Source of the DNA: Stigmatella aurantiaca DW4/3-1
GTDB taxonomy: Bacteria > Myxococcota > Myxococcia > Myxococcales > Myxococcaceae
NCBI RefSeq assembly: GCF_000165485.1
Contig: NC_014623.1
Span: 9,690,893 to 9,754,892 of the forward strand
Direction: 5' to 3'
DNA: 64,000 nucleotides
Positions within the stretch are counted from its first letter, which is position 1, and each line of letters opens with the position of its first letter. This document shows, one piece after another, positions 1 to 64,000 of the stretch. The position numbers and the translations under genes were made by a program. The notes beneath the pieces were generated by a model that worked only from the letters and a program-made list of their open reading frames with translations, ran no database searches and was not told the origin of the DNA.

Positions 1-193
1 CATCTCACCACCTGGGGCTGACAGGGTGGGGGGAGCTTGCCCTGCTTGGGAGACGCTCCCTCTCTTCTCCTGGATGACGCAGCCAGAAGCACTCGACGCC
101 TCAGCCCATCAACGCTGGCGCGCCTGGACCTTGTTTTGAGCGGCTGCCTCATCTTCTTCCGGAACCTCAAACCTTATTTTTGTTAGGAGTTCT
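1..193. mobile_element. Right-end fragment of the repeated IS427-derived element (copy C)
   Basis: This stretch repeats bases 5313-5670 of copy A, minus one 165-bp internal segment, and ends in the same AT-rich terminal repeat (165-193, CCTCAAACC...GTTAGGAG). It matches the reverse complement of the left end of copy B (48961 onward) and shares B's deletion. A TA dinucleotide follows at 194-195, as expected for a TA target duplication. The rest of the element lies before the window, so I cannot say whether its GntR-type passenger is intact. Confidence 0.85.
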
Positions 194-195
194 TA

Positions 196-213
196 GTTCA
201 CGTTTCGCACTTT
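196..213. repeat. Solo terminal repeat resembling the IS701-type IS ends
   Basis: The 18 bases GTTCACGTTTCGCACTTT closely match the terminal repeat of the intact IS at 50432-51873 (TTCGAGTTTCGCACTTTT). It lies immediately outside the terminal repeat of copy C, the same order as at copy B. No transposase follows, so it is the scar of a lost or related IS. TTAG (193-196) precedes TTCACG, which fits the YTAR target preference I recall for IS701 elements. Confidence 0.6.
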
Positions 214-468
214 GGGGGTACTGAAGGCTCGTTTCCAGGCTGTGAGAACGGAAGGCCCGGACGATGCGATGCACCGTGGCGGCCCCCCACAGATGGGCAC
301 CACCAGGGAGACGCCCGGGACAGAGCGCAGGCGCTTGCGTAGGACCCGGTCCGCCGCGCCACGTGCCCCCATCATCCGTGCCTCATGGCCCGCTCCCACC
401 GGCTACTATCGTCAATCGTAACTGCCGGCTTCAGCTGCTGGATGAACCGGCCAGGAGGCGCCGTGTTG
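214..468. other. Intergenic stretch, no gene recognised
   Basis: Short open frames exist on both strands, but none has a convincing start, ribosome-binding site or recognisable domain. The last 20 bases contain the AGGAGG (453-458) that serves the transporter gene starting at 469. Confidence 0.5.
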
Positions 469-1530
469 ATGTCTCCCCGTGTGAAGGGCGCGGTGCTCGG
501 ACTGTCCGCCGCAGCCCTCTTTGGTGTCAGCGCGCCGGTGGCAAAGCTGCTGCTTCCCTCGAGCACGCCCCTGGTGCTGGCCTCGCTCCTCTACCTGGGC
601 GGCGGGCTGGGACTGCTGGGGCTGGAGGCCCTGCGCCGACTGAGTCCCTCTGGCATCCAGGGGCGCGAGGCGACCGTCGGGCGCAAGGACGTTCCCCTGC
701 TGACCGGTGTCATCGTCTGTGGCGGCATCCTAGGGCCGGTGCTGATGCTGGTGGGCCTGCAACGCATGTCTGGCGTGGCGGCATCCCTCATGCTCAACCT
801 GGAAGGCCCCCTCACCATCCTTCTGGCGCTGCTCGTATTCGGGGAGCATCTGGGACGCGCTGGCGCTCTCGCCGCTGGCTTCGTCATGGCGGGCGCGGCG
901 GTCCTGGGCCTTCAAGAAGGGGAGTTGCACGGCGACCTGCTCGGCGTGCTTGCCCTGGCCGGCGCGTGCCTCGCCTGGGCGGTGGACAACAACCTCACGC
1001 AGCGTCTGTCCCTCAAGGATCCGCTCACACTCGTGCGCATCAAGGCCCTGGGCTCCGGCGTGTGCATGCTCGTCCTCGCCTGGGTGACCGGACAGCCCTT
1101 TCCCAGTACCCCTGTGCAGGGAGGAGCGTTGGTCCTCGGCTTCGCCAGTTACGGGCTGTCCATTGTCCTGGATGCCTATGCACTCCGGCTGCTGGGAGCG
1201 GCGCGCGAAGCCGCATACTTCGCCACGGCTCCCTTCGTGGGCGCCCTGGTGGCGGTGCCCCTGCTCGGCGAGACGTTGCGGCCCTTGGATCTGGTGGCGG
1301 GGGGGCTGATGGCCACGGGAGTCATTCTGCTGCTGCGCGAGCGGCATGGCCATGTGCACATGCACGCGGCGTTGGAGCACGAACATGTCCATGTCCACGA
1401 CACCCACCACCAGCACGCGCATCCGCTCGACCTGCCCACCACCGAACCCCACAGCCATCCCCACCAGCACGTGCCTCTCACGCACGACCATCCGCATGTT
1501 TCGGATCTGCATCATCGCCACAAGCACTGA
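469..1530 (+). CDS. EamA/DMT-family membrane transporter with His-rich C-terminal tail
   Basis: Predicted inner-membrane permease of the drug/metabolite transporter superfamily, about 353 aa. About ten hydrophobic segments fall in two similar halves, as in EamA proteins, beginning with VKGAVLGLSAAALFGVSAP. The last 60 or so residues are very His-rich (HGHVHMH, HEHVHVH, HHQHAH, HSHPHQH), like metal-binding tails of divalent-cation transporters; metal transport or metal-responsive export is therefore inferred, not shown. The start at 469 is chosen because AGGAGG lies 10 bases upstream; in-frame ATGs at 385 and 442 have no ribosome-binding site. It is a single gene, with the next start 120 bases downstream on the same strand. 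Confidence 0.85.
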   Translation: MSPRVKGAVLGLSAAALFGVSAPVAKLLLPSSTPLVLASLLYLGGGLGLLGLEALRRLSPSGIQGREATVGRKDVPLLTGVIVCGGILGPVLMLVGLQRMSGVAASLMLNLEGPLTILLALLVFGEHLGRAGALAAGFVMAGAAVLGLQEGELHGDLLGVLALAGACLAWAVDNNLTQRLSLKDPLTLVRIKALGSGVCMLVLAWVTGQPFPSTPVQGGALVLGFASYGLSIVLDAYALRLLGAAREAAYFATAPFVGALVAVPLLGETLRPLDLVAGGLMATGVILLLRERHGHVHMHAALEHEHVHVHDTHHQHAHPLDLPTTEPHSHPHQHVPLTHDHPHVSDLHHRHKH

Positions 1531-1650
1531 CGTTTTCCTGCCTGCCTTCCAAGAAGTCTCCGTGCCCGTGCCGACGCCCGACGCTCACATCCGGAGAGGA
1601 CCCCCTCCATCCCGAGGAAGGTTGATTGCGCCCCGACGAGAGACACAGCG

Positions 1651-2808
1651 ATGCAAACGAGCGAATGGGTCGAGAGAGCACGGATGTTGGCGCCCGCCGT
1701 CGAGAAGTGGCGCGGCACCGCTGAGCAACAGCGCCATTTGCCGCACGCACTGTTCGAGGTGCTGCGCGACGCGGGGGTCTTCCGCTTGTCGACGCCCAGG
1801 GCCATCGGCGGCGCCGAGGTCGACGAGCTCACCGCCCTGCGCGTCATCGAGGAGCTATCGCGCCAGGACGGGTCCGTCGGCTGGAACGTGATGGTGGCGT
1901 CAAACACCGCCACCATCGCGTCGTACTTGCCATCCACCGGTCTGAAAACGCTCTATCAGGGCGGGGCCAACACCGTCGTTGCCGGCGCGCTTCTGCCCAA
2001 GGGCGAGGCACACCCCGTGCCGCGCGGCTACCGCTTGAGCGGGCGCTGGACGCTCGCGAGCGGCTGCCATCAAGCCGGCTGGATGGTGGCGTGCAGCACC
2101 GTCATGGAGCAGGGCAAGCCGCGCCTTCATCCAGACGGCAGGCCCGACCTCCGCACGTTCTTCCTGCCCGTCGCACAGTGCGACCTCCTCGACACCTGGT
2201 ACACGGCGGGCATGCGCGGCACGGGCAGCCACGACTGGCACGTGACCGATGTCTTCGTTCCGGAAGAGCTGTCGTTCCCCCTCTTCCTCGACGGATCGAG
2301 CACGCCGGGGGCGCTCCTCGTGAAGGACTTCTCGGCCTATGCCGTCGCGCGTGTCGCGGCGGTGGCGCTCGGGATCGCGCGCGATGCCATCGAAAGCCTC
2401 CTGGCGCTGGCGAAGACCAAAGTGCCGACCGTGTCCACGAGCACCCTTGCCACCCAGCACATCACCCACGAGCGTCTGGGCCGTGCCGAGGCGCTGCTCC
2501 GGGCCGGACGCGCGCTGCTCGACGAGACCGTGAGCGAGCTCCCCTACACTCCGGCATGGAACGTGGGACTCAGTGACGAGCAGAGGGCGGCCATCCGTCT
2601 GGCGGGAGCACACGCTGCACACAACGCCGCGGAGGCCGTGGACCTCATGTTCAACACGGCCGGTACGGCGGGCATCTATTCCAGCAGCCGTCTCGAGCGC
2701 TGCTTCCGCGATGTGCACGTCGCCACGCAGCACATCAACGTGGCGCCGTCCAACATCGAAATGGTCGGTCAGCACCTGCTCGGCCTCGGTCTGCACTTCA
2801 GACGGTAG
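1651..2808 (+). CDS. Acyl-CoA dehydrogenase-like flavoprotein (class D monooxygenase type)
   Basis: A 385-aa protein with the acyl-CoA dehydrogenase layout: helical N-terminus with FRLSTPRAIGGAE, a central beta region (GYRLSGRWTLASGCHQAGW), and a C-terminal four-helix part ending QHINVAPSNIEMVGQHLLG. The TPRAIGGAEV and SGRW...ASG patterns and the late HINV segment resemble the HpaB/HsaA-like acyl-CoA dehydrogenase type 2 proteins that use reduced flavin to hydroxylate a substrate. No reductase partner is adjacent and the substrate is unknown. The gene stands alone; a purine-rich GAGAGACACAGCG precedes the ATG. Confidence 0.8.
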   Translation: MQTSEWVERARMLAPAVEKWRGTAEQQRHLPHALFEVLRDAGVFRLSTPRAIGGAEVDELTALRVIEELSRQDGSVGWNVMVASNTATIASYLPSTGLKTLYQGGANTVVAGALLPKGEAHPVPRGYRLSGRWTLASGCHQAGWMVACSTVMEQGKPRLHPDGRPDLRTFFLPVAQCDLLDTWYTAGMRGTGSHDWHVTDVFVPEELSFPLFLDGSSTPGALLVKDFSAYAVARVAAVALGIARDAIESLLALAKTKVPTVSTSTLATQHITHERLGRAEALLRAGRALLDETVSELPYTPAWNVGLSDEQRAAIRLAGAHAAHNAAEAVDLMFNTAGTAGIYSSSRLERCFRDVHVATQHINVAPSNIEMVGQHLLGLGLHFRR

Positions 2809-2824
2809 GGCGCCCGCGTTCAGC

Positions 2825-3060
2825 TCAGGGTTGACCGCCGTACTGCGCATCGGTGACCTTCTCCATCCACTCGACCGCCTTGCCATCGAGCGGCTCCTGG
2901 ATGGCGAGGTGGGTCACCGCGGTGGTGGGCGAAGCAACGAGCGCCGAGCTCGAACGAGACGTAGGCGCCCGAGGCGCGCGCGGGGGCGTTCGCCCCGGCG
3001 GGGGCCGCCTTTCCGCGGTCCGTTTGGGCCAACGCGGGGGCGAGGAGAGACCCTGATGGC
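2825..3060 (-). pseudogene. Remnant of a secreted cupin-family gene
   Basis: Two pieces of one gene lie in different minus-strand frames. The 5' piece (about 2945-3055) encodes ALAQT...[12 protein letters not shown], like the end of a signal peptide followed by the first cupin strands. The 3' piece (2825-2945) encodes [26 protein letters not shown] and a stop, like the tail of mandelonitrile-lyase-type cupins. The His-containing metal-binding core expected between them is missing and the frame shifts. I read it as an internal deletion in a dead gene; the family assignment is from memory. Confidence 0.6.
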
Positions 3061-3288
3061 TCTTGCTTCTCCGTCCGAATGCCCTTCCTGGTGAGGAAAT
3101 GCGTCTCATGCCTCTTGAGGGCAAGTCCCCGTTCCGGTAGCGAAAGCGCCCAGGGCGATGCCGAGCAGCGGGAGAGCGGGGTTCCTCTGGCCTTCTGGAC
3201 CGCAGCGGGCTTGAAGAAGTATCCCCGGTACCAGCCGAGAACTAGACGCAACTACCGGCTGACCGGATTACAGACTGTCGATCCAATC

Positions 3289-3357
3289 CCCCTCTACCGG
3301 CGGGCTCTGGACATCGCAGAGGCCTCCCTCGGCAAGAGCCATCCTGACGTCGCGATT
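3289..3357 (+). pseudogene. Isolated TPR repeat fragment
   Basis: One frame encodes PLYRRALDIAEASLGKSHPD followed by VAI, a single kinesin-light-chain type tetratricopeptide unit. The residues on either side are not TPR-like, so this is probably all that is left of a larger TPR protein. It sits among other broken genes between 2.8 and 5.8 kb. Confidence 0.6.
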
Positions 3358-3360
3358 GGA

Positions 3361-3776
3361 GTGTCTTACAAGTTCTTCGACAGAGTCGTGAGGTGTCGAC
3401 GAATCGATTTGTTTTGGCCCACTGTAGCCCTGCCCGTGCCGTCGCCCTGAAGGACACGCATGTGGGTGCAGGCGCCCTTGCCGACGGAGGTCCGTTCAAA
3501 CCTGTAGGACAGCCGGACCAGTTCGTACCGAATGCACCGAGGGGCGACACCTCGAACCAACCGGTCCTACAACCCGACCCGTTCGTCCAGAGCGCGCCCG
3601 AGAGGGGTCCCGCGCCGAGACGAGTGGCCTGCGACCTGCATTCCCAAGACGTGGGCCCGTGTTCTCCGTCTCGTCAATCGCGGGTCTGTGCGAAGGCTTC
3701 GAGTGCGTGAACGACATCGCTCCCGACGATGTCCAAAGACTTCGCGGACAGTCCACTATAGGCCCTTCAAGGATTT
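3361..3776. other. Unassigned degenerate stretch
   Basis: No frame is convincing. One plus-strand frame shows two imperfect units of about 20 residues (PVGQPDQFVPNAPRG and PVLQPDPFVQSAPERG), so a small tandem repeat may lie around 3500-3605. The region adjoins the 5' half of the split DUF5953-like gene and looks like gene debris. Confidence 0.4.
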
Positions 3777-4164
3777 GTGATGAGAGATCAGATACCGGCA
3801 TTGCGGCTTGAGCGAAACCTCGCGAGGTCCTGCGGATTTGACTTCCGCGTCGGGGGATTTCCGATCCTCAGCAACGGGAAATGGGGCCACCCACGCCCTC
3901 CAAGGCAGGGCTGGATATCGCTCGGCAGACACAGAACCCGGAGCTTCAACCGGAGGTTCCCCCCAGGACTCCCGGCGCTCCACGTTCCGTGGAACATTCC
4001 TTCGCCAGAGATTCCACATCGCTTGGGGTGGCTGAATGACTGGTCGGACGCTGCGGCCCGGGCCATCGGCTTCCCAGACCCTGCCCGCGACGCAGCGTTG
4101 CTCTCACGCTCACGGCGTACCTCAACGGGTGGGTGGGTGGTCCGCCTTACAGACGAGCCGCATA
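3777..4164 (+). pseudogene. DUF5953-like gene, 5' part, split by mobile element copy A
   Basis: The frame encodes PALHVPWNIPSPEIPHRLGW, LNDWSDAAARAIGFPDPARD and TGGWVVRLTDEPH, after which the terminal repeat of the mobile element begins. It belongs to a myxobacterial family I recognise from memory as DUF5953, of unknown function. The rest of the gene resumes beyond the element at 5671. Joining bases up to 4164 with 5673, keeping one TA, gives ...DEPHNLENIAHLDAL... in a single frame. The N-terminal part looks degenerate, so the gene may already have been decaying; a GTG at 3777 is the first start in frame. Confidence 0.7.
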
Positions 4165-5281
4165 GAACTCCTAACAAAAAATAAGGTTTGAGGGGTGGAA
4201 TCAGGGATGGACGGACGGGGAGGAAGTGTCCGCTCTGCCTGCCCAGGAACTCACCCCCAGTGCCCGAGCCAACCAGCGCCTGGGACAGTCGCTCCTGGAG
4301 GCCAAGCGGAACCCTTCGCGACGCTTCCTGGTCCTGAGGCACCTCCGCGCCGGGCGCCCCCTCTACCAGAGGGGTGCGTAAGTCCGAGGAGGGAGCCTCG
4401 GATGGGGGGCCCCCCGTGGGCGCCCGTTGGCTCAAACCTGTCTGGCAAGCAGACTGGTTGGGCCCCGTCGCCTCCGGCAGCCTCTCCGGGGCCTCCTCAT
4501 GCTCCGAGGTGGGGTGAGAGGGGGCGGTGTCTGCGCAGGGTGGGGGCCGTGACGACCCCCTCGGCTCCTGCGGAGGTGGGAGGCTGGCGAGCAGGTGCGC
4601 ATCGCTCGCCTGGAGCAAGGCGGGCAGTTCCCGACGCAGCGACTGCTCGTCCTTGGCTGCCAAGGCGTGCAGCGCACAGAGTGCCCACTGCCGAGTGGCC
4701 TGCGCATTCAGGTGCGGCACCAGCCGCCGGGCCATTCCTCGGTACGAGCGCTCCAGGGATTGTAGCAGCAGCGCCTGTCCGGGACGGTCCACCGCGCGGG
4801 CCGCCTGCCTCAGCAACTCGAACTCCCACTGCGCCCACCTGCCCGGATTATCGTCCCAGCGGGCCGCCTCCGCCAACTCGAAGCACAGGCCTGCCCGCGT
4901 GTCCAAGTCCCTGGCAGAGGCCTGCTGGCAACACGCCGCCAGCAGTTCCACTGCCGTCTCTCGCTTGAGGGCCAGAAGACCCTCCAGCAGCTTGCGTCTC
5001 TCCGGGTGAGCGGCGCCCGGGCCCTCCAGCACCACTCCCAGGTTCTCCAGGGTCACCGCCCCCTCCCAGGGGAGGGCTCGGCTGCGGCGGCCTGGGTGCT
5101 GCTCAATCAGCTCTCTGGCGGCCAGGCGCTTCAGCGCTTCACGCACGGTGCTGCGTGAAAGGCCGTAGTGCTTGGCCAAAGAGTTTTCCGAGGGCAGTAA
5201 TCCGTCTTGGGGCAGCAAGCCCTGCGACATCATCCGCTCCAGGTCCTGCTCCACTCGCCCGACAAGCCCCACCCATTCCAT
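3788..5281 (-). CDS. GntR-family regulator carried by the mobile element (copy A), fused to flanking sequence
   Basis: A FadR-like transcription regulator. Residues about 1-75 form the GntR winged helix (GLLPSENSLAKHYGLSRSTV and REALKRLAARELIEQHPGRR). The following 150 or so residues are helical and could be an FCD-like effector domain (AVELLAACCQ, LCFELAEAARW, QALLLQSLERSYRGMARRL). The ATG at 5281 has AAGGAGGGGGGCGGAC just upstream. After about residue 230 the sequence is Pro/Ser-rich. The frame has no stop before the terminal repeat at 4165 and runs on, antisense to the split DUF5953-like gene, to 3788; the last 125 or so residues are thus fortuitous. In copy B the equivalent gene stops inside the element. 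Ligand and targets are unknown. Confidence 0.75.
   Translation of the reverse strand: MEWVGLVGRVEQDLERMMSQGLLPQDGLLPSENSLAKHYGLSRSTVREALKRLAARELIEQHPGRRSRALPWEGAVTLENLGVVLEGPGAAHPERRKLLEGLLALKRETAVELLAACCQQASARDLDTRAGLCFELAEAARWDDNPGRWAQWEFELLRQAARAVDRPGQALLLQSLERSYRGMARRLVPHLNAQATRQWALCALHALAAKDEQSLRRELPALLQASDAHLLASLPPPQEPRGSSRPPPCADTAPSHPTSEHEEAPERLPEATGPNQSACQTGLSQRAPTGGPPSEAPSSDLRTPLVEGAPGAEVPQDQEASRRVPLGLQERLSQALVGSGTGGEFLGRQSGHFLPVRPSLIPPLKPYFLLGVLCGSSVRRTTHPPVEVRRERESNAASRAGSGKPMARAAASDQSFSHPKRCGISGEGMFHGTWSAGSPGGNLRLKLRVLCLPSDIQPCLGGRGWPHFPLLRIGNPPTRKSNPQDLARFRSSRNAGI
4165..4192. repeat. Left terminal inverted repeat of copy A
   Basis: It reads GAACTCCTAAC, a run of A, then AAGGTTTGAGG, and is the inverse of 5642-5670. 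Copies B and C carry the same sequence at their ends with one or two base differences. Confidence 0.85.
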
Positions 5282-5454
5282 GTCCGCCCCCCTCCTTAGT
5301 TTCAGGCAGGGCCATCTCACCACCTGGGGCTGACAGGGTGGGGGGAGCTTGCCCCGATTGGGAGACTCTCCCTCTCTTCTCCTGGATGACGCAGCCAGAA
5401 GCACTCGACGCCTCAGCCCATCAACGCTGGCGCGCCTGGACCTTGGACGCTTGA

Positions 5455-5663
5455 GGCACTTGAGCCTCGTGCACTCAGAGTTCGAGCCGGGATGCCCATT
5501 CGTCTGGGGCAGCACCGGTGGGGGGGAGCGGACCAACTCGTGGCTCCACCACCGGAAGCGTCTGCGCGTGCGCGATGAGCCGCGCGACGAGGTCCACTTC
5601 GGCTTCCTTGTTCTGAGCGGCTGCCTCATCTTTTTCCGGAACCTCAAACCTTCTTTTTGTTAG
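5455..5663 (+). pseudogene. C-terminal fragment of an IS5-family transposase
   Basis: The frame encodes GGGERTNSWLHHRKRLRVRD, EVHFGFLVLSGCLIFFRNLK and stops in the terminal repeat. The ERTNSWLHxxxRLRVR-E block is the conserved C-terminal region holding the last catalytic Glu of IS5/IS427 transposases. Nothing upstream matches the earlier catalytic domain; the space is filled by the GntR gene on the other strand. It shows what the element descends from and in which direction the lost transposase was read. Confidence 0.75.
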
Positions 5664-5670
5664 GAGCTCT
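5642..5670. repeat. Right terminal inverted repeat of copy A
   Basis: CCTCAAACC through GTTAGGAGCTCT, the inverse of 4165-4192, followed by TA at 5671-5672. Confidence 0.85.
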
Positions 5671-5755
5671 TAACCTCGAAAATATCGCCCACCTAGACGC
5701 ACTCATCCGAGCCTATGAGCGTTTTCCGAAGATCGGCGGGCGGTCTCCTCCTTGA
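5671..5755 (+). pseudogene. DUF5953-like gene, 3' part, beyond mobile element copy A
   Basis: From 5672 the frame reads NLENIAHLDALIRAYERFP, then KIGGRSPP and TGA at 5753-5755. A very similar ending (LDLDIPAHVEALRCACEHFP, AIGGRIPP) is found at 39730-39873, so this is the natural C-terminus of the family. It is the missing end of the gene at 3777-4164. Confidence 0.75.
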
Positions 5756-5793
5756 GGTCCGCACTGCTCGCGGGAGAGGGGCTCCCCCTCCAC

Positions 5794-7215
5794 TCAAGGT
5801 TGAACCGAAGAAGGGGGGCGCCCAAGCTGCAAGATGGGGCTGTAACAGCTGTTCCTCCATGCGTAGGAGCGAATACCGCATGGCGGTGTCTTGTCGGCGG
5901 AGCGCACCCAACATCCTTTGTTGATCTCAACCTCGTGCTTCTCGCAAGGAGGAAGCCCCTGCCCTGGAAAAGGCTTCTGGGGAACATCCAAGTTGACCGT
6001 GTTCTGCTCTGACTGCGATGCGACCTCACTGGCGGCATTCAGCGGTCCAGCGTCCGTGAGCCCGCCCAAGCTCTCGCTCTCCCCTGGGTAAGTCTCCCAC
6101 GCCACCTGGCTTTCCATCCACCACACGCCCCCCAGAAGCAGACACACACTCGCTGCCGCCATGAGCCCTCGCACCGCAGTCCGCTCCGAGCGAAGCGAAC
6201 GAAGCCGGTGCTCGGGTCCTTCAGACACGGGGACTGACACCGGAGGCGGGGACTCGTCTACTGGAGACTCGGCGTCTTTTGACACACGCGCCATGCCATC
6301 GGGTACCGGCTCCGACACTGGACGAATGGGCTGATCCGCCCAGGGTCCAGAGCGCTTCGCCGCATGCTCCAGCGCCTGGGCCACTTCGGCCGCACTTCCT
6401 CGAAACGATGGCTCGTCCGAGAGCATCTGGCGGATGAGCGCGGCCAGCTCAGGGCTCAAGCGCACCTGTCGCTCGGGGGCCACGGGCTCCACCGGAACGA
6501 ACTGGAACCCCTCCTCCGTCTGCTTCATCGCCACGCACTCCGGCGGGTACTTCCCCACGACCAGGCGGTAGGCCGTCACGCCCAGCGCGTACACATCATC
6601 CGCGGGCTGGGCCTCATACCGGGCCCTGGGCAGGTGGCGCGCTTCCCATTGAAAGCGCTGACATTCGGGGCTCTGGTACTGCGGCGTGCCGGGGGGCGGA
6701 AACTGGTGGGTCAAGGTCTCCGCTCCCCGGTAACACCCTGAACCCAAATCCGTCAGGACCGCGCTGCCATCCTGGCGCACCAACACGTTGTCGCCTTTCA
6801 CGTCGCGGTGCACCCCCTCCACCGCGTGCGTGGCCTCCAACGCCCGGGCCACTTGCGCCAGGAGCTGACACACTTGCCGGGAGGTGCGTTCCTGCTGGGC
6901 AGCCCACGCGTACAGAGGCGTCCCCTCCACCCACTCCATGACGAGGTACGGAAAGGGCACTCCGCCCGAAAGCACTCGCCAACCTCGATCCAGGAGGCGC
7001 GGAACATGGGGATGACGGATGCGCGAGAGCAGTTCCCCTTCCCGCTCGAAGCGCGGATCCAAGGGGTGAAGCGCCAGCTTCAAGGCAAAGGGCCCATCGC
7101 CCGTGGGGGCCTCTCGCTCCACGCGGTAGACGGCGCCATAGGAACCTTGGCCCTGGAAGCGCACCACGCGCCAGGGACCGAGGAGGGTATCGAGAGAAAG
7201 TGCGTTCGGGTCCAC
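5794..7215 (-). CDS. Membrane Ser/Thr protein kinase with Cys-containing outer domain
   Basis: A 473-aa Hanks-type kinase. Residues 14-290 hold the kinase: GQGSYGAVY loop, FALKLAL lysine, GVHRDVKGDNVLV catalytic loop, TDLGSG in place of DFG, and PADDVYALGVTAYRL. A Pro/Ser linker and one membrane span (LMAAASVCLLLGGVWW) follow. The outer tail of about 100 residues ends PGQGLPPC, INKGCW, PPCGIRSYAW, NSCY, with four Cys. The kinase at 39960 has the same layout and tail, so this is a paralogous receptor-like pair; the tail may sense an extracytoplasmic signal (inferred). The start is GTG (GTG GAC CCG AAC). An almost identical start region is repeated at 8352-8455. Confidence 0.9.
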   Translation of the reverse strand: MDPNALSLDTLLGPWRVVRFQGQGSYGAVYRVEREAPTGDGPFALKLALHPLDPRFEREGELLSRIRHPHVPRLLDRGWRVLSGGVPFPYLVMEWVEGTPLYAWAAQQERTSRQVCQLLAQVARALEATHAVEGVHRDVKGDNVLVRQDGSAVLTDLGSGCYRGAETLTHQFPPPGTPQYQSPECQRFQWEARHLPRARYEAQPADDVYALGVTAYRLVVGKYPPECVAMKQTEEGFQFVPVEPVAPERQVRLSPELAALIRQMLSDEPSFRGSAAEVAQALEHAAKRSGPWADQPIRPVSEPVPDGMARVSKDAESPVDESPPPVSVPVSEGPEHRLRSLRSERTAVRGLMAAASVCLLLGGVWWMESQVAWETYPGESESLGGLTDAGPLNAASEVASQSEQNTVNLDVPQKPFPGQGLPPCEKHEVEINKGCWVRSADKTPPCGIRSYAWRNSCYSPILQLGRPPSSVQP

Positions 7216-7265
7216 TCGGTTGGAGCGTAGCGTTCACGCCCTCCCTGCCGTCCACCCTCAAGGCA
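7196..7265. repeat. Kinase start region, duplicated at 8396-8455
   Basis: GTGCGTTCGG, GAGCGTAGCG and TCCCTGCCGTCCACC occur in the same order and spacing here and at 8396-8455. The repeat covers the first codons and the 5' untranslated region of the kinase gene. The ATP-grasp gene at 7280-8278 lies exactly between the two copies. Confidence 0.7.
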
Positions 7266-7279
7266 ACTTCCAACGCGAG

Positions 7280-8278
7280 CTATTCGGGTCCCCCGGGATT
7301 TCCCTCGCGGGGCCCCTCAGACGCGCGCCGGGCACAATCGATGATGTGCAGCAGAAAGTCCCGGTGCCCATGGGGTTGGAGCGACAGGATGAAGTCCGCG
7401 CTCCCGGGTTGGTCCGGTGGGTAGAACATCCCCGGGTTCGCGTTGCAGTCGAGCATGAACAGGTGGCCGTCCTCGTCCATGCGGATGTCGCAGCGGCAGT
7501 AGCCCCGGGCGTTCACGGCCAGGAACGTCTGCTGCGCCATCTCGCTCAGCCTCGCCACGAGCCCCGCATCGAGCACGGGCCGCGTGTGCATGGCGTTGTA
7601 GTTCATCCACTTGAGGTCGAAATGCTTGAACGTCTCTCCCGGGGGGAAGTGGATCTCCACCGGGGGATGGACCCAAGGCACGCGCTCGCCCCGCCTCGGC
7701 TCGGCCACCAGCACGGTGAATTCACGTCCGGCGATGAACTCCTCGAGCAGCAGCCCTCCGAATTGGGACAGCGTCCGCCCGGCGCGGTCGAGCAGGGCCT
7801 CCCGGGTGCTCACCTTGGAGCCCCGCTCGATTCCCACGCTGGCGTAGCCGGAGCTGGGCTTGACCAGCATGGGAAAGCGCAGCTTCCCGGCGGCCTGCTC
7901 GACGCTGGCCAGATCCGTGGCGAAGTGGTGGGCGGGAGTGCCAATGCCATGGTCGAGCCAGGCCTGCTTCAACTCCTCGCGCGACGCCGCGTAGAAGCGC
8001 GTGTCTGCCCCCGTGTACGCCAGACCCAAGCGCTCCAAGTGGTGGATGACCTCAACGCCCGCGATGTCTTCGTCCGGTGCGCCGTCGCACAGGTTGATGA
8101 ACGCGTCGAAGCCCTCGGCCGCGAGCTGTTCGAGGACCTCCTGGGCATTGGCGCGTGTCAGGGGCTGGTGGGACCAGGTGTGGCCGGGCAACCACCGGGA
8201 GGGATCGACGGTGGGATCGATGTCCTTGTAGGGGGATCGGGAGCCCTCGTAGGAGGAGTACAAGGTACACAGGCGCAT
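7280..8278 (-). CDS. ATP-grasp ligase, D-alanine--D-alanine ligase-like
   Basis: A 332-aa ATP-grasp enzyme. The N-terminal pre-ATP domain ends INLCDGAPDEDIAGVEVIHH. The ATP-grasp part includes PMLVKPSSGYASVGI, LLLEEFIAGREFTVLV, and the metal-binding end GYCRCDIRMDEDG...LDCNANPGMF. This is the D-Ala-D-Ala ligase fold that joins a carboxylate to an amino acid amine through an acyl phosphate. The divergent N-terminus and lone position argue against the housekeeping cell-wall ligase; a specialised peptide or amino-acid ligase is more likely (inferred). ATG at 8278. It is flanked by two copies of a kinase 5' region, suggesting it entered by rearrangement. Confidence 0.8.
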   Translation of the reverse strand: MRLCTLYSSYEGSRSPYKDIDPTVDPSRWLPGHTWSHQPLTRANAQEVLEQLAAEGFDAFINLCDGAPDEDIAGVEVIHHLERLGLAYTGADTRFYAASREELKQAWLDHGIGTPAHHFATDLASVEQAAGKLRFPMLVKPSSGYASVGIERGSKVSTREALLDRAGRTLSQFGGLLLEEFIAGREFTVLVAEPRRGERVPWVHPPVEIHFPPGETFKHFDLKWMNYNAMHTRPVLDAGLVARLSEMAQQTFLAVNARGYCRCDIRMDEDGHLFMLDCNANPGMFYPPDQPGSADFILSLQPHGHRDFLLHIIDCARRASEGPREGNPGGPE

Positions 8279-8351
8279 GAGGGCGTGCTCCGTGCGTTCT
8301 GGTTTCCCTCCGGGAGGCTAGCCGAGCCCCCCTCGAAGGCAAGAGGCCGCT

Positions 8352-8414
8352 CCAAAAGCTCACCACGCACCAGGAACCGAAGAAGGTATCGGGCGGAAGT
8401 GCGTTCGGATCCAT
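8352..8414 (-). pseudogene. Truncated 5' end of a third receptor-like kinase gene
   Basis: The frame starts MDPNALPPDTFFGSWCVVSF, matching MDPNALSLDTLLGPWRVVRF of the kinase at 5794-7215, then diverges before the glycine-rich loop. The upstream 40 bp is also shared. Only about 20 codons survive; the rest was replaced by the ATP-grasp gene. Confidence 0.7.
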
Positions 8415-8563
8415 CGGCCCAGAGCGTAGCGCTCATGCCATCCCTGCCGTCCACCCCCCGGCCATCTCATGTAAGGAGCTTCGGCACACCGAGCCGCAGA
8501 ATTCAAAAAGCTTCGTCTTGGGCTGGCCTTCTGACATATCTAAGACCATCGGGGGGAACTGCC

Positions 8564-9289
8564 ATGAAGAAGGACTTCTGCGCACATGGGATGCCGTCAG
8601 CTCAATGCCTTGCCTGTAAGGCCTCCGCTCGCTCCTCTTCAAACACCACCCGAGTGATGAGGAGGCTCAGCAACACGCGGCAGGGCCGCGATATTGCGTC
8701 GCGCCGTGAGGGAACCGCGTCGCAGAGCCAAAGCCCTCCAGTACTGGACGCGCGACAGGCCGTCATTGAGCGCATCGCGGCGAAGCACGCCATTGTCCGG
8801 CGAAGAGATTGGGGCTTGCTCAGTCCCAACTACACGGCCATGGACACGGACTGGGATTACACAACCGTTGTCATTCACCACTCGGGCAATGGAGGAGAGA
8901 CCAATCCCAAAGAGATTGAAAGCAAACATATGACCGAGAAGGGTTGGGAAGATGTCGGATACCATTACCTCATTCCGCCATCTGGAGTGATTTATGAAGG
9001 ACGAGACCTGAGATACAAGGGTTCACACGTCGAAAAGGCTAACACTCAGAAAATCGGTATCTTGGTCATGGGCGACTTCGAATCCAACTGGTGGGATGCC
9101 GACGATGAACCTACAGCAGCTCAGCTCACCTCTGCAGGGGAACTCATTCTCACGCTGAAGCTCGAATTCAAGACGCTCACCCTGCTCGGCGGACACCGCG
9201 ACTACAAAACCACGACCGAGTGTCCAGGCGACATCATGTACAAACAGCTCGGAACGCTCCGGAAAACAACGAGCCTGGGCGGCCCATGA
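8564..9289 (+). CDS. PGRP/amidase_2-type N-acetylmuramoyl-L-alanine amidase
   Basis: A 241-aa predicted zinc amidase cutting the MurNAc-L-Ala bond of peptidoglycan. The catalytic domain spans about residues 85-235: TTVVIHHSGNG gives the first zinc His, GGHRDY the second, and TTTECPGD the Cys ligand; GYHYLIPPSGVIYEGRD is typical. The first 17 residues contain CAHGMPSAQC-LAC, a possible small zinc knuckle; there is no signal peptide. ATG at 8564 follows GGGGGGAACTGCC. Its TGA overlaps the ATG of a two-span membrane protein. Codon use is distinctly less GC-rich than the surroundings, suggesting recent arrival. An effector or lysis role is possible but inferred. Confidence 0.85.
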   Translation: MKKDFCAHGMPSAQCLACKASARSSSNTTRVMRRLSNTRQGRDIASRREGTASQSQSPPVLDARQAVIERIAAKHAIVRRRDWGLLSPNYTAMDTDWDYTTVVIHHSGNGGETNPKEIESKHMTEKGWEDVGYHYLIPPSGVIYEGRDLRYKGSHVEKANTQKIGILVMGDFESNWWDADDEPTAAQLTSAGELILTLKLEFKTLTLLGGHRDYKTTTECPGDIMYKQLGTLRKTTSLGGP

Positions 9290-9594
9290 AGATTGTCCGG
9301 ATCGCGCTTATTTTCATGGGGCTCATGGCTGTGGGGATCAAGCTGTTCACCTACGAGTACTTCTATGCAGATGATCCCACCAGCGGTATCGCACTGCGCG
9401 CAACCCCCGGCCTGGAGAGCCGTCGGCGTATCCAGAGTCAGCCTGGCTTCGAAAGAGACAGGATTCTCATCGCGGACGAGAACAGCTTTCCCGGCATCGG
9501 CCTCTACCGGTCCATCGTGCGAGGAGGATGGTTTGTTCTACCCACACTCGCAGGGATCGTCTGGGTGGCCACACGGTTACGCGAACGGCACTGA
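9286..9594 (+). CDS. Small two-span membrane protein coupled to the amidase
   Basis: A 102-aa protein of no family I recognise. An N-terminal hydrophobic segment (IALIFMGLMAVGIKLF) and a C-terminal one (GGWFVLPTLAGIVWVAT) flank a charged central loop of about 55 residues. The ATG overlaps the stop of the amidase gene (ATGA), so the two are translationally coupled. A membrane protein paired with a peptidoglycan hydrolase could be an immunity protein, a holin-like exporter or an anchor. Base composition matches the amidase, not the flanks. A strong terminator follows at 9633. Confidence 0.7.
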   Translation: MKIVRIALIFMGLMAVGIKLFTYEYFYADDPTSGIALRATPGLESRRRIQSQPGFERDRILIADENSFPGIGLYRSIVRGGWFVLPTLAGIVWVATRLRERH

Positions 9595-9632
9595 TGGCCG
9601 CATTCCCCACGATTCGACCCATCAGGCGTGAA

Positions 9633-9654
9633 GGAGGCGCCTGGCGGCGCCTCC
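9633..9654. terminator. Perfect GC-rich hairpin between convergent genes
   Basis: GGAGGCGCC, loop TGGC, GGCGCCTCC: a 9-bp perfect stem with a 4-base loop. It lies between the stop of the membrane protein (9594) and the stop of the LPMO gene (9694), which converge, so it probably ends transcription from both sides. No strong T-run follows. Confidence 0.7.
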
Positions 9655-9693
9655 CTCCACTCCGTTCAGAGCCCAACCGGCTCCCAGCGGGGA

Positions 9694-10668
9694 TCAGTGG
9701 TTGCAGGGCTCCGTGGGCGTGGGCTTCTCGACGTCGATCTGGACGCGGTACCCCTCTTCCTGGGCATAGACGATGTGGCCCTGGGCCGCCTCGACCGGGA
9801 GAATCTTGCCCTTCTCATCCAGCGAGCCCACCCGCACGTAGCGCGAGCTGGCGTTGACCTGCTGGGCCAGGCGCATCAGCCAGTTCGCCGCCGAGCTCTT
9901 CTCCTCCGACAGCCGCAGGTCGTGCAGTTCCACGTCCCGGCCATCCCGGTCGAAGACCCGGAACGTCACCCGGCTCCCCGCGGGCAGCTCCTCCCGGGCC
10001 TGAACCGTATCCAGTTCCTTCCACCCCGTGTCCGTGAGGGTCGTGGCGCCCAGGTCCACGTCGATGCACGCGTAGAAGGCCTCCGGGCTGTCGGAGCGCT
10101 GCCAGATGTTGTAGATGAGGTGGCGGCCCTGCTTGCCCGCGGGCAGGGGGCAGCTCACCCGGTAGCGGCTGTTCTGCGGCGTCAGGCTGGTCGCCTCACA
10201 GAACGGCGTGGCCTCCAGGTCCGACCACTTGAGCGGCTGGGACGGGTTGTAGCCATTGCGCGTCACGTAGAACCGGAAGTACTTCGTCGCGTGGGGCGCC
10301 GTCACGTGATAGACAAACTCGAATTTTCCATTCGAGCCCGGGACGATTCGCCGCGCCGGCCAGTCGCTGCGCGCCAGGTCCAACGCCTTGAACGATTCGT
10401 TGTTGGCGCTGCACAGCTTGCCGTCCGGGATCTGCGCGCGGTGCTGGTCATTGGCTTCCCCCCGCCGGACGCCATTCCAATCGTAGAAGGCCTGGGTGCC
10501 GCCCGCGGCAACCGCCGCCTTGCAGGCAGCAGAGTCGGGGCTCTCGGGACCCTCCTTATAGCAGTTGTACACCCGGCTGATCGGCACTTCCATGGAGCCG
10601 TGGGCAAGCGACGCGCCCGCGGACAGGAACGACACCAGGGCCAGGGAGACGGGGACATGCTTCGTCAT
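9694..10668 (-). CDS. AA10 lytic polysaccharide monooxygenase (chitin-active type)
   Basis: A 324-aa secreted copper enzyme that oxidatively cleaves crystalline polysaccharide. A signal peptide (residues 1-22, ending AGASLA) is cut before His23; HGSMEVPISR is the classical mature N-terminus with His23 as half of the histidine brace. A second copper His is likely H126 in TAPHATKYFRFYVT. The catalytic domain continues to RHLIYNIWQRSDSPEAFYACIDVDL, like chitin-binding GbpA/CBP21-type proteins. The C-terminal 100 or so residues (AGSRVTFRVFDRDGRDVELH) resemble a GbpA-type second domain. Likely secreted by type II export to attack chitin or prey cell-wall material. Confidence 0.92.
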   Translation of the reverse strand: MTKHVPVSLALVSFLSAGASLAHGSMEVPISRVYNCYKEGPESPDSAACKAAVAAGGTQAFYDWNGVRRGEANDQHRAQIPDGKLCSANNESFKALDLARSDWPARRIVPGSNGKFEFVYHVTAPHATKYFRFYVTRNGYNPSQPLKWSDLEATPFCEATSLTPQNSRYRVSCPLPAGKQGRHLIYNIWQRSDSPEAFYACIDVDLGATTLTDTGWKELDTVQAREELPAGSRVTFRVFDRDGRDVELHDLRLSEEKSSAANWLMRLAQQVNASSRYVRVGSLDEKGKILPVEAAQGHIVYAQEEGYRVQIDVEKPTPTEPCNH

Positions 10669-10756
10669 GGCGGACCTTCATCCTTCAAGAAGAGGTTCTC
10701 CCTCCAAGAGAAGAAGTCCCGGACTTTCGGGTCAATCAAAGAAACCGATGTCCCCC

Positions 10757-12118
10757 CTACCGCTGAGGCCAGAGCAGCGAGGCCGCCTCGTACCGGCTGG
10801 ATTGCTGGAAGGAGATGCGGGCCGACGCATCCGACTCCAGCTTCGCCTGGAGGGACTCGGGCAGTTGCGCGTACAGGTCCTGTCCCAGCAGCCCTTCCAG
10901 GGCATCCACCGACGTGCGCGAGGCCTCCAGGAACGGGGTAATGCCGTCCTTCGTCGTCGGCGCGTCCTTCACGTTGGGCACCATGTACGCGAACATGCTC
11001 AGGTTGCCGTTGGGCAGCTCCAGCAGCACCGACTTGAATTGATGCGTGGGCACCGCGATGCGGCGCGTGTTCGCCCCCAGGGTATCTATCGCCTCGGGGG
11101 GCAGCGGTTTGCCCTGAGCATTCAAATACAGATTGCCGGTAATGATGTGCGCCTTGCCGCCCGATGCGAGCACGAGGTCATTGACCGCGTCCTCCAGCGT
11201 GCGCCACGCCTGCCGGTTCAAGTCCGGGTGCTGGGGCGCCACGTTGCTCATCAGGTGGCTCTCGTCCATCGCCTCCTGGGTGGGCGAGCCCTCCGCCGGC
11301 TTCATGTGTCCCCGGTCGAAGCCCGAGCCCGTGTAGTCCGAGTCCACCACCCCCGAGGCCCCCAGCTCCGGGTCCCTGCGGAAATGGCTCTTCTCCCGGG
11401 AGACCTCCACCGGCGTCTCCTGGATGTCCGCCGCCGACAGCATGTAGCTCACGAAGGTGGGCACGTTCTTCGCCTCATCCATCGACAGCCGCATGTACTC
11501 CTTCACCAGCGACAGGCCACTGTCCGCGCCGGTGGGGCGCAGCGGATCCACCTCGCCCGCGCTCTCCGCCACCTTGCTCTCGAACACGGCCTGCTTCTGA
11601 TCCGGCATCCACGCCGTGTCCTCCACCTTCCCCTGCTTCAAGTCTGTGATGAAGGTGTTCAGCTCGGCGCGCGACAGCTTCCCATCCGCGTTCCCGCTGA
11701 GCCGGTCGGCCCGGCGCGCCACCGTCTCCTGCCAGCCGGTGTCGAAGGCATCCACGTCCACGGACCGGGCGCTGCCCGTCAGCCGCTGCTCCAGCGCCTC
11801 GCGCTGCTGCTGCAAGGCGGTCGAGGTGAGGAAGCGGCTGTCGTCGGGCTGGGCCAGGTAGCGGTCCACCTCCGCCGCCGACACCCCGCCGTTGCCCCGC
11901 CGTGACGCGGGAGAGGTCGAGGCGCCATCGGCCGCCTTCAACAAGTCCGCCTGCCAGCTCCCCTCCGCCCAGCCGTACTTTTGTTGCAGCTCGGCGATGG
12001 GCACCTCCTTCTCGAGCGAGCGGCGCCAACTGCCGGACTCGGAGGGGACCGTGTCCTCCACCTTCAGGGTGCTCTGGGGCGCCGCCGGGGAGGGTGCATT
12101 CCTCGCACGTACCTGCAT
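10757..12118 (-). CDS. DNA/RNA non-specific endonuclease with EF-hand-like N-terminal region
   Basis: A 453-aa beta-beta-alpha metal nuclease. The catalytic DRGH motif is at about residues 268-271 (GSGFDRGHMKPAEGS), with SNVAPQHPDLNRQAWRTLED supplying the metal-binding Asn region. The N-terminal 200 residues are helical and carry NADGKLSRAELNTF, a canonical EF-hand loop, plus a weaker DPLRPTGADSGLS segment, so calcium control or calcium-dependent folding is inferred. No signal peptide is evident. The gene lies just upstream of the LPMO in the same direction, with 88 bases between. Confidence 0.85.
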   Translation of the reverse strand: MQVRARNAPSPAAPQSTLKVEDTVPSESGSWRRSLEKEVPIAELQQKYGWAEGSWQADLLKAADGASTSPASRRGNGGVSAAEVDRYLAQPDDSRFLTSTALQQQREALEQRLTGSARSVDVDAFDTGWQETVARRADRLSGNADGKLSRAELNTFITDLKQGKVEDTAWMPDQKQAVFESKVAESAGEVDPLRPTGADSGLSLVKEYMRLSMDEAKNVPTFVSYMLSAADIQETPVEVSREKSHFRRDPELGASGVVDSDYTGSGFDRGHMKPAEGSPTQEAMDESHLMSNVAPQHPDLNRQAWRTLEDAVNDLVLASGGKAHIITGNLYLNAQGKPLPPEAIDTLGANTRRIAVPTHQFKSVLLELPNGNLSMFAYMVPNVKDAPTTKDGITPFLEASRTSVDALEGLLGQDLYAQLPESLQAKLESDASARISFQQSSRYEAASLLWPQR

Positions 12119-12215
12119 CCTGCGGGCCTTCCGTGAGCCTTCTTCCCTTCAGTGGGAAGCCAAGGGGGGGGTACTCCATTATCTCACGGCGCCGCCTGGA
12201 AGTTGCTGGCGCACC

Positions 12216-12737
12216 TCAACGGACCCGGTCCGCCTGGGCCCGCTGGACGGTTCGCACCAGGTGCGCCTCCGCCTGGAGCCGCTCCACATAGTGCGATGGA
12301 AGCCCCGCGTGCTCCGCGGCCTGAGCCAGTGCCACGAGAAAGGCCACGCTCACCGGCCCCGGTGGAGGGTTCCTCGGCTCGGCGGGGCTGAAGGCCCGCG
12401 CGGCGCGGACGGCCCCGGAGGCGGTGCGCACCCGCACCGGACGTTCTCCGGTGGCCCCTCCCAGCAGCGCTTCCAGCCGCGCCACCGGGCCCCACGCCGG
12501 GGAAGGCACGGTGCGCAGCAGCCCCATCACCCGCTGGCCCGGCGCTTCCACCAGCCGCGCCACCCGGCCTCCCCAGTCCGCAGAGGGCACGTCGTAGACG
12601 AGTCCCACGTCCAATGCCTCGGCCAATTCCCCCGTGGGGAGTTCGGGGACTGACGCGCCCTGGAGCCGCTCGCGCACGAGTTCGGGCGCCAGCGTCAGGG
12701 AGAACACGAACCAAGGAAGCGAGGAGGAGCCGGGCAT
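12216..12737 (-). CDS. Gamma-glutamylcyclotransferase-like protein
   Basis: A 173-aa protein starting WFVFSLTLAPELV after a short leader, with ALDVGLVYDVPSADWGGRVA, GQRVMGLLRTVPSPAWGPVAR and RTASGAVRAARAFSP. These resemble the beta-strands of AIG2/GGCT-fold proteins. Typical gamma-glutamylcyclotransferases begin with YFAYGSNM; here the motif has become FVFSLTL, so activity is uncertain. The ATG at 12737 is preferred; a longer frame exists but its N-terminus is Pro/Gly-rich and unlike protein. Confidence 0.55.
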   Translation of the reverse strand: MPGSSSLPWFVFSLTLAPELVRERLQGASVPELPTGELAEALDVGLVYDVPSADWGGRVARLVEAPGQRVMGLLRTVPSPAWGPVARLEALLGGATGERPVRVRTASGAVRAARAFSPAEPRNPPPGPVSVAFLVALAQAAEHAGLPSHYVERLQAEAHLVRTVQRAQADRVR

Positions 12738-12790
12738 GGTGCCAGTCTGCCCTGCTCCCGAAGAGAACGGCGAGTGCCGCGGACCGGCGC

Positions 12791-13120
12791 TTACCGGGCC
12801 GCGGGGAGGTACTGGCTGCCCGGGAAGGCAGGCAGGGCCAGGGCCGGGGTGGCGCAGTCCGCCTGCGGTTGGAAGTGCTGCTCCAGCAGGCGCGTCATCA
12901 GCGACGGGGACGAGGAGGCCCGAAAGGGAATGGGGTACTTGCCGCCACAACCGTTGTAGATGCGACACGTGGTGATGAAACCGTCGCCCTCGTCACAGCG
13001 CCCGCACACCCCATAGCCACAATACTCCGCGCACAGCGGGAGCGCATGCGCGGCGGGGGCCACTGCCGCGGTGACGAGCGAGAGTGCCGAGACGAATCCC
13101 ATCCATGTGTTTCGAGCCAT
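12791..13120 (-). CDS. Small secreted cysteine-rich protein
   Basis: A 109-aa protein with a clear signal peptide (WMGFVSALSLVTAAVAPAAHA). The mature part begins LPLCAEYCGYGVCGRCDEGD, followed by TTCRIYNGCGGKYPIPF, so seven Cys are clustered in the first 40 mature residues, suggesting a disulfide-knotted peptide. The tail is unstructured. The ATG at 13120 has AGGAGG six bases upstream. I do not recognise the family. Confidence 0.65.
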   Translation of the reverse strand: MARNTWMGFVSALSLVTAAVAPAAHALPLCAEYCGYGVCGRCDEGDGFITTCRIYNGCGGKYPIPFRASSSPSLMTRLLEQHFQPQADCATPALALPAFPGSQYLPAAR

Positions 13121-13146
13121 GTGCAACCTCCTGGACGACCTTGTGA

Positions 13147-13168
13147 CCCGTGAAAATTATCACACGGG
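13147..13168. terminator. Hairpin between the Kup gene and the small secreted protein gene
   Basis: CCCGTG and CACGGG form a 6-bp stem around an AT-rich 10-base loop, directly after the stop of the Kup gene on the minus strand. The stem is short and no U-run follows, so it could equally be an operator. Confidence 0.35.
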
Positions 13169-13186
13169 AGTTGGGAGTGGTTGCGC

Positions 13187-15097
13187 TCAGAGATCGATCC
13201 GGGCGCCCAATTCCATCACCTGCTGGGAAGGAAGACGGACGTAGTCGATCATGGGATGCGCATTGCGTTGCATCACCCCGTAGAGCCGCTTGAGCCAGCG
13301 GGGCACCCCGCCGCCCCGCTGCGCACGAATGCTCACCCGCCCCACATAATAGGTCACCTCCTCGGGCGGGTAGGTCAGCCCAAACTCCCGGGCCCGCCGC
13401 AACGCGTCCGGCACGTCTGGGTGCTCCATGTAGCCATAGCGCGCGACCACGCGGGTGATGCCGGGGCCCAGCGGCTCCTGGGACACGCGCTCGGACGGGC
13501 CCATGGCTGGCACGGGCTCGGTGTGCACCGTCAGCAACACCACGTGCTCGTGCAGCATCCGGTTGTGCTGGAGGTGGTGCACCAGCACCAGGGGCGCGCC
13601 ATGGAGGATGCCGCTCAGGAAGACCGCCGTGCCCTTCACCCGGGGCAGGCCGTTCGCGTCCGCCCCTTGCAGGAGCGTGTTCAGCTCCAGCCCTCGGGCG
13701 TTGTGGTGTTCGATGAGCAACCGCCGCCCCCGCTGCCAGACCTCCATCAACAGAAAGGCCGCCGCCCCGATCGCCAGCGGGAACCAGCCTCCCTCGACCA
13801 CCTTGAGCAGGTTGGCGCCCAGAAAGGACAGGTCCAAGACGAGGAATCCGCCCACCACGGGCAGCCATCCCCAGACAGGCCAGTGCCACCGCTCCCGCAC
13901 CACCGCCGCGAAGAGCACCGTGGTGATGAGCATGGTCCCCGCCACCGCCACCCCGTACGCCGCGGCCAGCGCGCCGGACGAGCGGAACCCCAGCACCACC
14001 CCCACACAGGCGATCATCAACGCCCCGTTCACCCCGGGCAGGTAGATCTGCCCCATGTGCCCCCGCGAGGTGTGGACGATGTGCATGGGCGGGCAGTAGC
14101 CCAGCTGGATGGCCTGGTGCGTGAGGGAGAACACCGCCGAGATGAGCGCCTGGGACGCCACCACCGTGGCCAGCGTGGCCAGCGCCACCATGGGGTAGAG
14201 CGCCCCCGCGGGAAGGGAGCGGAAGAAGGGCGCATCGGCGCTCCCGGGGTGGTGCAGCAGCCACGCCCCCTGGGACAGGTAGCTCAGCACGAGCGCGGGC
14301 AGGGCAAGCATGAACCACGCCCGCCGGATGGGGCTTCGGCCAAAGCCGCCCATGTCCGCGTAGAGCGCCTCCGCCCCCGTGAGGCAGAGGATGACGGCCC
14401 CCAGCACCCGGACGCCGTGCCAGCCCGACTCCTGGAAGAAGCGCACCGCGTGCCAGGGATTGAACGCGGCGAGCACCTCCGGCGCGTGCGCCACGCCCCA
14501 GGCCCCCAGCGCGCCGATGCTCACGAACCACAGCGCCACGATGGGGCCAAACACGCCCCCCACCTTCCCCGTCCCGAGGGGCTGCACCGCGAAGAGCGCC
14601 AGGAGGATGACCACCGTGAGCGGAACGACATAGGGCTCGAAGATGGGCGTGGCCACCTTCAAGCCCTCCACCGCCGAGAGGACCGAGATGGCCGGTGTAA
14701 TCACCCCATCCCCGTACAGGAGCGCCGCCCCGAACAACCCCAGCCCCACCGCCCACCCCGGGCCTCGCCGCGCGGGGCCCTGCCGCAGCAGCGCCACCAG
14801 CGCCAGGATGCCGCCCTCGCCGTGGTTGTCCACGCGCATCAACAGCGTGAGGTACTTGAGGCACACCACCAGGAGCAGCGACCAGATGAACAACGACAGG
14901 ACACCCAGGATGTTGCCCGGCGTCACCGCCACCGCCTCCGGGCCGTGAAAGCTCTCTTGCAGCGCGTACAGCGGGCTCGTGCCCAGGTCCCCAAACACCA
15001 CCCCCATCGCCGACAGGACGAGGAGCCAGGGCCGGGCTGGCCCGGACGCTTCGCGCCGATGGGGAGCGGGACCGGTCACGCCCTGCGTTGGTAGCAC
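13187..15097 (-). CDS. kup: Kup-family potassium uptake transporter
   Basis: A 636-aa KUP/HAK/KT transporter that imports K+ with H+. The family signature GVVFGDLGTSPLYAL opens the first membrane span, followed by GVLSLFIWSLLLVVCLKYL and NHGEGGILALVALL. About twelve hydrophobic spans run to residue 440. The C-terminal cytosolic part ends EEVTYYVGRVSIRAQRGGGV, typical of the family. The start is GTG at 15097; a later start is possible. The divergent neighbour is an ECF sigma gene, so the 177-bp intergenic region carries two promoters. Confidence 0.95.
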   Translation of the reverse strand: MLPTQGVTGPAPHRREASGPARPWLLVLSAMGVVFGDLGTSPLYALQESFHGPEAVAVTPGNILGVLSLFIWSLLLVVCLKYLTLLMRVDNHGEGGILALVALLRQGPARRGPGWAVGLGLFGAALLYGDGVITPAISVLSAVEGLKVATPIFEPYVVPLTVVILLALFAVQPLGTGKVGGVFGPIVALWFVSIGALGAWGVAHAPEVLAAFNPWHAVRFFQESGWHGVRVLGAVILCLTGAEALYADMGGFGRSPIRRAWFMLALPALVLSYLSQGAWLLHHPGSADAPFFRSLPAGALYPMVALATLATVVASQALISAVFSLTHQAIQLGYCPPMHIVHTSRGHMGQIYLPGVNGALMIACVGVVLGFRSSGALAAAYGVAVAGTMLITTVLFAAVVRERWHWPVWGWLPVVGGFLVLDLSFLGANLLKVVEGGWFPLAIGAAAFLLMEVWQRGRRLLIEHHNARGLELNTLLQGADANGLPRVKGTAVFLSGILHGAPLVLVHHLQHNRMLHEHVVLLTVHTEPVPAMGPSERVSQEPLGPGITRVVARYGYMEHPDVPDALRRAREFGLTYPPEEVTYYVGRVSIRAQRGGGVPRWLKRLYGVMQRNAHPMIDYVRLPSQQVMELGARIDL

Positions 15098-15230
15098 GGC
15101 CGTCCCCCCCGGTGTCCCTGCCCTCCCTGGGGGGCATGGCGCCGGGACGGCTCTTGCTCAATCCCCAACGTCCGGACACCCACTGGCTGGACTTTTCTCA
15201 GTCTTTCCAGTGGGTTGCCCCCCCAACGCG

Positions 15231-15257
15231 GGAAACCATGGGAGCGTGGAAACGTTT
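15231..15257 (+). promoter_or_regulatory. Possible ECF-type promoter upstream of the sigma gene
   Basis: GGAAAC (15231-15236), 16 bases, then CGTTTT (15253) resembles the GGAAC/CGTT pattern of ECF-dependent promoters and would suit autoregulation. A second GGAAAC overlaps at 15248. The implied transcript start is only about 12 bases from the GTG, so the leader would be very short. Confidence 0.35.
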
Positions 15258-15274
15258 TTCAGGGGGAATCGTCC

Positions 15275-15826
15275 GTGAGCCAGAGGATGGGGAGCCCGAC
15301 GGACGAAGAACTCATGGACCGTTTCTGCCAGGGAGAACAAGACGCGTTCGAGACGCTCTTCGCCCGGCACGCGGGGCGCGTGCAGGGCTTTCTCTCTCGG
15401 ATGGTGCGGGACGGCCCCCTGGCGGAGGACTTGCTCCAGACCACCTTCCTGTCCGTCATCCGGGCCCGGGGACGCTACGAGCCCGGCACCCGCTTCGCCC
15501 CCTGGCTGCTGACCATCGCCGCCAACGCCGCGCGGGACGCGCTGCGCCACCGCCACCATGTGGACGCTTACGCCCGGGAGAACCCCGGCACGCCCGCCTC
15601 CGTGCCGCCCACCGTGGGAGATCCCGCCGCGCGCAAGCACATCGAGGATGCCTTGCAGCAACTGCCTCCGGATCAGCGCGAGGCCGTCATCCTCGCCAAG
15701 GTCGAGGGCTGGTCCTTCGAGGAGATCGCCTCGCTCCGGGAGATCAGCGTGGGCGCCGCCCGCCTCCGGGCCCATCGAGGCTACGAGAAGCTCCGGCAAT
15801 TGCTGGGAGGGCTGGGGGAGCCATGA
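15275..15826 (+). CDS. ECF RNA polymerase sigma factor
   Basis: A 183-aa extracytoplasmic-function sigma factor. Region 2 covers FETLFARHAGRVQGFLSRMV through DLLQTTFLSVIRARGRYEPG and WLLTIAANAARDALRH; region 4 covers ALQQLPPDQREAVILAKVEG and SFEEIASLREISVGAARLR with its helix-turn-helix. The GTG at 15275 has AGGGGGAAT upstream. The stop overlaps the start of an NrsF/DUF1109-like membrane protein (ATGA), the usual arrangement of an ECF sigma with its anti-sigma, so activity is probably held at the membrane. Confidence 0.93.
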   Translation: MSQRMGSPTDEELMDRFCQGEQDAFETLFARHAGRVQGFLSRMVRDGPLAEDLLQTTFLSVIRARGRYEPGTRFAPWLLTIAANAARDALRHRHHVDAYARENPGTPASVPPTVGDPAARKHIEDALQQLPPDQREAVILAKVEGWSFEEIASLREISVGAARLRAHRGYEKLRQLLGGLGEP

Positions 15827-16485
15827 AGCCCCCTTCTCTCGACACCCTGCTCTCGCAGGCCCCTCCCGCCAACGCCGCCGCCCTGGAACGGGCCCTGGCC
15901 GGCGCGCGCCAGGAGCTGGCCCTGAAGCGGCCAGTCCGCCGGTGGCGCACCCAGGCCGCCTGGGTCTTCGCCACACCCGTGGCCCTGGTCCTCGCGATCG
16001 CCGCGGTCCTGCTCCTCGCGGGCCAGGCCTCCCTGGACTTCCTGCTCGGGCGGTGGCCCCTCTTCGCGCTGCTGTGGCTCACCGCGGGGGTCTGCACCTG
16101 GGGCGCGGTCTCGCCGCAGGGACGCCGGGCCCGCTTCGCGGGCATCGTGCTGGCCACCGGCAGCGCCTTGGCGCTCGTGCTCTCCCGCGACACGCCCCAC
16201 ACCGCGTCCACCCTCTCGGGCTGGGTGTGCACCGCCAGCCACGCCGGCATCGCCCTGCTGCCCATGACCGTGGCGCTGCTCACCTTGCGCAACGCCGCCT
16301 TCCATCCCTTCCGGGCCCTCGTCGCGGGCCTCGCCATGGGCACCACCGGAGCCCTGGTAGGCGAGATGGCGTGTGCTCAGGGCTGGCGCCACGTGGCGGG
16401 CTATCACCTGTCCGCGTGGGCCCTCGTCGCGGGCGCGTCGCTCGCGATGTCCAAGTTCCTCAAACCTCGATCCTTCGCCCCATGA
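15823..16485 (+). CDS. NrsF/DUF1109-like membrane anti-sigma factor
   Basis: A 220-aa protein with a cytosolic N-terminus of about 40 residues and six membrane spans: VALVLAIAAVLLLAG, WPLFALLWLTAGVCTWG, FAGIVLATGSALALVLS, ALLPMTVALLTL, ALVAGLAMGTTGALV and AWALVAGASLAMS. Length, six-span layout and coupling to an ECF sigma fit the NrsF family that holds sigma factors at the inner membrane. The ATG overlaps the sigma stop. The released sigma's regulon is unknown. Confidence 0.8.
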   Translation: MKPPSLDTLLSQAPPANAAALERALAGARQELALKRPVRRWRTQAAWVFATPVALVLAIAAVLLLAGQASLDFLLGRWPLFALLWLTAGVCTWGAVSPQGRRARFAGIVLATGSALALVLSRDTPHTASTLSGWVCTASHAGIALLPMTVALLTLRNAAFHPFRALVAGLAMGTTGALVGEMACAQGWRHVAGYHLSAWALVAGASLAMSKFLKPRSFAP

Positions 16486-16787
16486 CCCGAGATCCTTCGC
16501 TCATCGTCACCGTGGATGTGGAAGGGGCCCCCGTGCGGATTGGCGAGCAGGTGCGGATCGTCTCCGCGTCGCGGGAAGACTCCATCGACCCGCGGTTCCT
16601 CGGATGCTCGGGCATCGTGGTGGCGCTGGTGTTCGACGACCCCTGGCTCCAGTACCCGGCCGACCCCCTCATCCGGGTCCGCGTTCATGGGCTGGGCGAG
16701 GACCTGTTCTTCGTGCGGGAACTCGACGGGCTGCCCGCGCGGGCAGGGGCCGCCTTCAGGGCCTTGCCTCCCGCGCGGGCCTGCTAA
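16482..16787 (+). CDS. Small conserved-looking protein of unknown function
   Basis: A 101-aa soluble protein starting MTRDPSLIVTVDVEGAPVR, with repeated beta-strand patterns (IGEQVRIVSAS, GCSGIVVALVFDDPWLQYP, DPLIRVRVHGLGEDLFFVRE). It looks like a small all-beta barrel, not related to anything I can name. Its ATG overlaps the TGA of the anti-sigma gene, so it is the third gene of the sigma operon. Confidence 0.65.
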   Translation: MTRDPSLIVTVDVEGAPVRIGEQVRIVSASREDSIDPRFLGCSGIVVALVFDDPWLQYPADPLIRVRVHGLGEDLFFVRELDGLPARAGAAFRALPPARAC

Positions 16788-16806
16788 CCCCCCCCAGACC
16801 CCCGCC

Positions 16807-18201
16807 TCATCGCATGGACACGGTCCGGGCCCGCCACTCCGCGGAGCTCCACCGCTGGAAGGTGCCCGAGTCCTGGGGCCGCTCGGCGCTGGCCAGCGGC
16901 GTCAGCGTCTCGCGCTTGAGCACCTGGAAGGAGGTCTTCACCTTGCCCTCCACTTGCGCCTCGCGCGCCACCAGCAAGCGCGAGCCATCCGGCGAGAAGC
17001 CCGCCAGTTCCACGTAGCCGAGCCCCGGCCCGGTGGCCGCGGGCGTCAACGTGTCCAGGCGCCACTCGGCCCCCTCCTGGTGGAAGACCCACAGCTCCGT
17101 CCACCCCTCCAGCATCTGCACCGCCACCGTGACGGCCGAACCGTCCGAGGTCCTCCGGATGGAGCCCGGCCACACCACGCCATAGGTGCAGCGCTCGGCC
17201 AGGGGGCTCTCCCCTTCTCCCAGGCGCAGGCACGTCTCCCCCAGGCCCCCCTGGCTCAACTCCAGCACGGGGCCCGCGCCCACTTTCTCCGGCACCCGCT
17301 CCGAGGCCCACCGTGAGGCGCCCACCCGCACCGCCGCCACCGCGTAGGCGGCTCGGTCCTCCTCCGCCAGCTCCGACTTCAGCACCCGCGCCAGGGATTC
17401 CACGGCGCGCTCGCTGGCCTGAGCGCTCGCTTCCACCTCGCCGCGCCGGGCCCGGTGGTACGCCAGCGCCGCGAGCACCTCGGCCCGCCGCACGTGGAGC
17501 CGGTTGGCCATCCACGCGGGCAACTGCGCGGTGTCCACCTGCTCCAGCACCTCGCCCCGCCAGACATCGATCGCCTGGCGCTGCACCGGCCCCAGCTCCG
17601 GGTCCACGCACTCCGGCCGCGTCAGCGCGAGCGCCGCCCGGAGCCGCGCCTGGGGGCTCCCCCCGAGCGCCAGCACCCGGCGAAACGCCTCCCCGTCGTA
17701 GCAGATGCGGGTGCGCCCCTCCTGCTCCAGGCTGGCCAGCTTCACCCCATACATCCCCGCCACCTCCAGGTGCGCCGCCAGGGTCTCGTCGGTGCTCTTG
17801 CGCACCGAGGCCCTCCGGGCCAGCCGCTCCGCCAAGGTGCCCAGCGCATCGAAGAGCTCCGGCCCCACCTCGTGGGCAGGGGCCGCGCGCAACAGCGCCG
17901 CCGCGTAGCCGATGCCCAGCGCCTCCGAGCCCGGCGTGTCCTTCAGGAACTCCAGCACCGCCCGGAGCTGGGGCACGCTCTGCTCCTCCAGGCGGTAGAC
18001 CCGGACCTGGTGCTCGCGCACGTAGCCTGGGCGCTCGCGGCGGTGGTCATAGACCTGGAGGTACCCCTGGCGCTCCCCCCGGACCTCCAGCCACTCGCCC
18101 TGCCAGAGGGTGGCCTGGCGGGTGGCCCCCTCCTGGGGGGCCGCGCGCAAGGAGACAGGGTCCTGAACCACGATGGCGATGGTGAGCAGCGTGGCGAGCA
18201 T
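16807..18201 (-). CDS. Secreted SH3-like protein with helical repeats, unknown function
   Basis: A 464-aa protein. The first 12 residues are hydrophobic (MLATLLTIAIVV), a short signal or anchor. Residues about 14-70 look like a bacterial SH3 domain (VSLRAAPQEGATRQATLWQG and EWLEVRG...GYVREHQVRVY). A helical region of about 220 residues rich in Ala, Leu and Arg follows, then a beta-rich C-terminus with GYVELAGFSPDGSRLLVARE, like one beta-propeller blade. It begins 3 bases after the SPFH gene, with GAGGAG at the end of that gene as ribosome-binding site, so the two are co-expressed. Confidence 0.7.
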   Translation of the reverse strand: MLATLLTIAIVVQDPVSLRAAPQEGATRQATLWQGEWLEVRGERQGYLQVYDHRRERPGYVREHQVRVYRLEEQSVPQLRAVLEFLKDTPGSEALGIGYAAALLRAAPAHEVGPELFDALGTLAERLARRASVRKSTDETLAAHLEVAGMYGVKLASLEQEGRTRICYDGEAFRRVLALGGSPQARLRAALALTRPECVDPELGPVQRQAIDVWRGEVLEQVDTAQLPAWMANRLHVRRAEVLAALAYHRARRGEVEASAQASERAVESLARVLKSELAEEDRAAYAVAAVRVGASRWASERVPEKVGAGPVLELSQGGLGETCLRLGEGESPLAERCTYGVVWPGSIRRTSDGSAVTVAVQMLEGWTELWVFHQEGAEWRLDTLTPAATGPGLGYVELAGFSPDGSRLLVAREAQVEGKVKTSFQVLKRETLTPLASAERPQDSGTFQRWSSAEWRARTVSMR

Positions 18202-18204
18202 GGC

Positions 18205-19524
18205 TTACTCCTCCCCGTCCTCGGACATTTCGCCGGACGGCGCGGTAGCCCGCGAGTACGCGGCCCCCGGGGGCGCGCGGTTCGCGTACTGGGCATCCTG
18301 CGGCTGCCCCAACAGCCCTCCGGCGATGAAGCCTCCCGCCTGGGGCGGCGCGATGATGACCTGAATCTTGTCGGACAGCTTGTCCGCGAGCGTCTTCTGG
18401 ATGAGCAGGGGGTTGCGGCTGATGAGGTCCGCGTCCCGGGCGAGCTGCTCGGAGGCGGCCTTGCCCGTCACCTCCACGCGGTAGGCCTCGGACTCGGCCA
18501 GCTTGCGGCGGGCATCCGCTTCGCCCTGGGCCTCGATGCGGCGGGCGTCCGCCTCGGCGCTGGCCTGGGTCAGGCGGCTCACCTTCGAGGCCTCCGCCTC
18601 CAGCCTCCGCTGTTCGATCTCCTTCTCCTTGAAGGGCAGCACGTGGCGCATCGCCTCCGCCTTGGCCTTGGCGGCGATGATCTCCTCGTTGCCCGCGGCC
18701 TCCGCGTTCTTCTCGCGGCGGACCTTCTCCGCCTCCGCGTTCAGCTCGGACTCTTGGACCTGCTTGGACTTGAGCTCCAGCGTGTAGCGCATCTTCTCCG
18801 CGCTCAGCTCCTCGGCCAGCAGCGCCTCCACCCCGGCACGGTACTGGTGCGGCAGGTCCACGTTGCCCAGGGTGACCGAGCGCAGCACGATCCCATCCTC
18901 CCGCAGCAGGGGGGTGATTTCCGCGGCGATGTCCTTCTGGATCTGCGCCCGGTGCGTGGCGAAGATTTCCCGGACCGTGTGCTGGGCGAAGTGCCGGCGC
19001 AGCACGCCATCGACCGAGGGCTCGACGATTTCACGGCCCACATCCCCCGGCAGCCGCTGGGCCAGATCGGGGATGCGCACGGGGTCCAGCGCATAGCGCA
19101 ACGTCACCTCGATGCCGATGGACAGCCCCTCCGCCGCCTGGAAGGGCGCGGGGCCGTCGGCGCGCAGGCTCCGCTCGGTCCGGTAGACCTGGTCCTTCAA
19201 GCTGTAGAGGTAGAGGCGGTGCACGTGGGGCAGCATCAAGACCCACCCCTCCCGCACCTCGGAGGAGGTGCCCGTCAGCAGGTTCACCCGGATGCCCACT
19301 TGCGCGGGCTCAATCACCTGAACCGGCGGATGGGAGATCAGCGTCGTCCCCAAGGCCACCACCGCGCTGGCCACCACCAGCCCGGCGGTGAGCCACCGGC
19401 CCTGACGCGTCAGCAAAAGCCAACGCATGCTGGCCACGGCCGCGGCCACCAACGACACCACCGCCGCTTGCACCGCGGCGCCCCCCACGCTCAACACTTC
19501 CTTCAGCTTCTCTTGGACTTTCAT
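18205..19524 (-). CDS. SPFH/prohibitin-domain membrane protein
   Basis: A 439-aa SPFH (stomatin/prohibitin/flotillin) protein. Two hydrophobic segments (AVVSLVAAAVASMRWLLL and WLTAGLVVASAVVALGTTL) anchor the N-terminus. The SPFH domain runs from HPPVQVIEPAQVGIRVNLLT through about residue 250. A long Ala/Glu/Arg-rich coiled coil (KSKQVQESELNAEAEKVRRE and following) is typical of flotillin-like scaffolds. The C-terminus is Gly/Pro-rich. The ATG at 19524 has AAGGGAG upstream; an in-frame extension to 19710 lacks protein character. Likely a membrane microdomain scaffold working with the SH3 protein and the divergent pseudokinase operon. Confidence 0.88.
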   Translation of the reverse strand: MKVQEKLKEVLSVGGAAVQAAVVSLVAAAVASMRWLLLTRQGRWLTAGLVVASAVVALGTTLISHPPVQVIEPAQVGIRVNLLTGTSSEVREGWVLMLPHVHRLYLYSLKDQVYRTERSLRADGPAPFQAAEGLSIGIEVTLRYALDPVRIPDLAQRLPGDVGREIVEPSVDGVLRRHFAQHTVREIFATHRAQIQKDIAAEITPLLREDGIVLRSVTLGNVDLPHQYRAGVEALLAEELSAEKMRYTLELKSKQVQESELNAEAEKVRREKNAEAAGNEEIIAAKAKAEAMRHVLPFKEKEIEQRRLEAEASKVSRLTQASAEADARRIEAQGEADARRKLAESEAYRVEVTGKAASEQLARDADLISRNPLLIQKTLADKLSDKIQVIIAPPQAGGFIAGGLLGQPQDAQYANRAPPGAAYSRATAPSGEMSEDGEE

Positions 19525-19708
19525 GACGATGCTCCCTTGCCTGGGGGGCAATGCAGGAAGGGGGCCTACGTCCACGGGCCGGCAGCGCCTTCGGAGCGCC
19601 CCCCGCGCACGCGGCCCCCCAGACTCACGGTGCGGCTGGAAGCCCCCACAGGCCCTCCACGGATGCGTCCCGCGGTCCACGGCCCGCGCTATGCTCGGGC
19701 GCACCTTC

Positions 19709-20728
19709 ATGGACTACGAGCTGCTGAAGTGCCCGGGCTGTGGCGCGAAGTTCCCGCCGCCCGCTTATCTCTGGGGCGCGCTCACGTGCGAGTACTGCGG
19801 CGCCACGGCCGTGGCCGCCACCGGGGGCTGGCCCCTCGCGCCCCCTCCCCGCCCCGAGCCCCCCTTCGCGCCGCACCTGCCCCGCGCCACCGTGGCCGGG
19901 GTCCGCTATGTCCTCCTCGGGCGGCTGGGGCAGGGAGATGGCAGCGACGTGTTTCTCGCCCGCCGAGACACGCGGCTCAGCGAGCAGGTGGTGCTCAAAG
20001 TGGCTCGGGCCCTGGAGACCGCCGGCCTCGTCGCCCGCGAATTCGAGGTGGTGGGCGAGCTGCTCGGCAGCAAGGCCCAGGGCGCCGAGCACTTCAGCCG
20101 GCTCCTGCCACAGCCCGTGGCGCAAGGGCCCGTGAAAGACCCCGAGGGCACCCCGCGGGCGGCGGCGGTGTACCGCTGGCGCAGCGGCTTCCAGCACACC
20201 TTCTCCGAGGTCCTCGACGCCTACCCCTCGGGCGTGGACCCCCGGGCGGCCGTGTGGATGTGGAAGCGCGTGCTCGAGATGCTCGCCTTCGTCCACGGCA
20301 GCGGGTACGTGCACGGGGCCGTGCTGCCCCCCCACCTGCTCGTGCACCCGAGGGACCACGGGGTGGTGCTGGTGGGCTGGTCGAGCGCCCTGCGCTTCGC
20401 CTCCCGGCAGCCCCTGCCCGCCCGGAGCCAGCGGCACCGGCCCTTCTACCCTCCGGACGTCTGGGACGGGGCGCCGCCCACCCCCGCAACGGACCTGGCC
20501 ATGAGCGCGCGCTCGCTCGTGGCCGTGCTCGGGGGCGAGCCGGAGACGGGCCAGGTTCCCCTGTCCGTGCCCCCGCCGCTCGCGGACCTGCTGAAGCGCC
20601 AGGTGAACCCAGCCCCCCGGGAGGCCCTGGGCGATGCCTGGCAACTGAGAAGCCTCCTCGACGCCGCCGCCAAGGAGGCCTTCGGCCCCCCGCGGTACAC
20701 CCCCTTCACCCTGCCCGGGTGGAGCTGA
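19709..20728 (+). CDS. Zinc-ribbon pseudokinase
   Basis: A 339-aa protein starting MDYELLKCPGCGAKFPPP, with CPGC...CEYCG forming a zinc ribbon (Cys at about 8, 11, 29 and 32). The rest has the protein-kinase fold: GRLGQGDGSDVFLARR glycine loop, VVLKVAR lysine, and AFVHGSGYVHGAVLPPHLLV where HRDxxxxN should be. The catalytic Asp and Asn are absent and the DFG site reads VLVGWSS. It is therefore predicted to bind rather than phosphorylate. It is the first gene of a + operon with a vWA protein and a PurA-like protein. ATG at 19691 is an alternative start. Confidence 0.8.
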   Translation: MDYELLKCPGCGAKFPPPAYLWGALTCEYCGATAVAATGGWPLAPPPRPEPPFAPHLPRATVAGVRYVLLGRLGQGDGSDVFLARRDTRLSEQVVLKVARALETAGLVAREFEVVGELLGSKAQGAEHFSRLLPQPVAQGPVKDPEGTPRAAAVYRWRSGFQHTFSEVLDAYPSGVDPRAAVWMWKRVLEMLAFVHGSGYVHGAVLPPHLLVHPRDHGVVLVGWSSALRFASRQPLPARSQRHRPFYPPDVWDGAPPTPATDLAMSARSLVAVLGGEPETGQVPLSVPPPLADLLKRQVNPAPREALGDAWQLRSLLDAAAKEAFGPPRYTPFTLPGWS

Positions 20729-20758
20729 ACGCCCACACCCACACAGGAGTGAGACACC

Positions 20759-21736
20759 ATGGGACACGGAAGCTACAGCTACGAGGCACACGAGGCGATG
20801 ACCCGGGCCCGCTCGGACCGGCCCGTCCAGGAGGTGTTCACCCAGGTCCACTGCCACCCCTTGATGGACCCGCGCGGGGTGAAGATCCGCGAGAGCCGGG
20901 ACAGCCCTGCCCACCCCCGCTCCCTGGGCATCGTGTTCGCGCTCGACGTCACCGGCTCCATGGGCACCATCCCGGACCTGCTGGCGCGCCAGTACCTGCC
21001 CACCTTCATGAAGACGCTGCTGGACTCCGGCGTGCAGGACCCCCAGGTGCTCTTCATGGCCGTGGGGGATGCCACCCATGACCGCGCCCCCTTGCAAGTG
21101 GGCCAGTTCGAGTCCGCCGAGCGCCAGATGGACCAGTGGCTCACCTGGACCTATCTGGAGGGCGGCGGCGGACAGTTCGGCGTCGAGTCCTACGAGCTGG
21201 GCATGTACTTCGCCGCCCGCCACACCCAGATGGACTGCTGGGCCAAGCGCCAGCACCGGGGCTACTTCTTCATGACGGGGGACGAGCGGCCCTACCCGTA
21301 CGTCTCCCGGAAGCAGATCGGCGAGCTCATCGGCGCGCCGCTGGAGCAGGACCTTCCCACCGAGCAGGTGGTGGACGAGTTGCAGCGCACCTTCGAGCCG
21401 TTCTTCCTCATTCCGGACCTCGACCGGCTGCGCCACTGCGAGCGCGCGTGGAGGGATCTGCTCGGCGACCGGGTCATCAGCATGGAGAACCCAGTGGACA
21501 CCGTGGCCGTGGCCGCGGGGCTGGTGGGCCTGTGCGAGGGCGTCTTCCCGAACCTCGACGCGCTGGTCCGGAGGCTGGAGAAGGAGAAGATGCCGCCGCA
21601 ACGGCTGGGGGCGGTGGTGCGCTCGCTCACCCCGTTCGCCTCCCTCCTGGAGCGGGATGGCGTCCCCAAGCCCCGCCTCTCCGGGGACGCGGCCCTGCCC
21701 ACCGGCGATGGCTCCTCGGGCTACGGCCGCCGCTGA
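20759..21736 (+). CDS. von Willebrand factor A domain protein
   Basis: A 325-aa cytosolic vWA protein. The metal-ion-dependent adhesion site starts at IVFALDVTGSMG (Asp63, Thr65, Ser67: DxTxS), with the downstream Thr/Asp probably in FFMTGDE. The first 20 residues (MGHGSYSYEAHEAMTRARSD) match those of the vWA gene at 47949 almost exactly, and the two proteins align end to end. AGGAG lies nine bases before the ATG. Placed between a pseudokinase and a PurA-like enzyme, it probably acts as a metal-dependent protein-binding subunit of a complex (inferred). Confidence 0.85.
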   Translation: MGHGSYSYEAHEAMTRARSDRPVQEVFTQVHCHPLMDPRGVKIRESRDSPAHPRSLGIVFALDVTGSMGTIPDLLARQYLPTFMKTLLDSGVQDPQVLFMAVGDATHDRAPLQVGQFESAERQMDQWLTWTYLEGGGGQFGVESYELGMYFAARHTQMDCWAKRQHRGYFFMTGDERPYPYVSRKQIGELIGAPLEQDLPTEQVVDELQRTFEPFFLIPDLDRLRHCERAWRDLLGDRVISMENPVDTVAVAAGLVGLCEGVFPNLDALVRRLEKEKMPPQRLGAVVRSLTPFASLLERDGVPKPRLSGDAALPTGDGSSGYGRR

Positions 21737-21744
21737 GGGGTTCC

Positions 21745-23124
21745 ATGTCCGTGTGCCGAGAGGCCCATGCCGTCGTCGATCTCGGCTTTGGTGATGCCGG
21801 CAAGGGGACCCTCACCGAGTGGCTGGTGCGGCGGCACGGGGCGCGGTTGGTGGTCCGCTTCAACGGGGGCGCGCAGGCGGGCCACAACGTCATCACCGAG
21901 GATGGACGGCACCACACCTTCTCCCAGTTCGGTGCCGGGAGCTTCGTCCCCGGGGTGTGGACCCACCTGGCGCGCACCACCGTCCTTCACCCGCTCGCGA
22001 TGCTCGTGGAGGCGCGTTACCTGGCCCGGCAGGGCGTCACGGACGTGCTCGGCCGCACGACGGTGAGCGAGGGCGCCCGGCTCATCACCCCCTTCCACCA
22101 GGCGGCGGGACGGATTCGCGAGCTGGCCCGGGGAGAAGGCCGCCATGGCACCTGCGGCGTCGGCGTCGGCGAGACGGTGCGGGATGCCCTGGCCCACCCC
22201 GCCGGCGCGCTCCACGCGGCGGACCTGCTCCATCCAGAGCGGCTCCTCCGCAAGGCCCGCCAGGCCCAGGAGCGGCTCCGGGCGGAGCTTGCCGAGGAGC
22301 GGCGCGCGGCGAGTGCCCACCCGCAGGCCGAGGCGGAACTCCTCCTAATGGAGGACCCCGGCGTCTCCTCTCGCTGGGTCGACGCCGTGGCGGCGCTCCA
22401 GCCAGAGCAGCGCGTGGTGGAGGATGCTTGGCTGGGCACCCGCCTCCAGGAGGGGACCACCGTGTTCGAGGGGGCCCAGGGCGTGCTCCTGGACGAGAAC
22501 TGGGGCTTCCATCCGCATACGACGTGGAGCACCTGCACCTTCGACAATGCCCTCGCATTGCTGCGCGAGCACGGCTTCGACGGACCGGTGCACCGGCTGG
22601 GCGTGCTGCGCGCCTACACCCCGCGCCACGGGGAAGGCCCGCTGCCCACCGAGAATGCCGCCCTCGCAGCAGCCCTGCCCGAGCCACACAACGGCGCCGC
22701 GGGATGGCAGGGCCGATTCCGTGTGGGCAGCTTCGACGCGGTGCTCGCGCGCTACGCCCTGGCCGCCTGTGAGGGCGTGGATGCCCTGGCGGTGACGCAC
22801 CTGGACCGGCTGCAAGCGCGCTGGCCAGTGTGTACGGCCTACCGCGCCCCCCTGGGCTGTGACGGGGGGAGCTTCATCCGGGACGCGAGCGACTCCCGGC
22901 GAGTGACTGCCCTGCGCCTGGGCTCACGCGGAGACCTCGCCTATCAGGAGCGGCTGACGCGCGGGCTGTTCCCATGTGAGCCTTGGCCAGAAGTGCTCGA
23001 ACTCGGGGAGAACGCCGAAGCGCGGGCCGAACGGTTCGTGTCCTGGCTCGAAGCCACCTTGGAAGCACCTGTGAAGGTGACGTCTCATGGGCCCACCTCC
23101 TTGGACAAGCACTCCAAAGATTGA
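21745..23124 (+). CDS. Divergent adenylosuccinate synthetase-like GTPase
   Basis: A 459-aa protein of the PurA fold. VVDLGFGDAGKGTLTEWL corresponds to the phosphate loop (canonical GDEGKGK; here GDAGKG at 16-21, keeping Asp17). FNGGAQAGHNVI keeps the catalytic His (His47). FEGAQGVLLDENWGFHPHTT and STCTFDNA match the FEGAQGxLLDIDHGTYPFVTSSNT block. The PurA segment GTTGRGIGPAY is replaced by GTCGVGVGETV, so substrate or chemistry probably differs. RBS GAGGGG precedes the ATG, eight bases after the vWA stop. It may make an IMP- or nucleotide-derived metabolite, as in conflict-type operons (inferred). It is not the housekeeping purA. Confidence 0.8.
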   Translation: MSVCREAHAVVDLGFGDAGKGTLTEWLVRRHGARLVVRFNGGAQAGHNVITEDGRHHTFSQFGAGSFVPGVWTHLARTTVLHPLAMLVEARYLARQGVTDVLGRTTVSEGARLITPFHQAAGRIRELARGEGRHGTCGVGVGETVRDALAHPAGALHAADLLHPERLLRKARQAQERLRAELAEERRAASAHPQAEAELLLMEDPGVSSRWVDAVAALQPEQRVVEDAWLGTRLQEGTTVFEGAQGVLLDENWGFHPHTTWSTCTFDNALALLREHGFDGPVHRLGVLRAYTPRHGEGPLPTENAALAAALPEPHNGAAGWQGRFRVGSFDAVLARYALAACEGVDALAVTHLDRLQARWPVCTAYRAPLGCDGGSFIRDASDSRRVTALRLGSRGDLAYQERLTRGLFPCEPWPEVLELGENAEARAERFVSWLEATLEAPVKVTSHGPTSLDKHSKD

Positions 23125-23229
23125 CGGACCTCCCCCGGCCGTCTTCGCTGCTGCTCAGCAGAGCATTGGCAGAGCGGATGCAATGGCTCTCTTTTCCATT
23201 CGCTCAAAAGCTTCGCGCGCACCACCGCA

Positions 23230-23523
23230 GTGGACGCAGCCGTGCTCAGCAGCTCTGCCTTCGCATATACCGTCTATGAATCCCCCAACCATGGCTTCAT
23301 GGAGGGTGGACCTCCGATGGAGGCCTGGAAGTTCACGCATACGGCCAGCTTCATTGTCGTGGATACGACCTACAGCGGCACCAGCCAGACCATCTTCGTC
23401 CAAAGCAGCATCACGCCGGGAACGCACACCTACCTGGTGCCTTTGACAGCATCTCACGCTTATACGATTTATGTGCAGCCCAGCGGCCCCATCGCCTACG
23501 CCTATCATTTTACCTTGGATTGA
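23230..23523 (+). CDS. Small hypothetical beta-rich protein
   Basis: A 97-aa frame rich in Thr, Ser, Tyr and Val (FTHTASFIVVDTTYSGTSQT, HTYLVPLTASHAYTIYV, YAYHFTLD), which looks like alternating beta strands of a small immunoglobulin-like or jelly-roll fold. The only start is a GTG with no ribosome-binding site, and the frame is open back to the PurA-like stop. It may be the remnant of a secreted protein's end. Confidence 0.4.
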   Translation: MDAAVLSSSAFAYTVYESPNHGFMEGGPPMEAWKFTHTASFIVVDTTYSGTSQTIFVQSSITPGTHTYLVPLTASHAYTIYVQPSGPIAYAYHFTLD

Positions 23524-23616
23524 AGACGCTCCGGCTGCCGATGAGGCGATGCTGGATCGAGCCGCACGACAAACCTCCTGGATGGGTTCCGCTCCTCGTC
23601 ACGCAGCACGGGCAAC

Positions 23617-24558
23617 TCAGAGGGGGAAGACCTCGCAACTGGCCACCCCCAGACGCACGTGGCCAGAGCCCGGCCGCCGCTCCACCACCCCCGCCGCCCC
23701 TGGGATGCCCAGGGCGCTCAACTGCCGTCGCACCCGGTGGATGTCCACGTTCAGCTTGTTGCCATCCGTGGCCAGCATCTGGCACAGCGTCTCACGCTCC
23801 ACCCAGCCCCGCTCCGCCTCGGGCAAGGCCTTCTCCTGGAGCCGCACGCGCGCCAACGTGGCCAACATATAATGATATGTGCGCGAGGGCAGGACCGTGC
23901 ACCGCTGCCCGTGCACCACCGTCACCACCACGTGCTCCTCGTCGCGGCTCACGCCGATGCGCAGGTGCAGCCGCTCGAGCGGGGGCTGTCCCTCCTCGAG
24001 CGTCCGGTCCATGACCGTGGGCAGTTCGAGAACCCACTCCTGCCCCTGAAGCCACAGCCGCTCCTGATCCACCCCGTGCCGGCGCACCTCGCCCGTCTCC
24101 AGAACCCAGCGCCCCTCTCCATCCAGGAAGAGGCTGGCCAGGGGCTCCTCGTCATCGGGCAGTTGCAACAGCGACTCCGAGGCCTCGCGGCACATTCCGC
24201 TTTGGGGACTCCAGGCCCGGGCCGTGGGGGGACGGGCATCCACCAGTGTGAAGGACTCTTGAGAGCGGCCCAGCCGGAAGGTCTGTCCCGCCTCCAGCGC
24301 CACGCGCTCCCCGGGCGCCAACTGCCGTCCCTCCAAGAAGGTGCCGTTGCGGCTGCCCAGGTCCCTCAGCTCCCAGCCCGTGCCCAGCCAGTGCACGCTG
24401 GCGTGCTCTCCGGAGACCCGGGCCTCCTCCAGGCGAATGTCACACCGCGGATGACGCCCCAGCAGGCACCTGCTCCCGAGCGTGAAGCGCTTGCCGTCCG
24501 TCTGCTCCAGGATGCCCATGGTCCGGTCAGCTACTTTCGTGGTCCGGGGAGCGCCCAT
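23617..24558 (-). CDS. FHA-domain protein with C-terminal winged-helix-like region
   Basis: A 313-aa protein. The FHA domain (about residues 15-105) shows LGRHPRCDIRLEEARVSGEH, then WELRDLGSRNGTFLEGRQL: the GRxxxCDI, SxxHA and NGT motifs that bind phosphothreonine. The C-terminal 100 residues (TYHYMLATLARVRL, ERETLCQMLATDGNKLNVDI, HRVRRQLSALGIPG) resemble a transcriptional regulatory winged helix of the OmpR/SARP type. It probably reads a Ser/Thr kinase signal and acts on DNA. The ATG at 24558 has GGAG nine bases upstream. The divergent prenyl synthase gene starts 14 bases away, so it may control that operon. Confidence 0.82.
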   Translation of the reverse strand: MGAPRTTKVADRTMGILEQTDGKRFTLGSRCLLGRHPRCDIRLEEARVSGEHASVHWLGTGWELRDLGSRNGTFLEGRQLAPGERVALEAGQTFRLGRSQESFTLVDARPPTARAWSPQSGMCREASESLLQLPDDEEPLASLFLDGEGRWVLETGEVRRHGVDQERLWLQGQEWVLELPTVMDRTLEEGQPPLERLHLRIGVSRDEEHVVVTVVHGQRCTVLPSRTYHYMLATLARVRLQEKALPEAERGWVERETLCQMLATDGNKLNVDIHRVRRQLSALGIPGAAGVVERRPGSGHVRLGVASCEVFPL

Positions 24559-24572
24559 GCTAGCGTTCTCCG

Positions 24573-25748
24573 GTGACCGATACACCCCGTGTCCGCGAGC
24601 TGTTGACGGGCTACCTGGAGGAGTGCCGCCTCCAGGTCATCCAGGAAATCCAGCGCCTGATCCCCCCGGACCGGCCCGCCGCGTTTCTCTACGAGCTCAT
24701 GCTGGACTACCCCCTGCGAGAGGCCAAGGGGCTGCGGCCCGCGCTCTGCATCGCTGCCTGCCGGGCCTCGGGCGGCACCCTGGAGGCGGCGCTGCGCCCG
24801 GCGGTGGCCCTGGAGCTGTACCACAACGCCTTCCTCATCCATGACGACATCGAGGACGAGTCCCACCTGCGCCGCGGCCGGCCCACGCTGCATCAACTGC
24901 ACGGCGTGCCCGTGGCCATCAACGTGGGCGATGCCATGCTCGCCCTGTCGCTGCAACCCCTGCTGGACAACATCGGCTTCATTGGACTGGGGCCCTCGCT
25001 GCGCATCCTCCAGGAGGTGGCCCGCATGGCGCGCGAGTCCGCCGAGGGGCAGGCACTGGAGTTGGATTGGATCCGCCGGGGGCACTGGGCGCTGGAGGAC
25101 GCGGACTATGTCCGCATGGTGGAGCAGAAGACGTGCTGGTACAGCTTCATCACCCCCGTCACCCTGGGCGCCCTGGCCGCCCGGCAGAATCCCGCACACA
25201 CCGCCCAGCTCGCGGAGTTCGCCCGCTGTCTGGGCATTGCCTTTCAAATCCAGGATGACCTGCTGAACTTGAGTGGCGAGGTGGGCGCCTATGGCAAGGA
25301 AATTGGCGGAGACCTGTGGGAGGGCAAGCGCACCCTCATGCTGCTGCACATGATGCGCCGGGCCAGCCCCCCCGAACGGGCCGAGGCCGAGCGCATCCTC
25401 TCCCTGCCACGTCCTGGAGCAAACCCAGAGCTTCGAGGCCCCGCCCTGGAGCCCGTGCTGGAGCAACTCGTGGCGCGCGGCCAACTCACTCCCGAGGGCC
25501 TTGCGCACCTGAGACACGTGATGGCCGAGGCAATGCCTTCCAAGAAAGAGAAGACGCCCGAGCAAGTACGGTTCCTGCTCAAGCTCCTCCACCGCCACGG
25601 CAGTCTGGACCATGCGCGGCAGGTGGCCCAGGGCTGGCTGGAACAAGCCCGGCGGGCCTTTGACGCCTGCACCGGGTGGCTGCTTCCGTCGGTTCATCGC
25701 GATCTGTTAGAAGTGCTGCTCACCTATGTCGTCGAGCGAGGGAAGTAA
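24573..25748 (+). CDS. Polyprenyl synthetase-family protein (trans-isoprenyl diphosphate synthase type)
   Basis: A 391-aa head-to-tail prenyl-diphosphate synthase homologue. The first Asp-rich motif is intact (HDDIED, Asp91, Asp92 and Asp95) and followed by RRGRPTLH. The second reads QDDLLN (Asp228, Asp229), with the fifth position Asn instead of Asp. GKEIGGDLWEGKRTLML is the usual following block. About 100 extra C-terminal residues make it longer than typical enzymes. GTG start. It heads an operon with two unknown proteins, a CrtC-like protein, an SCP2-like protein and an FAD oxidoreductase, pointing to isoprenoid or carotenoid-like chemistry. Confidence 0.85.
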   Translation: MTDTPRVRELLTGYLEECRLQVIQEIQRLIPPDRPAAFLYELMLDYPLREAKGLRPALCIAACRASGGTLEAALRPAVALELYHNAFLIHDDIEDESHLRRGRPTLHQLHGVPVAINVGDAMLALSLQPLLDNIGFIGLGPSLRILQEVARMARESAEGQALELDWIRRGHWALEDADYVRMVEQKTCWYSFITPVTLGALAARQNPAHTAQLAEFARCLGIAFQIQDDLLNLSGEVGAYGKEIGGDLWEGKRTLMLLHMMRRASPPERAEAERILSLPRPGANPELRGPALEPVLEQLVARGQLTPEGLAHLRHVMAEAMPSKKEKTPEQVRFLLKLLHRHGSLDHARQVAQGWLEQARRAFDACTGWLLPSVHRDLLEVLLTYVVERGK

Positions 25749-26251
25749 TGGCTGACCCGGGTGCACCTCCCGCCGCATCTCTCTTCGATGCCATGCGCCT
25801 GCAAGCCTTGGTGGCGGAGGAGCTGCACCGCATCCAAGCCCTCCTGGGCGAGCGGCTGCTGATGCCCGCCAAACCCGGAGAGCCCGCGCCCACGGAGGTT
25901 TCCCGGGAGAACGAGCCCATTGAGCTGTTGCGGCGCTTGCAAAGCTTGCTGCTACAACACCCCCTGGCAGCACAGGCAGCCTTCTCCGCGCTCATCGCCG
26001 AGGGACGCCGCTTCGCCGCAACCCCCGAAGGCGCCGTGTGGAAAGAAGCCCTGGCGAACTCGGAGCTCGTGCGCAACGGGCGCCTGCTCTGGGATGTGCT
26101 CTCGCTCAACCTCCTGGAGGAGGAGCCATCCACGGTGGTGCCCTCCTCTTATGTCGAGGCCCTCTTCCAGGTGGCCTCCTCCTCTGGGCTGGAGACGCTG
26201 ATGCGCCGACTGCGGGATGCGGGCGCGGAGGGCACCCATGGCGGGCCTTGA
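25748..26251 (+). CDS. Unknown helical protein in the isoprenoid operon
   Basis: A 167-aa mostly helical, soluble protein I do not recognise. A long helix (FDAMRLQALVAEELHRIQAL) and several Leu/Ala-rich helices (IELLRRLQSLLLQHPLAAQA, ETLMRRLRDAGAEG) dominate. Its ATG overlaps the prenyl synthase stop (TAATG) and its end overlaps the next gene, so it is made with them. It resembles the following protein in being short and Leu-rich, and the two may pair. Confidence 0.7.
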   Translation: MADPGAPPAASLFDAMRLQALVAEELHRIQALLGERLLMPAKPGEPAPTEVSRENEPIELLRRLQSLLLQHPLAAQAAFSALIAEGRRFAATPEGAVWKEALANSELVRNGRLLWDVLSLNLLEEEPSTVVPSSYVEALFQVASSSGLETLMRRLRDAGAEGTHGGP

Positions 26252-26555
26252 AGCGCTGCGCGATGGGTTCCACGAGCACGACACCGTGCTGCACCTGCTG
26301 CTGGGGCTCGTCTCGGCGTCGCGGCGGCTGGAGGCACAAATGCTCCCTGCCAGTCTTTCCGCCCCCCAACAGGTCCCGGCCGCGCCCCTGGATGCGACAC
26401 AGGAGCGCCAGGTGTTGGTGCTGCTGGGAGTTCTCTCCATGCGCCGCACGGTGATGGGCCTGCTGGAGCCCCTGCGGCAAACGCGGGAGGCCGCCCCCTC
26501 CCGCCCTGCCGAGCCCCCGGCGGAGCCGCTGAACCTTCGCGCGCTGCTGCGCTGA
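26238..26555 (+). CDS. Unknown small helical protein in the isoprenoid operon
   Basis: A 105-aa protein with two amphipathic helices (HDTVLHLLLGLVSASRRLEA and RQVLVLLGVLSMRRTVMGLL) and a Pro-rich linker and tail. No family recognised. Its start lies 14 bases inside the previous gene. It might associate with membranes or with the preceding protein; nothing in the sequence shows a reaction. Confidence 0.65.
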   Translation: MAGLEALRDGFHEHDTVLHLLLGLVSASRRLEAQMLPASLSAPQQVPAAPLDATQERQVLVLLGVLSMRRTVMGLLEPLRQTREAAPSRPAEPPAEPLNLRALLR

Positions 26556-26570
26556 AGCGCTCCCTGGCCC

Positions 26571-27632
26571 ATGCTCCCGCCCCGGCCCGATCCCGCCTCG
26601 CTCGCGCAGTTGCTGGCAAGCACCGACTACTTCCGGCGGTCTCCTTCGCGGATGGGGGGACGGGCGGAACACAAGGAATGGCAACACTTCATCGTCCACA
26701 CGGAGGGGCTGAACCTGCTGGTGAACTTCAGCCTCGTGGACGAAGCGGGAGCGGCCGCTTCGCGCCCAGCCGAAGTGGCGCGCCTCATCGTCCTGGCCCA
26801 TGGCGCGCAGGGTTGGACAGGTGACCTGGAGCGCTTCGAGGAGGCAGAGGTGCGGGTGGTGGCCGGGGAGCCGCACGCGCGTTTCGGCCGCAACACCTTG
26901 CGCTTCGAGCACGGCCGCTGGCACCTGTCGGTGGCCCTGCGCGAGCGGCCGATCTCGTTCGAGCTGGAGTTCGTTCCCATCACCCAGCCGGCGCTCTCCA
27001 CCCACCGGCCGCTCGCGCCCCGGCGTCCCATCTCCTGGCTCTTTGTCCCTCGGCTGGAGGCACACGGCTCCATCACGCTCGGCGGGCGCACCTGGCGGCT
27101 GGAGGGAGCGCCCGCCTACCACGACCACAACTGGGGCCACTTCCGGTGGTCGGATGACTTCTGCTGGGAGTGGGGCTCCGCGGTGCCGCTGGAGCCAGAC
27201 AACCCCTGGAGCGTGGTGCTGGTGCGCATGGCGGACCGTGGCCGCACGGTGGCGCGCTACCAGGCGCTCTTCCTCTGGGGAGGGGGAGAATCGCTGCGCG
27301 TCTTCCGCGACGAGGAGTTGAGCTTCTCCACCTCGGGGCGCTTCCAGCCCCCCCACCCCTTCTGCTTGCCCCGCCCCATGGCGCTGCTGGCGCCTGGCAT
27401 GGCGGCGGACCTGCCCGGCACTCTGGAGGTGCGGGCGCAAGGCCGGGGGGATGAGCTGCGATTGACGTTCGCGCCCCGGCACGCCGCGCGGCTGATGTTG
27501 CCAGACGAGGCCTCCCTGGAACACGTCACCTCCCTCCACGAGGTGCTGGGCCCGGTGTCGATGCACGGGCGGGTGCTCGGGGAGACGGTGGCGATGGAAG
27601 GCCCCGGCGTCTTCGAGTTCGTCCGTGGCTGA
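26571..27632 (+). CDS. CrtC/AttH-like lipocalin-fold protein
   Basis: A 353-aa protein with the hallmarks of the carotenoid 1,2-hydratase (CrtC)/AttH family: two beta-barrel halves and the central motif APAYHDHNWGHFRW (compare the family's YxDHNWG), preceded by VPRLEAHGSITLGGRTWRLE. Known members hydrate the terminal double bond of acyclic carotenoids or act on related lipids. No signal peptide. In this operon, next to a prenyl synthase and an FAD desaturase-like protein, hydration of a polyprenyl product is plausible (inferred). Confidence 0.75.
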   Translation: MLPPRPDPASLAQLLASTDYFRRSPSRMGGRAEHKEWQHFIVHTEGLNLLVNFSLVDEAGAAASRPAEVARLIVLAHGAQGWTGDLERFEEAEVRVVAGEPHARFGRNTLRFEHGRWHLSVALRERPISFELEFVPITQPALSTHRPLAPRRPISWLFVPRLEAHGSITLGGRTWRLEGAPAYHDHNWGHFRWSDDFCWEWGSAVPLEPDNPWSVVLVRMADRGRTVARYQALFLWGGGESLRVFRDEELSFSTSGRFQPPHPFCLPRPMALLAPGMAADLPGTLEVRAQGRGDELRLTFAPRHAARLMLPDEASLEHVTSLHEVLGPVSMHGRVLGETVAMEGPGVFEFVRG

Positions 27633-28041
27633 GCCCCGGATGGCGGCCCTGCTGGCCGAGTCGTTCGCGGTGCTCGCCCGGGAGCAACCGGCGGCGTACT
27701 CGGGGATGTGCGCTCGGCTAAAAGGCCTGGCCGTGAGGCTGGAGGTGGGGCCCGAGTCCTTCACCGCCGCGTTTGGTGTTGGGCACGCCCAGGTGCGTCT
27801 GCCCGATGAGACGGAGCAGGCCCAGGTCTCCACCGGGCGCGAAACGGTGCTGGCCGTGCTCGATGGCGAGCAATCCCTCACGCAGGCCGTGCTCACGGAT
27901 GCCGTGCGGGTGGTGGGGCCCCTGGACACGCTGCTACGGCTCCACGAGGGGCTGGTGCTCTATGTGCAAGGGGCAGCGCGTGCTCCAGGCTTCGCTGCGT
28001 TGCTGCGGCGCTTGCGCGAAATGGGGTCTTCCATTGCATGA
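27625..28041 (+). CDS. SCP2-like lipid-binding protein
   Basis: A 138-aa protein resembling the sterol carrier protein 2 fold: beta strands (LAVRLEVGPESFTAAFGVG, AQVRLPDETEQAQVSTGRET), then VLAVLDGEQSLTQAVLTDAV with the hydrophobic C-terminal helix PLDTLLRLHEGLVLYVQGA. GTG start overlapping the previous gene by eight bases. It would carry a hydrophobic intermediate between the CrtC-like protein and the oxidoreductase; this is inferred from fold and position. Confidence 0.6.
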   Translation: MAEPRMAALLAESFAVLAREQPAAYSGMCARLKGLAVRLEVGPESFTAAFGVGHAQVRLPDETEQAQVSTGRETVLAVLDGEQSLTQAVLTDAVRVVGPLDTLLRLHEGLVLYVQGAARAPGFAALLRRLREMGSSIA

Positions 28042-28079
28042 TGCCCTCCCGGCGCGCACTGGCGCCAGGAGAGCAAGAC

Positions 28080-30920
28080 ATGCCACCGAAAAAGAGCGCC
28101 TCCTCCCCGCAGCGAAAAACCGAGTCGAATGCGAGAGTCTATATCTATGGGGGAGGAGTCTCGGGGCTGACGGCCGCCCATGAGCTGGCGACGCGCGGCT
28201 TCGAGGTGCTGCTGTTTGAGCGCGAGCGGGCCTTGGGGCCCCGGGGACTGTTGGAGCCGGAGTCGCTCGGTGGAATGGCGAAGACCCAATACTTCACCCC
28301 TGTGCAGGGGGAGCCCATCTCTTTCCAACAGGCCCGCCCCAAGGATCTCGTAGGGCAGGGCGTCGAGGCCGCACGGTACTTTCCGGAATGCTGGCTCGAG
28401 TTCACCGAAGGCCGACAAACGCGGACGCCCCCCTCCTTGACCCCCTCGAAGGAATCCATCGAGCACCTCACCAGCGCCGCCGAGTTCGTCAATGACCTTT
28501 GGAAACAAGAGAAAGAGGGCCGCTTCAATCCAAAGCTGGGTCGGCTGCGTGACATGCAGATCCATGTCCAAGCCTTTACCGACGAGAGCGACGAGCGGAT
28601 CAGGGTGTGGCGGACGGCCACGGGCACTGCCCCCGGGAAGAGCAAGCGAAACGCCAAGGCGCCAGCCGACAATCCGTCCCTCAACAACCGGGTCGAGATG
28701 ACCCGGCAGGTCAAGAGCCTCTTGTCGAGACGCCTCTCTCCCGACCTGCGGCACCGGATCATCCCCCTCGAAGGCCAGGAGTCAGGAAGTTTTCTCAGAG
28801 CCTCCTCCAGCCTGGGGGCCCCTCCCGTCTCGAGAAACTGGGTGCGCATCCTCTTTTACCGGCCCCAGCTCCCCGGTGAGCATGGCTATCGCTTCTTTCC
28901 GTCGTACTACCGCCACGTCTTCGACACCATGGCGCGGATTCCACTCCAGGATGACCAGGGGCAACCCTCGGGTGGCTCCGTCCTGGACAACCTGATGCCC
29001 CTGCCGGAGATTGGCATCGCCAGCAACACCCAGGCCCCCTTCCTGCTCAGCTGGAACTCCCCGCAGACGGGCGATGCTCTCTCCCGTACCGAATACAACC
29101 GGCGCAGGATGGCGGAGCTGAACATCCACTCTCAGGATCTGCTCCAGTTCTCGCTGCGTGTGCTGCGCTACATGCTTTCTTGCCCACAGCGTCGTGCCGC
29201 CGAGATGGAGGAGCTGTCCTGGTGGGAGTACCTGGAAGGCTACGATCTCAAGAAGGGGACGCGCCTGTACCGCTATGGTGAGGCTTTCGCTCATCTGGTG
29301 AAGTCTTCCAGCCGGGTGCTGGCCGCGCTGGACGGGGCGCAGGGAGATGCGCGCACGTGCGGCAACACCTACGTACAGCTCCTCGCCCAAGCCCTCGTCC
29401 CCACGCCCCGTAACAACTGCACGCTCAATGGCCCGACGAGTGAGGCGTGGTTCACGCATTGGCGCACGCACCTCGAGCGGCTGGGCGTCAAGTTCTTCCA
29501 AGGCTCGCTCGCGGGGTTTCAGTTGGAAAATGGCCGGCTGGTTGCCCAGATGGACTATTTGTCAAAGCCCAAGGCCCCCGAGCCACATGGCGGCGCGGGA
29601 GACAAGGAGGCGGTCTACTTCGTCGTGGCGACGGATCTCCCCTCGGCCGCCCAGACCGCGAAGAACCTTGGAGCGGGAATTCCCTCTCAGCTCCAGGACT
29701 ACGCGTCCAAGATACCGGTGCATCCAAGAGCCACCACCTTCCGGCCGAGAACCGAGTCCGAGTGGGAACTCGAACATCCAGCGTGGGACCGGCTCCAGAC
29801 GATCTCTGGCATCCAGTTTTTCTTCGAGAAGCACCTGAACATCGTGGATGGCTACCTCTACTGCGTGGATGCGGAATGGGGATTGTCGGCCATTTGCAGC
29901 CAGCTCGTCTGGAAGGAGCGCCCCATCGCGGCCTTGAGCGCCTACCAGTCCATCCTCAGTGTGGACATTGGGGATTGGAATGCCCCTTCCCGGGAGCTCA
30001 AGAAGACGGCCTCTCAGTGCTCCCCCGAGCAGCTGGCGGCCGAGGTCCTCCGCCAGCTGCGCGTCTCCCTGAGCGCCCGGGGACAGGGACGCCCTCCCGC
30101 AGGGTTCGTTCTGCCAGAACCTGACTGGATTCACATCGACGACAGCTTGGAGTACCTGGCGCCTGAAGAGAAGAGTCCGCCTCTCTCCCTCTTCCGGCTG
30201 GCACGGAACCGAGCGCCCTATCTCGTTCCCATCGCCGGAGACTGGAAGTACCGGCCGGGCCCCGAGCCCTGGGACCCCACCCCTCAAGCAGCCCCACCTC
30301 CTCGCTGGGAGCACCCGGCCTCCGTGTGGCAACCGCCGCAGGGCGGCTATCCGGTGCATTATGACCGGCTCGTCTTCGCAGGCACGTGGACCCGGACCTT
30401 CACGCGGATGACCACCATGGAGTCCGCCAACGAGTCCGCGCGGCATGCCGTCAATGCCATCCTCGACCACCGCACGTTCAAGCATCCCCCGGCCACTGGC
30501 ACGGCCTCCACGCCGTCCACCCCCTCCGCGCCCAGCAGCCACTGGCAATACCCCGGCTCGCCGGGCATCAGCGGGTCCAATCCCTATCAGCGGGGGTTCT
30601 TCCCCACCACCCCGTGGGGGGACTACTGCCGCATCTGGAATCCCGAGATCAACGAGCTGCCAGACCTCGAGCTGCTCCAGCAACAGGATGAAAAGAACTT
30701 CCACCAAGGCCTGCCCCATCCCATGGACATGATGGGGGCCGAGGTGCTGCCCTCGATCTTCTCCCAGGTGCCCGGACTTGGGACGTCCTTCGACTCGCTG
30801 TTGAACTGGGCCGCCTCGCTCGGCGCCACCTTGCCGCAGGCCTCGCACGGGCTGTTGGCCGTGCTGCGCCACCTGCGCTCGGTGCTGGAATCGGCGCCTC
30901 GCTCGCACCACCCCTACTGA
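28080..30920 (+). CDS. Very large FAD-dependent oxidoreductase, amine-oxidase/phytoene-desaturase type
   Basis: A 946-aa flavoprotein, nearly twice the usual size. The FAD-binding Rossmann motif is VYIYGGGVSGLTAAHELATR with the acidic strand end LLFERE. The C-terminal FAD part is LVFAGTWTRTFTRMTTMESA, NESARHAVNAIL. The extra length lies in the substrate region (about 90-500) and in a roughly 130-residue Pro-rich tail (GTASTPSTPSAPSS onward). Related enzymes desaturate or dehydrogenate carotenoids and squalene derivatives. ATG at 28080 has AGGAG eight bases upstream; the ATG at 28038 is an alternative. It ends the isoprenoid operon and overlaps the convergent kinase gene by seven bases. Confidence 0.82.
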   Translation: MPPKKSASSPQRKTESNARVYIYGGGVSGLTAAHELATRGFEVLLFERERALGPRGLLEPESLGGMAKTQYFTPVQGEPISFQQARPKDLVGQGVEAARYFPECWLEFTEGRQTRTPPSLTPSKESIEHLTSAAEFVNDLWKQEKEGRFNPKLGRLRDMQIHVQAFTDESDERIRVWRTATGTAPGKSKRNAKAPADNPSLNNRVEMTRQVKSLLSRRLSPDLRHRIIPLEGQESGSFLRASSSLGAPPVSRNWVRILFYRPQLPGEHGYRFFPSYYRHVFDTMARIPLQDDQGQPSGGSVLDNLMPLPEIGIASNTQAPFLLSWNSPQTGDALSRTEYNRRRMAELNIHSQDLLQFSLRVLRYMLSCPQRRAAEMEELSWWEYLEGYDLKKGTRLYRYGEAFAHLVKSSSRVLAALDGAQGDARTCGNTYVQLLAQALVPTPRNNCTLNGPTSEAWFTHWRTHLERLGVKFFQGSLAGFQLENGRLVAQMDYLSKPKAPEPHGGAGDKEAVYFVVATDLPSAAQTAKNLGAGIPSQLQDYASKIPVHPRATTFRPRTESEWELEHPAWDRLQTISGIQFFFEKHLNIVDGYLYCVDAEWGLSAICSQLVWKERPIAALSAYQSILSVDIGDWNAPSRELKKTASQCSPEQLAAEVLRQLRVSLSARGQGRPPAGFVLPEPDWIHIDDSLEYLAPEEKSPPLSLFRLARNRAPYLVPIAGDWKYRPGPEPWDPTPQAAPPPRWEHPASVWQPPQGGYPVHYDRLVFAGTWTRTFTRMTTMESANESARHAVNAILDHRTFKHPPATGTASTPSTPSAPSSHWQYPGSPGISGSNPYQRGFFPTTPWGDYCRIWNPEINELPDLELLQQQDEKNFHQGLPHPMDMMGAEVLPSIFSQVPGLGTSFDSLLNWAASLGATLPQASHGLLAVLRHLRSVLESAPRSHHPY

Positions 30921-33900
30921 GCGGGCCGCCCCTCGGGCCACGCCCCCACGCCGGGCACCAGCGCGGCCACCAGGGCCCCGGGCCGCACCACGCCCTCGGC
31001 CTCCATCCACTCACGGGCCTGGCGCTGGGAGCGCTCGCCCCCAGCGCCTCCCCGCACCGCGCCCAGGGCCCAGCGCGCCGCCTCCCGGTACAGGGCCATG
31101 TCCTCCCGCGCGAAGCCCTCCACGCTCGCCTCCAGGTCCCGCTGGGCCCGGGCCCCGTCCCCCTCCTGCCAGGCCAGCCCCGCCCGCACCAGCCCCGCCA
31201 GGGGCCGCGCGCAGCCCAGGGGGTCCTTCTCCAGCTCACGCACCTGCGCGCGCGCGTCCGCCAGCAACGCCCTCCGGCGCCAGCGCGAGGGCACCCCGGC
31301 AGGAGGCGGTGTGTCCTCCCTGGCCAGTGCCGCCGCCGCCGCCAGCGCCGCCCGGGCGCGCATGTGCCGCAGGTTCAGCCCGGTGGTCCGCAGGGCCAGC
31401 ATGAAGGAGCCCCGCAGCGGCTCCCACTGATCGAGCACCGCCCGCCACGCCGGCCAGGGCTTCCCCTCGTAGTGCGCCGTGTAGACCGTGGAGATCAGGT
31501 GCGCGAAGTGCTGGCGCCGGTAGGCGCTCTCGGGCCACGTGGACGTGCGCGGGGACTGCGCGGCCATGGCTTCCCCGGCCCGCGCCCGCGCCTCCTCCCC
31601 CAGGTCCCTCGCCAGCCAGGCCACCACCGGCTCGCCCAGGTACGCCTCGCAGCGCGCGTGCAGGTCTCCCCGTTGCTCCGCCTCGTGCTGGAGCGCCTCC
31701 AACCGCGTCCCCAGCTGGCGCAGCTCGCCCCGCATGGCCAGCGCGTGGTGGTGGAAGATGGCCAGGGTGACACGCTCCCAATCACTGCCGGGACAGTGCT
31801 CGCGAAAGAGGGCCTCGGCGCGCGTGGCCTCTTCCACCACCTCGCGCCAACGGCCCTGGGTATAGCCCCGGTTGACGAGCGCCAGCCCATACCACGCCCG
31901 GTCATAGGGCCCGCCCGCGCGCTCCACCTGCCGGCGCACCTTCGCCAGCAGCCGGGCCGCGCTCGCCTCCATCAGCCGCCCCCCCGTGTGCAGTTCCATG
32001 GTCGCCTCCAGCGCCATGGCGCGGCTCAGCACGGTGGCATCCCCCAGCCGCCGCGCGCCCAGCAGGTGCATGGTGCGGAAGGTGTCCGAGAGCATCGGGT
32101 TGACCATCGTCCAGCTCGTGCAGGCCGACCAGAGCACCTCCAGGTGGTGGCGCCCCTCGGGCGAAGCGGCGGCCGGAGCGCGCAGGGCCTCCAGGTCCAC
32201 TGGCCGCGCCAGGAAGAGCAGCCGGCGCCACGTGGCCGCCCACACCGCCGCGCCGAAGGAGCCCGGCACGCTCACCCCGAGCGCGCGCAGCACGGGGTGC
32301 AGCTCGCGCCACCCCTCCTCGAAACGGCCGCTCTTGAGGTACTGCTCGGAGGCGCGCCGCCGCAAATCCCGCTCACGCTCGCCGCCCAGCGCCCGGGCCG
32401 CCTCCAGGTACTGCGCGGCGGCTTCCTCCGCGCGGCCCTGGTTGGCAAGGGCCTCGGCGAGCCGCTCCTGGAGCGCCGGACGGTCCGCGCGGGGCCCCAG
32501 CAGCGCGAGCGCCTTGTGGTAGAGCGCGGCGGCGCTCTCGAAGGCGAGTGCCCGGAAGGCCCGCTCCGCCGCGCGCACCGCGTGGTGGCCCGCCTGCATG
32601 GGCTCTCCCGCGCCCTCCCAGTGCAACAGCAGCGCATCATCGTCCTCGGGAGCGAGCGCGGCGAGGGCCTCGGCCACGGCCCGGTGCCGCCGCGCCCGGT
32701 CCCCGGCGGGCATCCCCCCCAGCAGCGCCTCGCGGATGCGGTCATGCGAGGCGCCCAGGCCCGGCTCCGCGCCAGGCACCTCGCGCAGGAGGCCCGCGTC
32801 GCGCAGCGCGGCCGCGCACCCCCGTCCACCCTCCCCCAGCCCCGAGGCCCTCAAGGCGATGCTTCGCGGCAGGGGCCGCCCCGCCAGCGAGGCCACCTCC
32901 AGCAGGGGCAACGCCCCCTCGGGCAGCTCACGGACGCGTTCGCGCACCAGCTGGGCCACGTCCACCGGAGCACCTGGAGCGAACAGCCCCCGGCGGCCCG
33001 CGGTCAGGGCCAGCTCGCGGGCGATGAAGGGGTTGCCCTCTGCCTGGGCAAGGATGGCTTCGCGCTCGGCGCGAGGGGCACTGGGGACGAGCAGCGCCGA
33101 CACCAGGGCTTCCACCTCGGAAGGCGGCAAGGCCCCCAGGGCCAGCTCGCGTGCAGAGGCCCCCTGCGTGAGGGAGAGGAGCTGGCGCAGCAGCGGGCTT
33201 GCCTCGCGGTCCTCCGCGCGCCAGGTGAGCAGCAGCAGCAGGGGCGGGGCGGGGGGCCGCAGCAACGCCTCAAACAGAGGGGCCGAGTCGCTGTCCCCCC
33301 ACTGCACGTCATCGAGCCACAGCACCAGGGGACGGCCACCGCGGGCCAGATGCTCGAGCACCTCGCGCAGAGCCTGGGCGCCCTGGCGCCGCAACTCCGC
33401 CACGTCCGGCAAGGCAGAAGGGACGGGCTCCTGGGAGAAGGCCGCGAGCCGCCCCAGGACGGGAAAGAGCCGGGCGAGGGCCGCGGCGCGGGAGGGCACA
33501 AGCGCGGCAAGCGCGGCGGCGGGGAGCGACTCCAGGTGGCGGGCCAGCGCATCAACGGCGGCGTCCAGGGCCTTGTAGGGGACGCTCTCCTGAGGGTGGC
33601 AACGTCCGTGCAGCACGAGGGGCCCGCGCTCAGGGGGCTGGAGGGCGAGGAAGTGCCGCACCAGCGTGGACTTGCCGATGCCCGAGGGCCCTTGCATGTG
33701 GACCGTCACCTGCTGCCCCTGGGTAAACACCGCCTCCAGGGCCTGGGAAAGCGCCTCCAGCTCGGACGCGCGGCCGACGAAGAGAGGGCCCGGGAGGGGG
33801 CGCGGCACCGGACGGACGGGCGCCTGCGCGCTGGCCGCGAGCTGGGCGAGACAGGCGTCCACGCTGGGGCGGTGCGCTGGCTCGATCGAGAGCAGCGCCA

Positions 33901-34777
33901 TGGTGAGTTGGGCCAGCGCCTCTGGGGCGCGGGGGGCGAGTTCCCGCACGTGCGGGGGCGCGTGACGCACCTTGCGTTCGAGCAGCCTGCCCCCGAGCGT
34001 GGCAAAGGGTGGCGCTCCGGTGAGCGCCTCGTAGAGCATGGCGCCCACGGCGTAGAGGTCGGCGGCGGGGCCCACGGGGCCCCCTGTCACCTGTTCAGGC
34101 GCCATATAGGCCGGGGTGCCCACGGGGCGGTGGACGAGAGGCTGCTCGGGGAGATGGGGCCGAAACGTGGCGGCGAGCCCGAAGTCGAGCACGACGACCC
34201 GCTCCTGGGGGGTGACCAGCACGTTGGAGGGTTTGATGTCGCGGTGGACGAGCTGCACGGCGTGCAGGGCGCCCAGCGCCTGGAGGAGCTGGAGGAGCCC
34301 CTGGCGCAACCGCGACTCCACGGACTCAGGGCTGAGCAGAGCCACCACGGGCCTGACAGCCTCTGCATCCCCGGGAACGGGGACGGCCGGAAACTCGGTC
34401 CCTTCGGGGAGGGAGTCACCGAGCGTCGAGCCACGGGCGCGGCCCCCAGAGCCACGGGTCCAGTGGAGAAAGTCCACGCCCTCGATGGCCTCCATGGTGA
34501 AAAAGCAGGAGCCCTCCTCGACGAACAGCTCATGGAGCTGAAGAAGGTTGGGATGGGCAAGGCCGACGCGGGTACGGAACTCGCGCTTGAGGGGCAACAG
34601 CGCCTCCGTGGAGGGAAGGCGCAGCGTCTTGAGGGCGACCTCGCGGGCCGTCTCCCGGTCGAACACCCGGTAAACCTGTCCCGTGGCGCCCTGACCCAGG
34701 AGGGCGCGCACCTGGAAGCGAGCCGTACCGGGGAAAGCATCGAAGGAAGTCATGAATGCCTTGGCAAGGAGAGACAC
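30914..34777 (-). CDS. Ser/Thr protein kinase with AAA-type ATPase and TPR-like region (PknK-like)
   Basis: A 1287-aa multidomain regulator. Residues about 20-300 form a complete kinase: LLGQGATGQVYRVFD, VALKTL, QLVHRDIKPSNVLV, LDFGLAA, GTPAYMAPEQV. An ATPase follows with Walker A GPSGIGKSTLV and Walker B PLVLWLDDVQW, as in AfsR/PknK-type STAND proteins. The last 600 residues are helical repeats (ALYHKALALLG, ANQGRAEEAAAQYLEAARAL). It probably couples ligand or partner binding on the repeats to kinase signalling. GTG at 34777 has GGAGG upstream; ATG at 34753 is an alternative. It is transcribed towards the isoprenoid operon. Confidence 0.9.
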   Translation of the reverse strand: MSLLAKAFMTSFDAFPGTARFQVRALLGQGATGQVYRVFDRETAREVALKTLRLPSTEALLPLKREFRTRVGLAHPNLLQLHELFVEEGSCFFTMEAIEGVDFLHWTRGSGGRARGSTLGDSLPEGTEFPAVPVPGDAEAVRPVVALLSPESVESRLRQGLLQLLQALGALHAVQLVHRDIKPSNVLVTPQERVVVLDFGLAATFRPHLPEQPLVHRPVGTPAYMAPEQVTGGPVGPAADLYAVGAMLYEALTGAPPFATLGGRLLERKVRHAPPHVRELAPRAPEALAQLTMALLSIEPAHRPSVDACLAQLAASAQAPVRPVPRPLPGPLFVGRASELEALSQALEAVFTQGQQVTVHMQGPSGIGKSTLVRHFLALQPPERGPLVLHGRCHPQESVPYKALDAAVDALARHLESLPAAALAALVPSRAAALARLFPVLGRLAAFSQEPVPSALPDVAELRRQGAQALREVLEHLARGGRPLVLWLDDVQWGDSDSAPLFEALLRPPAPPLLLLLTWRAEDREASPLLRQLLSLTQGASARELALGALPPSEVEALVSALLVPSAPRAEREAILAQAEGNPFIARELALTAGRRGLFAPGAPVDVAQLVRERVRELPEGALPLLEVASLAGRPLPRSIALRASGLGEGGRGCAAALRDAGLLREVPGAEPGLGASHDRIREALLGGMPAGDRARRHRAVAEALAALAPEDDDALLLHWEGAGEPMQAGHHAVRAAERAFRALAFESAAALYHKALALLGPRADRPALQERLAEALANQGRAEEAAAQYLEAARALGGERERDLRRRASEQYLKSGRFEEGWRELHPVLRALGVSVPGSFGAAVWAATWRRLLFLARPVDLEALRAPAAASPEGRHHLEVLWSACTSWTMVNPMLSDTFRTMHLLGARRLGDATVLSRAMALEATMELHTGGRLMEASAARLLAKVRRQVERAGGPYDRAWYGLALVNRGYTQGRWREVVEEATRAEALFREHCPGSDWERVTLAIFHHHALAMRGELRQLGTRLEALQHEAEQRGDLHARCEAYLGEPVVAWLARDLGEEARARAGEAMAAQSPRTSTWPESAYRRQHFAHLISTVYTAHYEGKPWPAWRAVLDQWEPLRGSFMLALRTTGLNLRHMRARAALAAAAALAREDTPPPAGVPSRWRRRALLADARAQVRELEKDPLGCARPLAGLVRAGLAWQEGDGARAQRDLEASVEGFAREDMALYREAARWALGAVRGGAGGERSQRQAREWMEAEGVVRPGALVAALVPGVGAWPEGRPAQ

Positions 34778-34883
34778 CCCTCTCGCCTCCCCATCTCAAC
34801 ACACCGCCCAGAAAGGCGTGAGAGGTTACAGTGTGTCCGCCACCTCCAGGAAACAGGCGAAAACCGTGGCACCGGAGAATCGA

Positions 34884-35720
34884 ATGACTGACATGCCAGG
34901 AAATCGCGCACTGCTGGACCAGTCGATGGCACTGGCGCTGCTGTCCTGGAGGCTGCATGTCTTCGAGCCCGCGCGGTGGATGAAGCGGCTGGGACTGTAC
35001 CGGGCCAGCACGCTCGGGGCGCCCGTGGTTCCGGGGGTGCCGGGAGGCAGCGGCCCGCACTTGTCGAGGCGTTACAGCCAGCCGGTGCTGCTGCCAGGAG
35101 AGCCCGAGGGCTACAGCGAGGTGAAAGACTTCGACCGGGTGGCGCACCTGTATGAGGCGGCGGTGCGGCCTTTCTCGGAGCCCATCTTGGAGGAGGTAGA
35201 GGCGCTGATGCACCCGCTGTCGCCCCGGGCGCGGGTGCTGGATCCTTCCTGTGGGCCCGGGGGGGCGGTGTTGCGGTTGGCCCAGCGCGTGCCGCAGGGG
35301 GAGGTGGTGGCGGCGGATCTGTCGCGAGGGATGGTGGAGACGGCATGCGAGGCGGCGCGGCGCGCGAGGCTCACGAACCTGGCGTTCTTCCAGGCGGACG
35401 TGGGCAAGCCGCCCGAGGCCTTCACGGGGTACTTCGACGCCATCGTCTGCTGTCTGTCCTTCCACCACTACCCGGATGGCGCTGAGGCAGTGCGGGCCTT
35501 CCGGAAGGTGTTGGCCCCTGGAGGCAAGGTGTTCGTGGCGGACGCGGGCCCCCGGTGGTTCGTCGAGCTGGCGCGGCCCATCTCGGTGCTGGCGGATCCA
35601 GGCTTCGTGCGCCACCGCACGGGAGAGGAATTCCTGGAACTCTTTGCCCACGCGGGCTTCTCACGCGTGTCTTGGATTGAAGTCCTGCCAGGGATTGGCG
35701 TGACCGTCGCCTCGGTGTAA
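34884..35720 (+). CDS. Class I SAM-dependent methyltransferase
   Basis: A 278-aa methyltransferase. The SAM motif I is VLDPSCGPGGAVLRLAQRVP, followed by VVAADLSRGMVETACEAARR (acidic loop after beta 2), and motif IV-like YFDAIVCCLSFHHYPDGAEA with VLAPGGKVFVADAGP. Layout matches UbiE/Methyltransf_11 enzymes acting on small lipophilic substrates. The ATG at 34884 has GGAG six bases upstream; the longer frame overlaps the divergent kinase start. An N-terminal extension of about 75 residues is unusual. It may modify a product of the neighbouring isoprenoid operon, but that is only proximity. Confidence 0.85.
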   Translation: MTDMPGNRALLDQSMALALLSWRLHVFEPARWMKRLGLYRASTLGAPVVPGVPGGSGPHLSRRYSQPVLLPGEPEGYSEVKDFDRVAHLYEAAVRPFSEPILEEVEALMHPLSPRARVLDPSCGPGGAVLRLAQRVPQGEVVAADLSRGMVETACEAARRARLTNLAFFQADVGKPPEAFTGYFDAIVCCLSFHHYPDGAEAVRAFRKVLAPGGKVFVADAGPRWFVELARPISVLADPGFVRHRTGEEFLELFAHAGFSRVSWIEVLPGIGVTVASV

Positions 35721-35787
35721 TGGCGTGTAATCGCCAACGCTCTCCAACTGATAAACATTGCGCCATACCCTGACCGGGGAGGCGTCC

Positions 35788-35862
35788 ATGTCCATGTCCA
35801 GAGGCACGAAGCCATCCTCGCGGGAGGCTTCAGCCCGTCTGTTCAAGCGAGGGGCCGCTTGA
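35788..35862 (+). CDS. 24-residue peptide ORF with strong ribosome-binding site
   Basis: The frame encodes MSMSRGTKPSSREASARLFK and RGAA. GGGGAGG five bases before the ATG is an excellent ribosome-binding site. Its TGA (35860-35862) overlaps the TTG that probably starts the papain-like protease gene, so translation of the protease may depend on it. The peptide is basic (five Arg, two Lys) and could be a regulatory leader or a small product; it is too short to classify. Confidence 0.45.
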   Translation: MSMSRGTKPSSREASARLFKRGAA

Positions 35863-36680
35863 GCCGGCGAACCATCCCCAGACGCGCCCGCCTGGGTTCA
35901 CGCGCCACCCCACAGCCCATGACGAGGGGATATCAGCCCTCCTCGTTCGATGGCCGGGACTTCGTGTTCTCCGCCGAAGACCCTTCGGTCCCGCCTTCAG
36001 CCTCCTCACGCATCCTGGAGCACCCTTATCCTCCACGGGACCAGCGCGACGTCCCCTGCTGCGTTTCCATTGCCCTCTGTGCGGCCATGGAAATCCTTGA
36101 CGCGAGCGTTCCTCCCACTACCCAGCTCTCCCCGCTCTTCCACTACTACGTCACGCGTCCGGATCCTTACAACCTCGGGTTGCTGGATATCCGCGCCGCG
36201 TTCAGCACCGCCGCGTCACTGGGCGTATGCGCCCAAACGCTCCATGCCCCCGCCATGACCGCGAGAGGGGCGAGAATGGCCCCCACCCCAGAGGCATTCG
36301 CGGATGCCGAACAACGCAAGTTGGTGGGGTACGATCCTGCCCGGCGGCGCATTCAGTATGAGCTGCTCGAAGATGTTCGCGCCTGGCGCACGGCGCTGTT
36401 CGCCGGCTTCCCCATCATCGCGGGATTCTGGGTGACGTCGGCGTATGACGCTCTCTCGAAAAAGAACCCTGTGCATGGTTCGCCCCCCGCGGAGCCCTCT
36501 CGCGCAAGGCACTGCGTGCTGATCCTGGGCTTCGATGATCTCGTCGCAGAGGGGGCCTTCCTGGCGAAGGACTCCGGAGGTCCTGGATTCGCCAGTGGCG
36601 GAAGCTGGTGGCTGCCATACCAGACCGCTGACTCATCGCTCGTGATCGAAGCCTGGGCAATCCGCCGCATCACCTATTGA
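35859..36680 (+). CDS. Papain-like (C1-type) cysteine protease homologue
   Basis: A 273-aa protein. DQRDVPCCVSIALCAAMEI resembles the papain oxyanion/catalytic block, with Gln62 six residues before Cys68 as in papain. RHCVLILGFDD holds the His (His218) in the usual HAxxxxGYDD setting. KDSGGPGFASGGSWWLPYQ corresponds to KNSWGxxWGDxGYF, but the catalytic Asn is replaced by Asp. No signal peptide is evident. The TTG at 35859 has GAGGGG upstream and overlaps the stop of the 24-residue ORF; ATG at 35919 is the alternative. It could process the lipoproteins encoded downstream (inferred). Confidence 0.7.
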   Translation: MSRRTIPRRARLGSRATPQPMTRGYQPSSFDGRDFVFSAEDPSVPPSASSRILEHPYPPRDQRDVPCCVSIALCAAMEILDASVPPTTQLSPLFHYYVTRPDPYNLGLLDIRAAFSTAASLGVCAQTLHAPAMTARGARMAPTPEAFADAEQRKLVGYDPARRRIQYELLEDVRAWRTALFAGFPIIAGFWVTSAYDALSKKNPVHGSPPAEPSRARHCVLILGFDDLVAEGAFLAKDSGGPGFASGGSWWLPYQTADSSLVIEAWAIRRITY

Positions 36681-36694
36681 ACAGGAGACTTCTT

Positions 36695-38149
36695 TTGACC
36701 CGCCTTGGAACTCTTTTCATCGCAGCACTCTTCTTCATTGGATGCCCGTCCACAGGGCACCGCGTGCGGCGCGCCGGCCCCAGCGGATCATCGTCCGCGG
36801 CCCCTCAAGCCCCTACCGGAGTCCCCTCCCTCTATTACGCACTGCCTCGCAGCGTCGTGACCGTCTCCATTCCAGTGAAGAAGACTTCCTGGGAGGGGCC
36901 GACCTGCTCAGGAGACGACGGCAAGCTTGCGGCCGAAAAAATCGGCATCAACACTGAAGCCAGCGGTTACGGGAAGGCCGGCCAGAAAATAGAACTCGGA
37001 GATCCGGTCATCGAATTGCGCGCAGAGCCAGATCCTCAACAGCTCTTCGCCATCGAACTCTCCAAGGGCTTCCTCAGCAAGACAAAACACAATTTTGAAT
37101 TCTCCGAGCGCGGACTCCTGACGGTCAACTCCCTGGAGTCGGAGAACCTGGCGGCTGCATGGGGCACCAAAGCCTTCGAGTCAGTGACCAAGCTGGTGCC
37201 CTCCATCCTTGGGTTTGGCTCGTCCAACCCCAATGCCAAAGGCATTATCACAATCAACAAGGAGCTCTGCGAAGCCAAAGCAACTCAGATCATCAATCTT
37301 CGACAGGAACTCCGGCGGCTCATGAATGGCTCGCAGCAGACCAATGGAACCCCCCGGGACGCACTTGAATTCATGGTGAAGGAACTGCGCACCCTTGAAT
37401 CCTCCGAAATGGAGGCGTTCATTGGAAAGCAGAAGGTGATTGAGAGCACGGTTCAATGCGAGTACGTCCCAGAACCTCAGCTCCCAGAGAACGCACCGTC
37501 GAAGCGGCCCTCGGTCACCCCCGAAACCGTGAAGCTGCTTGGACGAGGCAAGGCGGGACTCCAAGGCCAGCCCGAATCGAAAGCCCGCTGTCTTCTGTCC
37601 CAAGAGCTTGCCGCGCCAGATGAAGCCTCGGAGGAGTTGATCACGCTGAAGATCACCCCGGAAAATGATCCGTTCCTGACCGCTCTCAATGCCGTGCAGC
37701 CCGACGAGCCCAAGAATGCCGAAGGAGGGCTGCGGTACCGGATTCCCGGAGCAGCCATGCTGACGGTGCATGCCGAGGGGAAATCTCCCACCACCGGCAC
37801 GGCCGTGAACAAGCTCAAGGCGGTCACCCGTCGGCTGATCCCACAGTTCGGCATCGTTGTGACCCTCCCTGGAGACAAAGGCCTGGGGGATGTCTCGAAG
37901 AAGCTCTCCACGGCCTTCTACGGTGATCTCGGAATGCTCAAGACCCTCTCGATGGAGAGCGCTTCCGCAGATCCGGCCCTCCTGGGCGCTGCGGCGGATC
38001 TCGGAAAAACCCTCCTTGACGAAGAGACCAAGCGCCGCACCACCAAAGAAGGCAAGGAGCTGGCGGACCTTGAAGAGAAGAAGAAAAGGTTGGAGTTGGA
38101 AAAGGCCATCCGGGATTTCGAAGCCGCACTGGCCGCCCCCATCCAATAG
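36695..38149 (+). CDS. Lipoprotein of unknown function
   Basis: A 484-aa lipoprotein: MTRLGTLFIAALFFIGCPS ends in a lipobox (FIGC), so Cys17 is the lipidated residue. The mature part begins with a Ser/Pro-rich linker; the bulk is mixed alpha/beta with a charged coiled C-terminus (KRRTTKEGKELADLEEKKKR). No family recognised. The TTG at 36695 has AGGAG seven bases upstream; another TTG at 36677 overlaps the protease stop. Codon use is less GC-biased than in the flanking genes, marking the start of a lower-GC island. Confidence 0.75.
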   Translation: MTRLGTLFIAALFFIGCPSTGHRVRRAGPSGSSSAAPQAPTGVPSLYYALPRSVVTVSIPVKKTSWEGPTCSGDDGKLAAEKIGINTEASGYGKAGQKIELGDPVIELRAEPDPQQLFAIELSKGFLSKTKHNFEFSERGLLTVNSLESENLAAAWGTKAFESVTKLVPSILGFGSSNPNAKGIITINKELCEAKATQIINLRQELRRLMNGSQQTNGTPRDALEFMVKELRTLESSEMEAFIGKQKVIESTVQCEYVPEPQLPENAPSKRPSVTPETVKLLGRGKAGLQGQPESKARCLLSQELAAPDEASEELITLKITPENDPFLTALNAVQPDEPKNAEGGLRYRIPGAAMLTVHAEGKSPTTGTAVNKLKAVTRRLIPQFGIVVTLPGDKGLGDVSKKLSTAFYGDLGMLKTLSMESASADPALLGAAADLGKTLLDEETKRRTTKEGKELADLEEKKKRLELEKAIRDFEAALAAPIQ

Positions 38150-38213
38150 CCCCCCGTCCGCGTGCTCATTCATGCGGGCAAACACTTACCGCTTTGTAAC
38201 CAGTGGAGGACGT

Positions 38214-38741
38214 ATGGCAGATTGGAACACGGGGCCGCGCATCATCCGGACGGGAAGCCGCTACCCCGAGGCGATGGAGCGGGTCGAGCGCCAGCTCAAC
38301 GACGAACTCAGCAGGGGAAGGGCCCTCACGCGAAGACAGGTCCTGCGAACAGGCGGCAAACTGCTCGTCGCCACGGTCATGCCCGTGATGCTCACGGGCG
38401 CCGACGGGAGTTGCCCAGGGGGTGGCCAAGATGTGCTCGCTTACGTCGAGCTGCTCTGTGAGGCGCTCCAGACGGTCAGCCAAGTCATCAAAGGTGACGT
38501 GAAGTTCAGCGACGTGGAGTGCCGGACCTACCAGCTCGCACTGGATCTCTTCACGGCAGCAGACGTCAAGACGGGCGTCTCCGTCACGAACGGTGTCATC
38601 TCGTTCAGGCATTGCGACAACGAGAGTGTACGCCGCGTCGAGGAGGCGGAGTTGGTTCCGAAGCAGACCGGCGACCACCTCGTGCAGACCCAGTACGCGG
38701 GACAGGACTGGCTTTCAAACGCCTTCTCCGTGCGAGGGTAG
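38214..38741 (+). CDS. Tat-signal-like exported protein, unknown function
   Basis: A 175-aa protein. Residues 37-60 contain ALTRRQVLRTGGKLLVATVM, a twin-arginine motif followed by a hydrophobic stretch, with GADGS a likely cleavage region; this suggests Tat export after folding. The mature part has four Cys (SCPGGG, LLCEAL, VECRTY, RHCDNE). GGAGG lies four bases before the ATG. It sits between two lipoprotein genes on the same strand, with short gaps, in an apparent operon. I do not recognise the family. Confidence 0.65.
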   Translation: MADWNTGPRIIRTGSRYPEAMERVERQLNDELSRGRALTRRQVLRTGGKLLVATVMPVMLTGADGSCPGGGQDVLAYVELLCEALQTVSQVIKGDVKFSDVECRTYQLALDLFTAADVKTGVSVTNGVISFRHCDNESVRRVEEAELVPKQTGDHLVQTQYAGQDWLSNAFSVRG

Positions 38742-38743
38742 GC

Positions 38744-39586
38744 ATGATGCGCACGCGCCCTGGGCATCCGCTCTCGCTTGAAGTGGCCGCTCCCCTCTTG
38801 ATGGTGCTGTTGACGGCGTGTGTGTGTGATCCGGATCCGCCCTTGTGCGCGGAAACGAAGAGCAGCCTCACCCTTCCCGAACTCGAGGCAGGCTGGTGCA
38901 CACAGCCTCAACAAGCAGTGACCCCCGAGGGGTACTGCGAGTGCACCGATTCTCACCAGCGCTTCGACAAGGAGAGTGGCGCTTGCAGGGCATGCACCCC
39001 GGCCGCATGCGCGGACAATGAGTGCGGCTCCGACGGATGCGATGGGAGTTGTGGCCGTTGCCGTGCGGGGCTCGTGTGTGCCAACGGCAAGTGCCTGGCG
39101 TGCGCAGGCCAGTGCAACGGGCGCCAATGTGGAGATGACGGGTGTGGCCGCGCATGCGGCACCTGCGATGCAGGCTCCGTCTGCGAGGAGGGCCGCTGCG
39201 TGGCCAAGGACACCTCACAGGTCATCACGGACTGCACTTGCGCGGACACGCCACCGGGTGCTTTCCCTGGGGCCAGGCGCTTCGAGGCTCAGTGCGCGAC
39301 GGGACAGGCACAATTCGAGCTCTGCACCAACAAGACGTGCGGCGTGCCGCATGTCACTGCATGGCGTGAGACGTGTTTCACGGTCCCCACCGGCGCCCCC
39401 ATCACCTGGTGTAACTGTTTTCAGCCTCCGGACAGTGTGGGGCAGCGCGTTGACACCCCCGTGTGCAGCGAGAAGGTCGCCCGCTTAATGAGTTGCGGCG
39501 GTCCGTGCTTTTGCGGCATGGACCCCTACGGCAACCCGATCTCATGCCCGTGGCCTGCCTGGTACGCACAGTGCGACACGTGCTGA
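38744..39586 (+). CDS. Cysteine-rich lipoprotein
   Basis: A 280-aa lipoprotein: LEVAAPLLMVLLTACVCDPD contains the lipobox LTAC. The mature part has more than 30 Cys, with repeated CNxGRCGxDGCGxxCGxC-like units (DNECGSDGCDGSCGRC and NGRQCGDDGCGRACGTC) typical of myxobacterial surface proteins, then a C-terminal region with more spaced Cys. GAGGGTAGGC precedes the ATG, two bases after the previous stop. Disulfide-bonded and probably on the outer membrane. Repeats suggest binding rather than catalysis. Confidence 0.75.
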   Translation: MMRTRPGHPLSLEVAAPLLMVLLTACVCDPDPPLCAETKSSLTLPELEAGWCTQPQQAVTPEGYCECTDSHQRFDKESGACRACTPAACADNECGSDGCDGSCGRCRAGLVCANGKCLACAGQCNGRQCGDDGCGRACGTCDAGSVCEEGRCVAKDTSQVITDCTCADTPPGAFPGARRFEAQCATGQAQFELCTNKTCGVPHVTAWRETCFTVPTGAPITWCNCFQPPDSVGQRVDTPVCSEKVARLMSCGGPCFCGMDPYGNPISCPWPAWYAQCDTC

Positions 39587-39617
39587 TCCCTCTCTTGCGG
39601 AATGGGAGAACGCGGCA

Positions 39618-39818
39618 GTGCGCTTCCGGACTTGCAGCCCGCTCATGCTCTTGGTCCTGGCCTGTGCCACGGCGGAGCCGAAGCAGCGAAACCAGGTCGC
39701 CCTTCCATGGGCGCCCCTCGTTGCGCCAGAGCCTGGTTGGGTGGGTGGTCCAGCTCCCGGAGGCTCCACTCGATCTCGACATCCCTGCCCATGTCGAGGC
39801 GCTGAGATGTGCCTGTGA
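39618..39818 (+). pseudogene. Truncated SitA-like lipoprotein N-terminus
   Basis: The frame starts MRFRTCSPLMLLVLACATAE, a lipoprotein signal with lipobox LVLAC, then about 25 plausible residues (RNQVALPWAPLVAPEPG), and ends in nonsense. A DUF5953-like tail continues in another frame from 39730. It looks like a lipoprotein gene cut short and fused by deletion to another dead gene. Relationship to SitA-type toxins is a guess from the signal sequence. Confidence 0.45.
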
Positions 39819-39873
39819 GCACTTCCCTGCCATTGGCGGGCGCATCCCTCCCTCTGAGGGGGCCAAGGATTGA
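39730..39873 (+). pseudogene. DUF5953-like C-terminal fragment
   Basis: The frame SLVGWVVQLPEAPLDLDIPA, HVEALRCACEHFP, AIGGRIPPSEGAKD and stop aligns with the tail of the gene split at 3777-5755 (GGWVVRLTDEP...IAHLDALIRAYERFPKIGGRSPP). The N-terminal two thirds are absent. Two broken members of the same family in one window suggests the family undergoes frequent loss. Confidence 0.65.
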
Positions 39874-39959
39874 CCCTCCCTACACAGGAGGGCTGACGGC
39901 ACGCGACCTGGCGCGTAGGGTGCGGGCTGGAGAGGGCCTTCGCCCTCCCAGGAGGCGCC

Positions 39960-41318
39960 ATGACCGAGCTGTCCCCCGATGCGCTTCCGCCCGGCACCGT
40001 CCTGGGTCCCTGGCAGGTGGAGAACCTCGTGGGCGGCGGCACGTATGGCGCCATCTACCGTGCCCACCGGGTGGAGACGGCCGCGCCCCAGCCCGTCGCC
40101 CTCAAGCTGGCACGCCATGCGAATGATCCCCGCTTCGGGCGCGAAGCGGAGCTGCTGACCCGGCTCCAACACCCCGGCGTCCCTCGCCTCTTGGGTCAGG
40201 GCACCTGGAACGGTGGCCGCAAGCGCGCCCCTCACCCTTTTCTGGTCATGCAGTGGGTGGAAGGCTCGCGGCTCTACGCATGGGCCCAGCAGCACCCGCT
40301 CACGTCCCCCCAAGCCCTGCGGCTCTTGGCCCAAGTGGCACGGGCCCTCGCGGCCACCCATGCCCTTCAAGGGCTTCACCGCGACGTGAAGGGCGACAAT
40401 GTCCTGGTCAGTCCCCAGGACCAGGCCTTCCTCGTGGACTTCGGATGCGGCACTTGGGCGGGAGCGGCGTCCCTCACCGATGGGATTCTCGCCCCCGGCA
40501 CCAAGCCCTACCGCAGCCCCCAAGCGCTGCGCTTCCACTGGAACCACCGCCACTCGAACCAGGCCCGTTACCTCGCCACCCCCGCCGATGATGTGTATGC
40601 CCTGGGGGTGACCGCCTACCGGCTGTGCACGGGAACTTATCCGCCCCCCGCGACAAACCCCTCCGCCGTGGGCGATGATGGGCTCGACACGCTGGAGGCA
40701 CTGATACCTCCGGGCAGACTGGCCCCGCTGGATCCCGCATTGGAGGCCCTCATCCTCCGCATGCTCTCAGACAACCCTCAGGACCGAGGCAGCGCGGCCG
40801 AGCTGGCCGAGGCCATGGAAGCGGCGGCGGCCACCGCTGAACCTGCCACCCGCCCCCCCGTGCGTCCGGCCCCACCTGCCGCCCCCTCCGAAGACACGAG
40901 CCCCCCGGACGCCCCGTCTTCTCTCAGGGGGATATGGCCCCTCGTGGGCTTTCCCTTGGCCGCCGTGCTCCTCATCCTCCTGTCAGGGAACTTGAACCTG
41001 GCAGGGCTCCGGGCACACCCCTCCTCCCTGACGGATGGGGGAACCGGGGGCGTGGCGGACGCAGCCGTGGGGGACCCGCCGGTGCCCGGCGAGAGGATGG
41101 AATCCCTCCCGGGCGGGCTGCACCTCGACATCCCCAAGGAGCCCTTGCCGGGCCAACGCCGCCCGCCGTGTCTGCGCTCCCAAAGCCTTATCCAGGGAGG
41201 ATGCTGGATCGAAATCAAAGCCCCTCCTCCCTGCGAGGAGGGTGCTTACGCCTGGAAAGGGGCCTGCTACTACCCCATCCCCGCCGAGCCGCGTCCCCGC
41301 ACTTCGGACAAACCCTAG
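39960..41318 (+). CDS. Membrane Ser/Thr protein kinase, paralogue of the 5794 gene
   Basis: A 452-aa Hanks-type kinase: VGGGTYGAIYRAHR, VALKLA, GLHRDVKGDNVLV and VDFGCG (DFG intact, unlike its paralogue), then DDVYALGVTAYRLCTG. A Pro-rich linker and one membrane span (LVGFPLAAVLLILLSG) lead to an outer tail ending PGQRRPPC, IQGGCW, PPCEEGAYAW and GACYYP, the same four-Cys pattern as the kinase at 5794-7215. AGGAGGCGCC precedes the ATG. Four bases of overlap-free spacing separate its stop from the convergent PLD gene. Likely a receptor-type kinase. Confidence 0.9.
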   Translation: MTELSPDALPPGTVLGPWQVENLVGGGTYGAIYRAHRVETAAPQPVALKLARHANDPRFGREAELLTRLQHPGVPRLLGQGTWNGGRKRAPHPFLVMQWVEGSRLYAWAQQHPLTSPQALRLLAQVARALAATHALQGLHRDVKGDNVLVSPQDQAFLVDFGCGTWAGAASLTDGILAPGTKPYRSPQALRFHWNHRHSNQARYLATPADDVYALGVTAYRLCTGTYPPPATNPSAVGDDGLDTLEALIPPGRLAPLDPALEALILRMLSDNPQDRGSAAELAEAMEAAAATAEPATRPPVRPAPPAAPSEDTSPPDAPSSLRGIWPLVGFPLAAVLLILLSGNLNLAGLRAHPSSLTDGGTGGVADAAVGDPPVPGERMESLPGGLHLDIPKEPLPGQRRPPCLRSQSLIQGGCWIEIKAPPPCEEGAYAWKGACYYPIPAEPRPRTSDKP

Positions 41319-41320
41319 GG

Positions 41321-42628
41321 CTATTTGCAGGGATAGTTGGTCTTGGTGCAGGTCACGCCGCTGTTGTACGCGTCGTTGAAGTGGCCCACGTACGCGTCGT
41401 AGATCGGGTGCACCGTCCCCGACTCGGGGGCCAGCTTCACGAAGAGCTCCTCGTTCTCGTTGAGGGCATCCTGGGACCAGTTCTGGGACCCCGTGTAGAT
41501 CCGGTAGTGATAGGCCGTCCCGAACTTCCCGTAGATGGCGAAGAACTTGTCGTGGACCTTGTCCTTCCTGCGGATCGCCACCCCAGCGCCGAGCAGCTCG
41601 TTGTAGACCGATGGGGCCATGTCGATGCCCTCGGTGGCGTTTCCACTCACCACCATCCAGACCGAGCAGCCCCCCGCCTTCATGCTCTTGATCTGTGAGA
41701 GCAACGCGGGCCGCCCCGTCGTGACGAAGGACATGCCGATGCGGATCCGGCAGTTCGCATCCGGCGTGATGTCGTTCAGCCGGGTGACGATGGTGTCCGT
41801 CTCCCCCACCCCCTCCGGAGACGCGTAGGCGTCCGCCGGGTTGGCCATGTAGTAGCCCCGGCCGGACGCCGAGTCGTAGTAGTCATTTCCGGAGTAGTGC
41901 TTCCGGTTCCACATGTCCGTGAAGTTCGCGTTCAGTCCGTCGTACAGCGTGCTGGCATCGTAGATGACCACGGCGTTGTTGAACGCCTCCGTGCCGCTCG
42001 CGCCCGTCAGGTTCGCCGAGCTGATCCACGACACGGCCGGGCACAGCACCCCATTGGGGTCCCGGGTCTGGCTGAAGGTGAACAGCTTCGTGTGCATGTT
42101 GCCCGCGGCGCTGGTGCTGATACAGCCGCCCCCTCCGCTCGCATTGGTACAAAACTTGGCGTTGGCCAGTTGCTTGAGCGTCTCCACCGCGGCGTAGCCG
42201 GTGCTCGCGTTCTTCGCGTCCATGACGACGTACACCGTGACGCCTCGGCTCTGCGCCGCCAGGAGTGCGTCGGCAATGCCCGTGTTGCTCACCGAGTGGA
42301 TGGCCGCGCGGATCGTCGCCCCCGCGGGCGTCTGGTCGATGAGGCGTTTCACCTCTTGGGTAATGGTCGGATCCACCCCTCCGAACGCGGGCGGGTTGTT
42401 GAAGTACGCCCAGACCGCTTTGCCCCCGAGTGTCCCAGACGCGGTGCTCACCCCTGCCTCGACCCTGCCCACATCCACGTCGTCGAGCACATGCTCTCGA
42501 GGAGAAGGCTCGCACCCCGTGCCAGCCATCGCGCTGAGGGCCAGGCTCAGTGCACCCAACTGCCACCAGAGCGTTCTTGTCTTCAGCGGTACGGTACGGG
42601 AGCGAACCGCGGGGAAATGGCTCGACAT
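41321..42628 (-). CDS. Secreted phospholipase D-family protein
   Basis: A 435-aa PLD-superfamily protein. The N-terminus (LWWQLGALSLALSAMAGTGC) is a signal, possibly lipoprotein, sequence ending in Cys. The first HxK is in GNMHTKLFTFSQ, the second in KVHDKFFAIYGK; both lack the usual Asp at the +5 position but keep His and Lys. Flanking SSANLTG and YTGSQNWS (GSxN) fit the family. Likely a periplasmic or secreted phosphodiesterase acting on phospholipid or nucleic acid. ATG at 42628 preferred; no strong ribosome-binding site. Confidence 0.8.
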   Translation of the reverse strand: MSSHFPAVRSRTVPLKTRTLWWQLGALSLALSAMAGTGCEPSPREHVLDDVDVGRVEAGVSTASGTLGGKAVWAYFNNPPAFGGVDPTITQEVKRLIDQTPAGATIRAAIHSVSNTGIADALLAAQSRGVTVYVVMDAKNASTGYAAVETLKQLANAKFCTNASGGGGCISTSAAGNMHTKLFTFSQTRDPNGVLCPAVSWISSANLTGASGTEAFNNAVVIYDASTLYDGLNANFTDMWNRKHYSGNDYYDSASGRGYYMANPADAYASPEGVGETDTIVTRLNDITPDANCRIRIGMSFVTTGRPALLSQIKSMKAGGCSVWMVVSGNATEGIDMAPSVYNELLGAGVAIRRKDKVHDKFFAIYGKFGTAYHYRIYTGSQNWSQDALNENEELFVKLAPESGTVHPIYDAYVGHFNDAYNSGVTCTKTNYPCK

Positions 42629-43009
42629 GGATTTCACCGATCCTACCGTAGTAGACGGCCCGCAGTCGCCACGGCGTGCGATTCGCCGCTTCATCACGAC
42701 CTGTGGAAAGGTGAACCGGCTCTCGTCAGACCCTTCGGTGCGCTCCCGCAGCTGGCTCGGCACGGCTGAAGGCATGCGACCCGTGGTTGGACACAAAGCG
42801 CAGCCAGTCCCCCAGGTGCGCCTCGAGCGGGCTGACCACCGCCGGTTGACTCAACGGCTCCTCCATTTGGTTTCCTAGGAAGCCATGCGAAAGGGGCCCC
42901 TCATCCACCGTGAATGGTGCAGGACGTGGGTGCTTGCCGTCGAGCGACGGGACCCGCGGCCCCCGGGCCAGACACCGCCCGAGGGCCACGCCTCCGCCCG
43001 TGAGACAGG
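42629..43009. other. Intergenic stretch, nothing firm
   Basis: It separates the PLD gene's start from the SDR gene's stop. A minus-strand frame from about 42870 down to 42726 starts MEEPLSQPAVVSPLEAHLGD and reads WLRFVSNHGSHAF, with AGGAA upstream; it might be a very small gene or a fragment, but there is no support beyond its look. The PLD promoter must lie near 42640-42720. Confidence 0.4.
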
Positions 43010-43843
43010 CTACTTGTTCTTCGTGCCGGATCCCGGCTCGGAGAGCTTCCGGTGCAACTGGGCCGAGGCCGTGTCCGGAATCACCTGCACGGCGGCCGCC
43101 ATGGCGCGGTTCTTGAGCGAGCCGGCGACGACCTTGTCCTTGCCCGCCATCAGCGCCTCGAAGCCCTGGCGCGCGACTTCGCCCGCGTCGTCCTTCTCCT
43201 GCTGGCCCACCCGGGTGTCGTCCATGCCCGCCCGGTGGAAGAAGTTCGTCTCGGTGGGGCCCGGCAGCAGGGCGGTGACGGTGACGCCCACGTCGGCGAG
43301 CTCATTGCGCAGGGACTCCGAGAACGACTGAATGAAGGCCTTCGAGGCGCCGTACACCGCCTCGAAGGGGGCGGGCATGAGCGCCGCGATCGACGAGGTG
43401 AAGAGGATCCGGCCGCTGCGCCGCTGGGCCATGTCCTTCGACACCCGCTTCGCCAGGTGGACCGACGAGGTGACGTTCAGGCTGATGAGGTTGAGTTCGT
43501 CCTCCAGCCGGGTCTGGCGCGCGAAATCGCCGCCGACGCCGACCCCCGCGTTGATCGCGATGGCATCGACCGGGCGGCCGAGCGACTGGATCTTCGCGTA
43601 GAGCGCCTCGACCCCTTCATAGCGGGCCAGATCCACCTTCACACTCTCGACGCGCCCGCCGCCCACAAGCGACCGGGCGGCCTCCGTGATTCCGTCATCC
43701 TCGGCGGCGATCAGCACGTCGAATCCGTTCTGGACGAACTGCCGGGCCAGCTCATAGCCGATGCCACTGGAAGCGCCGGTCACGACGGCAAGCGGCCGGA
43801 TCTTCTTCTGCTCCACCGAAACCTTTTGCTCTACCGAAGCCAT
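43010..43843 (-). CDS. Short-chain dehydrogenase/reductase
   Basis: A 277-aa classical SDR. The cofactor loop is VVTGASSGIGYELARQF (TGASSGIG at 22-29), NAGVGVGGDF the NAG motif, ILFTSSIAALMPAP the catalytic Ser strand, and YGASK the Tyr-Lys pair. The PGPTETNFF segment is also typical. The substrate is unknown. The ATG at 43843 has GGAG six bases upstream. It stands alone, convergent with nothing, and diverges from the hybrid histidine kinase. Confidence 0.9.
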   Translation of the reverse strand: MASVEQKVSVEQKKIRPLAVVTGASSGIGYELARQFVQNGFDVLIAAEDDGITEAARSLVGGGRVESVKVDLARYEGVEALYAKIQSLGRPVDAIAINAGVGVGGDFARQTRLEDELNLISLNVTSSVHLAKRVSKDMAQRRSGRILFTSSIAALMPAPFEAVYGASKAFIQSFSESLRNELADVGVTVTALLPGPTETNFFHRAGMDDTRVGQQEKDDAGEVARQGFEALMAGKDKVVAGSLKNRAMAAAVQVIPDTASAQLHRKLSEPGSGTKNK

Positions 43844-44055
43844 GGTCTTCTCCTGCAATTCATGGGTGGGAAAACGGTGTTGAAAAACAGTCGGCCCAAT
43901 GGTGCGGATGGTCTGTGCCGCTGGCCAACCCAGGCCGTTCGCCGTACCGGAAGGCAGCCAGGCAAGCACCGGCTTTCACATGGTCCCTTTGCCCCTCGAA
44001 CCCAGAGCCCCCTGCGTCAGCCACCCAGAGGAACGAATCCTTCAAGAGCGCCTCC

Positions 44056-47000
44056 ATGCCTGTCCAGGAACCGCCCCTGCCGATTCGCCCCGAGACCCAT
44101 CCCCTGCGCGGCGGCGGCGAATGCGGCGCCCTGATGCGTCACGTGGACTGGTCGAAGACGGCCATCGGGCCGGTGGACCAATGGCCCCAGTCGCTGCGCA
44201 CGGCGGTGGGCATCCTGCTCAATTCCAACTACCCCCTCTACATCGCCTGGGGCCCCCAATACGTGCAGCTGTACAACGACGCCTACCGTCCCATCTGCGG
44301 GGCCACGAAGCATCCGGCGGCCCTGGGCCAGGAGGCGCAAGTGACCTGGCCCGAGGTGTGGCACCTGCTCGGCCCCGGCTTCGACAAGATCCGGTCCACC
44401 GGCGAGGCCAACTGGGTCGAGAACCTCATGATGCCGCTCGACCGCAACGGCTTCGTCGAGGAGTGCTACTTCACCTACAGCCACAGCCCCATCCTGGATG
44501 AGACCGGAGGGGTGGGCGGCATCTTCGCGGCCCTCACGGAGACCACCGAGCAGGTGCTCGACGCGCGTCGGCTGTGCACCCTCAAGGACTTGAGCGCGAA
44601 CACCGCCGACATGAAGTCGGCCCAGGCCGCCTGCGAGATGGCCGCTCGCGTCCTGTCCCAGAACCCCCACGATGTGCCTTTCGCGCTGCTCTACCTCGTG
44701 GCGGAGGACGGCCACTCGGTCCGCCTCGCTGGCGCCACGGGCCTTCAGCCTGGCAGCGCGCCCGCGCCCGCCTTCATCGACCTGCGGGGGACAGACCCCT
44801 GGAACCTCCGCGAGGTGATGCGCGCGGGGACAGGGGTGCGGCTCGAAGGGCTCGCGGGGCGGATGGGGCCCCTGCCGGGCGGCCCCTGGCCGGAGCCGGC
44901 CACCACGGCGCTGGCGCTGCCCCTCGCGCTGGCAGGGCGCTCCCAGCCGTCCGGGGCCGTCATCCTGGGCGCGAGCCCCCGCTGCGCGCTGGATGACAAA
45001 TACGAGAGCTTCCTCAAGCTGGTGGGCGCGCAAGCCGCCACCGCCGTGCAGAGCGCCCGCGCCTTCGAGGAGGAGAAGCAGCGGGCCGAGGCGCTGGCGA
45101 AGCTGGATCAGGCGAAGACGGCCTTCTTCAGCAACATCTCCCACGAGTTCCGCACGCCCCTCACGCTCATGCTGGGCCCCGTCGAGGAGGGCCTTCAGGA
45201 CACCGGGGAGCCCCTGCCCCCCCGGCAGCGCGACCGGCAGCTGATGGTCCACCGCAATGGGCTCCGGCTGCTCAAGCTCGTCAACACACTGCTCGACTTC
45301 AGCCGCATCGAGGCGGGGCGTGTGAAGGCGCGCTATCAACCCACGGACCTGAGCGCCTTCACCGCGGACCTGGCCAGCGCCTTCCGCTCCTTGATGGAGA
45401 AGGCGGGCCTCTCCCTTCAGGTGGACTGCCCCTGGCTGGCGGCTCCGGTCTACGTGGACCGGGAGATGTACGAGAAGGTTGTCCTCAACCTCCTGTCCAA
45501 CGCGTTCAAGTTCACCTTCGTGGGGGGCGTCCGGGTGTCCCTGAGGGCGGAAGCCGACCGCGCGGTGCTGACGGTCGCGGACTCGGGCACGGGCATCCCC
45601 GAGGCGGAGCTGCCGCATGTGTTCGAGCGCTTCCACCGGGTCGAGGGCGCCAGGGGCCGCAGTTACGAGGGCAGCGGCATCGGGCTGGCCTTGATTCAAG
45701 AGCTGGTCCGGCTCCATGGCGGCACCCTCTCGGTGGAGAGCGCCGTCGGCCAGGGAAGCCGCTTCACGGTGACGCTGCCCCTGGGCATGGCGCACCTGCC
45801 CGCCGAGCAGGTCATGACCACCGCCGCCCCCGCCACCACCGGGCACGGCGTGGCGCCGTTCGTGGAGGAAGCGGCGCTCTGGGTGGAGGAGCTTCCGTCC
45901 GCTGTCGTCCCGGCGGCAAGCGCCCTGGGCGTCCCCGCCTCCCCCTCGGGCCTGACAAGCCCCGGGGAGTCCGCCCGCATCCTCCTGGCGGACGACAACG
46001 CGGACATCCGCGGGTATGTGACGCAGCTGCTCACCGCCCAGGGCTGGACGGTGGAGACCGTCCCGGATGGCGAGGCCGCGCTCGCCCGGGCGCAGGCACA
46101 TCCCCCTCACCTGGTGTTGACGGATGTGATGATGCCGCGCCTGGACGGCTTCGGGCTCCTCCGGGCGCTGAAGGCCCATGAGAAGACACAGCACGTGCCG
46201 GTCATCCTGCTCTCGGCGCGCGCGGGCGAAGAGGCCACCGTGGAGGGCATGCAGCAAGGGGCGGACGACTACCTCGTGAAGCCCTTCTCCGCGAAGGAGC
46301 TGGTCTCCCGGGTCGCCGCGCGGCTGGAGATCGCTCGTGCTCGCTCCGAGGCCGCCCTCGCCCAGGAGCGGCTGCACGCGCAGTTCATGCAAGCGCCCAT
46401 CGCGATGTCCGTCGTCCGAGGCCCCCGGTTCGTCTACGAGCTGGCCAACCCCCTGTACCTGGAGCTGTTGGGCCGCCAGGGCCAAGCGCTCACCGGCAAG
46501 TCCGTGCGCGAAGCCCTGCCCGAGCTGCCGGAGGATGCCCCGGTGCTGAAGATGCTGGAGGACGTCTTCACCCAGGGCAAGCCCTTCATGGCCGAGGAGT
46601 ACTGCGTGCCCCTCGACCGGAAGGGCACCGGCCAACCCGAGGACGTGTACTTCAAGTTCACCTGTCAGCCGGTGCGCGGCGCGGACGGCCAGGTGACCGA
46701 CATCATCACCGTGGCCGTGGACGTCACGGAGCAAGTCCTGGCGCGCCGACGGAGCGAGGCGCTCGCGGAGCAGCTGAAGCTCGCGGACCAGCGCAAGGAC
46801 GAGTTTCTGGCCATGCTCGCCCACGAGCTGCGCAACCCCATGGCCGCCATCAGCCTGGCGCTGTCCATGCTCGAGCGCTCAGAGGGGGACACCGCCAAGC
46901 TGGCCCGGCACCGGGAGACGGCCCGGCGGCAGATGGGCAACCTGGTGCGCCTCGTGGATGACCTGCTGGATGTCTCGCGCATCACGCGCGGCAAGATGGA

Positions 47001-47991
47001 GCTGCGCAAGGAGACGGTGGATCTCGCCGTCCTCGTGCAGAACGCCCTCGCCGTCACCCGGCCCCTCATCGAGGCCCGCGGGCACACGCTGTCCGTGGCG
47101 CTCATCCCCGGACCCTTCCAGATGACCGCGGACGCCACGCGGCTGGAGCAGGTGGTGGTGAACCTCCTGACCAACGCGGCGAAGTACACCGAGCCCGGCG
47201 GCAGGCTCTCGGTGAGCCTGTCCCGCGAAGGGCTGAACGGCACCCGCCAAGCCGTCCTGCGCGTGAAGGACACCGGCCGGGGCATCCCCCGCGACATGCT
47301 CGGCAGGGTGTTCGAGCTCTTCGTCCAGGTGGCGCCCTCCCTCGACCGGAGCACTGGAGGGCTGGGCCTGGGCCTCACGCTGGTGAAGCGCCTCGTCGAG
47401 ATGCACGGCGGCCATGCCGAGGCCTTCAGCCAGGGGCCGGGCCAGGGCAGCGAGTTCACCGTCCGGCTGCCGCTGGCCATGCCCCCCGAGGCGCACGAGG
47501 CGTCCGAGGGCGCCCCCCCGCAGGCCCCCGCCGCGTTCCGCAAGCAGCGCATCCTGCTGGTGGAGGACTCAGCGGACATCCGCGACAGCTTGAGCGATTT
47601 CCTGGAGGAACTGGGGCACGAGGTGGCCGCGGCCAGGGACGGTGTGGAAGGGGTGGAGCAGCTCCTGGCGCTGCGCCCCGACGTGGCCCTCATCGACGTG
47701 GGCCTGCCGGGCATCGATGGCTACGAGGTGGCCCGCCGGGTCCGCGCGGCGCCGGGCGGGGAGCAGCTCTACCTCGTGGCGCTCACCGGCTACGGAGGGC
47801 CCGAGGCCAGGGCCAAGGCGAAGCGCGCGGGCTTCGACCTGCACCTCACCAAGCCGATCAACATCGATGAATTGCCGCAGGTCGTGGCTCCACCGGCCCC
47901 CGCCCCCGGGGCTGACGGGCCCCCTGGCTCCGGGCTAGCCTCCACCGCATGGGATACGGCAGCTACAGCTACGAAGCGCACGAGGCGATGA
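44056..47991 (+). CDS. Double hybrid sensor histidine kinase
   Basis: A 1311-aa soluble hybrid kinase. In order: a PAS-like sensor (residues about 40-160), a GAF-like domain (about 180-340), HisKA with ISHEFRTP (His363) and its ATPase (NLLSNAFKFT; DSGTGIPE; GSGIGLAL), receiver 1 with DVMMPRLDG (Asp690), a PAS domain (about 770-900), a second HisKA with LAHELRNP (His923) and ATPase (NLLTNAAKYT; GLGLGLTL), and receiver 2 with DVGLPGIDG (Asp1214). There is no membrane span. Two complete kinase-receiver cassettes in one chain allow an internal relay. The last 43 bases overlap the vWA gene in another frame. Confidence 0.93.
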   Translation: MPVQEPPLPIRPETHPLRGGGECGALMRHVDWSKTAIGPVDQWPQSLRTAVGILLNSNYPLYIAWGPQYVQLYNDAYRPICGATKHPAALGQEAQVTWPEVWHLLGPGFDKIRSTGEANWVENLMMPLDRNGFVEECYFTYSHSPILDETGGVGGIFAALTETTEQVLDARRLCTLKDLSANTADMKSAQAACEMAARVLSQNPHDVPFALLYLVAEDGHSVRLAGATGLQPGSAPAPAFIDLRGTDPWNLREVMRAGTGVRLEGLAGRMGPLPGGPWPEPATTALALPLALAGRSQPSGAVILGASPRCALDDKYESFLKLVGAQAATAVQSARAFEEEKQRAEALAKLDQAKTAFFSNISHEFRTPLTLMLGPVEEGLQDTGEPLPPRQRDRQLMVHRNGLRLLKLVNTLLDFSRIEAGRVKARYQPTDLSAFTADLASAFRSLMEKAGLSLQVDCPWLAAPVYVDREMYEKVVLNLLSNAFKFTFVGGVRVSLRAEADRAVLTVADSGTGIPEAELPHVFERFHRVEGARGRSYEGSGIGLALIQELVRLHGGTLSVESAVGQGSRFTVTLPLGMAHLPAEQVMTTAAPATTGHGVAPFVEEAALWVEELPSAVVPAASALGVPASPSGLTSPGESARILLADDNADIRGYVTQLLTAQGWTVETVPDGEAALARAQAHPPHLVLTDVMMPRLDGFGLLRALKAHEKTQHVPVILLSARAGEEATVEGMQQGADDYLVKPFSAKELVSRVAARLEIARARSEAALAQERLHAQFMQAPIAMSVVRGPRFVYELANPLYLELLGRQGQALTGKSVREALPELPEDAPVLKMLEDVFTQGKPFMAEEYCVPLDRKGTGQPEDVYFKFTCQPVRGADGQVTDIITVAVDVTEQVLARRRSEALAEQLKLADQRKDEFLAMLAHELRNPMAAISLALSMLERSEGDTAKLARHRETARRQMGNLVRLVDDLLDVSRITRGKMELRKETVDLAVLVQNALAVTRPLIEARGHTLSVALIPGPFQMTADATRLEQVVVNLLTNAAKYTEPGGRLSVSLSREGLNGTRQAVLRVKDTGRGIPRDMLGRVFELFVQVAPSLDRSTGGLGLGLTLVKRLVEMHGGHAEAFSQGPGQGSEFTVRLPLAMPPEAHEASEGAPPQAPAAFRKQRILLVEDSADIRDSLSDFLEELGHEVAAARDGVEGVEQLLALRPDVALIDVGLPGIDGYEVARRVRAAPGGEQLYLVALTGYGGPEARAKAKRAGFDLHLTKPINIDELPQVVAPPAPAPGADGPPGSGLASTAWDTAATATKRTRR

Positions 47992-48845
47992 CGCAGGCCC
48001 GGCAGAACTTGCCGCAACAGGAAGTGTTCAAGCAGCGGGAATGTCACCCGGCGATGAACCCCCAGGGGGTCCGCCTCCGGGAGAGCCGGGACAGCGCGGC
48101 GCACCCGAACTCGCTGGCCATCGTGTTCGCCCTCGATGTGTCCGGCTCCATGGGCGAAATCCCGGACATGCTGGCGCGTAAGCACCTGCCCTCGTTCATG
48201 AAGAACCTGCTGGATGCCGGGGTCGCCGATCCACAGGTGCTGTTCATGGCCATCGGCAATGCCTACGCGGACCGGGCGCCGCTGCAAGTGGGCCAGTTCG
48301 AGTCCTCCGAGCAGCAGATGGACCAGTGGCTCACCCGGATGTACCTGGAAGGCGGCGGGGGCGGGCTCGGCGAGACGTACGAGTTGGCGATGTACTTCGC
48401 CGCCGAGCACACCTCCATGGACTGCCTGGAGAAGCGCCAGAAGAAAGGCTACCTCCTCATGACGGGAGACGAGCCCGCCTTCGAGAAGGCTTCCAAGGCG
48501 CACATCCAGCGGCTCATCGGCGACGTCATCCCCGATGACCTGCCCGTGCAGCAGGTGTTCCAGCGGCTGGAGCAGTCCTTCGAGATGTTCTTCCTGATTC
48601 CAGACGGAAAGCGGCGCCAGTACGAGGGCTTCTGGCGCTACCACCTGGGCGACCGGGTCATCTGCATGGACTCTCCCGAGGACACGTGCACCGTGGCCGC
48701 CGGCATCGTGGCCCTCCGGGAAGGCGCGGAGCGCTCCGTGGACACCCTCGCCGCGAGGCTGCGCCAGCAGAACATGCCTGCTGCGCGCATCCAGGGCGTC
48801 CTCAACGCCCTGACCCCGTGGGCCCAGAAGCTCCCCCCGCGCTGA
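47949..48845 (+). CDS. von Willebrand factor A domain protein, paralogue of the 20759 gene
   Basis: A 298-aa vWA protein beginning MGYGSYSYEAHEAMTQARQN; the adhesion site is ALDVSGSMGEIPD (Asp63, Ser65, Ser67: complete DxSxS). It aligns with the vWA protein at 20759-21736 along its whole length, including LLMTGDE and FEMFFLIPD. It lies partly inside the 3' end of the hybrid kinase gene, so translation may be coupled. The partner genes found beside its paralogue (pseudokinase, PurA-like) are absent here; mobile element copy B follows. Confidence 0.85.
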   Translation: MGYGSYSYEAHEAMTQARQNLPQQEVFKQRECHPAMNPQGVRLRESRDSAAHPNSLAIVFALDVSGSMGEIPDMLARKHLPSFMKNLLDAGVADPQVLFMAIGNAYADRAPLQVGQFESSEQQMDQWLTRMYLEGGGGGLGETYELAMYFAAEHTSMDCLEKRQKKGYLLMTGDEPAFEKASKAHIQRLIGDVIPDDLPVQQVFQRLEQSFEMFFLIPDGKRRQYEGFWRYHLGDRVICMDSPEDTCTVAAGIVALREGAERSVDTLAARLRQQNMPAARIQGVLNALTPWAQKLPPR

Positions 48846-49182
48846 GCGCGGCCGGGCCCGCATCGCCATGATATGAGGGGTAGATGGGGCATCGACCCCC
48901 AGGGAAATCACCCCTCGGGCGTCGGGGGCCCCAAACGAGCATCCAGCCCCCAAACGATTAAGAACTCCTAACAAAAAGAAGGTTTGAGGTTCCGGAAGAA
49001 GATGAGGCAGCAGCTCAAAACAAGGCACAGGCGCGCCAGCGTTGATGGGCTGAGGCGTCGAGTGCTTCTGGCTGCGCCATCAAGGAGAAGAGAGGGAGAG
49101 TCTCCCAAGCGGGGCAAGCTCCCCCCCCCTGTCAGCCCCAGGTGGTGTCATGGCCCAGGCGGAAACAAGCAGGGGGGAGCAC

Positions 49183-50313
49183 ATGGAATGGGTGGGGCTG
49201 GTCGGACGAGTGGAGCAGGACCTGGAGCGGATGATTTCGCAAGGCCTGCTGCCCCAGGATGGATTGCTTCCCTCAGAAAACACTCTGGCCAAGCACTACG
49301 GACTTTCACGCAGCACCGTCCGTGAAGCACTGAAGCGACTGGCCGCCAGAGCGTTGATTGAGCAGCACCCGGGCCGCCGCAGCCGAGCCCTCCCCTGGGA
49401 GGGGGCGGTGACCCTGGAGAACCTGGCGGTGGTGCTGGAGGGCCCGGGCCCCGCTCAACCGGAGAGACGCAAGCTTCTGGAAGGCTTTCTGGCCCTCAAG
49501 CGAGAGACGGCAGTGGAACTGCTGGCGGCGTGTTGCCAGCAGGCCTCTGCCAGGGACTTGGACACGCTGGCAGGCCTGTGCTTCGAGTTGGCGGAGGAGG
49601 CCCGCTGGGGCGAACACCCCGAGAGGTGGGCGGAACTGGAGTTCGCGTTGCTGAGACAGGCAGCTCGCGCGGTGGACCGTCCCGGACAGGCGCTGCTGCT
49701 GCAATCACTGGAGCGCTCGTACCGGGGAATGGCTCGGCGACTGAGGCCGCACCTGAATGCGCAGGCTACTCGGCAGTGGGCACTCTGTGCGCTGCACGCC
49801 TTGGCAGCCAAGGACGAGCAGTCGCTGCGTCGGGAACTGCCCGCCTTGCTCCAGGCGAGCGATGCGCACCTGCTCGCAGGCCTCCCACCCCTGCAGGAGC
49901 CAAGGGGGTCGTCAATGCCTCCACTCTGCGCAGACACAGCCCCCTCTCACCCCACCCTGGAGCATGGGGACGCCACGCAGAGGCTGTCGGAGGCGAACGG
50001 TCCCAACCAGTCTGCTTGTCCTACAGGTTTGAGCCAACGGCCGCCCACGGGGGGCCCCCCATCCGAGGCTCCCTCCTCGGACTTACGCACCCTTCTGGTA
50101 GACGGGGCTCCCGGCGCGGATATGTCTCAGGGCCAGGAAGCGTCGCGAAGGGTTCCGCCTGGCCTCCAGGAGCGACCGTCCCAGGCTCTGAGTGGCTCGG
50201 GCACTGGGGGTGAGTTCTTGGGCAGGCAGAGCGGACACCTCCTCCTGGATGGAACGAAGGAGAACGAACCAGGTGGAGCGTGTACGACTGTCTTTGGAGA
50301 CACGGACACTTGA
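49183..50313 (+). CDS. GntR-family regulator carried by mobile element copy B
   Basis: A 376-aa regulator nearly identical to that of copy A: winged helix with GLLPSENTLAKHYGLSRSTV and REALKRLAARALIEQHPGRR, then a helical effector-like region and a Pro/Ser-rich C-terminus. The ATG at 49183 follows AGGGGGGAGC; an ATG at 49150 is a weaker alternative. It stops inside the element (FGDTDT then TGA), about 115 bases before the right end, so it is an intact gene. The differences from copy A are mostly scattered base changes, suggesting the protein is under selection or the copies are young. Confidence 0.85.
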   Translation: MEWVGLVGRVEQDLERMISQGLLPQDGLLPSENTLAKHYGLSRSTVREALKRLAARALIEQHPGRRSRALPWEGAVTLENLAVVLEGPGPAQPERRKLLEGFLALKRETAVELLAACCQQASARDLDTLAGLCFELAEEARWGEHPERWAELEFALLRQAARAVDRPGQALLLQSLERSYRGMARRLRPHLNAQATRQWALCALHALAAKDEQSLRRELPALLQASDAHLLAGLPPLQEPRGSSMPPLCADTAPSHPTLEHGDATQRLSEANGPNQSACPTGLSQRPPTGGPPSEAPSSDLRTLLVDGAPGADMSQGQEASRRVPPGLQERPSQALSGSGTGGEFLGRQSGHLLLDGTKENEPGGACTTVFGDTDT

Positions 50314-50403
50314 CTCTTTCTCCCACAACGTGTCCGGTACGAGGTCGCGAGCTACGAGGCTCAGGTGCTCATGGCCCTCCCGTCCGTCCATCCCTGATTC
50401 CAC
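50310..50403 (-). pseudogene. N-terminal fragment of an IS5-family transposase
   Basis: Read from the right end of copy B, the minus strand encodes MESGMDGREGHEHLSLVARD then LVPDTLWEKE. The RDLVPDxLWE block is the typical start of IS427-group transposases. The match ends where the GntR gene's 3' end begins. Copy A lost this part by a deletion of about 120 bp but kept the C-terminal part, so the two copies together outline the lost gene. Confidence 0.6.
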
Positions 50404-50431
50404 CCCTCAAACCTTATTTTTGTTAGGAGCT

Positions 50432-50449
50432 TTCGAGTTTCGCACTTTT
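50432..50449. repeat. Left inverted repeat of the IS701-type element
   Basis: TTCGAGTTTCGCACTTTT, perfect inverse of 51856-51873; a related end is at 196-213. Confidence 0.85.
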
Positions 50450-50641
50450 GAGAGGGGTCTCGGCCGGGGGAGGCATGCGCCGCAGGGCTGAGCGGGCTGC
50501 TTGGAGGCATGCCAAGGAACAGAAGCCTTCTGCATGAGGGCACAGGACCTGTTACGTCACATAGCAGGAAGCCTATTCAGCAGGGAGGACCGCCGAGCGA
50601 AGAGTTGCGTACAAAGAGTCCCCTCTACCACGGGGGACGCC

Positions 50642-51856
50642 ATGGGACTGCCAAGGACGTTTCTTCAACTGCTGGCCGCAATGGGAGCCAGCATGACGCT
50701 GCCGAGCTTGCTCTCGCTGGCAACAGTGGTGCAGGGCTGGGTGTTCGCCGGACGGCGGACCCTCACCGGGGTGTTGGTGGCTGCCGCAGATAGCACCTCG
50801 AAGCACTTCTCGGCCTACTACCGGTTGTTTGCTACGGCGCGCTGGAGCTTGGACCAGGTGGGGTTGGCGTTGGTGCGCTTGGCGCTGCCACTGCTGGGCG
50901 AAGGGCCGGTGCCGTTGGATGACACGCTGGCGCGCAAGCGGGGCCTGAAGGTGTTCGGCGCGGGCATGCACCATGACCCGTTGGCCAGCAGCCGCCGGTA
51001 TGCCGTGACGAGCTGGGGGCATAGCTGGGTGGGGCTGGCCGTACGGGTGCAGGTACCCTGTTGTCCCGGCCGATTCTTCAGCCTGCCGGTGCTCTTCCGG
51101 CTCTCCCTCAACCAGAAGGCCGCCGCTCGATGGCACCTCAAGTACCGCACACGGCCGGAGTGGGCGGTGGAACTGCTCCAGTGCCTCTGCACGGCGTTGA
51201 CGGAGTACCGCTTTCGCGTCGCGGCGGACTCCACCTATGGAGGCCAGAGCGTCCTGGGCCACCTGCCTGACAACTGTGATTTGCTCAGCCGCCTGCCTTT
51301 GGATGCGCGCTTGTTCGCCCCACCTCCTGCTCACAAGCCGGGAACCCAGGGGCGGCCTCGCAAGCGAGGCATGCGCTTACCCTCTCCGCGACAAATGCTG
51401 GCGCAGCAGCGCGCCCGACGGGTGACGCTCCACCTCTACGGACGACAGGACACGGTCCGTTTGGTGGAAACCGTGTCCGCTGAGCAGGTGCTGGCCGAGT
51501 ACGCAGGCCGCTGGTCCATTGAAGAAGCTTTCCAAGGCAGCAAGAGTCACTTGGGCTTCGAGGAGCCCCAGGGCTGGAGCCGCTTGGCGGTCCGCCGGAC
51601 TGCTCCCTTGGCCATGCTGCTTTACAGTCTCACAGTGCTGTGGTTTGCCCAGCACGGCCATCGGCTCTACACACCCGTGGCTCGCCCCTGGTACCGCCAC
51701 AAGGTCCGTCCTTCCTTTGCCGACATGCTCGCCACGCTTCGTCTGGCTTGTTTGAAGCCTGCACTTTCGGCGACCCCGGCTTCCCACCAGGGGCGTCAAA
51801 ACCTCCTGGTCCTGCTCCCCGATACTCTTCAGGTTGCTGCGGCTGGGGCCTCCTAA
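50642..51856 (+). CDS. IS701-family (DDE_5) transposase
   Basis: A 404-aa transposase. PVPLDDTLARKRGLKVFGAG carries the first catalytic Asp, RFRVAADSTYGGQSVLGHLP the second, and AEYAGRWSIEEAFQGSKSHL the Glu (WSIEEAFQ). FGAGMHHDPLASSRRYAVTS is typical of the family. ATG at 50642 (GGGGGACGCC upstream). Its stop codon lies at the inner edge of the right inverted repeat. A longer in-frame ORF from 50501 contains no family residues. It cannot supply transposase for the IS427-derived element, which has unrelated ends. Confidence 0.9.
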   Translation: MGLPRTFLQLLAAMGASMTLPSLLSLATVVQGWVFAGRRTLTGVLVAAADSTSKHFSAYYRLFATARWSLDQVGLALVRLALPLLGEGPVPLDDTLARKRGLKVFGAGMHHDPLASSRRYAVTSWGHSWVGLAVRVQVPCCPGRFFSLPVLFRLSLNQKAAARWHLKYRTRPEWAVELLQCLCTALTEYRFRVAADSTYGGQSVLGHLPDNCDLLSRLPLDARLFAPPPAHKPGTQGRPRKRGMRLPSPRQMLAQQRARRVTLHLYGRQDTVRLVETVSAEQVLAEYAGRWSIEEAFQGSKSHLGFEEPQGWSRLAVRRTAPLAMLLYSLTVLWFAQHGHRLYTPVARPWYRHKVRPSFADMLATLRLACLKPALSATPASHQGRQNLLVLLPDTLQVAAAGAS

Positions 51857-51873
51857 AAAGTGCGAAACTCGAA
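51856..51873. repeat. Right inverted repeat of the IS701-type element
   Basis: AAAAGTGCGAAACTCGAA, perfect inverse of 50432-50449. The transposase stop ends within it. Confidence 0.85.
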
Positions 51874-51979
51874 CTAAGCGACAAATCCCCGCGCTTCTCG
51901 CCCGTTCTCGGTGCGGTGGCTCGCGGATTCTCTCCACGCGAACGGGAAGGGGGCACCCTGCATTGAGGCTCGGTCGGGG

Positions 51980-52768
51980 CTACGGTGCTGGGGGCGGCTC
52001 GTCCAGGCCCGCTAGCTGCTCCTCGGCGGCACGGCGGAACCTCGGGACGACCTCCACAGCGAGCCAGTCGCGGATCTGCTGGCGTGCCCCTTCGAGATCT
52101 CCCGCGTCCCGGCGTTCCGTCATCCGGTACATGGCGCTCTCAAGCCGGCCTGAGGCATCACGGAGTCGCCCCATGATCTGCCCGAGAAGCGCCCCGGCAC
52201 TCTCAGGACTGGCTAGCGCCGGTTCCGTCTCGTCCTCGCTCATGCCCACGTCAGCGGCGGCCCTTCGCAGGAAGGCGCGCATCCCCTCGTTGAGGTCGAG
52301 AGGATGCCCTTGCTGGACGCGGTGGAGGAGGATGGGAAGCTGCGAGCGATCACGTAGCGTTGGGTCAATCTGCCCGCTGGCCGCAACCGACTTGAGCCGC
52401 ATCAGCGCGTGAAGAGAGTCTGCCGCACGTTGGCGGTAGAGCGGTACGACCTCAACTGAGAGCACACCCTCCAACTCCCTGCACGCGCCATCCAAGTCCC
52501 CAGCATCCCGGAGGTCTGAGGCTTTGACTTGAGCCTCGAAGAGCCGCTTGGAGCCCTCCTTGAAGCGCCTGCTGATCTCTTGGAGCAGAGTCGTGGCGGT
52601 GGGAACGCTCCGGAGGGCTTCGTCTGCGTCACCGGGAGAGAGCGCTACCTGCTCAGCGGAACGTCGCAAGAGTGCACGTACCTCGTCCGACAGTACGAGC
52701 GGTTCCCCGTCTTCCAAAACATGCGCCTCCAACTCGTCGATCAGTTCTGAGCCGAACTTGTCCGTCAT
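51980..52768 (-). CDS. DUSAM-repeat protein
   Basis: A 262-aa protein made of two similar halves of about 110 residues, each with an LLRRSAEQVALSPGDADEAL-like helix, a KEGSKRLFEAQ-like helix, and DAGDLDGACRELEGVLSVEV-VPxYRQRA (first) or DAGDLEGARQQIRDWLAVEV-VPRFRRAA (second). This is the DUSAM repeat, described only in myxobacteria, as I remember it. Function unknown. The ATG at 52768 has AGGAGG nine bases upstream. It follows the SitA-like lipoprotein gene by 13 bases, so it may be its partner or immunity protein. Confidence 0.8.
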   Translation of the reverse strand: MTDKFGSELIDELEAHVLEDGEPLVLSDEVRALLRRSAEQVALSPGDADEALRSVPTATTLLQEISRRFKEGSKRLFEAQVKASDLRDAGDLDGACRELEGVLSVEVVPLYRQRAADSLHALMRLKSVAASGQIDPTLRDRSQLPILLHRVQQGHPLDLNEGMRAFLRRAAADVGMSEDETEPALASPESAGALLGQIMGRLRDASGRLESAMYRMTERRDAGDLEGARQQIRDWLAVEVVPRFRRAAEEQLAGLDEPPPAP

Positions 52769-52781
52769 GGGGACAGTCCTC

Positions 52782-53270
52782 CTAGTTGGTGGCCGGGAAG
52801 CACCGGCCCTCCGGCCACTTCCCCTGCTGGCCTTCACAGAACCGGAAACAGTCAACACAGTTCCACGTTCCGGCCCAGCCGTCATTGATGCACTTGTTGT
52901 AGTTGTCCATGCACTTCTTCTTCCACTTCGGAAGACGCCCCGCCGCTTCCAAGACCTGTGCGGCGGCTGCAAGTTGCCCGAGCGCTTCGAGGGTCTCCTC
53001 CGCTTCCAGAGGGTCAGCGCCGCAACTCTGCACCGGGGTCAGGGGGTGGTTCTGGATACAGCAGCTCATCGAGTTCCAGCAGGCTCCGGCAGACTGAGCC
53101 ACTGCGGAAGGTGGGTTCGGGGCGGTCGTGGAGCGCAAGTTCGGGTCTGTCACGGAAAGCGGCGCGAGAGCACGGACGGAAGGGGTGTGGGATCCCGTGG
53201 AACACCCTCCCATCAGCACCGTGAGCATGACCGGCAACCAGAGCGCCAGGGCGCGACTTGGCGGCTTCAT
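52782..53270 (-). CDS. SitA-like lipoprotein
   Basis: A 162-aa lipoprotein: LALWLPVMLTVLMGGCSTG carries the lipobox (MGGC). The mature protein has paired Cys (GACWNSMSCCIQNHP) and a Cys-rich C-terminus (KWKKKCMDNYNKCINDGWAG, TWNCVDCFRFCEGQQGKW). Size and layout resemble the SitA-type toxin lipoproteins exchanged between myxobacterial outer membranes, though the toxin domain is unfamiliar. ATG at 53270 without a clear ribosome-binding site. The DUSAM gene follows 13 bases downstream. Confidence 0.7.
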   Translation of the reverse strand: MKPPSRALALWLPVMLTVLMGGCSTGSHTPSVRALAPLSVTDPNLRSTTAPNPPSAVAQSAGACWNSMSCCIQNHPLTPVQSCGADPLEAEETLEALGQLAAAAQVLEAAGRLPKWKKKCMDNYNKCINDGWAGTWNCVDCFRFCEGQQGKWPEGRCFPATN

Positions 53271-53490
53271 GGATTTCAAGATAGAGCCGTCGAGGATCGC
53301 AGGGCTGGCCACGCCAACTGGAGCCCGTCGTTCAACGAACAATCTTGATTCTGAGGTTCTGCGCCTGCCGCCCATCCTGCTCGGTGGGTCTGGGCGCGGT
53401 GGGCGGGCGGGCTCTCAGGGGAGGTCGGGGTATCGTCCCCCAGGCAATTCACCTTGGCCGGAAGAGAGTGGAGCCGAGGGGCGGAAGAAA

Positions 53491-53616
53491 TCAGCGACGT
53501 TCCCCGCCCCACCGGTCCATGCTGGACCTCTGCTGCCCTTCGTGAAGCTGGGGAGCCGCTTCCTTCGACTTGGGAGCCTTCGAAGCGGGCTTCTTGGTCT
53601 TGGGCTTCTTAAGCAT
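53491..53616 (-). CDS. Possible small Lys-rich protein
   Basis: A 41-aa frame MLKKPKTKKPASKAPKSKEA followed by PQLHEGQQRSSMDRWGGERR. The Lys/Ala/Pro N-terminus is typical of nucleic-acid-binding tails. A GAGG abuts the ATG, a poor spacing. No homologue known to me. The rest of the 550-bp interval 53271-53821 holds nothing else I can name. Confidence 0.3.
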   Translation of the reverse strand: MLKKPKTKKPASKAPKSKEAAPQLHEGQQRSSMDRWGGERR

Positions 53617-53821
53617 CCTCGGGTTCTCTGCCCGGTCTACACAGAAACTCCACGGCCATGGACACCCGATTCCAGACTCTCGGGAGAACAGAACAATGTC
53701 CCCGAGCGGGGGCCGCCACGGCATTGTGAGGTGCCCAGATGTTCGCGGGGTCTTCCTCGTTACGCACGACCCGCCGACTGAGTTGTGGTAACTTGAGAGT
53801 TGGGCTGGCCAAGGTCCGCCC

Positions 53822-54127
53822 GTGGCCACACGAAAGTCACCCCACTCCCACGGGCGTTCCGAAGTCCGGACACGGAAGGACTTGGCACCTGCCATCAGGC
53901 GAGCGTTGAAGCGCCTTGGCAGCCGTCTCCGCGATCTCCGGGTAGAGCGGGGGCTCTCCCAGGAAGAGGCTGCAGAGGTCATGGGGATTCACCCCAAGTC
54001 CATGCCGCGTCTAGAGAGCGGAAGTACAAACCCCACAGTGGCCACGCTCGTAGCTGCGTCCGTGGCCTACAAGGTGCCACTCCGTGACCTGTTTCCAGGG
54101 GGCGAGGAAGAGGACGACAGCCAGTGA
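53822..54127 (+). CDS. XRE-family helix-turn-helix regulator
   Basis: A 101-aa DNA-binding protein. The helix-turn-helix spans GSRLRDLRVERGLSQEEAAE, VMGIHPKSMPRLESGSTNPT, VATLVAASVAYKVPLRDLF: a standard lambda-Cro/XRE fold. The basic N-terminus (RKSPHSHGRSEVRTRKDL) is a likely extension. GTG start with AAGG seven bases upstream. It diverges from the SitA-like operon and could control it. Confidence 0.85.
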   Translation: MATRKSPHSHGRSEVRTRKDLAPAIRRALKRLGSRLRDLRVERGLSQEEAAEVMGIHPKSMPRLESGSTNPTVATLVAASVAYKVPLRDLFPGGEEEDDSQ

Positions 54128-54214
54128 CGGCCTCGCCTCACAACCACACCCTGGCCACCGCCGTAGTAACATCCGTAATGCCGTTCCCTCCACGCCTGAG
54201 CTGTGGCTCGGTGA

Positions 54215-54448
54215 TCATGGGGTCTCCCTGTAATCCGTCGAGAGCCAGATACAGAGACTGAGGTCGAAGTTCAGCCCAGGCGCATGTTCGACGTGTGGTG
54301 CAGTGACCGTCGTTCGCGCTACGGCTTGAATCCGGCGACTGTCGGCGGCAATGAGGTTGAAGCCGTTCGTATTGCCAGGGGGCAACTGCCCGCCGTAGGT
54401 CATGCGTGCGATCCACGCGCCGATGCCTTCAACAACCCTTCTGCCGCG
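54215..54448 (-). pseudogene. Unidentified C-terminal gene fragment
   Basis: The frame RRVVEGIGAWIARMTYGGQL, PPGNTNGFNLIAADSRRIQA and NFDLSLCIWLSTDYRETP then stop looks like real protein, with no start and an upstream stop eight codons earlier. A neighbouring frame reads PAVSDRAAEGLL just upstream, suggesting a frameshift. I do not recognise the family. The remaining intergenic bases hold nothing else. Confidence 0.4.
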
Positions 54449-54479
54449 CGGTCACTGACTGCGGGCAGTCGCGGGCCCC

Positions 54480-57400
54480 TCAGGGCTTCTCGGTCTCCGA
54501 GGGGACGATGGCCCGCACCACGGTCTCGTCGTCGCTGTCTCCCGGCTCCATCGGGCTGGAGCTGGGGCTGGCCCCCAGTGACTTCTCGCTGTTCAGGCGC
54601 CAGAACCGCCGCGGCGCCAGGGGCTCTCCCGGAGGCCCGGGCACCACGCGCGGCCAGAAGTCGTACTCCGTGAGCCCCAGCCGCGCCGCCAGCTGACGCC
54701 ACTCCTCGAACAGCGGCGCCGCGCCCGCGCTGTCGCCCAGCTCCTCCAGCGCCTCCGCGGAGCGTTGCAACGCCAGCACGAGGCTGCTCAGGTTGCCGGC
54801 CGCCTTGAGCCGCGCCACCGCCTCGCTTCCCAGCGTCCGCACCCGCTCCACCTCACCGCCTGCCAGCGCCTCCAGGTGGGCCTGTCCCACGAGGCACAAG
54901 GCCTCGGCGTGTTCATTCTGCGCGCCATCGGTGGACAGCTCCAGGCCCCGCGCATAGGCGAGCCGGGCTTCCTCCAGACGGCCCGCCACGAACTCCACAT
55001 CCCCCAGGAAGGCGTAGGCCACGGGCTGGCCGTAGCGGGTGTCCTGCCGCCGCATCACCTCGAGCGCCTGCTGGAGCAGGTGCCTGGCCCGGCCCAGCTG
55101 GCCCACGTGGAACTGCTGGCGCCCGGCGTAGATCAGCGCCACGCACAGGTACACCCCGGTGATGCCGTTGGCCTCGGTGTACGCCAGCATCTCCGCGGTG
55201 CGCTTCACCCCTTCGTCCCAGCGAAACCCGGCCTCGGCCACGGCGGCCGAATAGAAAAGCGAGGCCACCATGCGCACCGGGTTGCCCAACCGCAGCGCCA
55301 TGCGCGAGGCCGAGGCCACACACTCCCGCGCCTGGCGGTACTCGCCGCAGTAGGCCAGGGAGAGGGCCAGCAGCCCCTCGGAGTGGGCCTGCTCCACGGC
55401 CTCGCCCGCCTCCGCCGCCAGCGCCACCGCCTCCGAGAGCACGGGGACCGCCGGTCCGAACCGGCCCGTGCTGCACAGCGCCCGGCCCACGATGTTCTTC
55501 GGCACGCAGAGGAGCCCTCGCGGCGCGCCCTCCACGGGCAGCGCGAGGCACTGACGGCTGAAGTCCAGCGCGCGGATGAAATCTCCTTGCGCGTAATACA
55601 CCCGCGCGGACGCGCTCTTGAGCGACAGCGCCTGCACCGGCGTGAGGTGGGGCAGCGCCGCGCAGGACTCCAGGCACTGGAGCATCTCGGCCCCTTGTCC
55701 CAGCATGCCGCCGACCCGGATCCGCTCACACAGCGCCCGCACCAGCAGGGCATCCCGCTCCACCGAGCCCGGCAACGTGCAGAGCAGCAGGTAGGCCTTG
55801 CGCAGGTGCTGGCTGGCGGCAATGGGCTCCAGCAGCCGCTCCGCCTCCAGCCCCGCCTCCACGTAGACGCTGGCGGCCCGCATCGTCTCGCCGGCCTTCT
55901 CCCAGTGGGGACCGAGCGTCGCCGAGGGCGCGTTGCGCTGCCGCAGCCGCTCGGCGATGCGCCGGTGGATGGCCGCGTCGTCCTCCTCCAGCTCCACCTC
56001 GTAGGCCGCGAGCCGCTCGCGCACGCTCTCGCTCGAGAAGGTGCACGTGTCGCCCGAGGAGGAGCACAGCCGCTGCGCCTCCGCCGCGACGAGCGCGGTG
56101 CGGACCTCCTCCTGGGTGAACAGCCCCAGCGCCGCGAGATCCGAGCCGAGGAACCGCCGGCCGATGAGCGCCGCCACCCGGAGCACCCTCCGCGCGGGCA
56201 CCTCCAGCGCACACCCCATCACGGTGGAGACGGCCTCCGGCGGCCGGTACTCGCCGCGCAGGCGCTCGGACAGGCGGATGCGGCCCTCCGCGTCCCGCGA
56301 GAGGTAACCGCCGTGTTGCAGGTCCTGGATGATGCGCACGCCCGCCAGCGGGTTGCCCATGGCCAGGAAGGGCACCCACTGCATCAGCGTGCGCACCACC
56401 GAGGACGCCGCGCCGCCCACGAGCGTCGCCAGCAGGAGCTCGTTCTCCTCGGCGCTCAGGGGGTGGAGCGTCAGCATCCGCAGCGCCCCACTGCGCGCCA
56501 GGCGCGGCGGCGGGCGGGTGGTGCACAGCAGCAGCACCCCGGGTGGCGGCTCCGCCGTCAGCCGCGAGAGCACCGCCAGGGTGCCCTCGTCCGACCAGTG
56601 CACATCCTCCAGCACCAGCACCAGGGGGTAAACCGCCCCCACGGCGGAGAACAGGTGCCCGAGGGCCTTGCCCACGCGCTCCGGGCCCAGCCCCTGGACG
56701 AGGGCGCCCTCGGTGCCGCGGCCGGACTTGCTGGGCAGCAGCCGGGCCAACTCCGGCACCAGCCGCAGCAGCTCCTGGGCCTCGTCCGTGAGCGACACGC
56801 CCGCGACGCCGCGCACCCGCTGCCCGGGCTCGCCCCGCAGGCCCATCATCCGGTCCACCAGTTGCCCCAGCGCCTCGCGCAACGGGGAGTAGGGCACCAG
56901 CTCCCCGAGCTGCCGGCAGCGGCCGTAGCCCACCAGCAGCCGCATCCCGCCCTCCGGGTGCAGCAACACCTCGGAGATGAGCCGGCTCTTGCCCATGCCC
57001 GCCTCGCCCACCAGCATGAGCGCGCGGCCCTGGCAATCGACGAGGGCATCCACCGCCTCTTGCAGCAACGTCAGCTCGCGCTGGCGCCCCACGAAGGGCA
57101 CCTCCTGCGCGAGCTGCGCGGGCACGGGCGAGGGCGTGGACTCGCGGTGCCCCACCCGCCCCCTCAGCAAGTCGAAGTAGACGGCCTGGAGCCGGATGGC
57201 CAGCCGCGCCGCCCCGCCAAAGCGCTGCTCCGGCTCGGGCTCCAGCAGCGAGCGCACCAGCGCCGCCACCGCGGAAGGCACCCGGGGGCACGCTTCCTCC
57301 AGCGGCGTCATCGCCCCGGAGCGCTTGAGCGTGCCCACCTCCGCATAGGGCTTGTCGTTGGGAAACGGCAGGCGCAGCGAGAGCATCTCGTACAGCAGCG

Positions 57401-58052
57401 TCCCCAGCGCGTAGAGGTCCACCTGCTCGCTGAAGCGGTCCACCGCCCCGAAGAAGCACTCGGGCGCCAGGTACGAGAGCGTGCCCGCCACGGGCCCCCC
57501 CTCGTGGGTGCGGAACCCGCTGGACAGCCGCGCCAGGCCGAAGTCCAGCACCTTCACCCGGGGCTCCACCGCGTCCGTGATGATGATGTTGGCGGGCTTG
57601 AGGTCCAGGTGCAGCACCTTGGCCTCGTGGCACCAGGCGAGCGCCTCGGCGATGCGGCGGGTGAGCTGGAGCGCCTCCAGCGCCTCCAACGGCCCCCGCC
57701 GCTGGAGGTACTGGCCCAGCACCTCGCCCCGCACCAGCTCCATCACCAGGTACAGCCGCCCATCCTCCAGGAAGCCGTAGCCGAGCACCTCCACGAGCGC
57801 GGGGTGCCGCAACCGCGTGAGCGCCTCGATTTCATTCTGCTGCCAGACGAGCTCCTGCGCGGTGATGGAGCGGGCCGAGTGCTTGCTGACCTTGATGGCC
57901 ACCTGCCGCTGCTCGCCGTCGCGCGCGCGGTGCACCACGCCGAAGCCGCCGGAGCTCAGGACGTCCTCGATGACGTAGGCGCCCACCTTCGTCCCGGGCG
58001 TCAGTGCGGCGGGGACGTTCGGAACGTCCTTTTCCAGGGCAGGAGGGGCCAT
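54480..58052 (-). CDS. Ser/Thr protein kinase with STAND-type ATPase and TPR-like repeats
   Basis: A 1190-aa multidomain kinase. Kinase domain: SSGGFGVVHRARD, VAIKVSK, VLHLDLKPANIIITD (HLD for HRD), LDFGLARL and GTLSYLAPE. The ATPase (about residues 320-640) has GRQRELTLLQEAV, Walker A MLVGEAGMGKSRL and Walker B LVLVLEDVHWSDEG. The remaining 450 residues are helical repeats (AYLLLCTLPG, RALDFSRQCLALP, ALEVMRRQDTRYG). Same overall design as the 30914 gene. It lies upstream-facing to the phosphorelay operon, in the same direction. Confidence 0.9.
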   Translation of the reverse strand: MAPPALEKDVPNVPAALTPGTKVGAYVIEDVLSSGGFGVVHRARDGEQRQVAIKVSKHSARSITAQELVWQQNEIEALTRLRHPALVEVLGYGFLEDGRLYLVMELVRGEVLGQYLQRRGPLEALEALQLTRRIAEALAWCHEAKVLHLDLKPANIIITDAVEPRVKVLDFGLARLSSGFRTHEGGPVAGTLSYLAPECFFGAVDRFSEQVDLYALGTLLYEMLSLRLPFPNDKPYAEVGTLKRSGAMTPLEEACPRVPSAVAALVRSLLEPEPEQRFGGAARLAIRLQAVYFDLLRGRVGHRESTPSPVPAQLAQEVPFVGRQRELTLLQEAVDALVDCQGRALMLVGEAGMGKSRLISEVLLHPEGGMRLLVGYGRCRQLGELVPYSPLREALGQLVDRMMGLRGEPGQRVRGVAGVSLTDEAQELLRLVPELARLLPSKSGRGTEGALVQGLGPERVGKALGHLFSAVGAVYPLVLVLEDVHWSDEGTLAVLSRLTAEPPPGVLLLCTTRPPPRLARSGALRMLTLHPLSAEENELLLATLVGGAASSVVRTLMQWVPFLAMGNPLAGVRIIQDLQHGGYLSRDAEGRIRLSERLRGEYRPPEAVSTVMGCALEVPARRVLRVAALIGRRFLGSDLAALGLFTQEEVRTALVAAEAQRLCSSSGDTCTFSSESVRERLAAYEVELEEDDAAIHRRIAERLRQRNAPSATLGPHWEKAGETMRAASVYVEAGLEAERLLEPIAASQHLRKAYLLLCTLPGSVERDALLVRALCERIRVGGMLGQGAEMLQCLESCAALPHLTPVQALSLKSASARVYYAQGDFIRALDFSRQCLALPVEGAPRGLLCVPKNIVGRALCSTGRFGPAVPVLSEAVALAAEAGEAVEQAHSEGLLALSLAYCGEYRQARECVASASRMALRLGNPVRMVASLFYSAAVAEAGFRWDEGVKRTAEMLAYTEANGITGVYLCVALIYAGRQQFHVGQLGRARHLLQQALEVMRRQDTRYGQPVAYAFLGDVEFVAGRLEEARLAYARGLELSTDGAQNEHAEALCLVGQAHLEALAGGEVERVRTLGSEAVARLKAAGNLSSLVLALQRSAEALEELGDSAGAAPLFEEWRQLAARLGLTEYDFWPRVVPGPPGEPLAPRRFWRLNSEKSLGASPSSSPMEPGDSDDETVVRAIVPSETEKP

Positions 58053-58149
58053 CGTTTCGATGTGGCCCCAGAATGCCAGGGAATGCAGCGGCGATCATCC
58101 CCCCGTGCGGAAACGGCCCCTCGGCCCCCCACCGGTGGCCGGGGGGCGC

Positions 58150-58533
58150 TCACGGGTCAGAGGGGAGCAGCCGGGCCAGACACGCCAGCAGCTCATCGAA
58201 GTGCTTGCCCTTCTGGAAGACCGCATCGGCCAAGTCACACCGCCCGGCCTCGTCCAGCCACCCGGTCACGAGCACCAGCTTCGCGTCGGGCAGCTTGCGG
58301 CGCACCAGGGGAATGAGGCTGCGCCCGTCACCATCCCCCAGCCGGGAATCCAGCAGCACGGCATCATACCGCGGCGCGTTGCTCAGCAGCTGGGTGGCGC
58401 GCGCGAAGGAGTCGGCGGTGACGACGGCGAAGCCCTCATCCTCCAGCAGCATCGTGAGGGTCATCCGGTTGCCAGGGTCGTCCTCCACCAGCAACAGGCG
58501 CTGACGCGGCAGCCCCGGGTCTTTCATGAGCAC
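58150..58533 (-). CDS. Single-domain response regulator
   Basis: A 127-aa receiver: RLLLVEDDPGNRMTLTMLLE, AVLLDSRLGDGDG with the phospho-Asp, LVLVTGWLDEAG and the Lys in FQKGKHFDELL. There is no output domain, so it acts through protein contact. Start either GTG 58533 or ATG 58527. It is the last gene of the phosphorelay operon, 12 bases after the histidine kinase. Confidence 0.9.
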   Translation of the reverse strand: MLMKDPGLPRQRLLLVEDDPGNRMTLTMLLEDEGFAVVTADSFARATQLLSNAPRYDAVLLDSRLGDGDGRSLIPLVRRKLPDAKLVLVTGWLDEAGRCDLADAVFQKGKHFDELLACLARLLPSDP

Positions 58534-58545
58534 CCGTCCATCGCC

Positions 58546-59241
58546 TCATGGCTCCCCGAGGGGGAAATAGACCCGGACCTGGGTGCCGCGGGGCTCACGG
58601 GGGCGCAGCTCCACCCAGGCCCGGCTGCGCAGGGCCAGACGCTGGACGATGCACAGCCCCACCCCCACATGGCCGGGCTTGGTCGTCATGAAGGGCTCGA
58701 ACACCTGGGCCTGCTGCTCCGGGGGGATGCCCGGCCCGGTGTCACTCACCTCGAGGATGACCTGGGCGTCCTGCTCCAACGTGCGCACGGTGAGCTGTCC
58801 GCCCTCGGGCATGGCCTCCAGGGCGTTCTCCAGCAGGCACCGGGTGAGCAGCGTCAGGTCCTCCGCGTCCGCCTCCAGGGGCGTCTGGTCCTCGCACGAG
58901 CGCTCCCAGCGCAAGGTGCCCGGCACCCGCACCCGCGCGAAGGCGCGATCCACCGCCTCGCGCAGCAGGCTGCGGCCCTGGAGCCCCGCGAGCGCGGGGG
59001 GACCGCGATGGGAGAGCAGCTCCTCGGCGGAGGCCAGCTCCCGGTCGATGAGCTGGAAGAACGCCTGCACGCGCGGATCGCCCTTCCACAGCTCCGTCTT
59101 CTGCGCCTGGCGCATCAGGTAATACGAGGCGTTGCGGATGCTGGAGAACCGGTTGCGCAGGTTGTGGCGCAGCACGGCGGTGACCACCTCGGCCACCACG
59201 GCGCGCTCATGGACCGGCAACCCCTGGGTGTTCTCGTCCAC
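58546..59241 (-). CDS. Soluble sensor histidine kinase
   Basis: A 231-aa kinase core without a sensor domain: VLRHNLRNRFSSIRNASYYL gives the phospho-His, LLENALEAMPEGG the N box, VSDTGPGIP the D box and GVGLCIVQRLA the G box. The GTG at 59241 has AAGGAGCTGAC upstream and overlaps the stop of the tandem-receiver gene region by two bases of spacing. Input must come from another protein, perhaps the tandem receiver. Confidence 0.9.
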   Translation of the reverse strand: MDENTQGLPVHERAVVAEVVTAVLRHNLRNRFSSIRNASYYLMRQAQKTELWKGDPRVQAFFQLIDRELASAEELLSHRGPPALAGLQGRSLLREAVDRAFARVRVPGTLRWERSCEDQTPLEADAEDLTLLTRCLLENALEAMPEGGQLTVRTLEQDAQVILEVSDTGPGIPPEQQAQVFEPFMTTKPGHVGVGLCIVQRLALRSRAWVELRPREPRGTQVRVYFPLGEP

Positions 59242-59242
59242 G

Positions 59243-59977
59243 TCAGCTCCTTCCCCACGGCCGGCCGCGCGTCCGGGCAATGGTCTGGGCCAATTCACGA
59301 ATGGAGATGGGCTTGCGCATGCAAGCCACGTCGCCGAGCGCGGCCACCTCCCGCATCATCTGAGGCACGTCATGCCCGGAGACGGCGATGACCCCCAGGG
59401 GGAAGCCTGCCCCCCGCACCCGCTCCACCATCTCCGTGCCACTCATCCCGGGCATCACCAGGTCCACCACGCAGACATCGAAGCGCCCCGAGCGCACCCG
59501 CTCGATGGCGGCATCCCCGTCGTACACGGCCTGGGCGCTCAGGCCGCACAGGCGCAGCCCCTCCACCGTGGCCTCCGCCACCTCCTCCGTGTCGTCCACC
59601 ACCAGCACCCCGGGGGCCCGTGCCGCGCGCCGCAAGGTCTCCAGCAGGTGCTCCACGTCGAAGGGCTTGGGCAGCACGGTGAAGGCGCCCTCGGCGAGCG
59701 CGTCGTTGATCAAGCTCTCCTGGGCGAAGGCCGTCATCAGCACCACCGGCAGCCCGGGGTGCTCGCGCCGCAGGTGGCGGTGGAGTTCCACCCCATGCAG
59801 CCCCGGCATGCGGATGTCCGTCAGCACCACGTCCACGGCCCGCTCGCGCAGAAGCCGCAGGGCCTCATCGCCGCTGGAGGCCTCCAGCACCAGGTGCCCC
59901 TCCAGCTCCAGGTTGGCCGCCAGGGTAATTCGCAGGGACTCTTCATCGTCCACCACCAGGATGCTCGCTGCGCTCAC
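59243..59977 (-). CDS. Tandem-receiver response regulator
   Basis: A 244-aa protein consisting of two receiver domains: first SILVVDDEESLRIT with DVVLTDIRMPGLHG and LPKPFDVEHLL; second GVLVVDDTEEVAEA with DVCVVDLVMPGMSG and MRKPISIRELA. No output domain. GTG start with GGGGGAGGATGAC upstream. It sits between two histidine kinase genes and so could take phosphate from one and pass it on, acting as a bridge. Confidence 0.92.
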   Translation of the reverse strand: MSAASILVVDDEESLRITLAANLELEGHLVLEASSGDEALRLLRERAVDVVLTDIRMPGLHGVELHRHLRREHPGLPVVLMTAFAQESLINDALAEGAFTVLPKPFDVEHLLETLRRAARAPGVLVVDDTEEVAEATVEGLRLCGLSAQAVYDGDAAIERVRSGRFDVCVVDLVMPGMSGTEMVERVRGAGFPLGVIAVSGHDVPQMMREVAALGDVACMRKPISIRELAQTIARTRGRPWGRS

Positions 59978-59991
59978 GTCATCCTCCCCCC

Positions 59992-61407
59992 TCAGGCCGC
60001 CCGGGCGGCCACACCCGGTAACTGGATGATGAACTCACTGCCTTGCCCGCTCTGGCTCAACACGTTCAGGCTGCCGCCATGGCGCTGCACGCGGCTGGCG
60101 ACGATGGCCAGCCCCAGGCCGGTGCCCCGGGCCTTGGTGGTGAACAGGGGCTCGAAGATGTGGGGCAGCACGTTGGCGGGAATGCCCTCTCCATCATCCA
60201 CCACGCGCAAGCTCAGGGAGCCTTCGCCGCCCTCTTCCGCGCGCACCACCACCTGGCCCACGCGCTCGGCCGGAATGGCCTCCACCGCGTTCTGCACGAG
60301 GTTGATGAGCACCTGGCGGAACTGCTCCCGGTCCAGCATGGGCACGGGCAACTGCTCGGGGACCTGATTGAGAACGCGCACGGACTCCCGAGGAGGTACC
60401 ACACCGATGGCCTCCTCCACCAATGGCCTCAAGGGACAAGGCTGGAGCATGAGGGGCCGCTCCCGCGCGAAATCCAACAAGTCCGAAATGATGCGGGTGC
60501 AATTGCCCAGCTCCCGGTCCATCAGCCCCAGCAGCTGCGGCACGCGCGCGTCCCCCACGGCCTGCTCGGGCTTGGCCAGCCGCTTGGCCAGGTAGGTGTG
60601 CGCATTGCGCACAGCAGCCAGCGGGTTGCGCAACTCGTGGCCCACGCTGGCGGCCAGCTGCCCCACGGCGGCCAGCTTCTCCACGCGAATGGCCTGCTCC
60701 TGGGCGGCACGCAACCCCTGGAGGGCCTGGTCCAGCGCGAGCGACTTCTCGTGCTCGCCCTCGGAGGCCAACTCCGCGGCCGCCTGGCGCGCGGCCATCT
60801 GCCGCATCTCCCACAAGCCCCTGGAGCACGAGTAGATGAGCAGCAGATCCATCGTGCCCACCCAGAAGGCGTGCTCCAGAAAGCGCCACCCTTGCATGGT
60901 GTCCGCCCCATAGATGGACTCGGGCCAAAACATGCCGCGCAGGACATGGTCCACCACCACCACGCCAGAGGCGCTCACCAGTACGGGCCAGTCCCGGTAG
61001 AAGGCGAGGAAGGCCAGCGAGCCGAAGATGTGGAAGTGCGTCTCGATGCGGCCCCCCGTCAGGTGGATGAGCAGCGCGGACCAGAGCATCTGCGAGATGG
61101 CCACCACGTGCCGGGTGAGCGCCGTGCCCGGACGCAGGCACACCAGGCTGATGGGAAAGGCGCTCAGCACCCCGCCGAGCAACACCGCCATGTACACGTG
61201 CAGGTGCAGCTCGCGCGCGCGGCCCTCCCAGCTGTACGGGGAGACGAAGAGCGCCAGGGCGATGGCGAACAGCCACTGCGTCAGCATCAGCCCAGCGAAG
61301 AGCCGATCCACCCGCTGCCACACCTCCTGCTGGTGCTGGGTGAAGAGCCGCACGGTCCGCTCTTCCAGCCGCTGCTCCGGCGTGCGCTCCACGGCCGCCG
61401 TGCTCAT
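59992..61407 (-). CDS. Membrane sensor histidine kinase
   Basis: A 471-aa kinase with six N-terminal membrane spans (LMLTQWLFAIALALFVSP, VYMAVLLGGVLSAFPISLVC, ISQMLWSALLIHL, FGSLAFLAFYR, VLVSASGVVVVDHVLRG, GTMDLLLIYSC). The core has ASVGHELRNPLAAVRNAHTY (phospho-His), NLVQNAVEAIP, VVDDGEGIP and GTGLGLAIVASR. The membrane region may be the sensor. Its start lies just inside the end of the upstream thioredoxin-like gene. Confidence 0.93.
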   Translation of the reverse strand: MSTAAVERTPEQRLEERTVRLFTQHQQEVWQRVDRLFAGLMLTQWLFAIALALFVSPYSWEGRARELHLHVYMAVLLGGVLSAFPISLVCLRPGTALTRHVVAISQMLWSALLIHLTGGRIETHFHIFGSLAFLAFYRDWPVLVSASGVVVVDHVLRGMFWPESIYGADTMQGWRFLEHAFWVGTMDLLLIYSCSRGLWEMRQMAARQAAAELASEGEHEKSLALDQALQGLRAAQEQAIRVEKLAAVGQLAASVGHELRNPLAAVRNAHTYLAKRLAKPEQAVGDARVPQLLGLMDRELGNCTRIISDLLDFARERPLMLQPCPLRPLVEEAIGVVPPRESVRVLNQVPEQLPVPMLDREQFRQVLINLVQNAVEAIPAERVGQVVVRAEEGGEGSLSLRVVDDGEGIPANVLPHIFEPLFTTKARGTGLGLAIVASRVQRHGGSLNVLSQSGQGSEFIIQLPGVAARAA

Positions 61408-62036
61408 GGCCTCGCGCCTCCGGCCAGCAGCGGCCGCGGATCCTCCAGCGCGCAGCCATAAACGGGGGACTGGGCACGGGCCTCTTCCCGCGCCAGCAGC
61501 GCCTCGACCGCGGCGCGCCCGGCGTTGTTGCCCTCATGCCCCCGCGAGTCCGTGATGCCGCCGCTGAAGCGCAGCTGGCCCCCGGCATCGAAGAGCAGCA
61601 CATGGCCCGAGGTGGTGGCCCCGAACCGCCGGGCCTCCACACCCCCCTCATCCTTGCTCACGGTGACGCCCGGGATGGAGGCGGCGCGCTGCCACAGCGG
61701 CCCCTGCTCCCACGCGGCGGCCGCGCGCTCGGGGCGCAAGAAGAGCACGTGGGCGTCCACGCGCGAGCCGGCCCGCGCCATCACCTCCTGAAGCTCCGTC
61801 AGGCTCGCGCGGGTGCAGGGGCACAACGGGTGCGCCAGCATCACCAGCAGGAAGTGCCCCGGGGTGGGCCGCAGGGCGCTGTCCCCGGGCCAGCGCGCCG
61901 GGGAGGCGGAGAGGGGACCCGCGGTGTACGCGTAGCGCGCCAGCACCGTCATCCCCCCGGCCACCGCTCCCACCCACAGCAAGCCCGTGACGGCGAGCAC
62001 CCAGCGCGCCCGCGCCGAGCTCATTCTGCGCTCCAT
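61404..62036 (-). CDS. Membrane-anchored thioredoxin-like protein
   Basis: A 210-aa protein with one N-terminal membrane span (RWVLAVTGLLWVGAVAGG) and an outward domain with LLVMLAHPLCPCTRASLTEL: an AHPxCPC redox-like motif at the position of thioredoxin CxxC. The fold continues with TSGHVLLFDAGGQLRFSGGI, common in thioredoxin/AhpC-like proteins. It overlaps the next histidine kinase by four bases, so it may relay redox state to that kinase. Confidence 0.75.
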   Translation of the reverse strand: MERRMSSARARWVLAVTGLLWVGAVAGGMTVLARYAYTAGPLSASPARWPGDSALRPTPGHFLLVMLAHPLCPCTRASLTELQEVMARAGSRVDAHVLFLRPERAAAAWEQGPLWQRAASIPGVTVSKDEGGVEARRFGATTSGHVLLFDAGGQLRFSGGITDSRGHEGNNAGRAAVEALLAREEARAQSPVYGCALEDPRPLLAGGARP

Positions 62037-62037
62037 C

Positions 62038-62469
62038 TCACAGCGCTCGCTTCCAGGCCCCCAGCTCGGACGAAAGCGAGCTCATCATCCGCTTGAGCCG
62101 CGAGGACTCCGCCGCCCGGTGGATCAGCTCCACGAGCTGCGTGGGCTGGTAGGGCTTGATGAGCAGGTAGTACAGCCCCTGCGCATCGTACTTGTCGCGC
62201 TTCTCCAGATACTCCCGGTGGCCGGTGACCAGCACGCCCGACAGGTGCGGCTGCACGGTGGTGGCCTCGCGCAGCAGCTGAATGCCGTTGCGGCCAGGCA
62301 TGTTGAAGTCCGTGCACAGCACATCGAACGTGTGCTGCGAGAGCAACCGCAGCGCGGCCTCGGCGTTCGTGGCCGTCATGACCCGGAAATCTTCGGAAAG
62401 AATCGCGGCTGCGGTGACGAGCACGGGGTACTCGTCATCCACAACCAGAACATTGAGCCGCTCGTTCAT
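62038..62469 (-). CDS. Response regulator with C-terminal helix
   Basis: A 143-aa receiver: NVLVVDDEYPVLVTAAAIL, DVLCTDFNMPGRNGI with the phospho-Asp, GVLVTGHREY and LLIKPYQPTQL. A short helical tail (SRLKRMMSSLSSELG) follows but no DNA-binding domain. The ATG at 62469 is preferred; a TTG at 62496 is possible. It is the first gene of the phosphorelay operon. Confidence 0.88.
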   Translation of the reverse strand: MNERLNVLVVDDEYPVLVTAAAILSEDFRVMTATNAEAALRLLSQHTFDVLCTDFNMPGRNGIQLLREATTVQPHLSGVLVTGHREYLEKRDKYDAQGLYYLLIKPYQPTQLVELIHRAAESSRLKRMMSSLSSELGAWKRAL

Positions 62470-62793
62470 GTTTTCCAGCGCCTTGTGCCTGCTCAAGGTG
62501 GATGTAGGCGAACGTAGGTTTTAAGGACCGCTAAGGACTGCTGCCTGGCAGGACAATATTGAACCACTGTAACGCCACTGGATCATTACCGCTTGAGGCG
62601 CGATGCCGCAGGGGTTGCACAGCAGACACAGCGCGTCGATGCACCGTCCGAACAACGTATTTCCGGGTTTTCCAATTTTTCAGAAGTGAACCGTCCTTTT
62701 CCCCCGGCGCGGCCGACCCGGGGAGTAGGAAGCTGTGGCTTTGTACCTACCTTGTACGCCAGAGGCCTGACACCCGGCCCCGGAGGAGCGCGT
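62470..62793. other. Divergent promoter region
   Basis: It separates the phosphorelay operon from the DUF72 gene. It contains AT-rich tracts (AATTTTTCAG near 62678) and the repeat TTGTACCTACCTTGTAC near 62740, which could be an operator; no motif is clear enough to name. No coding frame is convincing. Confidence 0.4.
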
Positions 62794-63684
62794 ATGATCC
62801 GGTTTGGCCCTGCGGGGTGGACATATAAGGACTGGGAAGGGGTGGTGTACCCTCGACTTCGGTCCAAGGGATTCGAGCCGCTGGAGGCCATGGCCTCGCT
62901 GTTCGATACGGTGGAAATCAATACCTCCTTTTACCGCCCCGTGAGCCCCCAGAACGCGCACCGGTGGCTGGAACGCACGGCGGCCCACCCTCACTTCCGC
63001 TTCACGGCGAAACTCTGGCGGCGCTTCACCCATGAGCGCTCGGAACCCTGGACAGAGGAGGAGGTCCGGTGGGCACGTGTAGGCCTCACGGTGCTGCACG
63101 AGGCCGGGCGGCTGGGGGCGGTGCTGGTGCAGTTCCCCTGGTCCTTCCGCAACACCCCGGAGAACCGGGATTGGGTGGACGGGCTGGTGGGGGCGTTCGA
63201 GGGGCTGCCGCTGGTGCTGGAGGTGCGGCACGCCTCGTGGAACGAGCCCTCGTACTACGCGGAGCTGGCGGAGCGGGGGCTGGACTGCGTGAACATCGAT
63301 CAGCCGCTCTTCAAGGACTCGCTGGCGCCGAGCGCCCGGGCCACGGCGGCGGTGGGCTACGTGCGGGTGCACGGCCGCAATTACAAAGACTGGTTCCGCC
63401 AGCGCGCGGCCCCCATCGAGCGCTACGACTACCTGTACTCGGCGCAGGAGTTGGCGCCCTGGGCGGAGCGCACGAAGGAGATCGCCCAGCACCCGCGCGT
63501 GCGGGACGTGTACGTCATCACCAACAACCACGCCCGGGGCCAGGGCGTGGCCAATGCCTTGATGCTCCAGGCGATGGTGACGGGACAACGGGTGAAAGCC
63601 CCGGAGACGCTGCTGCGGGCCTACCCCGAGGCGCTCGGCCCCTACGTGCGCCCGGAGGCGCCCCGGGAGGCTCCCCCGCCGTGA
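62794..63684 (+). CDS. DUF72-family protein
   Basis: A 296-aa TIM-barrel-like DUF72 protein: IRFGPAGWTYKDWEGVVYP, FDTVEINTSFYRPVSPQNA, RFTAKLWRRFTHE, LVQFPWSFRNTPEN, LEVRHASWNEPSYYAELAER, GYVRVHGRNYKDWF and VYVITNNHARGQGVANALML are all family hallmarks. Biochemical function unknown. The ATG at 62794 has GGAGGAGCGCGT upstream. Confidence 0.93.
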   Translation: MIRFGPAGWTYKDWEGVVYPRLRSKGFEPLEAMASLFDTVEINTSFYRPVSPQNAHRWLERTAAHPHFRFTAKLWRRFTHERSEPWTEEEVRWARVGLTVLHEAGRLGAVLVQFPWSFRNTPENRDWVDGLVGAFEGLPLVLEVRHASWNEPSYYAELAERGLDCVNIDQPLFKDSLAPSARATAAVGYVRVHGRNYKDWFRQRAAPIERYDYLYSAQELAPWAERTKEIAQHPRVRDVYVITNNHARGQGVANALMLQAMVTGQRVKAPETLLRAYPEALGPYVRPEAPREAPPP

Positions 63685-63706
63685 GCAGGGGACGGAACCA
63701 TGCGGA

Positions 63707-64000
63707 CTACCCGCCCGTGACGGCCACGGTCTTGCCCACCCGGATGTTGTTGTCGGAGATCAGCTCATCGTCCGGGTGAGGGCTCACCACGGCCCCGAGG
63801 TAGTAGGCGCCGGCGTTGGACACCGAGGCGCTGCCCATGAGGGACAGCGTCTGGCAGTTGCCCGGCTCCAGGTAGCCGGAGAACTGACTGGCCACTGGCA
63901 GGTCCGGGGAGGAGCCCCAGGGCGACTGCGGGGTGAGGGTGGCGTCCTCGGACAGGTACGCATCGACGTCGGTGGAGCCCCCTTCCGTCCCCTGGTTGCA
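63707..64000 (-). CDS. C-terminal part of a CARDB-type surface protein (5' end beyond the window)
   Basis: The last 97 residues of a larger protein: YLSEDATLTPQSPWGSSPDL, SLMGSASVSNAGAYYLGAVV and HPDDELISDNNIRVGKTVAV. The xxYLSxD...YLGAxVDPxxxVxExxExNN pattern is the CARDB repeat found in secreted adhesins and proteases. Upstream domains, and thus function, cannot be seen. Confidence 0.8.
   Translation of the reverse strand, partial: CNQGTEGGSTDVDAYLSEDATLTPQSPWGSSPDLPVASQFSGYLEPGNCQTLSLMGSASVSNAGAYYLGAVVSPHPDDELISDNNIRVGKTVAVTGG

Follow-up and report, generated by a model that had tools for sequence, protein, structure and literature searches.

A predicted isoprenoid-tailoring operon in Stigmatella aurantiaca and its recurrence in distant bacteria

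The operon and its proteins

The window, a stretch of 64,000 nucleotides from Stigmatella aurantiaca DW4/3-1, contains six forward-strand genes (24573-30920), each overlapping or almost overlapping the next one (Table 1). Gene starts in this operon and in the FHA gene were refined after initial ORF calling. A first-pass annotation, made from the sequence alone, had already read these ORFs as one overlapping or near-overlapping operon, and the positions and the single operon are supported. It had likewise noted the lack of phytoene synthase and cyclase genes. Neither a phytoene synthase nor a classical cyclase is encoded within the operon; the genome's two SQS_PSY genes lie elsewhere, each near another prenyl synthase, at distances of 2 and 8 kb. 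The genome encodes five prenyl synthases, and because two of them sit near SQS_PSY genes of other pathways, the operon enzyme is an extra one.

Table 1. Genes of the operon and its immediate surroundings in the window
Feature	Position	Strand	Remarks
FHA-domain protein, divergent from PPS	23617-24519	-	PF00498 3.1e-18; start refined
PPS (trans-prenyl diphosphate synthase, GGPP-synthase type)	24573-25748	+	GTG start
H1 (small protein)	25748-26251	+	ATG start; TAATG overlap with PPS
H2 (small protein)	26238-26555	+	ATG start
CrtC-like protein (AttH/CrtC fold; candidate hydratase, lyase or cyclase)	26571-27632	+	
SCP2-like lipid carrier candidate	27625-28041	+	GTG start
FAD-dependent oxidoreductase	28038-30920	+	ATG 28038 (960 aa) or ATG 28080 (946 aa)
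Ser/Thr kinase-AAA_16 signalling protein, convergent	30914-34753	-	overlaps FAD stop
SAM methyltransferase (accessory role possible in some Myxococcota)	34878-35720	+	Methyltransf_25 7.9e-19

PPS matches PF00348 (6.4e-59) and carries both Asp-rich motifs: DDIED first and DDLLN second. Its best PDB match is the Thermus thermophilus GGPP synthase (1WMW, E 9.3e-56), with which it aligns over residues 21-313 and shares the DDIED and DDxLN motifs. The two differ in the residues immediately preceding the first motif; in the C-terminal region, which is longer in PPS (391 versus 330 aa), as the first-pass annotation's long tail implied; and in genetic setting, the PPS gene sharing an operon with tailoring genes. 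The second motif had also been called atypical. The DDLLN sequence is real, but it is not atypical: DD[LVI]LN occurs in 75/75 operon-type PPS compared, and 1WMW itself has DDVLN. In 74 of these 75 proteins, the residues at -5 and -4 relative to the first motif are Ala and Phe, the remaining row being cut. Judged by avian FPPS mutants, this pair suggests a C20 product.

The CrtC-like protein yielded a confident AF2 model (pLDDT 93.2), for which Foldseek returned AttH (2ICH, 4.3e-13) along with kievitone hydratase and CghA; structure comparison with AttH/CrtC folds gave VIA Z up to 27.4. The model thus places it in the AttH/CrtC fold superfamily, with a two-barrel fold matching AttH. The fold is common over nearly the whole protein to AttH, kievitone hydratase, CghA, the Fsa2/Phm7 pericyclases, and 25-phosphosteroid lyase (VIA Z 23-27, rmsd 3.1-3.7), although identity is just 8-16 % in the Foldseek rows. 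An octapeptide, AYHDHNWG, is invariant in 37/37 aligned homologues. Pfam matches fell below cut-offs (DUF2804, 0.0027; Tocopherol_cycl, 0.047); at E 1, Pfam CrtC (PF07143) did not appear among the matches of the window protein, and only 2 of 37 homologues matched it, best 0.005. A profile search of PDB sequences gave no believable match. The fold thus bears out part of the earlier label, a CrtC-like hydratase, whereas the Pfam CrtC cut-off was not reached. The statement that the operon has no cyclase is unsafe, because the fold spans hydratases, a lyase, and pericyclases; the product is possibly acyclic, as had been proposed.

The FAD protein matches NAD_binding_8 (8e-7) as well as DAO and Amino_oxidase in Pfam, the best stretches being the N-terminal Rossmann motif, and its family matches fall almost entirely in the N-terminal nucleotide-binding region. 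By its sequence it is a member of the amine-oxidase/phytoene-desaturase-like superfamily. Specific family models score it far lower than their cut-offs: TIGR02734 and TIGR02733 (CrtI and CrtD) gave 17.1 versus 238.1 and 16.4 versus 549.7 bits, over the N-terminal motif only, and the hydroxysqualene dehydroxylase model HpnE (TIGR03467) gave 34.9 bits against 283.05. Alignments reveal a Pro-rich linker followed by a conserved C-terminal segment, of the GDYCxIW...LPH type in the FAD proteins of many loci. The 946 residues reported earlier are those read from the second of the two possible starts.

The SCP2-like protein matches PF02036 below the cut-off (0.0047; 17.7 versus 21.3 bits), but 14 of 26 SCP2-like homologues match SCP2 at E up to 0.1, supporting the earlier suggestion of a carrier; it is a candidate lipid carrier by this resemblance. 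H1 and H2 have no Pfam or NCBIfam match. This agrees with their description as two helical proteins of no known family, H1 being helical by eye. Matches of the H1 profile to vinculin (E 0.0046) and FEN1 (E 0.049) in the PDB were taken as chance, since the profile is short and helical. H2 contains a Pro-rich linker and ends in the peptide LRALLR. A Leu-Arg C-terminus was found in 65/74 proteins assigned as H2 by position, versus 72/1329 of all genes called in the 80 loci described below, H2 included.

Gene order and neighbours in other bacteria

Homologous loci were recovered with a CrtC-like alignment, and the best 80 of 223, chosen via the CrtC-like protein, were compared: 48 actinobacterial and 32 other. 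ORFs in these loci were called by our own codon-score script. By tblastn, an H1 homologue is found upstream of the CrtC-like gene, at most 1.2 kb away, in 79/80 loci, PPS upstream in 71/80, and the FAD gene downstream in 71/80 (69/80 by clustering); all four are present in order in 65. The SCP2-like gene is in place in 43/80 loci by tblastn and in 72/80 by clustering. The grouping exceeds chance in this set, selected by the CrtC-like protein and 48/80 actinobacterial. Comparison with related genomes, which the first-pass annotation had suggested as a check, thus found the order conserved. The FAD gene had no tblastn match in eight loci, one of them (L058) cut by a contig end, so oxidation by this enzyme is not universal.

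Much the same order recurs in distant bacteria across phyla, including many environmental mycobacteria, although the Plesiocystis operon (L067) is rearranged. The annotation's operon and isoprenoid theme stand; it missed how widely the operon is conserved, that a kinase is linked to it, and that its actinobacterial version has an encapsulin. The distribution is patchy: 8 of 195 genomes from the phylum are strong carriers, and a genus search around M. aurum gave 47 of 297. Scanning genome contigs with the FAD protein as query gave no confirmed relative. FAD relatives of about 600 aa in other Myxococcaceae were excluded: at eight loci, tblastn (1e-5) found the FAD relative without PPS, H1, H2, CrtC-like, or SCP2 genes. 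Three of those eight loci also give a kinase match at 1e-5.

Relatives of the convergent kinase (Pfam Pkinase 6.3e-40, AAA_16 7.3e-24), matching at E 1e-30 or lower, occur in 16/32 non-actinobacterial loci and in 0/48 actinobacterial loci. Similarity to the window kinase had guided the choice of the 15 kinases compared, and their match as a subfamily is therefore partly built in. The FHA protein's C-terminal part, with no Pfam match, resembles a winged helix by eye. Its homologue is divergent from PPS in a further genome (G059) and in Corallococcus exercitus (L055), and adjoins H1 in Plesiocystis; the methyltransferase homologue adjoins the kinase in L036, L037, L055, and the Plesiocystis locus. 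The suggestion that these two genes belong to the operon therefore holds in part: both recur in G059, C. exercitus, and Plesiocystis, but together in only 2 of the 80 loci (L055 and L067), which makes them weak as general members. Neighbours matching FAD_binding_3 (9 of 130 scanned) were considered as geranylgeranyl reductases and rejected: the three identified (L075, L132, and L134) are nearest to HpxO/UbiH-type hydroxylases, below cut-offs.

In 21 loci H1 is preceded by an unassigned gene (145-351 aa), which directly follows PPS in 13 of them. By eye, the FAD tail repeats, these pre-H1 proteins, and the N-terminus of myxobacterial H1 seemingly have a helix motif in common.

A divergent encapsulin in actinobacterial loci

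A divergent encapsulin (shell protein) gene is present in 46/48 actinobacterial loci, one a fragment. In 45 it lies directly upstream of PPS, with a spacing of -35 to 151 bases (45/45 with a called gene). The family was seen neither in the 32 non-actinobacterial loci nor in the window, and so is not needed for core function. The H2 Leu-Arg end also occurs where no encapsulin is seen; thus, the peptide is not encapsulin-specific.

Among members of this shell family that were scanned, two lacked a Pfam match and three an NCBIfam match; 4/44 members matched PF04454 with E values of up to 1 (best 0.0019), and the sole PDB match of the shell profile up to E 5 was the T. maritima encapsulin (E 1.1). 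For the mycobacterial shell model (pLDDT 93.3), the 50 Foldseek matches listed were all encapsulins or encapsulin-like cages (best 3.8e-15, TM 0.77). The model indicates an HK97 fold, with family 1 shells as its nearest structural relatives. EncA and the encapsulins of T. maritima and M. tuberculosis, all of family 1, share this fold at 10-15 % identity; the neighbours of the mycobacterial shell gene, however, are isoprenoid genes rather than genes for DyP or ferritin-like cargo. A candidate targeting motif, [RK]SL[FY], occurs in 26/41 FAD tails or split Pro-rich proteins. A phage origin was considered; 86 pattern matches in viral contigs included none confirmed as a relative.

Run at E 0.01 against the window genome, seven further carriers among the myxobacteria, Sorangium, Plesiocystis, and Allopontixanthobacter, the shell profile found nothing. 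Nor did it pick up the classical encapsulin gene (Linocin_M18) of the window genome, 4.8 Mb away, so the search excludes the close family only and a more distant shell may exist.

Passages of one source describe family 2B encapsulin systems, with a polyprenyl transferase cargo and, as in the actinobacterial operon, a shell gene near a trans-prenyl synthase (PMC8346489). According to the same passages, the N-terminal domain of family 2B cargo is disordered, with a length of 50-100 residues (PMC8346489). No such domain was seen in PPS; its PF00348 match starts at residue 42 and its Thermus alignment at 21, leaving no room for one. PPS was rejected as family 2B cargo polyprenyl transferase (NF041169, 180.1 against a cut-off of 450 bits), and, in contrast to the family 2B shells of that account (PMC8346489), the fold matches here are mostly family 1.

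Predicted function and alternatives

The genes probably form a dedicated isoprenoid-tailoring operon, whose proteins would act together as an assembly. In this model, PPS would make a trans-prenyl diphosphate, C20 GGPP being the likeliest; the SCP2-like protein would hold hydrophobic intermediates; the FAD enzyme, judging from its superfamily, would desaturate or otherwise oxidise the chain; and the AttH/CrtC-fold protein would hydrate, eliminate, or cyclise it. Presumably, H1 and H2 would help to assemble or dock the other proteins, in the case of H2 by means of its conserved C-terminal Leu-Arg peptide. Myxobacterial copies of the operon are associated with a kinase of a single subfamily, and some of them additionally with the FHA protein and the methyltransferase, which may add a step. 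In Actinomycetota, the divergent encapsulin encoded ahead of the same enzymes may house them. What the computation shows is the order of the genes, their conservation, the genes that co-occur with them, and the folds predicted for the CrtC-like protein and the mycobacterial shell; the roles given here are predictions. The model is further supported by a LytB/IspH homologue and a DAGAT-type acyltransferase, both beside the operon in all three alphaproteobacterial loci (L126, L130, L131).

Could the genes instead tailor C40 carotenoids or apocarotenoids, drawing on a separate phytoene synthase locus? The CrtC-like and desaturase-like superfamilies are present, as are two phytoene/squalene synthase family genes elsewhere in the genome. 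However, the loci usually have their own PPS upstream (71/80); SQS_PSY is not among the 25 families listed (108 further) for the 130 neighbour genes of non-mycobacterial loci; Pfam CrtC matches are rare; and the FAD enzyme scores far under the crtI_fam and CrtD cut-offs. Carotenoid tailoring is accordingly improbable. Somewhat less so, though still unlikely, is a system for acylated isoprenoids that serve as storage or membrane lipids, in which prenyl alcohols would be modified and esterified while H1, H2, and accessory proteins coat a lipid body, phasin-like. The SCP2 protein resembles a lipid carrier, the pre-H1 protein of 21 loci is helical then beta-rich by eye, and the DAGAT-type acyltransferase of the alphaproteobacterial loci lies next to PPS in 3/3 of them. 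Yet acyltransferase PF01553 occurs in only 3 of 130 scanned neighbours (non-mycobacterial loci) and not in the window operon, three accessory proteins scanned had no phasin match in Pfam, and a phasin-named NCBIfam match in L125 spans only the C-terminal helix-hairpin-helix part. That unrelated genes came together by chance or on a mobile element is very improbable: the patchy distribution would fit, but very distant bacteria keep the same order, which already contradicts it, and a search of 72,556 plasmid records with the CrtC-like protein of M. aurum gave no match at 1e-10.

Beyond the tailoring operon itself, we tentatively propose a bolder reading, a little under even in our estimation: that the assembly makes a new isoprenoid class, and that its actinobacterial version works inside a new, divergent encapsulin lineage, as a nanocompartment in which a lipid precursor of membrane type is oxidised and the Pro-rich repeat tail of the FAD protein, fused or split, serves as loading scaffold. 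Should the mycobacterial encapsulin indeed hold these enzymes, isoprenoid chemistry would have a compartment that differs from the family 2B systems, in a genus whose lipids are intensively studied.

The operon and its product are apparently undescribed: no paper on it, or on a mycobacterial encapsulin-isoprenoid operon, was found in open-licence PMC text. For Plesiocystis and related bacteria, passages of one source list terpene clusters for geosmin, squalene, sterols, and carotenoids (PMC6226438). The gene order, which myxobacteria share with many environmental mycobacteria and with other phyla, predicts an apparently unnamed isoprenoid and gives a handle for finding it. Some myxobacteria, moreover, carry tandem FAD arrays, which suggest product diversification there.

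Operon layout and conservation

Six plus-strand genes of the window (positions 9690893-9754892 of a 10.26-Mb single-contig genome) overlap or almost do so: those for a prenyl synthase, the small proteins H1 and H2, CrtC-like and SCP2-like proteins, and an FAD oxidoreductase. The synthase start lies 53 bases from a divergent FHA gene (refined FHA start), and the FAD gene stop is overlapped by 7 bases by a large convergent kinase gene. The operon described in the first-pass annotation is real, and the finding reaches beyond what could be seen there. There is good support for an isoprenoid operon; its pathway steps, product, and compartment we infer.

Searching named genomes with the CrtC-like alignment identified 223 relatives, the nearest named carriers being Corallococcus exercitus (63 % identity) and Sorangium cellulosum So0157-2 (60 %). 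The best 80 of the 223 loci were fetched. By tblastn, 79 of these 80 contain H1 within 1.2 kb upstream of the CrtC-like gene; the synthase is upstream in 71, the FAD gene downstream in 71, and all three accompany it in 65. SCP2 is in place in 43/80 by single-sequence tblastn; clustering of called genes finds SCP2-cluster members in 72/80 loci and FAD-cluster members in 69/80, some missing genes reflecting cut contigs (for example L058, L059, and L085). Three alphaproteobacterial loci (L126, L130, and L131) carry the synthase on the opposite strand, and no FAD gene was seen in them. In Plesiocystis pacifica the operon lies in two separate halves that converge; this genome also contains a second CrtC-like gene.

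Carriers are patchy: strong matches occur in 8 of 195 genomes of the phylum, with five more giving partial matches only (between 1e-9 and 1e-6), and in a genus search around M. aurum 47 of 297 genomes are carriers. In Sorangium cellulosum, a CHAT-STAND-WD40 protein and a second protein, with a sub-threshold peptidase C25 match, occupy the FAD gene position. The M. lepraemurium copy, with short encapsulin, CrtC-like, and FAD matches, looks decayed.

Coordinates of features (L-numbers, loci of related genomes)
Feature	Position	Remark
Six-gene operon	window 24573-30920	plus strand
LytB/IspH and DAGAT-type genes	L126:12450-14174; L130:12425-14207; L131:7552-8454 and 12527-13384	
Encapsulin-like gene	L073:7382-8164	upstream of operon; also in 45 other actinobacterial loci
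Split operon	L067:8120-19844	Plesiocystis pacifica
Occupied FAD position	L056:11468-17120	Sorangium cellulosum
Operon copy	L124:7767-13708	M. lepraemurium
Kinase-AAA_16 proteins	window 30914-34753 and 54480-58052	first is the convergent kinase
Full-length kinase paralogue	genome 9582735-9586532	
Separate FAD family	L047:8079-9866 and similar	

Enzymes and product

The prenyl synthase is a PF00348 enzyme (Pfam, 6.4e-59) whose closest solved relative is Thermus GGPP synthase. This closeness, together with the Ala/Phe preceding the first Asp motif (which we take as a C20 sign), would make its product C20. The second motif, DDLLN, had been called atypical; yet DD[LVI]LN is present in 75/75 operon-type synthases compared, and the window genome's four remaining prenyl synthases have other pentads at this site.

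The CrtC-like protein falls under every Pfam cut-off. Its AF2 model (pLDDT 93.2, built from 37 sequences) matches AttH, kievitone hydratase, fungal pericyclases, and 25-phosphosteroid lyase (Foldseek best 4.3e-13), with VIA Z of 27.4 to 23.1 for these folds before the next falls to 8.2. Because the model matches hydratase, lyase, and pericyclases alike, hydration, elimination, and cyclisation are all possible. The SCP2-like protein is below the Pfam cut-off, and 14 of 26 homologues match SCP2 at E up to 0.1.

Next to the operon genes, each of the three alphaproteobacterial loci encodes a DAGAT-type acyltransferase and a LytB/IspH homologue (LytB by Pfam in L126 and L131, DAGAT in L126 and L130, the remaining two by blastp), which would fit an isoprenoid product that is at times esterified.

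Putative shell gene of actinobacterial loci and candidate regulatory neighbours

Of the 48 actinobacterial loci, 46 have a ~260-aa gene when six-frame translations are searched by profile, M. lepraemurium contributing a fragment of 110 aa; the two others, L085 and L118, are contigs starting after or within the synthase gene. Where a full gene was called (45 loci), its distance to the synthase start is -35 to 151 bases. Profile searches found no member in the window, in 11 myxobacterial stretches, or in the 32 non-actinobacterial loci, and a search of viral contigs confirmed no relative. Scanned singly, two members gave no Pfam match and three no NCBIfam match; Linocin_M18 is weakly matched by 4/44. 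The AF2 model (pLDDT 93.3) matches encapsulins (E 3.8e-15, TM 0.77), and the protein is read as a putative divergent encapsulin. The FAD enzymes have Pro-rich tails, fused or (in 23 loci) encoded separately, with LxxYLQAWRxYLEQ-type repeats and, in 26/41, an [RK]SL[FY] motif. These tails and the tight coupling to the synthase gene hint that the operon enzymes are candidate cargo.

H1 and H2 match no Pfam or NCBIfam family. A Leu-Arg C-terminus ends 65 of 74 H2 proteins (LRALLR in the window), against 72 of 1329 called genes across the 80 loci, H2 included. Since it occurs both with and without encapsulin in the locus, this end is taken as a putative docking peptide to a common partner, rather than a shell tag.

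Relatives of the window kinase (E 1e-30 or better) accompany 16 of 32 non-actinobacterial and 0 of 48 actinobacterial loci. Fifteen of these, whose genes had been called, were scored against the window kinase and nine further own-genome relatives. The best match was in every case the window kinase (for 10) or the only full-length paralogue of it (for 5), and the third-best was always lower (narrowest gap, 117 vs 210 bits), a result favoured by their preselection for similarity to the window kinase. (The window itself holds two kinase-AAA_16 proteins; the convergent one has nine more genome matches at 1e-30, the full-length paralogue among them.) An FHA gene and a methyltransferase gene adjoin the operon in myxobacterial genome G059, C. 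exercitus (G060/L055), and Plesiocystis (L067), and in none of the rest of the 80 loci at E 1e-30. A ~1440-aa gene, read in L073 as AAA_16-GAF-nucleotide-cyclase, neighbours 42/48 actinobacterial loci.

Tandem FAD genes

For the FAD enzyme, matches to amine-oxidase and desaturase families lie mainly in their N-terminal nucleotide-binding region; the enzyme's GDYCxIW ... LPH-type C-terminal segment also occurs in FAD proteins of other lineages. The gene is repeated in four genomes of genus-level group g19 (with Pyxidicoccus caerfyrddinensis and Myxococcus dinghuensis among its members): four copies per operon in G094 and G104, each with one additional copy elsewhere, and two in G109 and G114. 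An interruption and unknown bases in one G094 copy make it possible that this array count is an assembly matter. In FastTree analysis, the SCP2-adjacent copies of all four genomes form one group (support 1.0), as do 3/4 kinase-side copies (support 1.0); these position-specific clades suggest that the array positions diverged prior to the species split. These arrays of two to four tandem genes lie inside the operon (L038, L040, L041, and L042; Pyxidicoccus/Myxococcus group). Other Myxococcaceae have, outside the operon, a distinct FAD family of ~600 aa with a related PGEHGFRF(F/Y)P motif.
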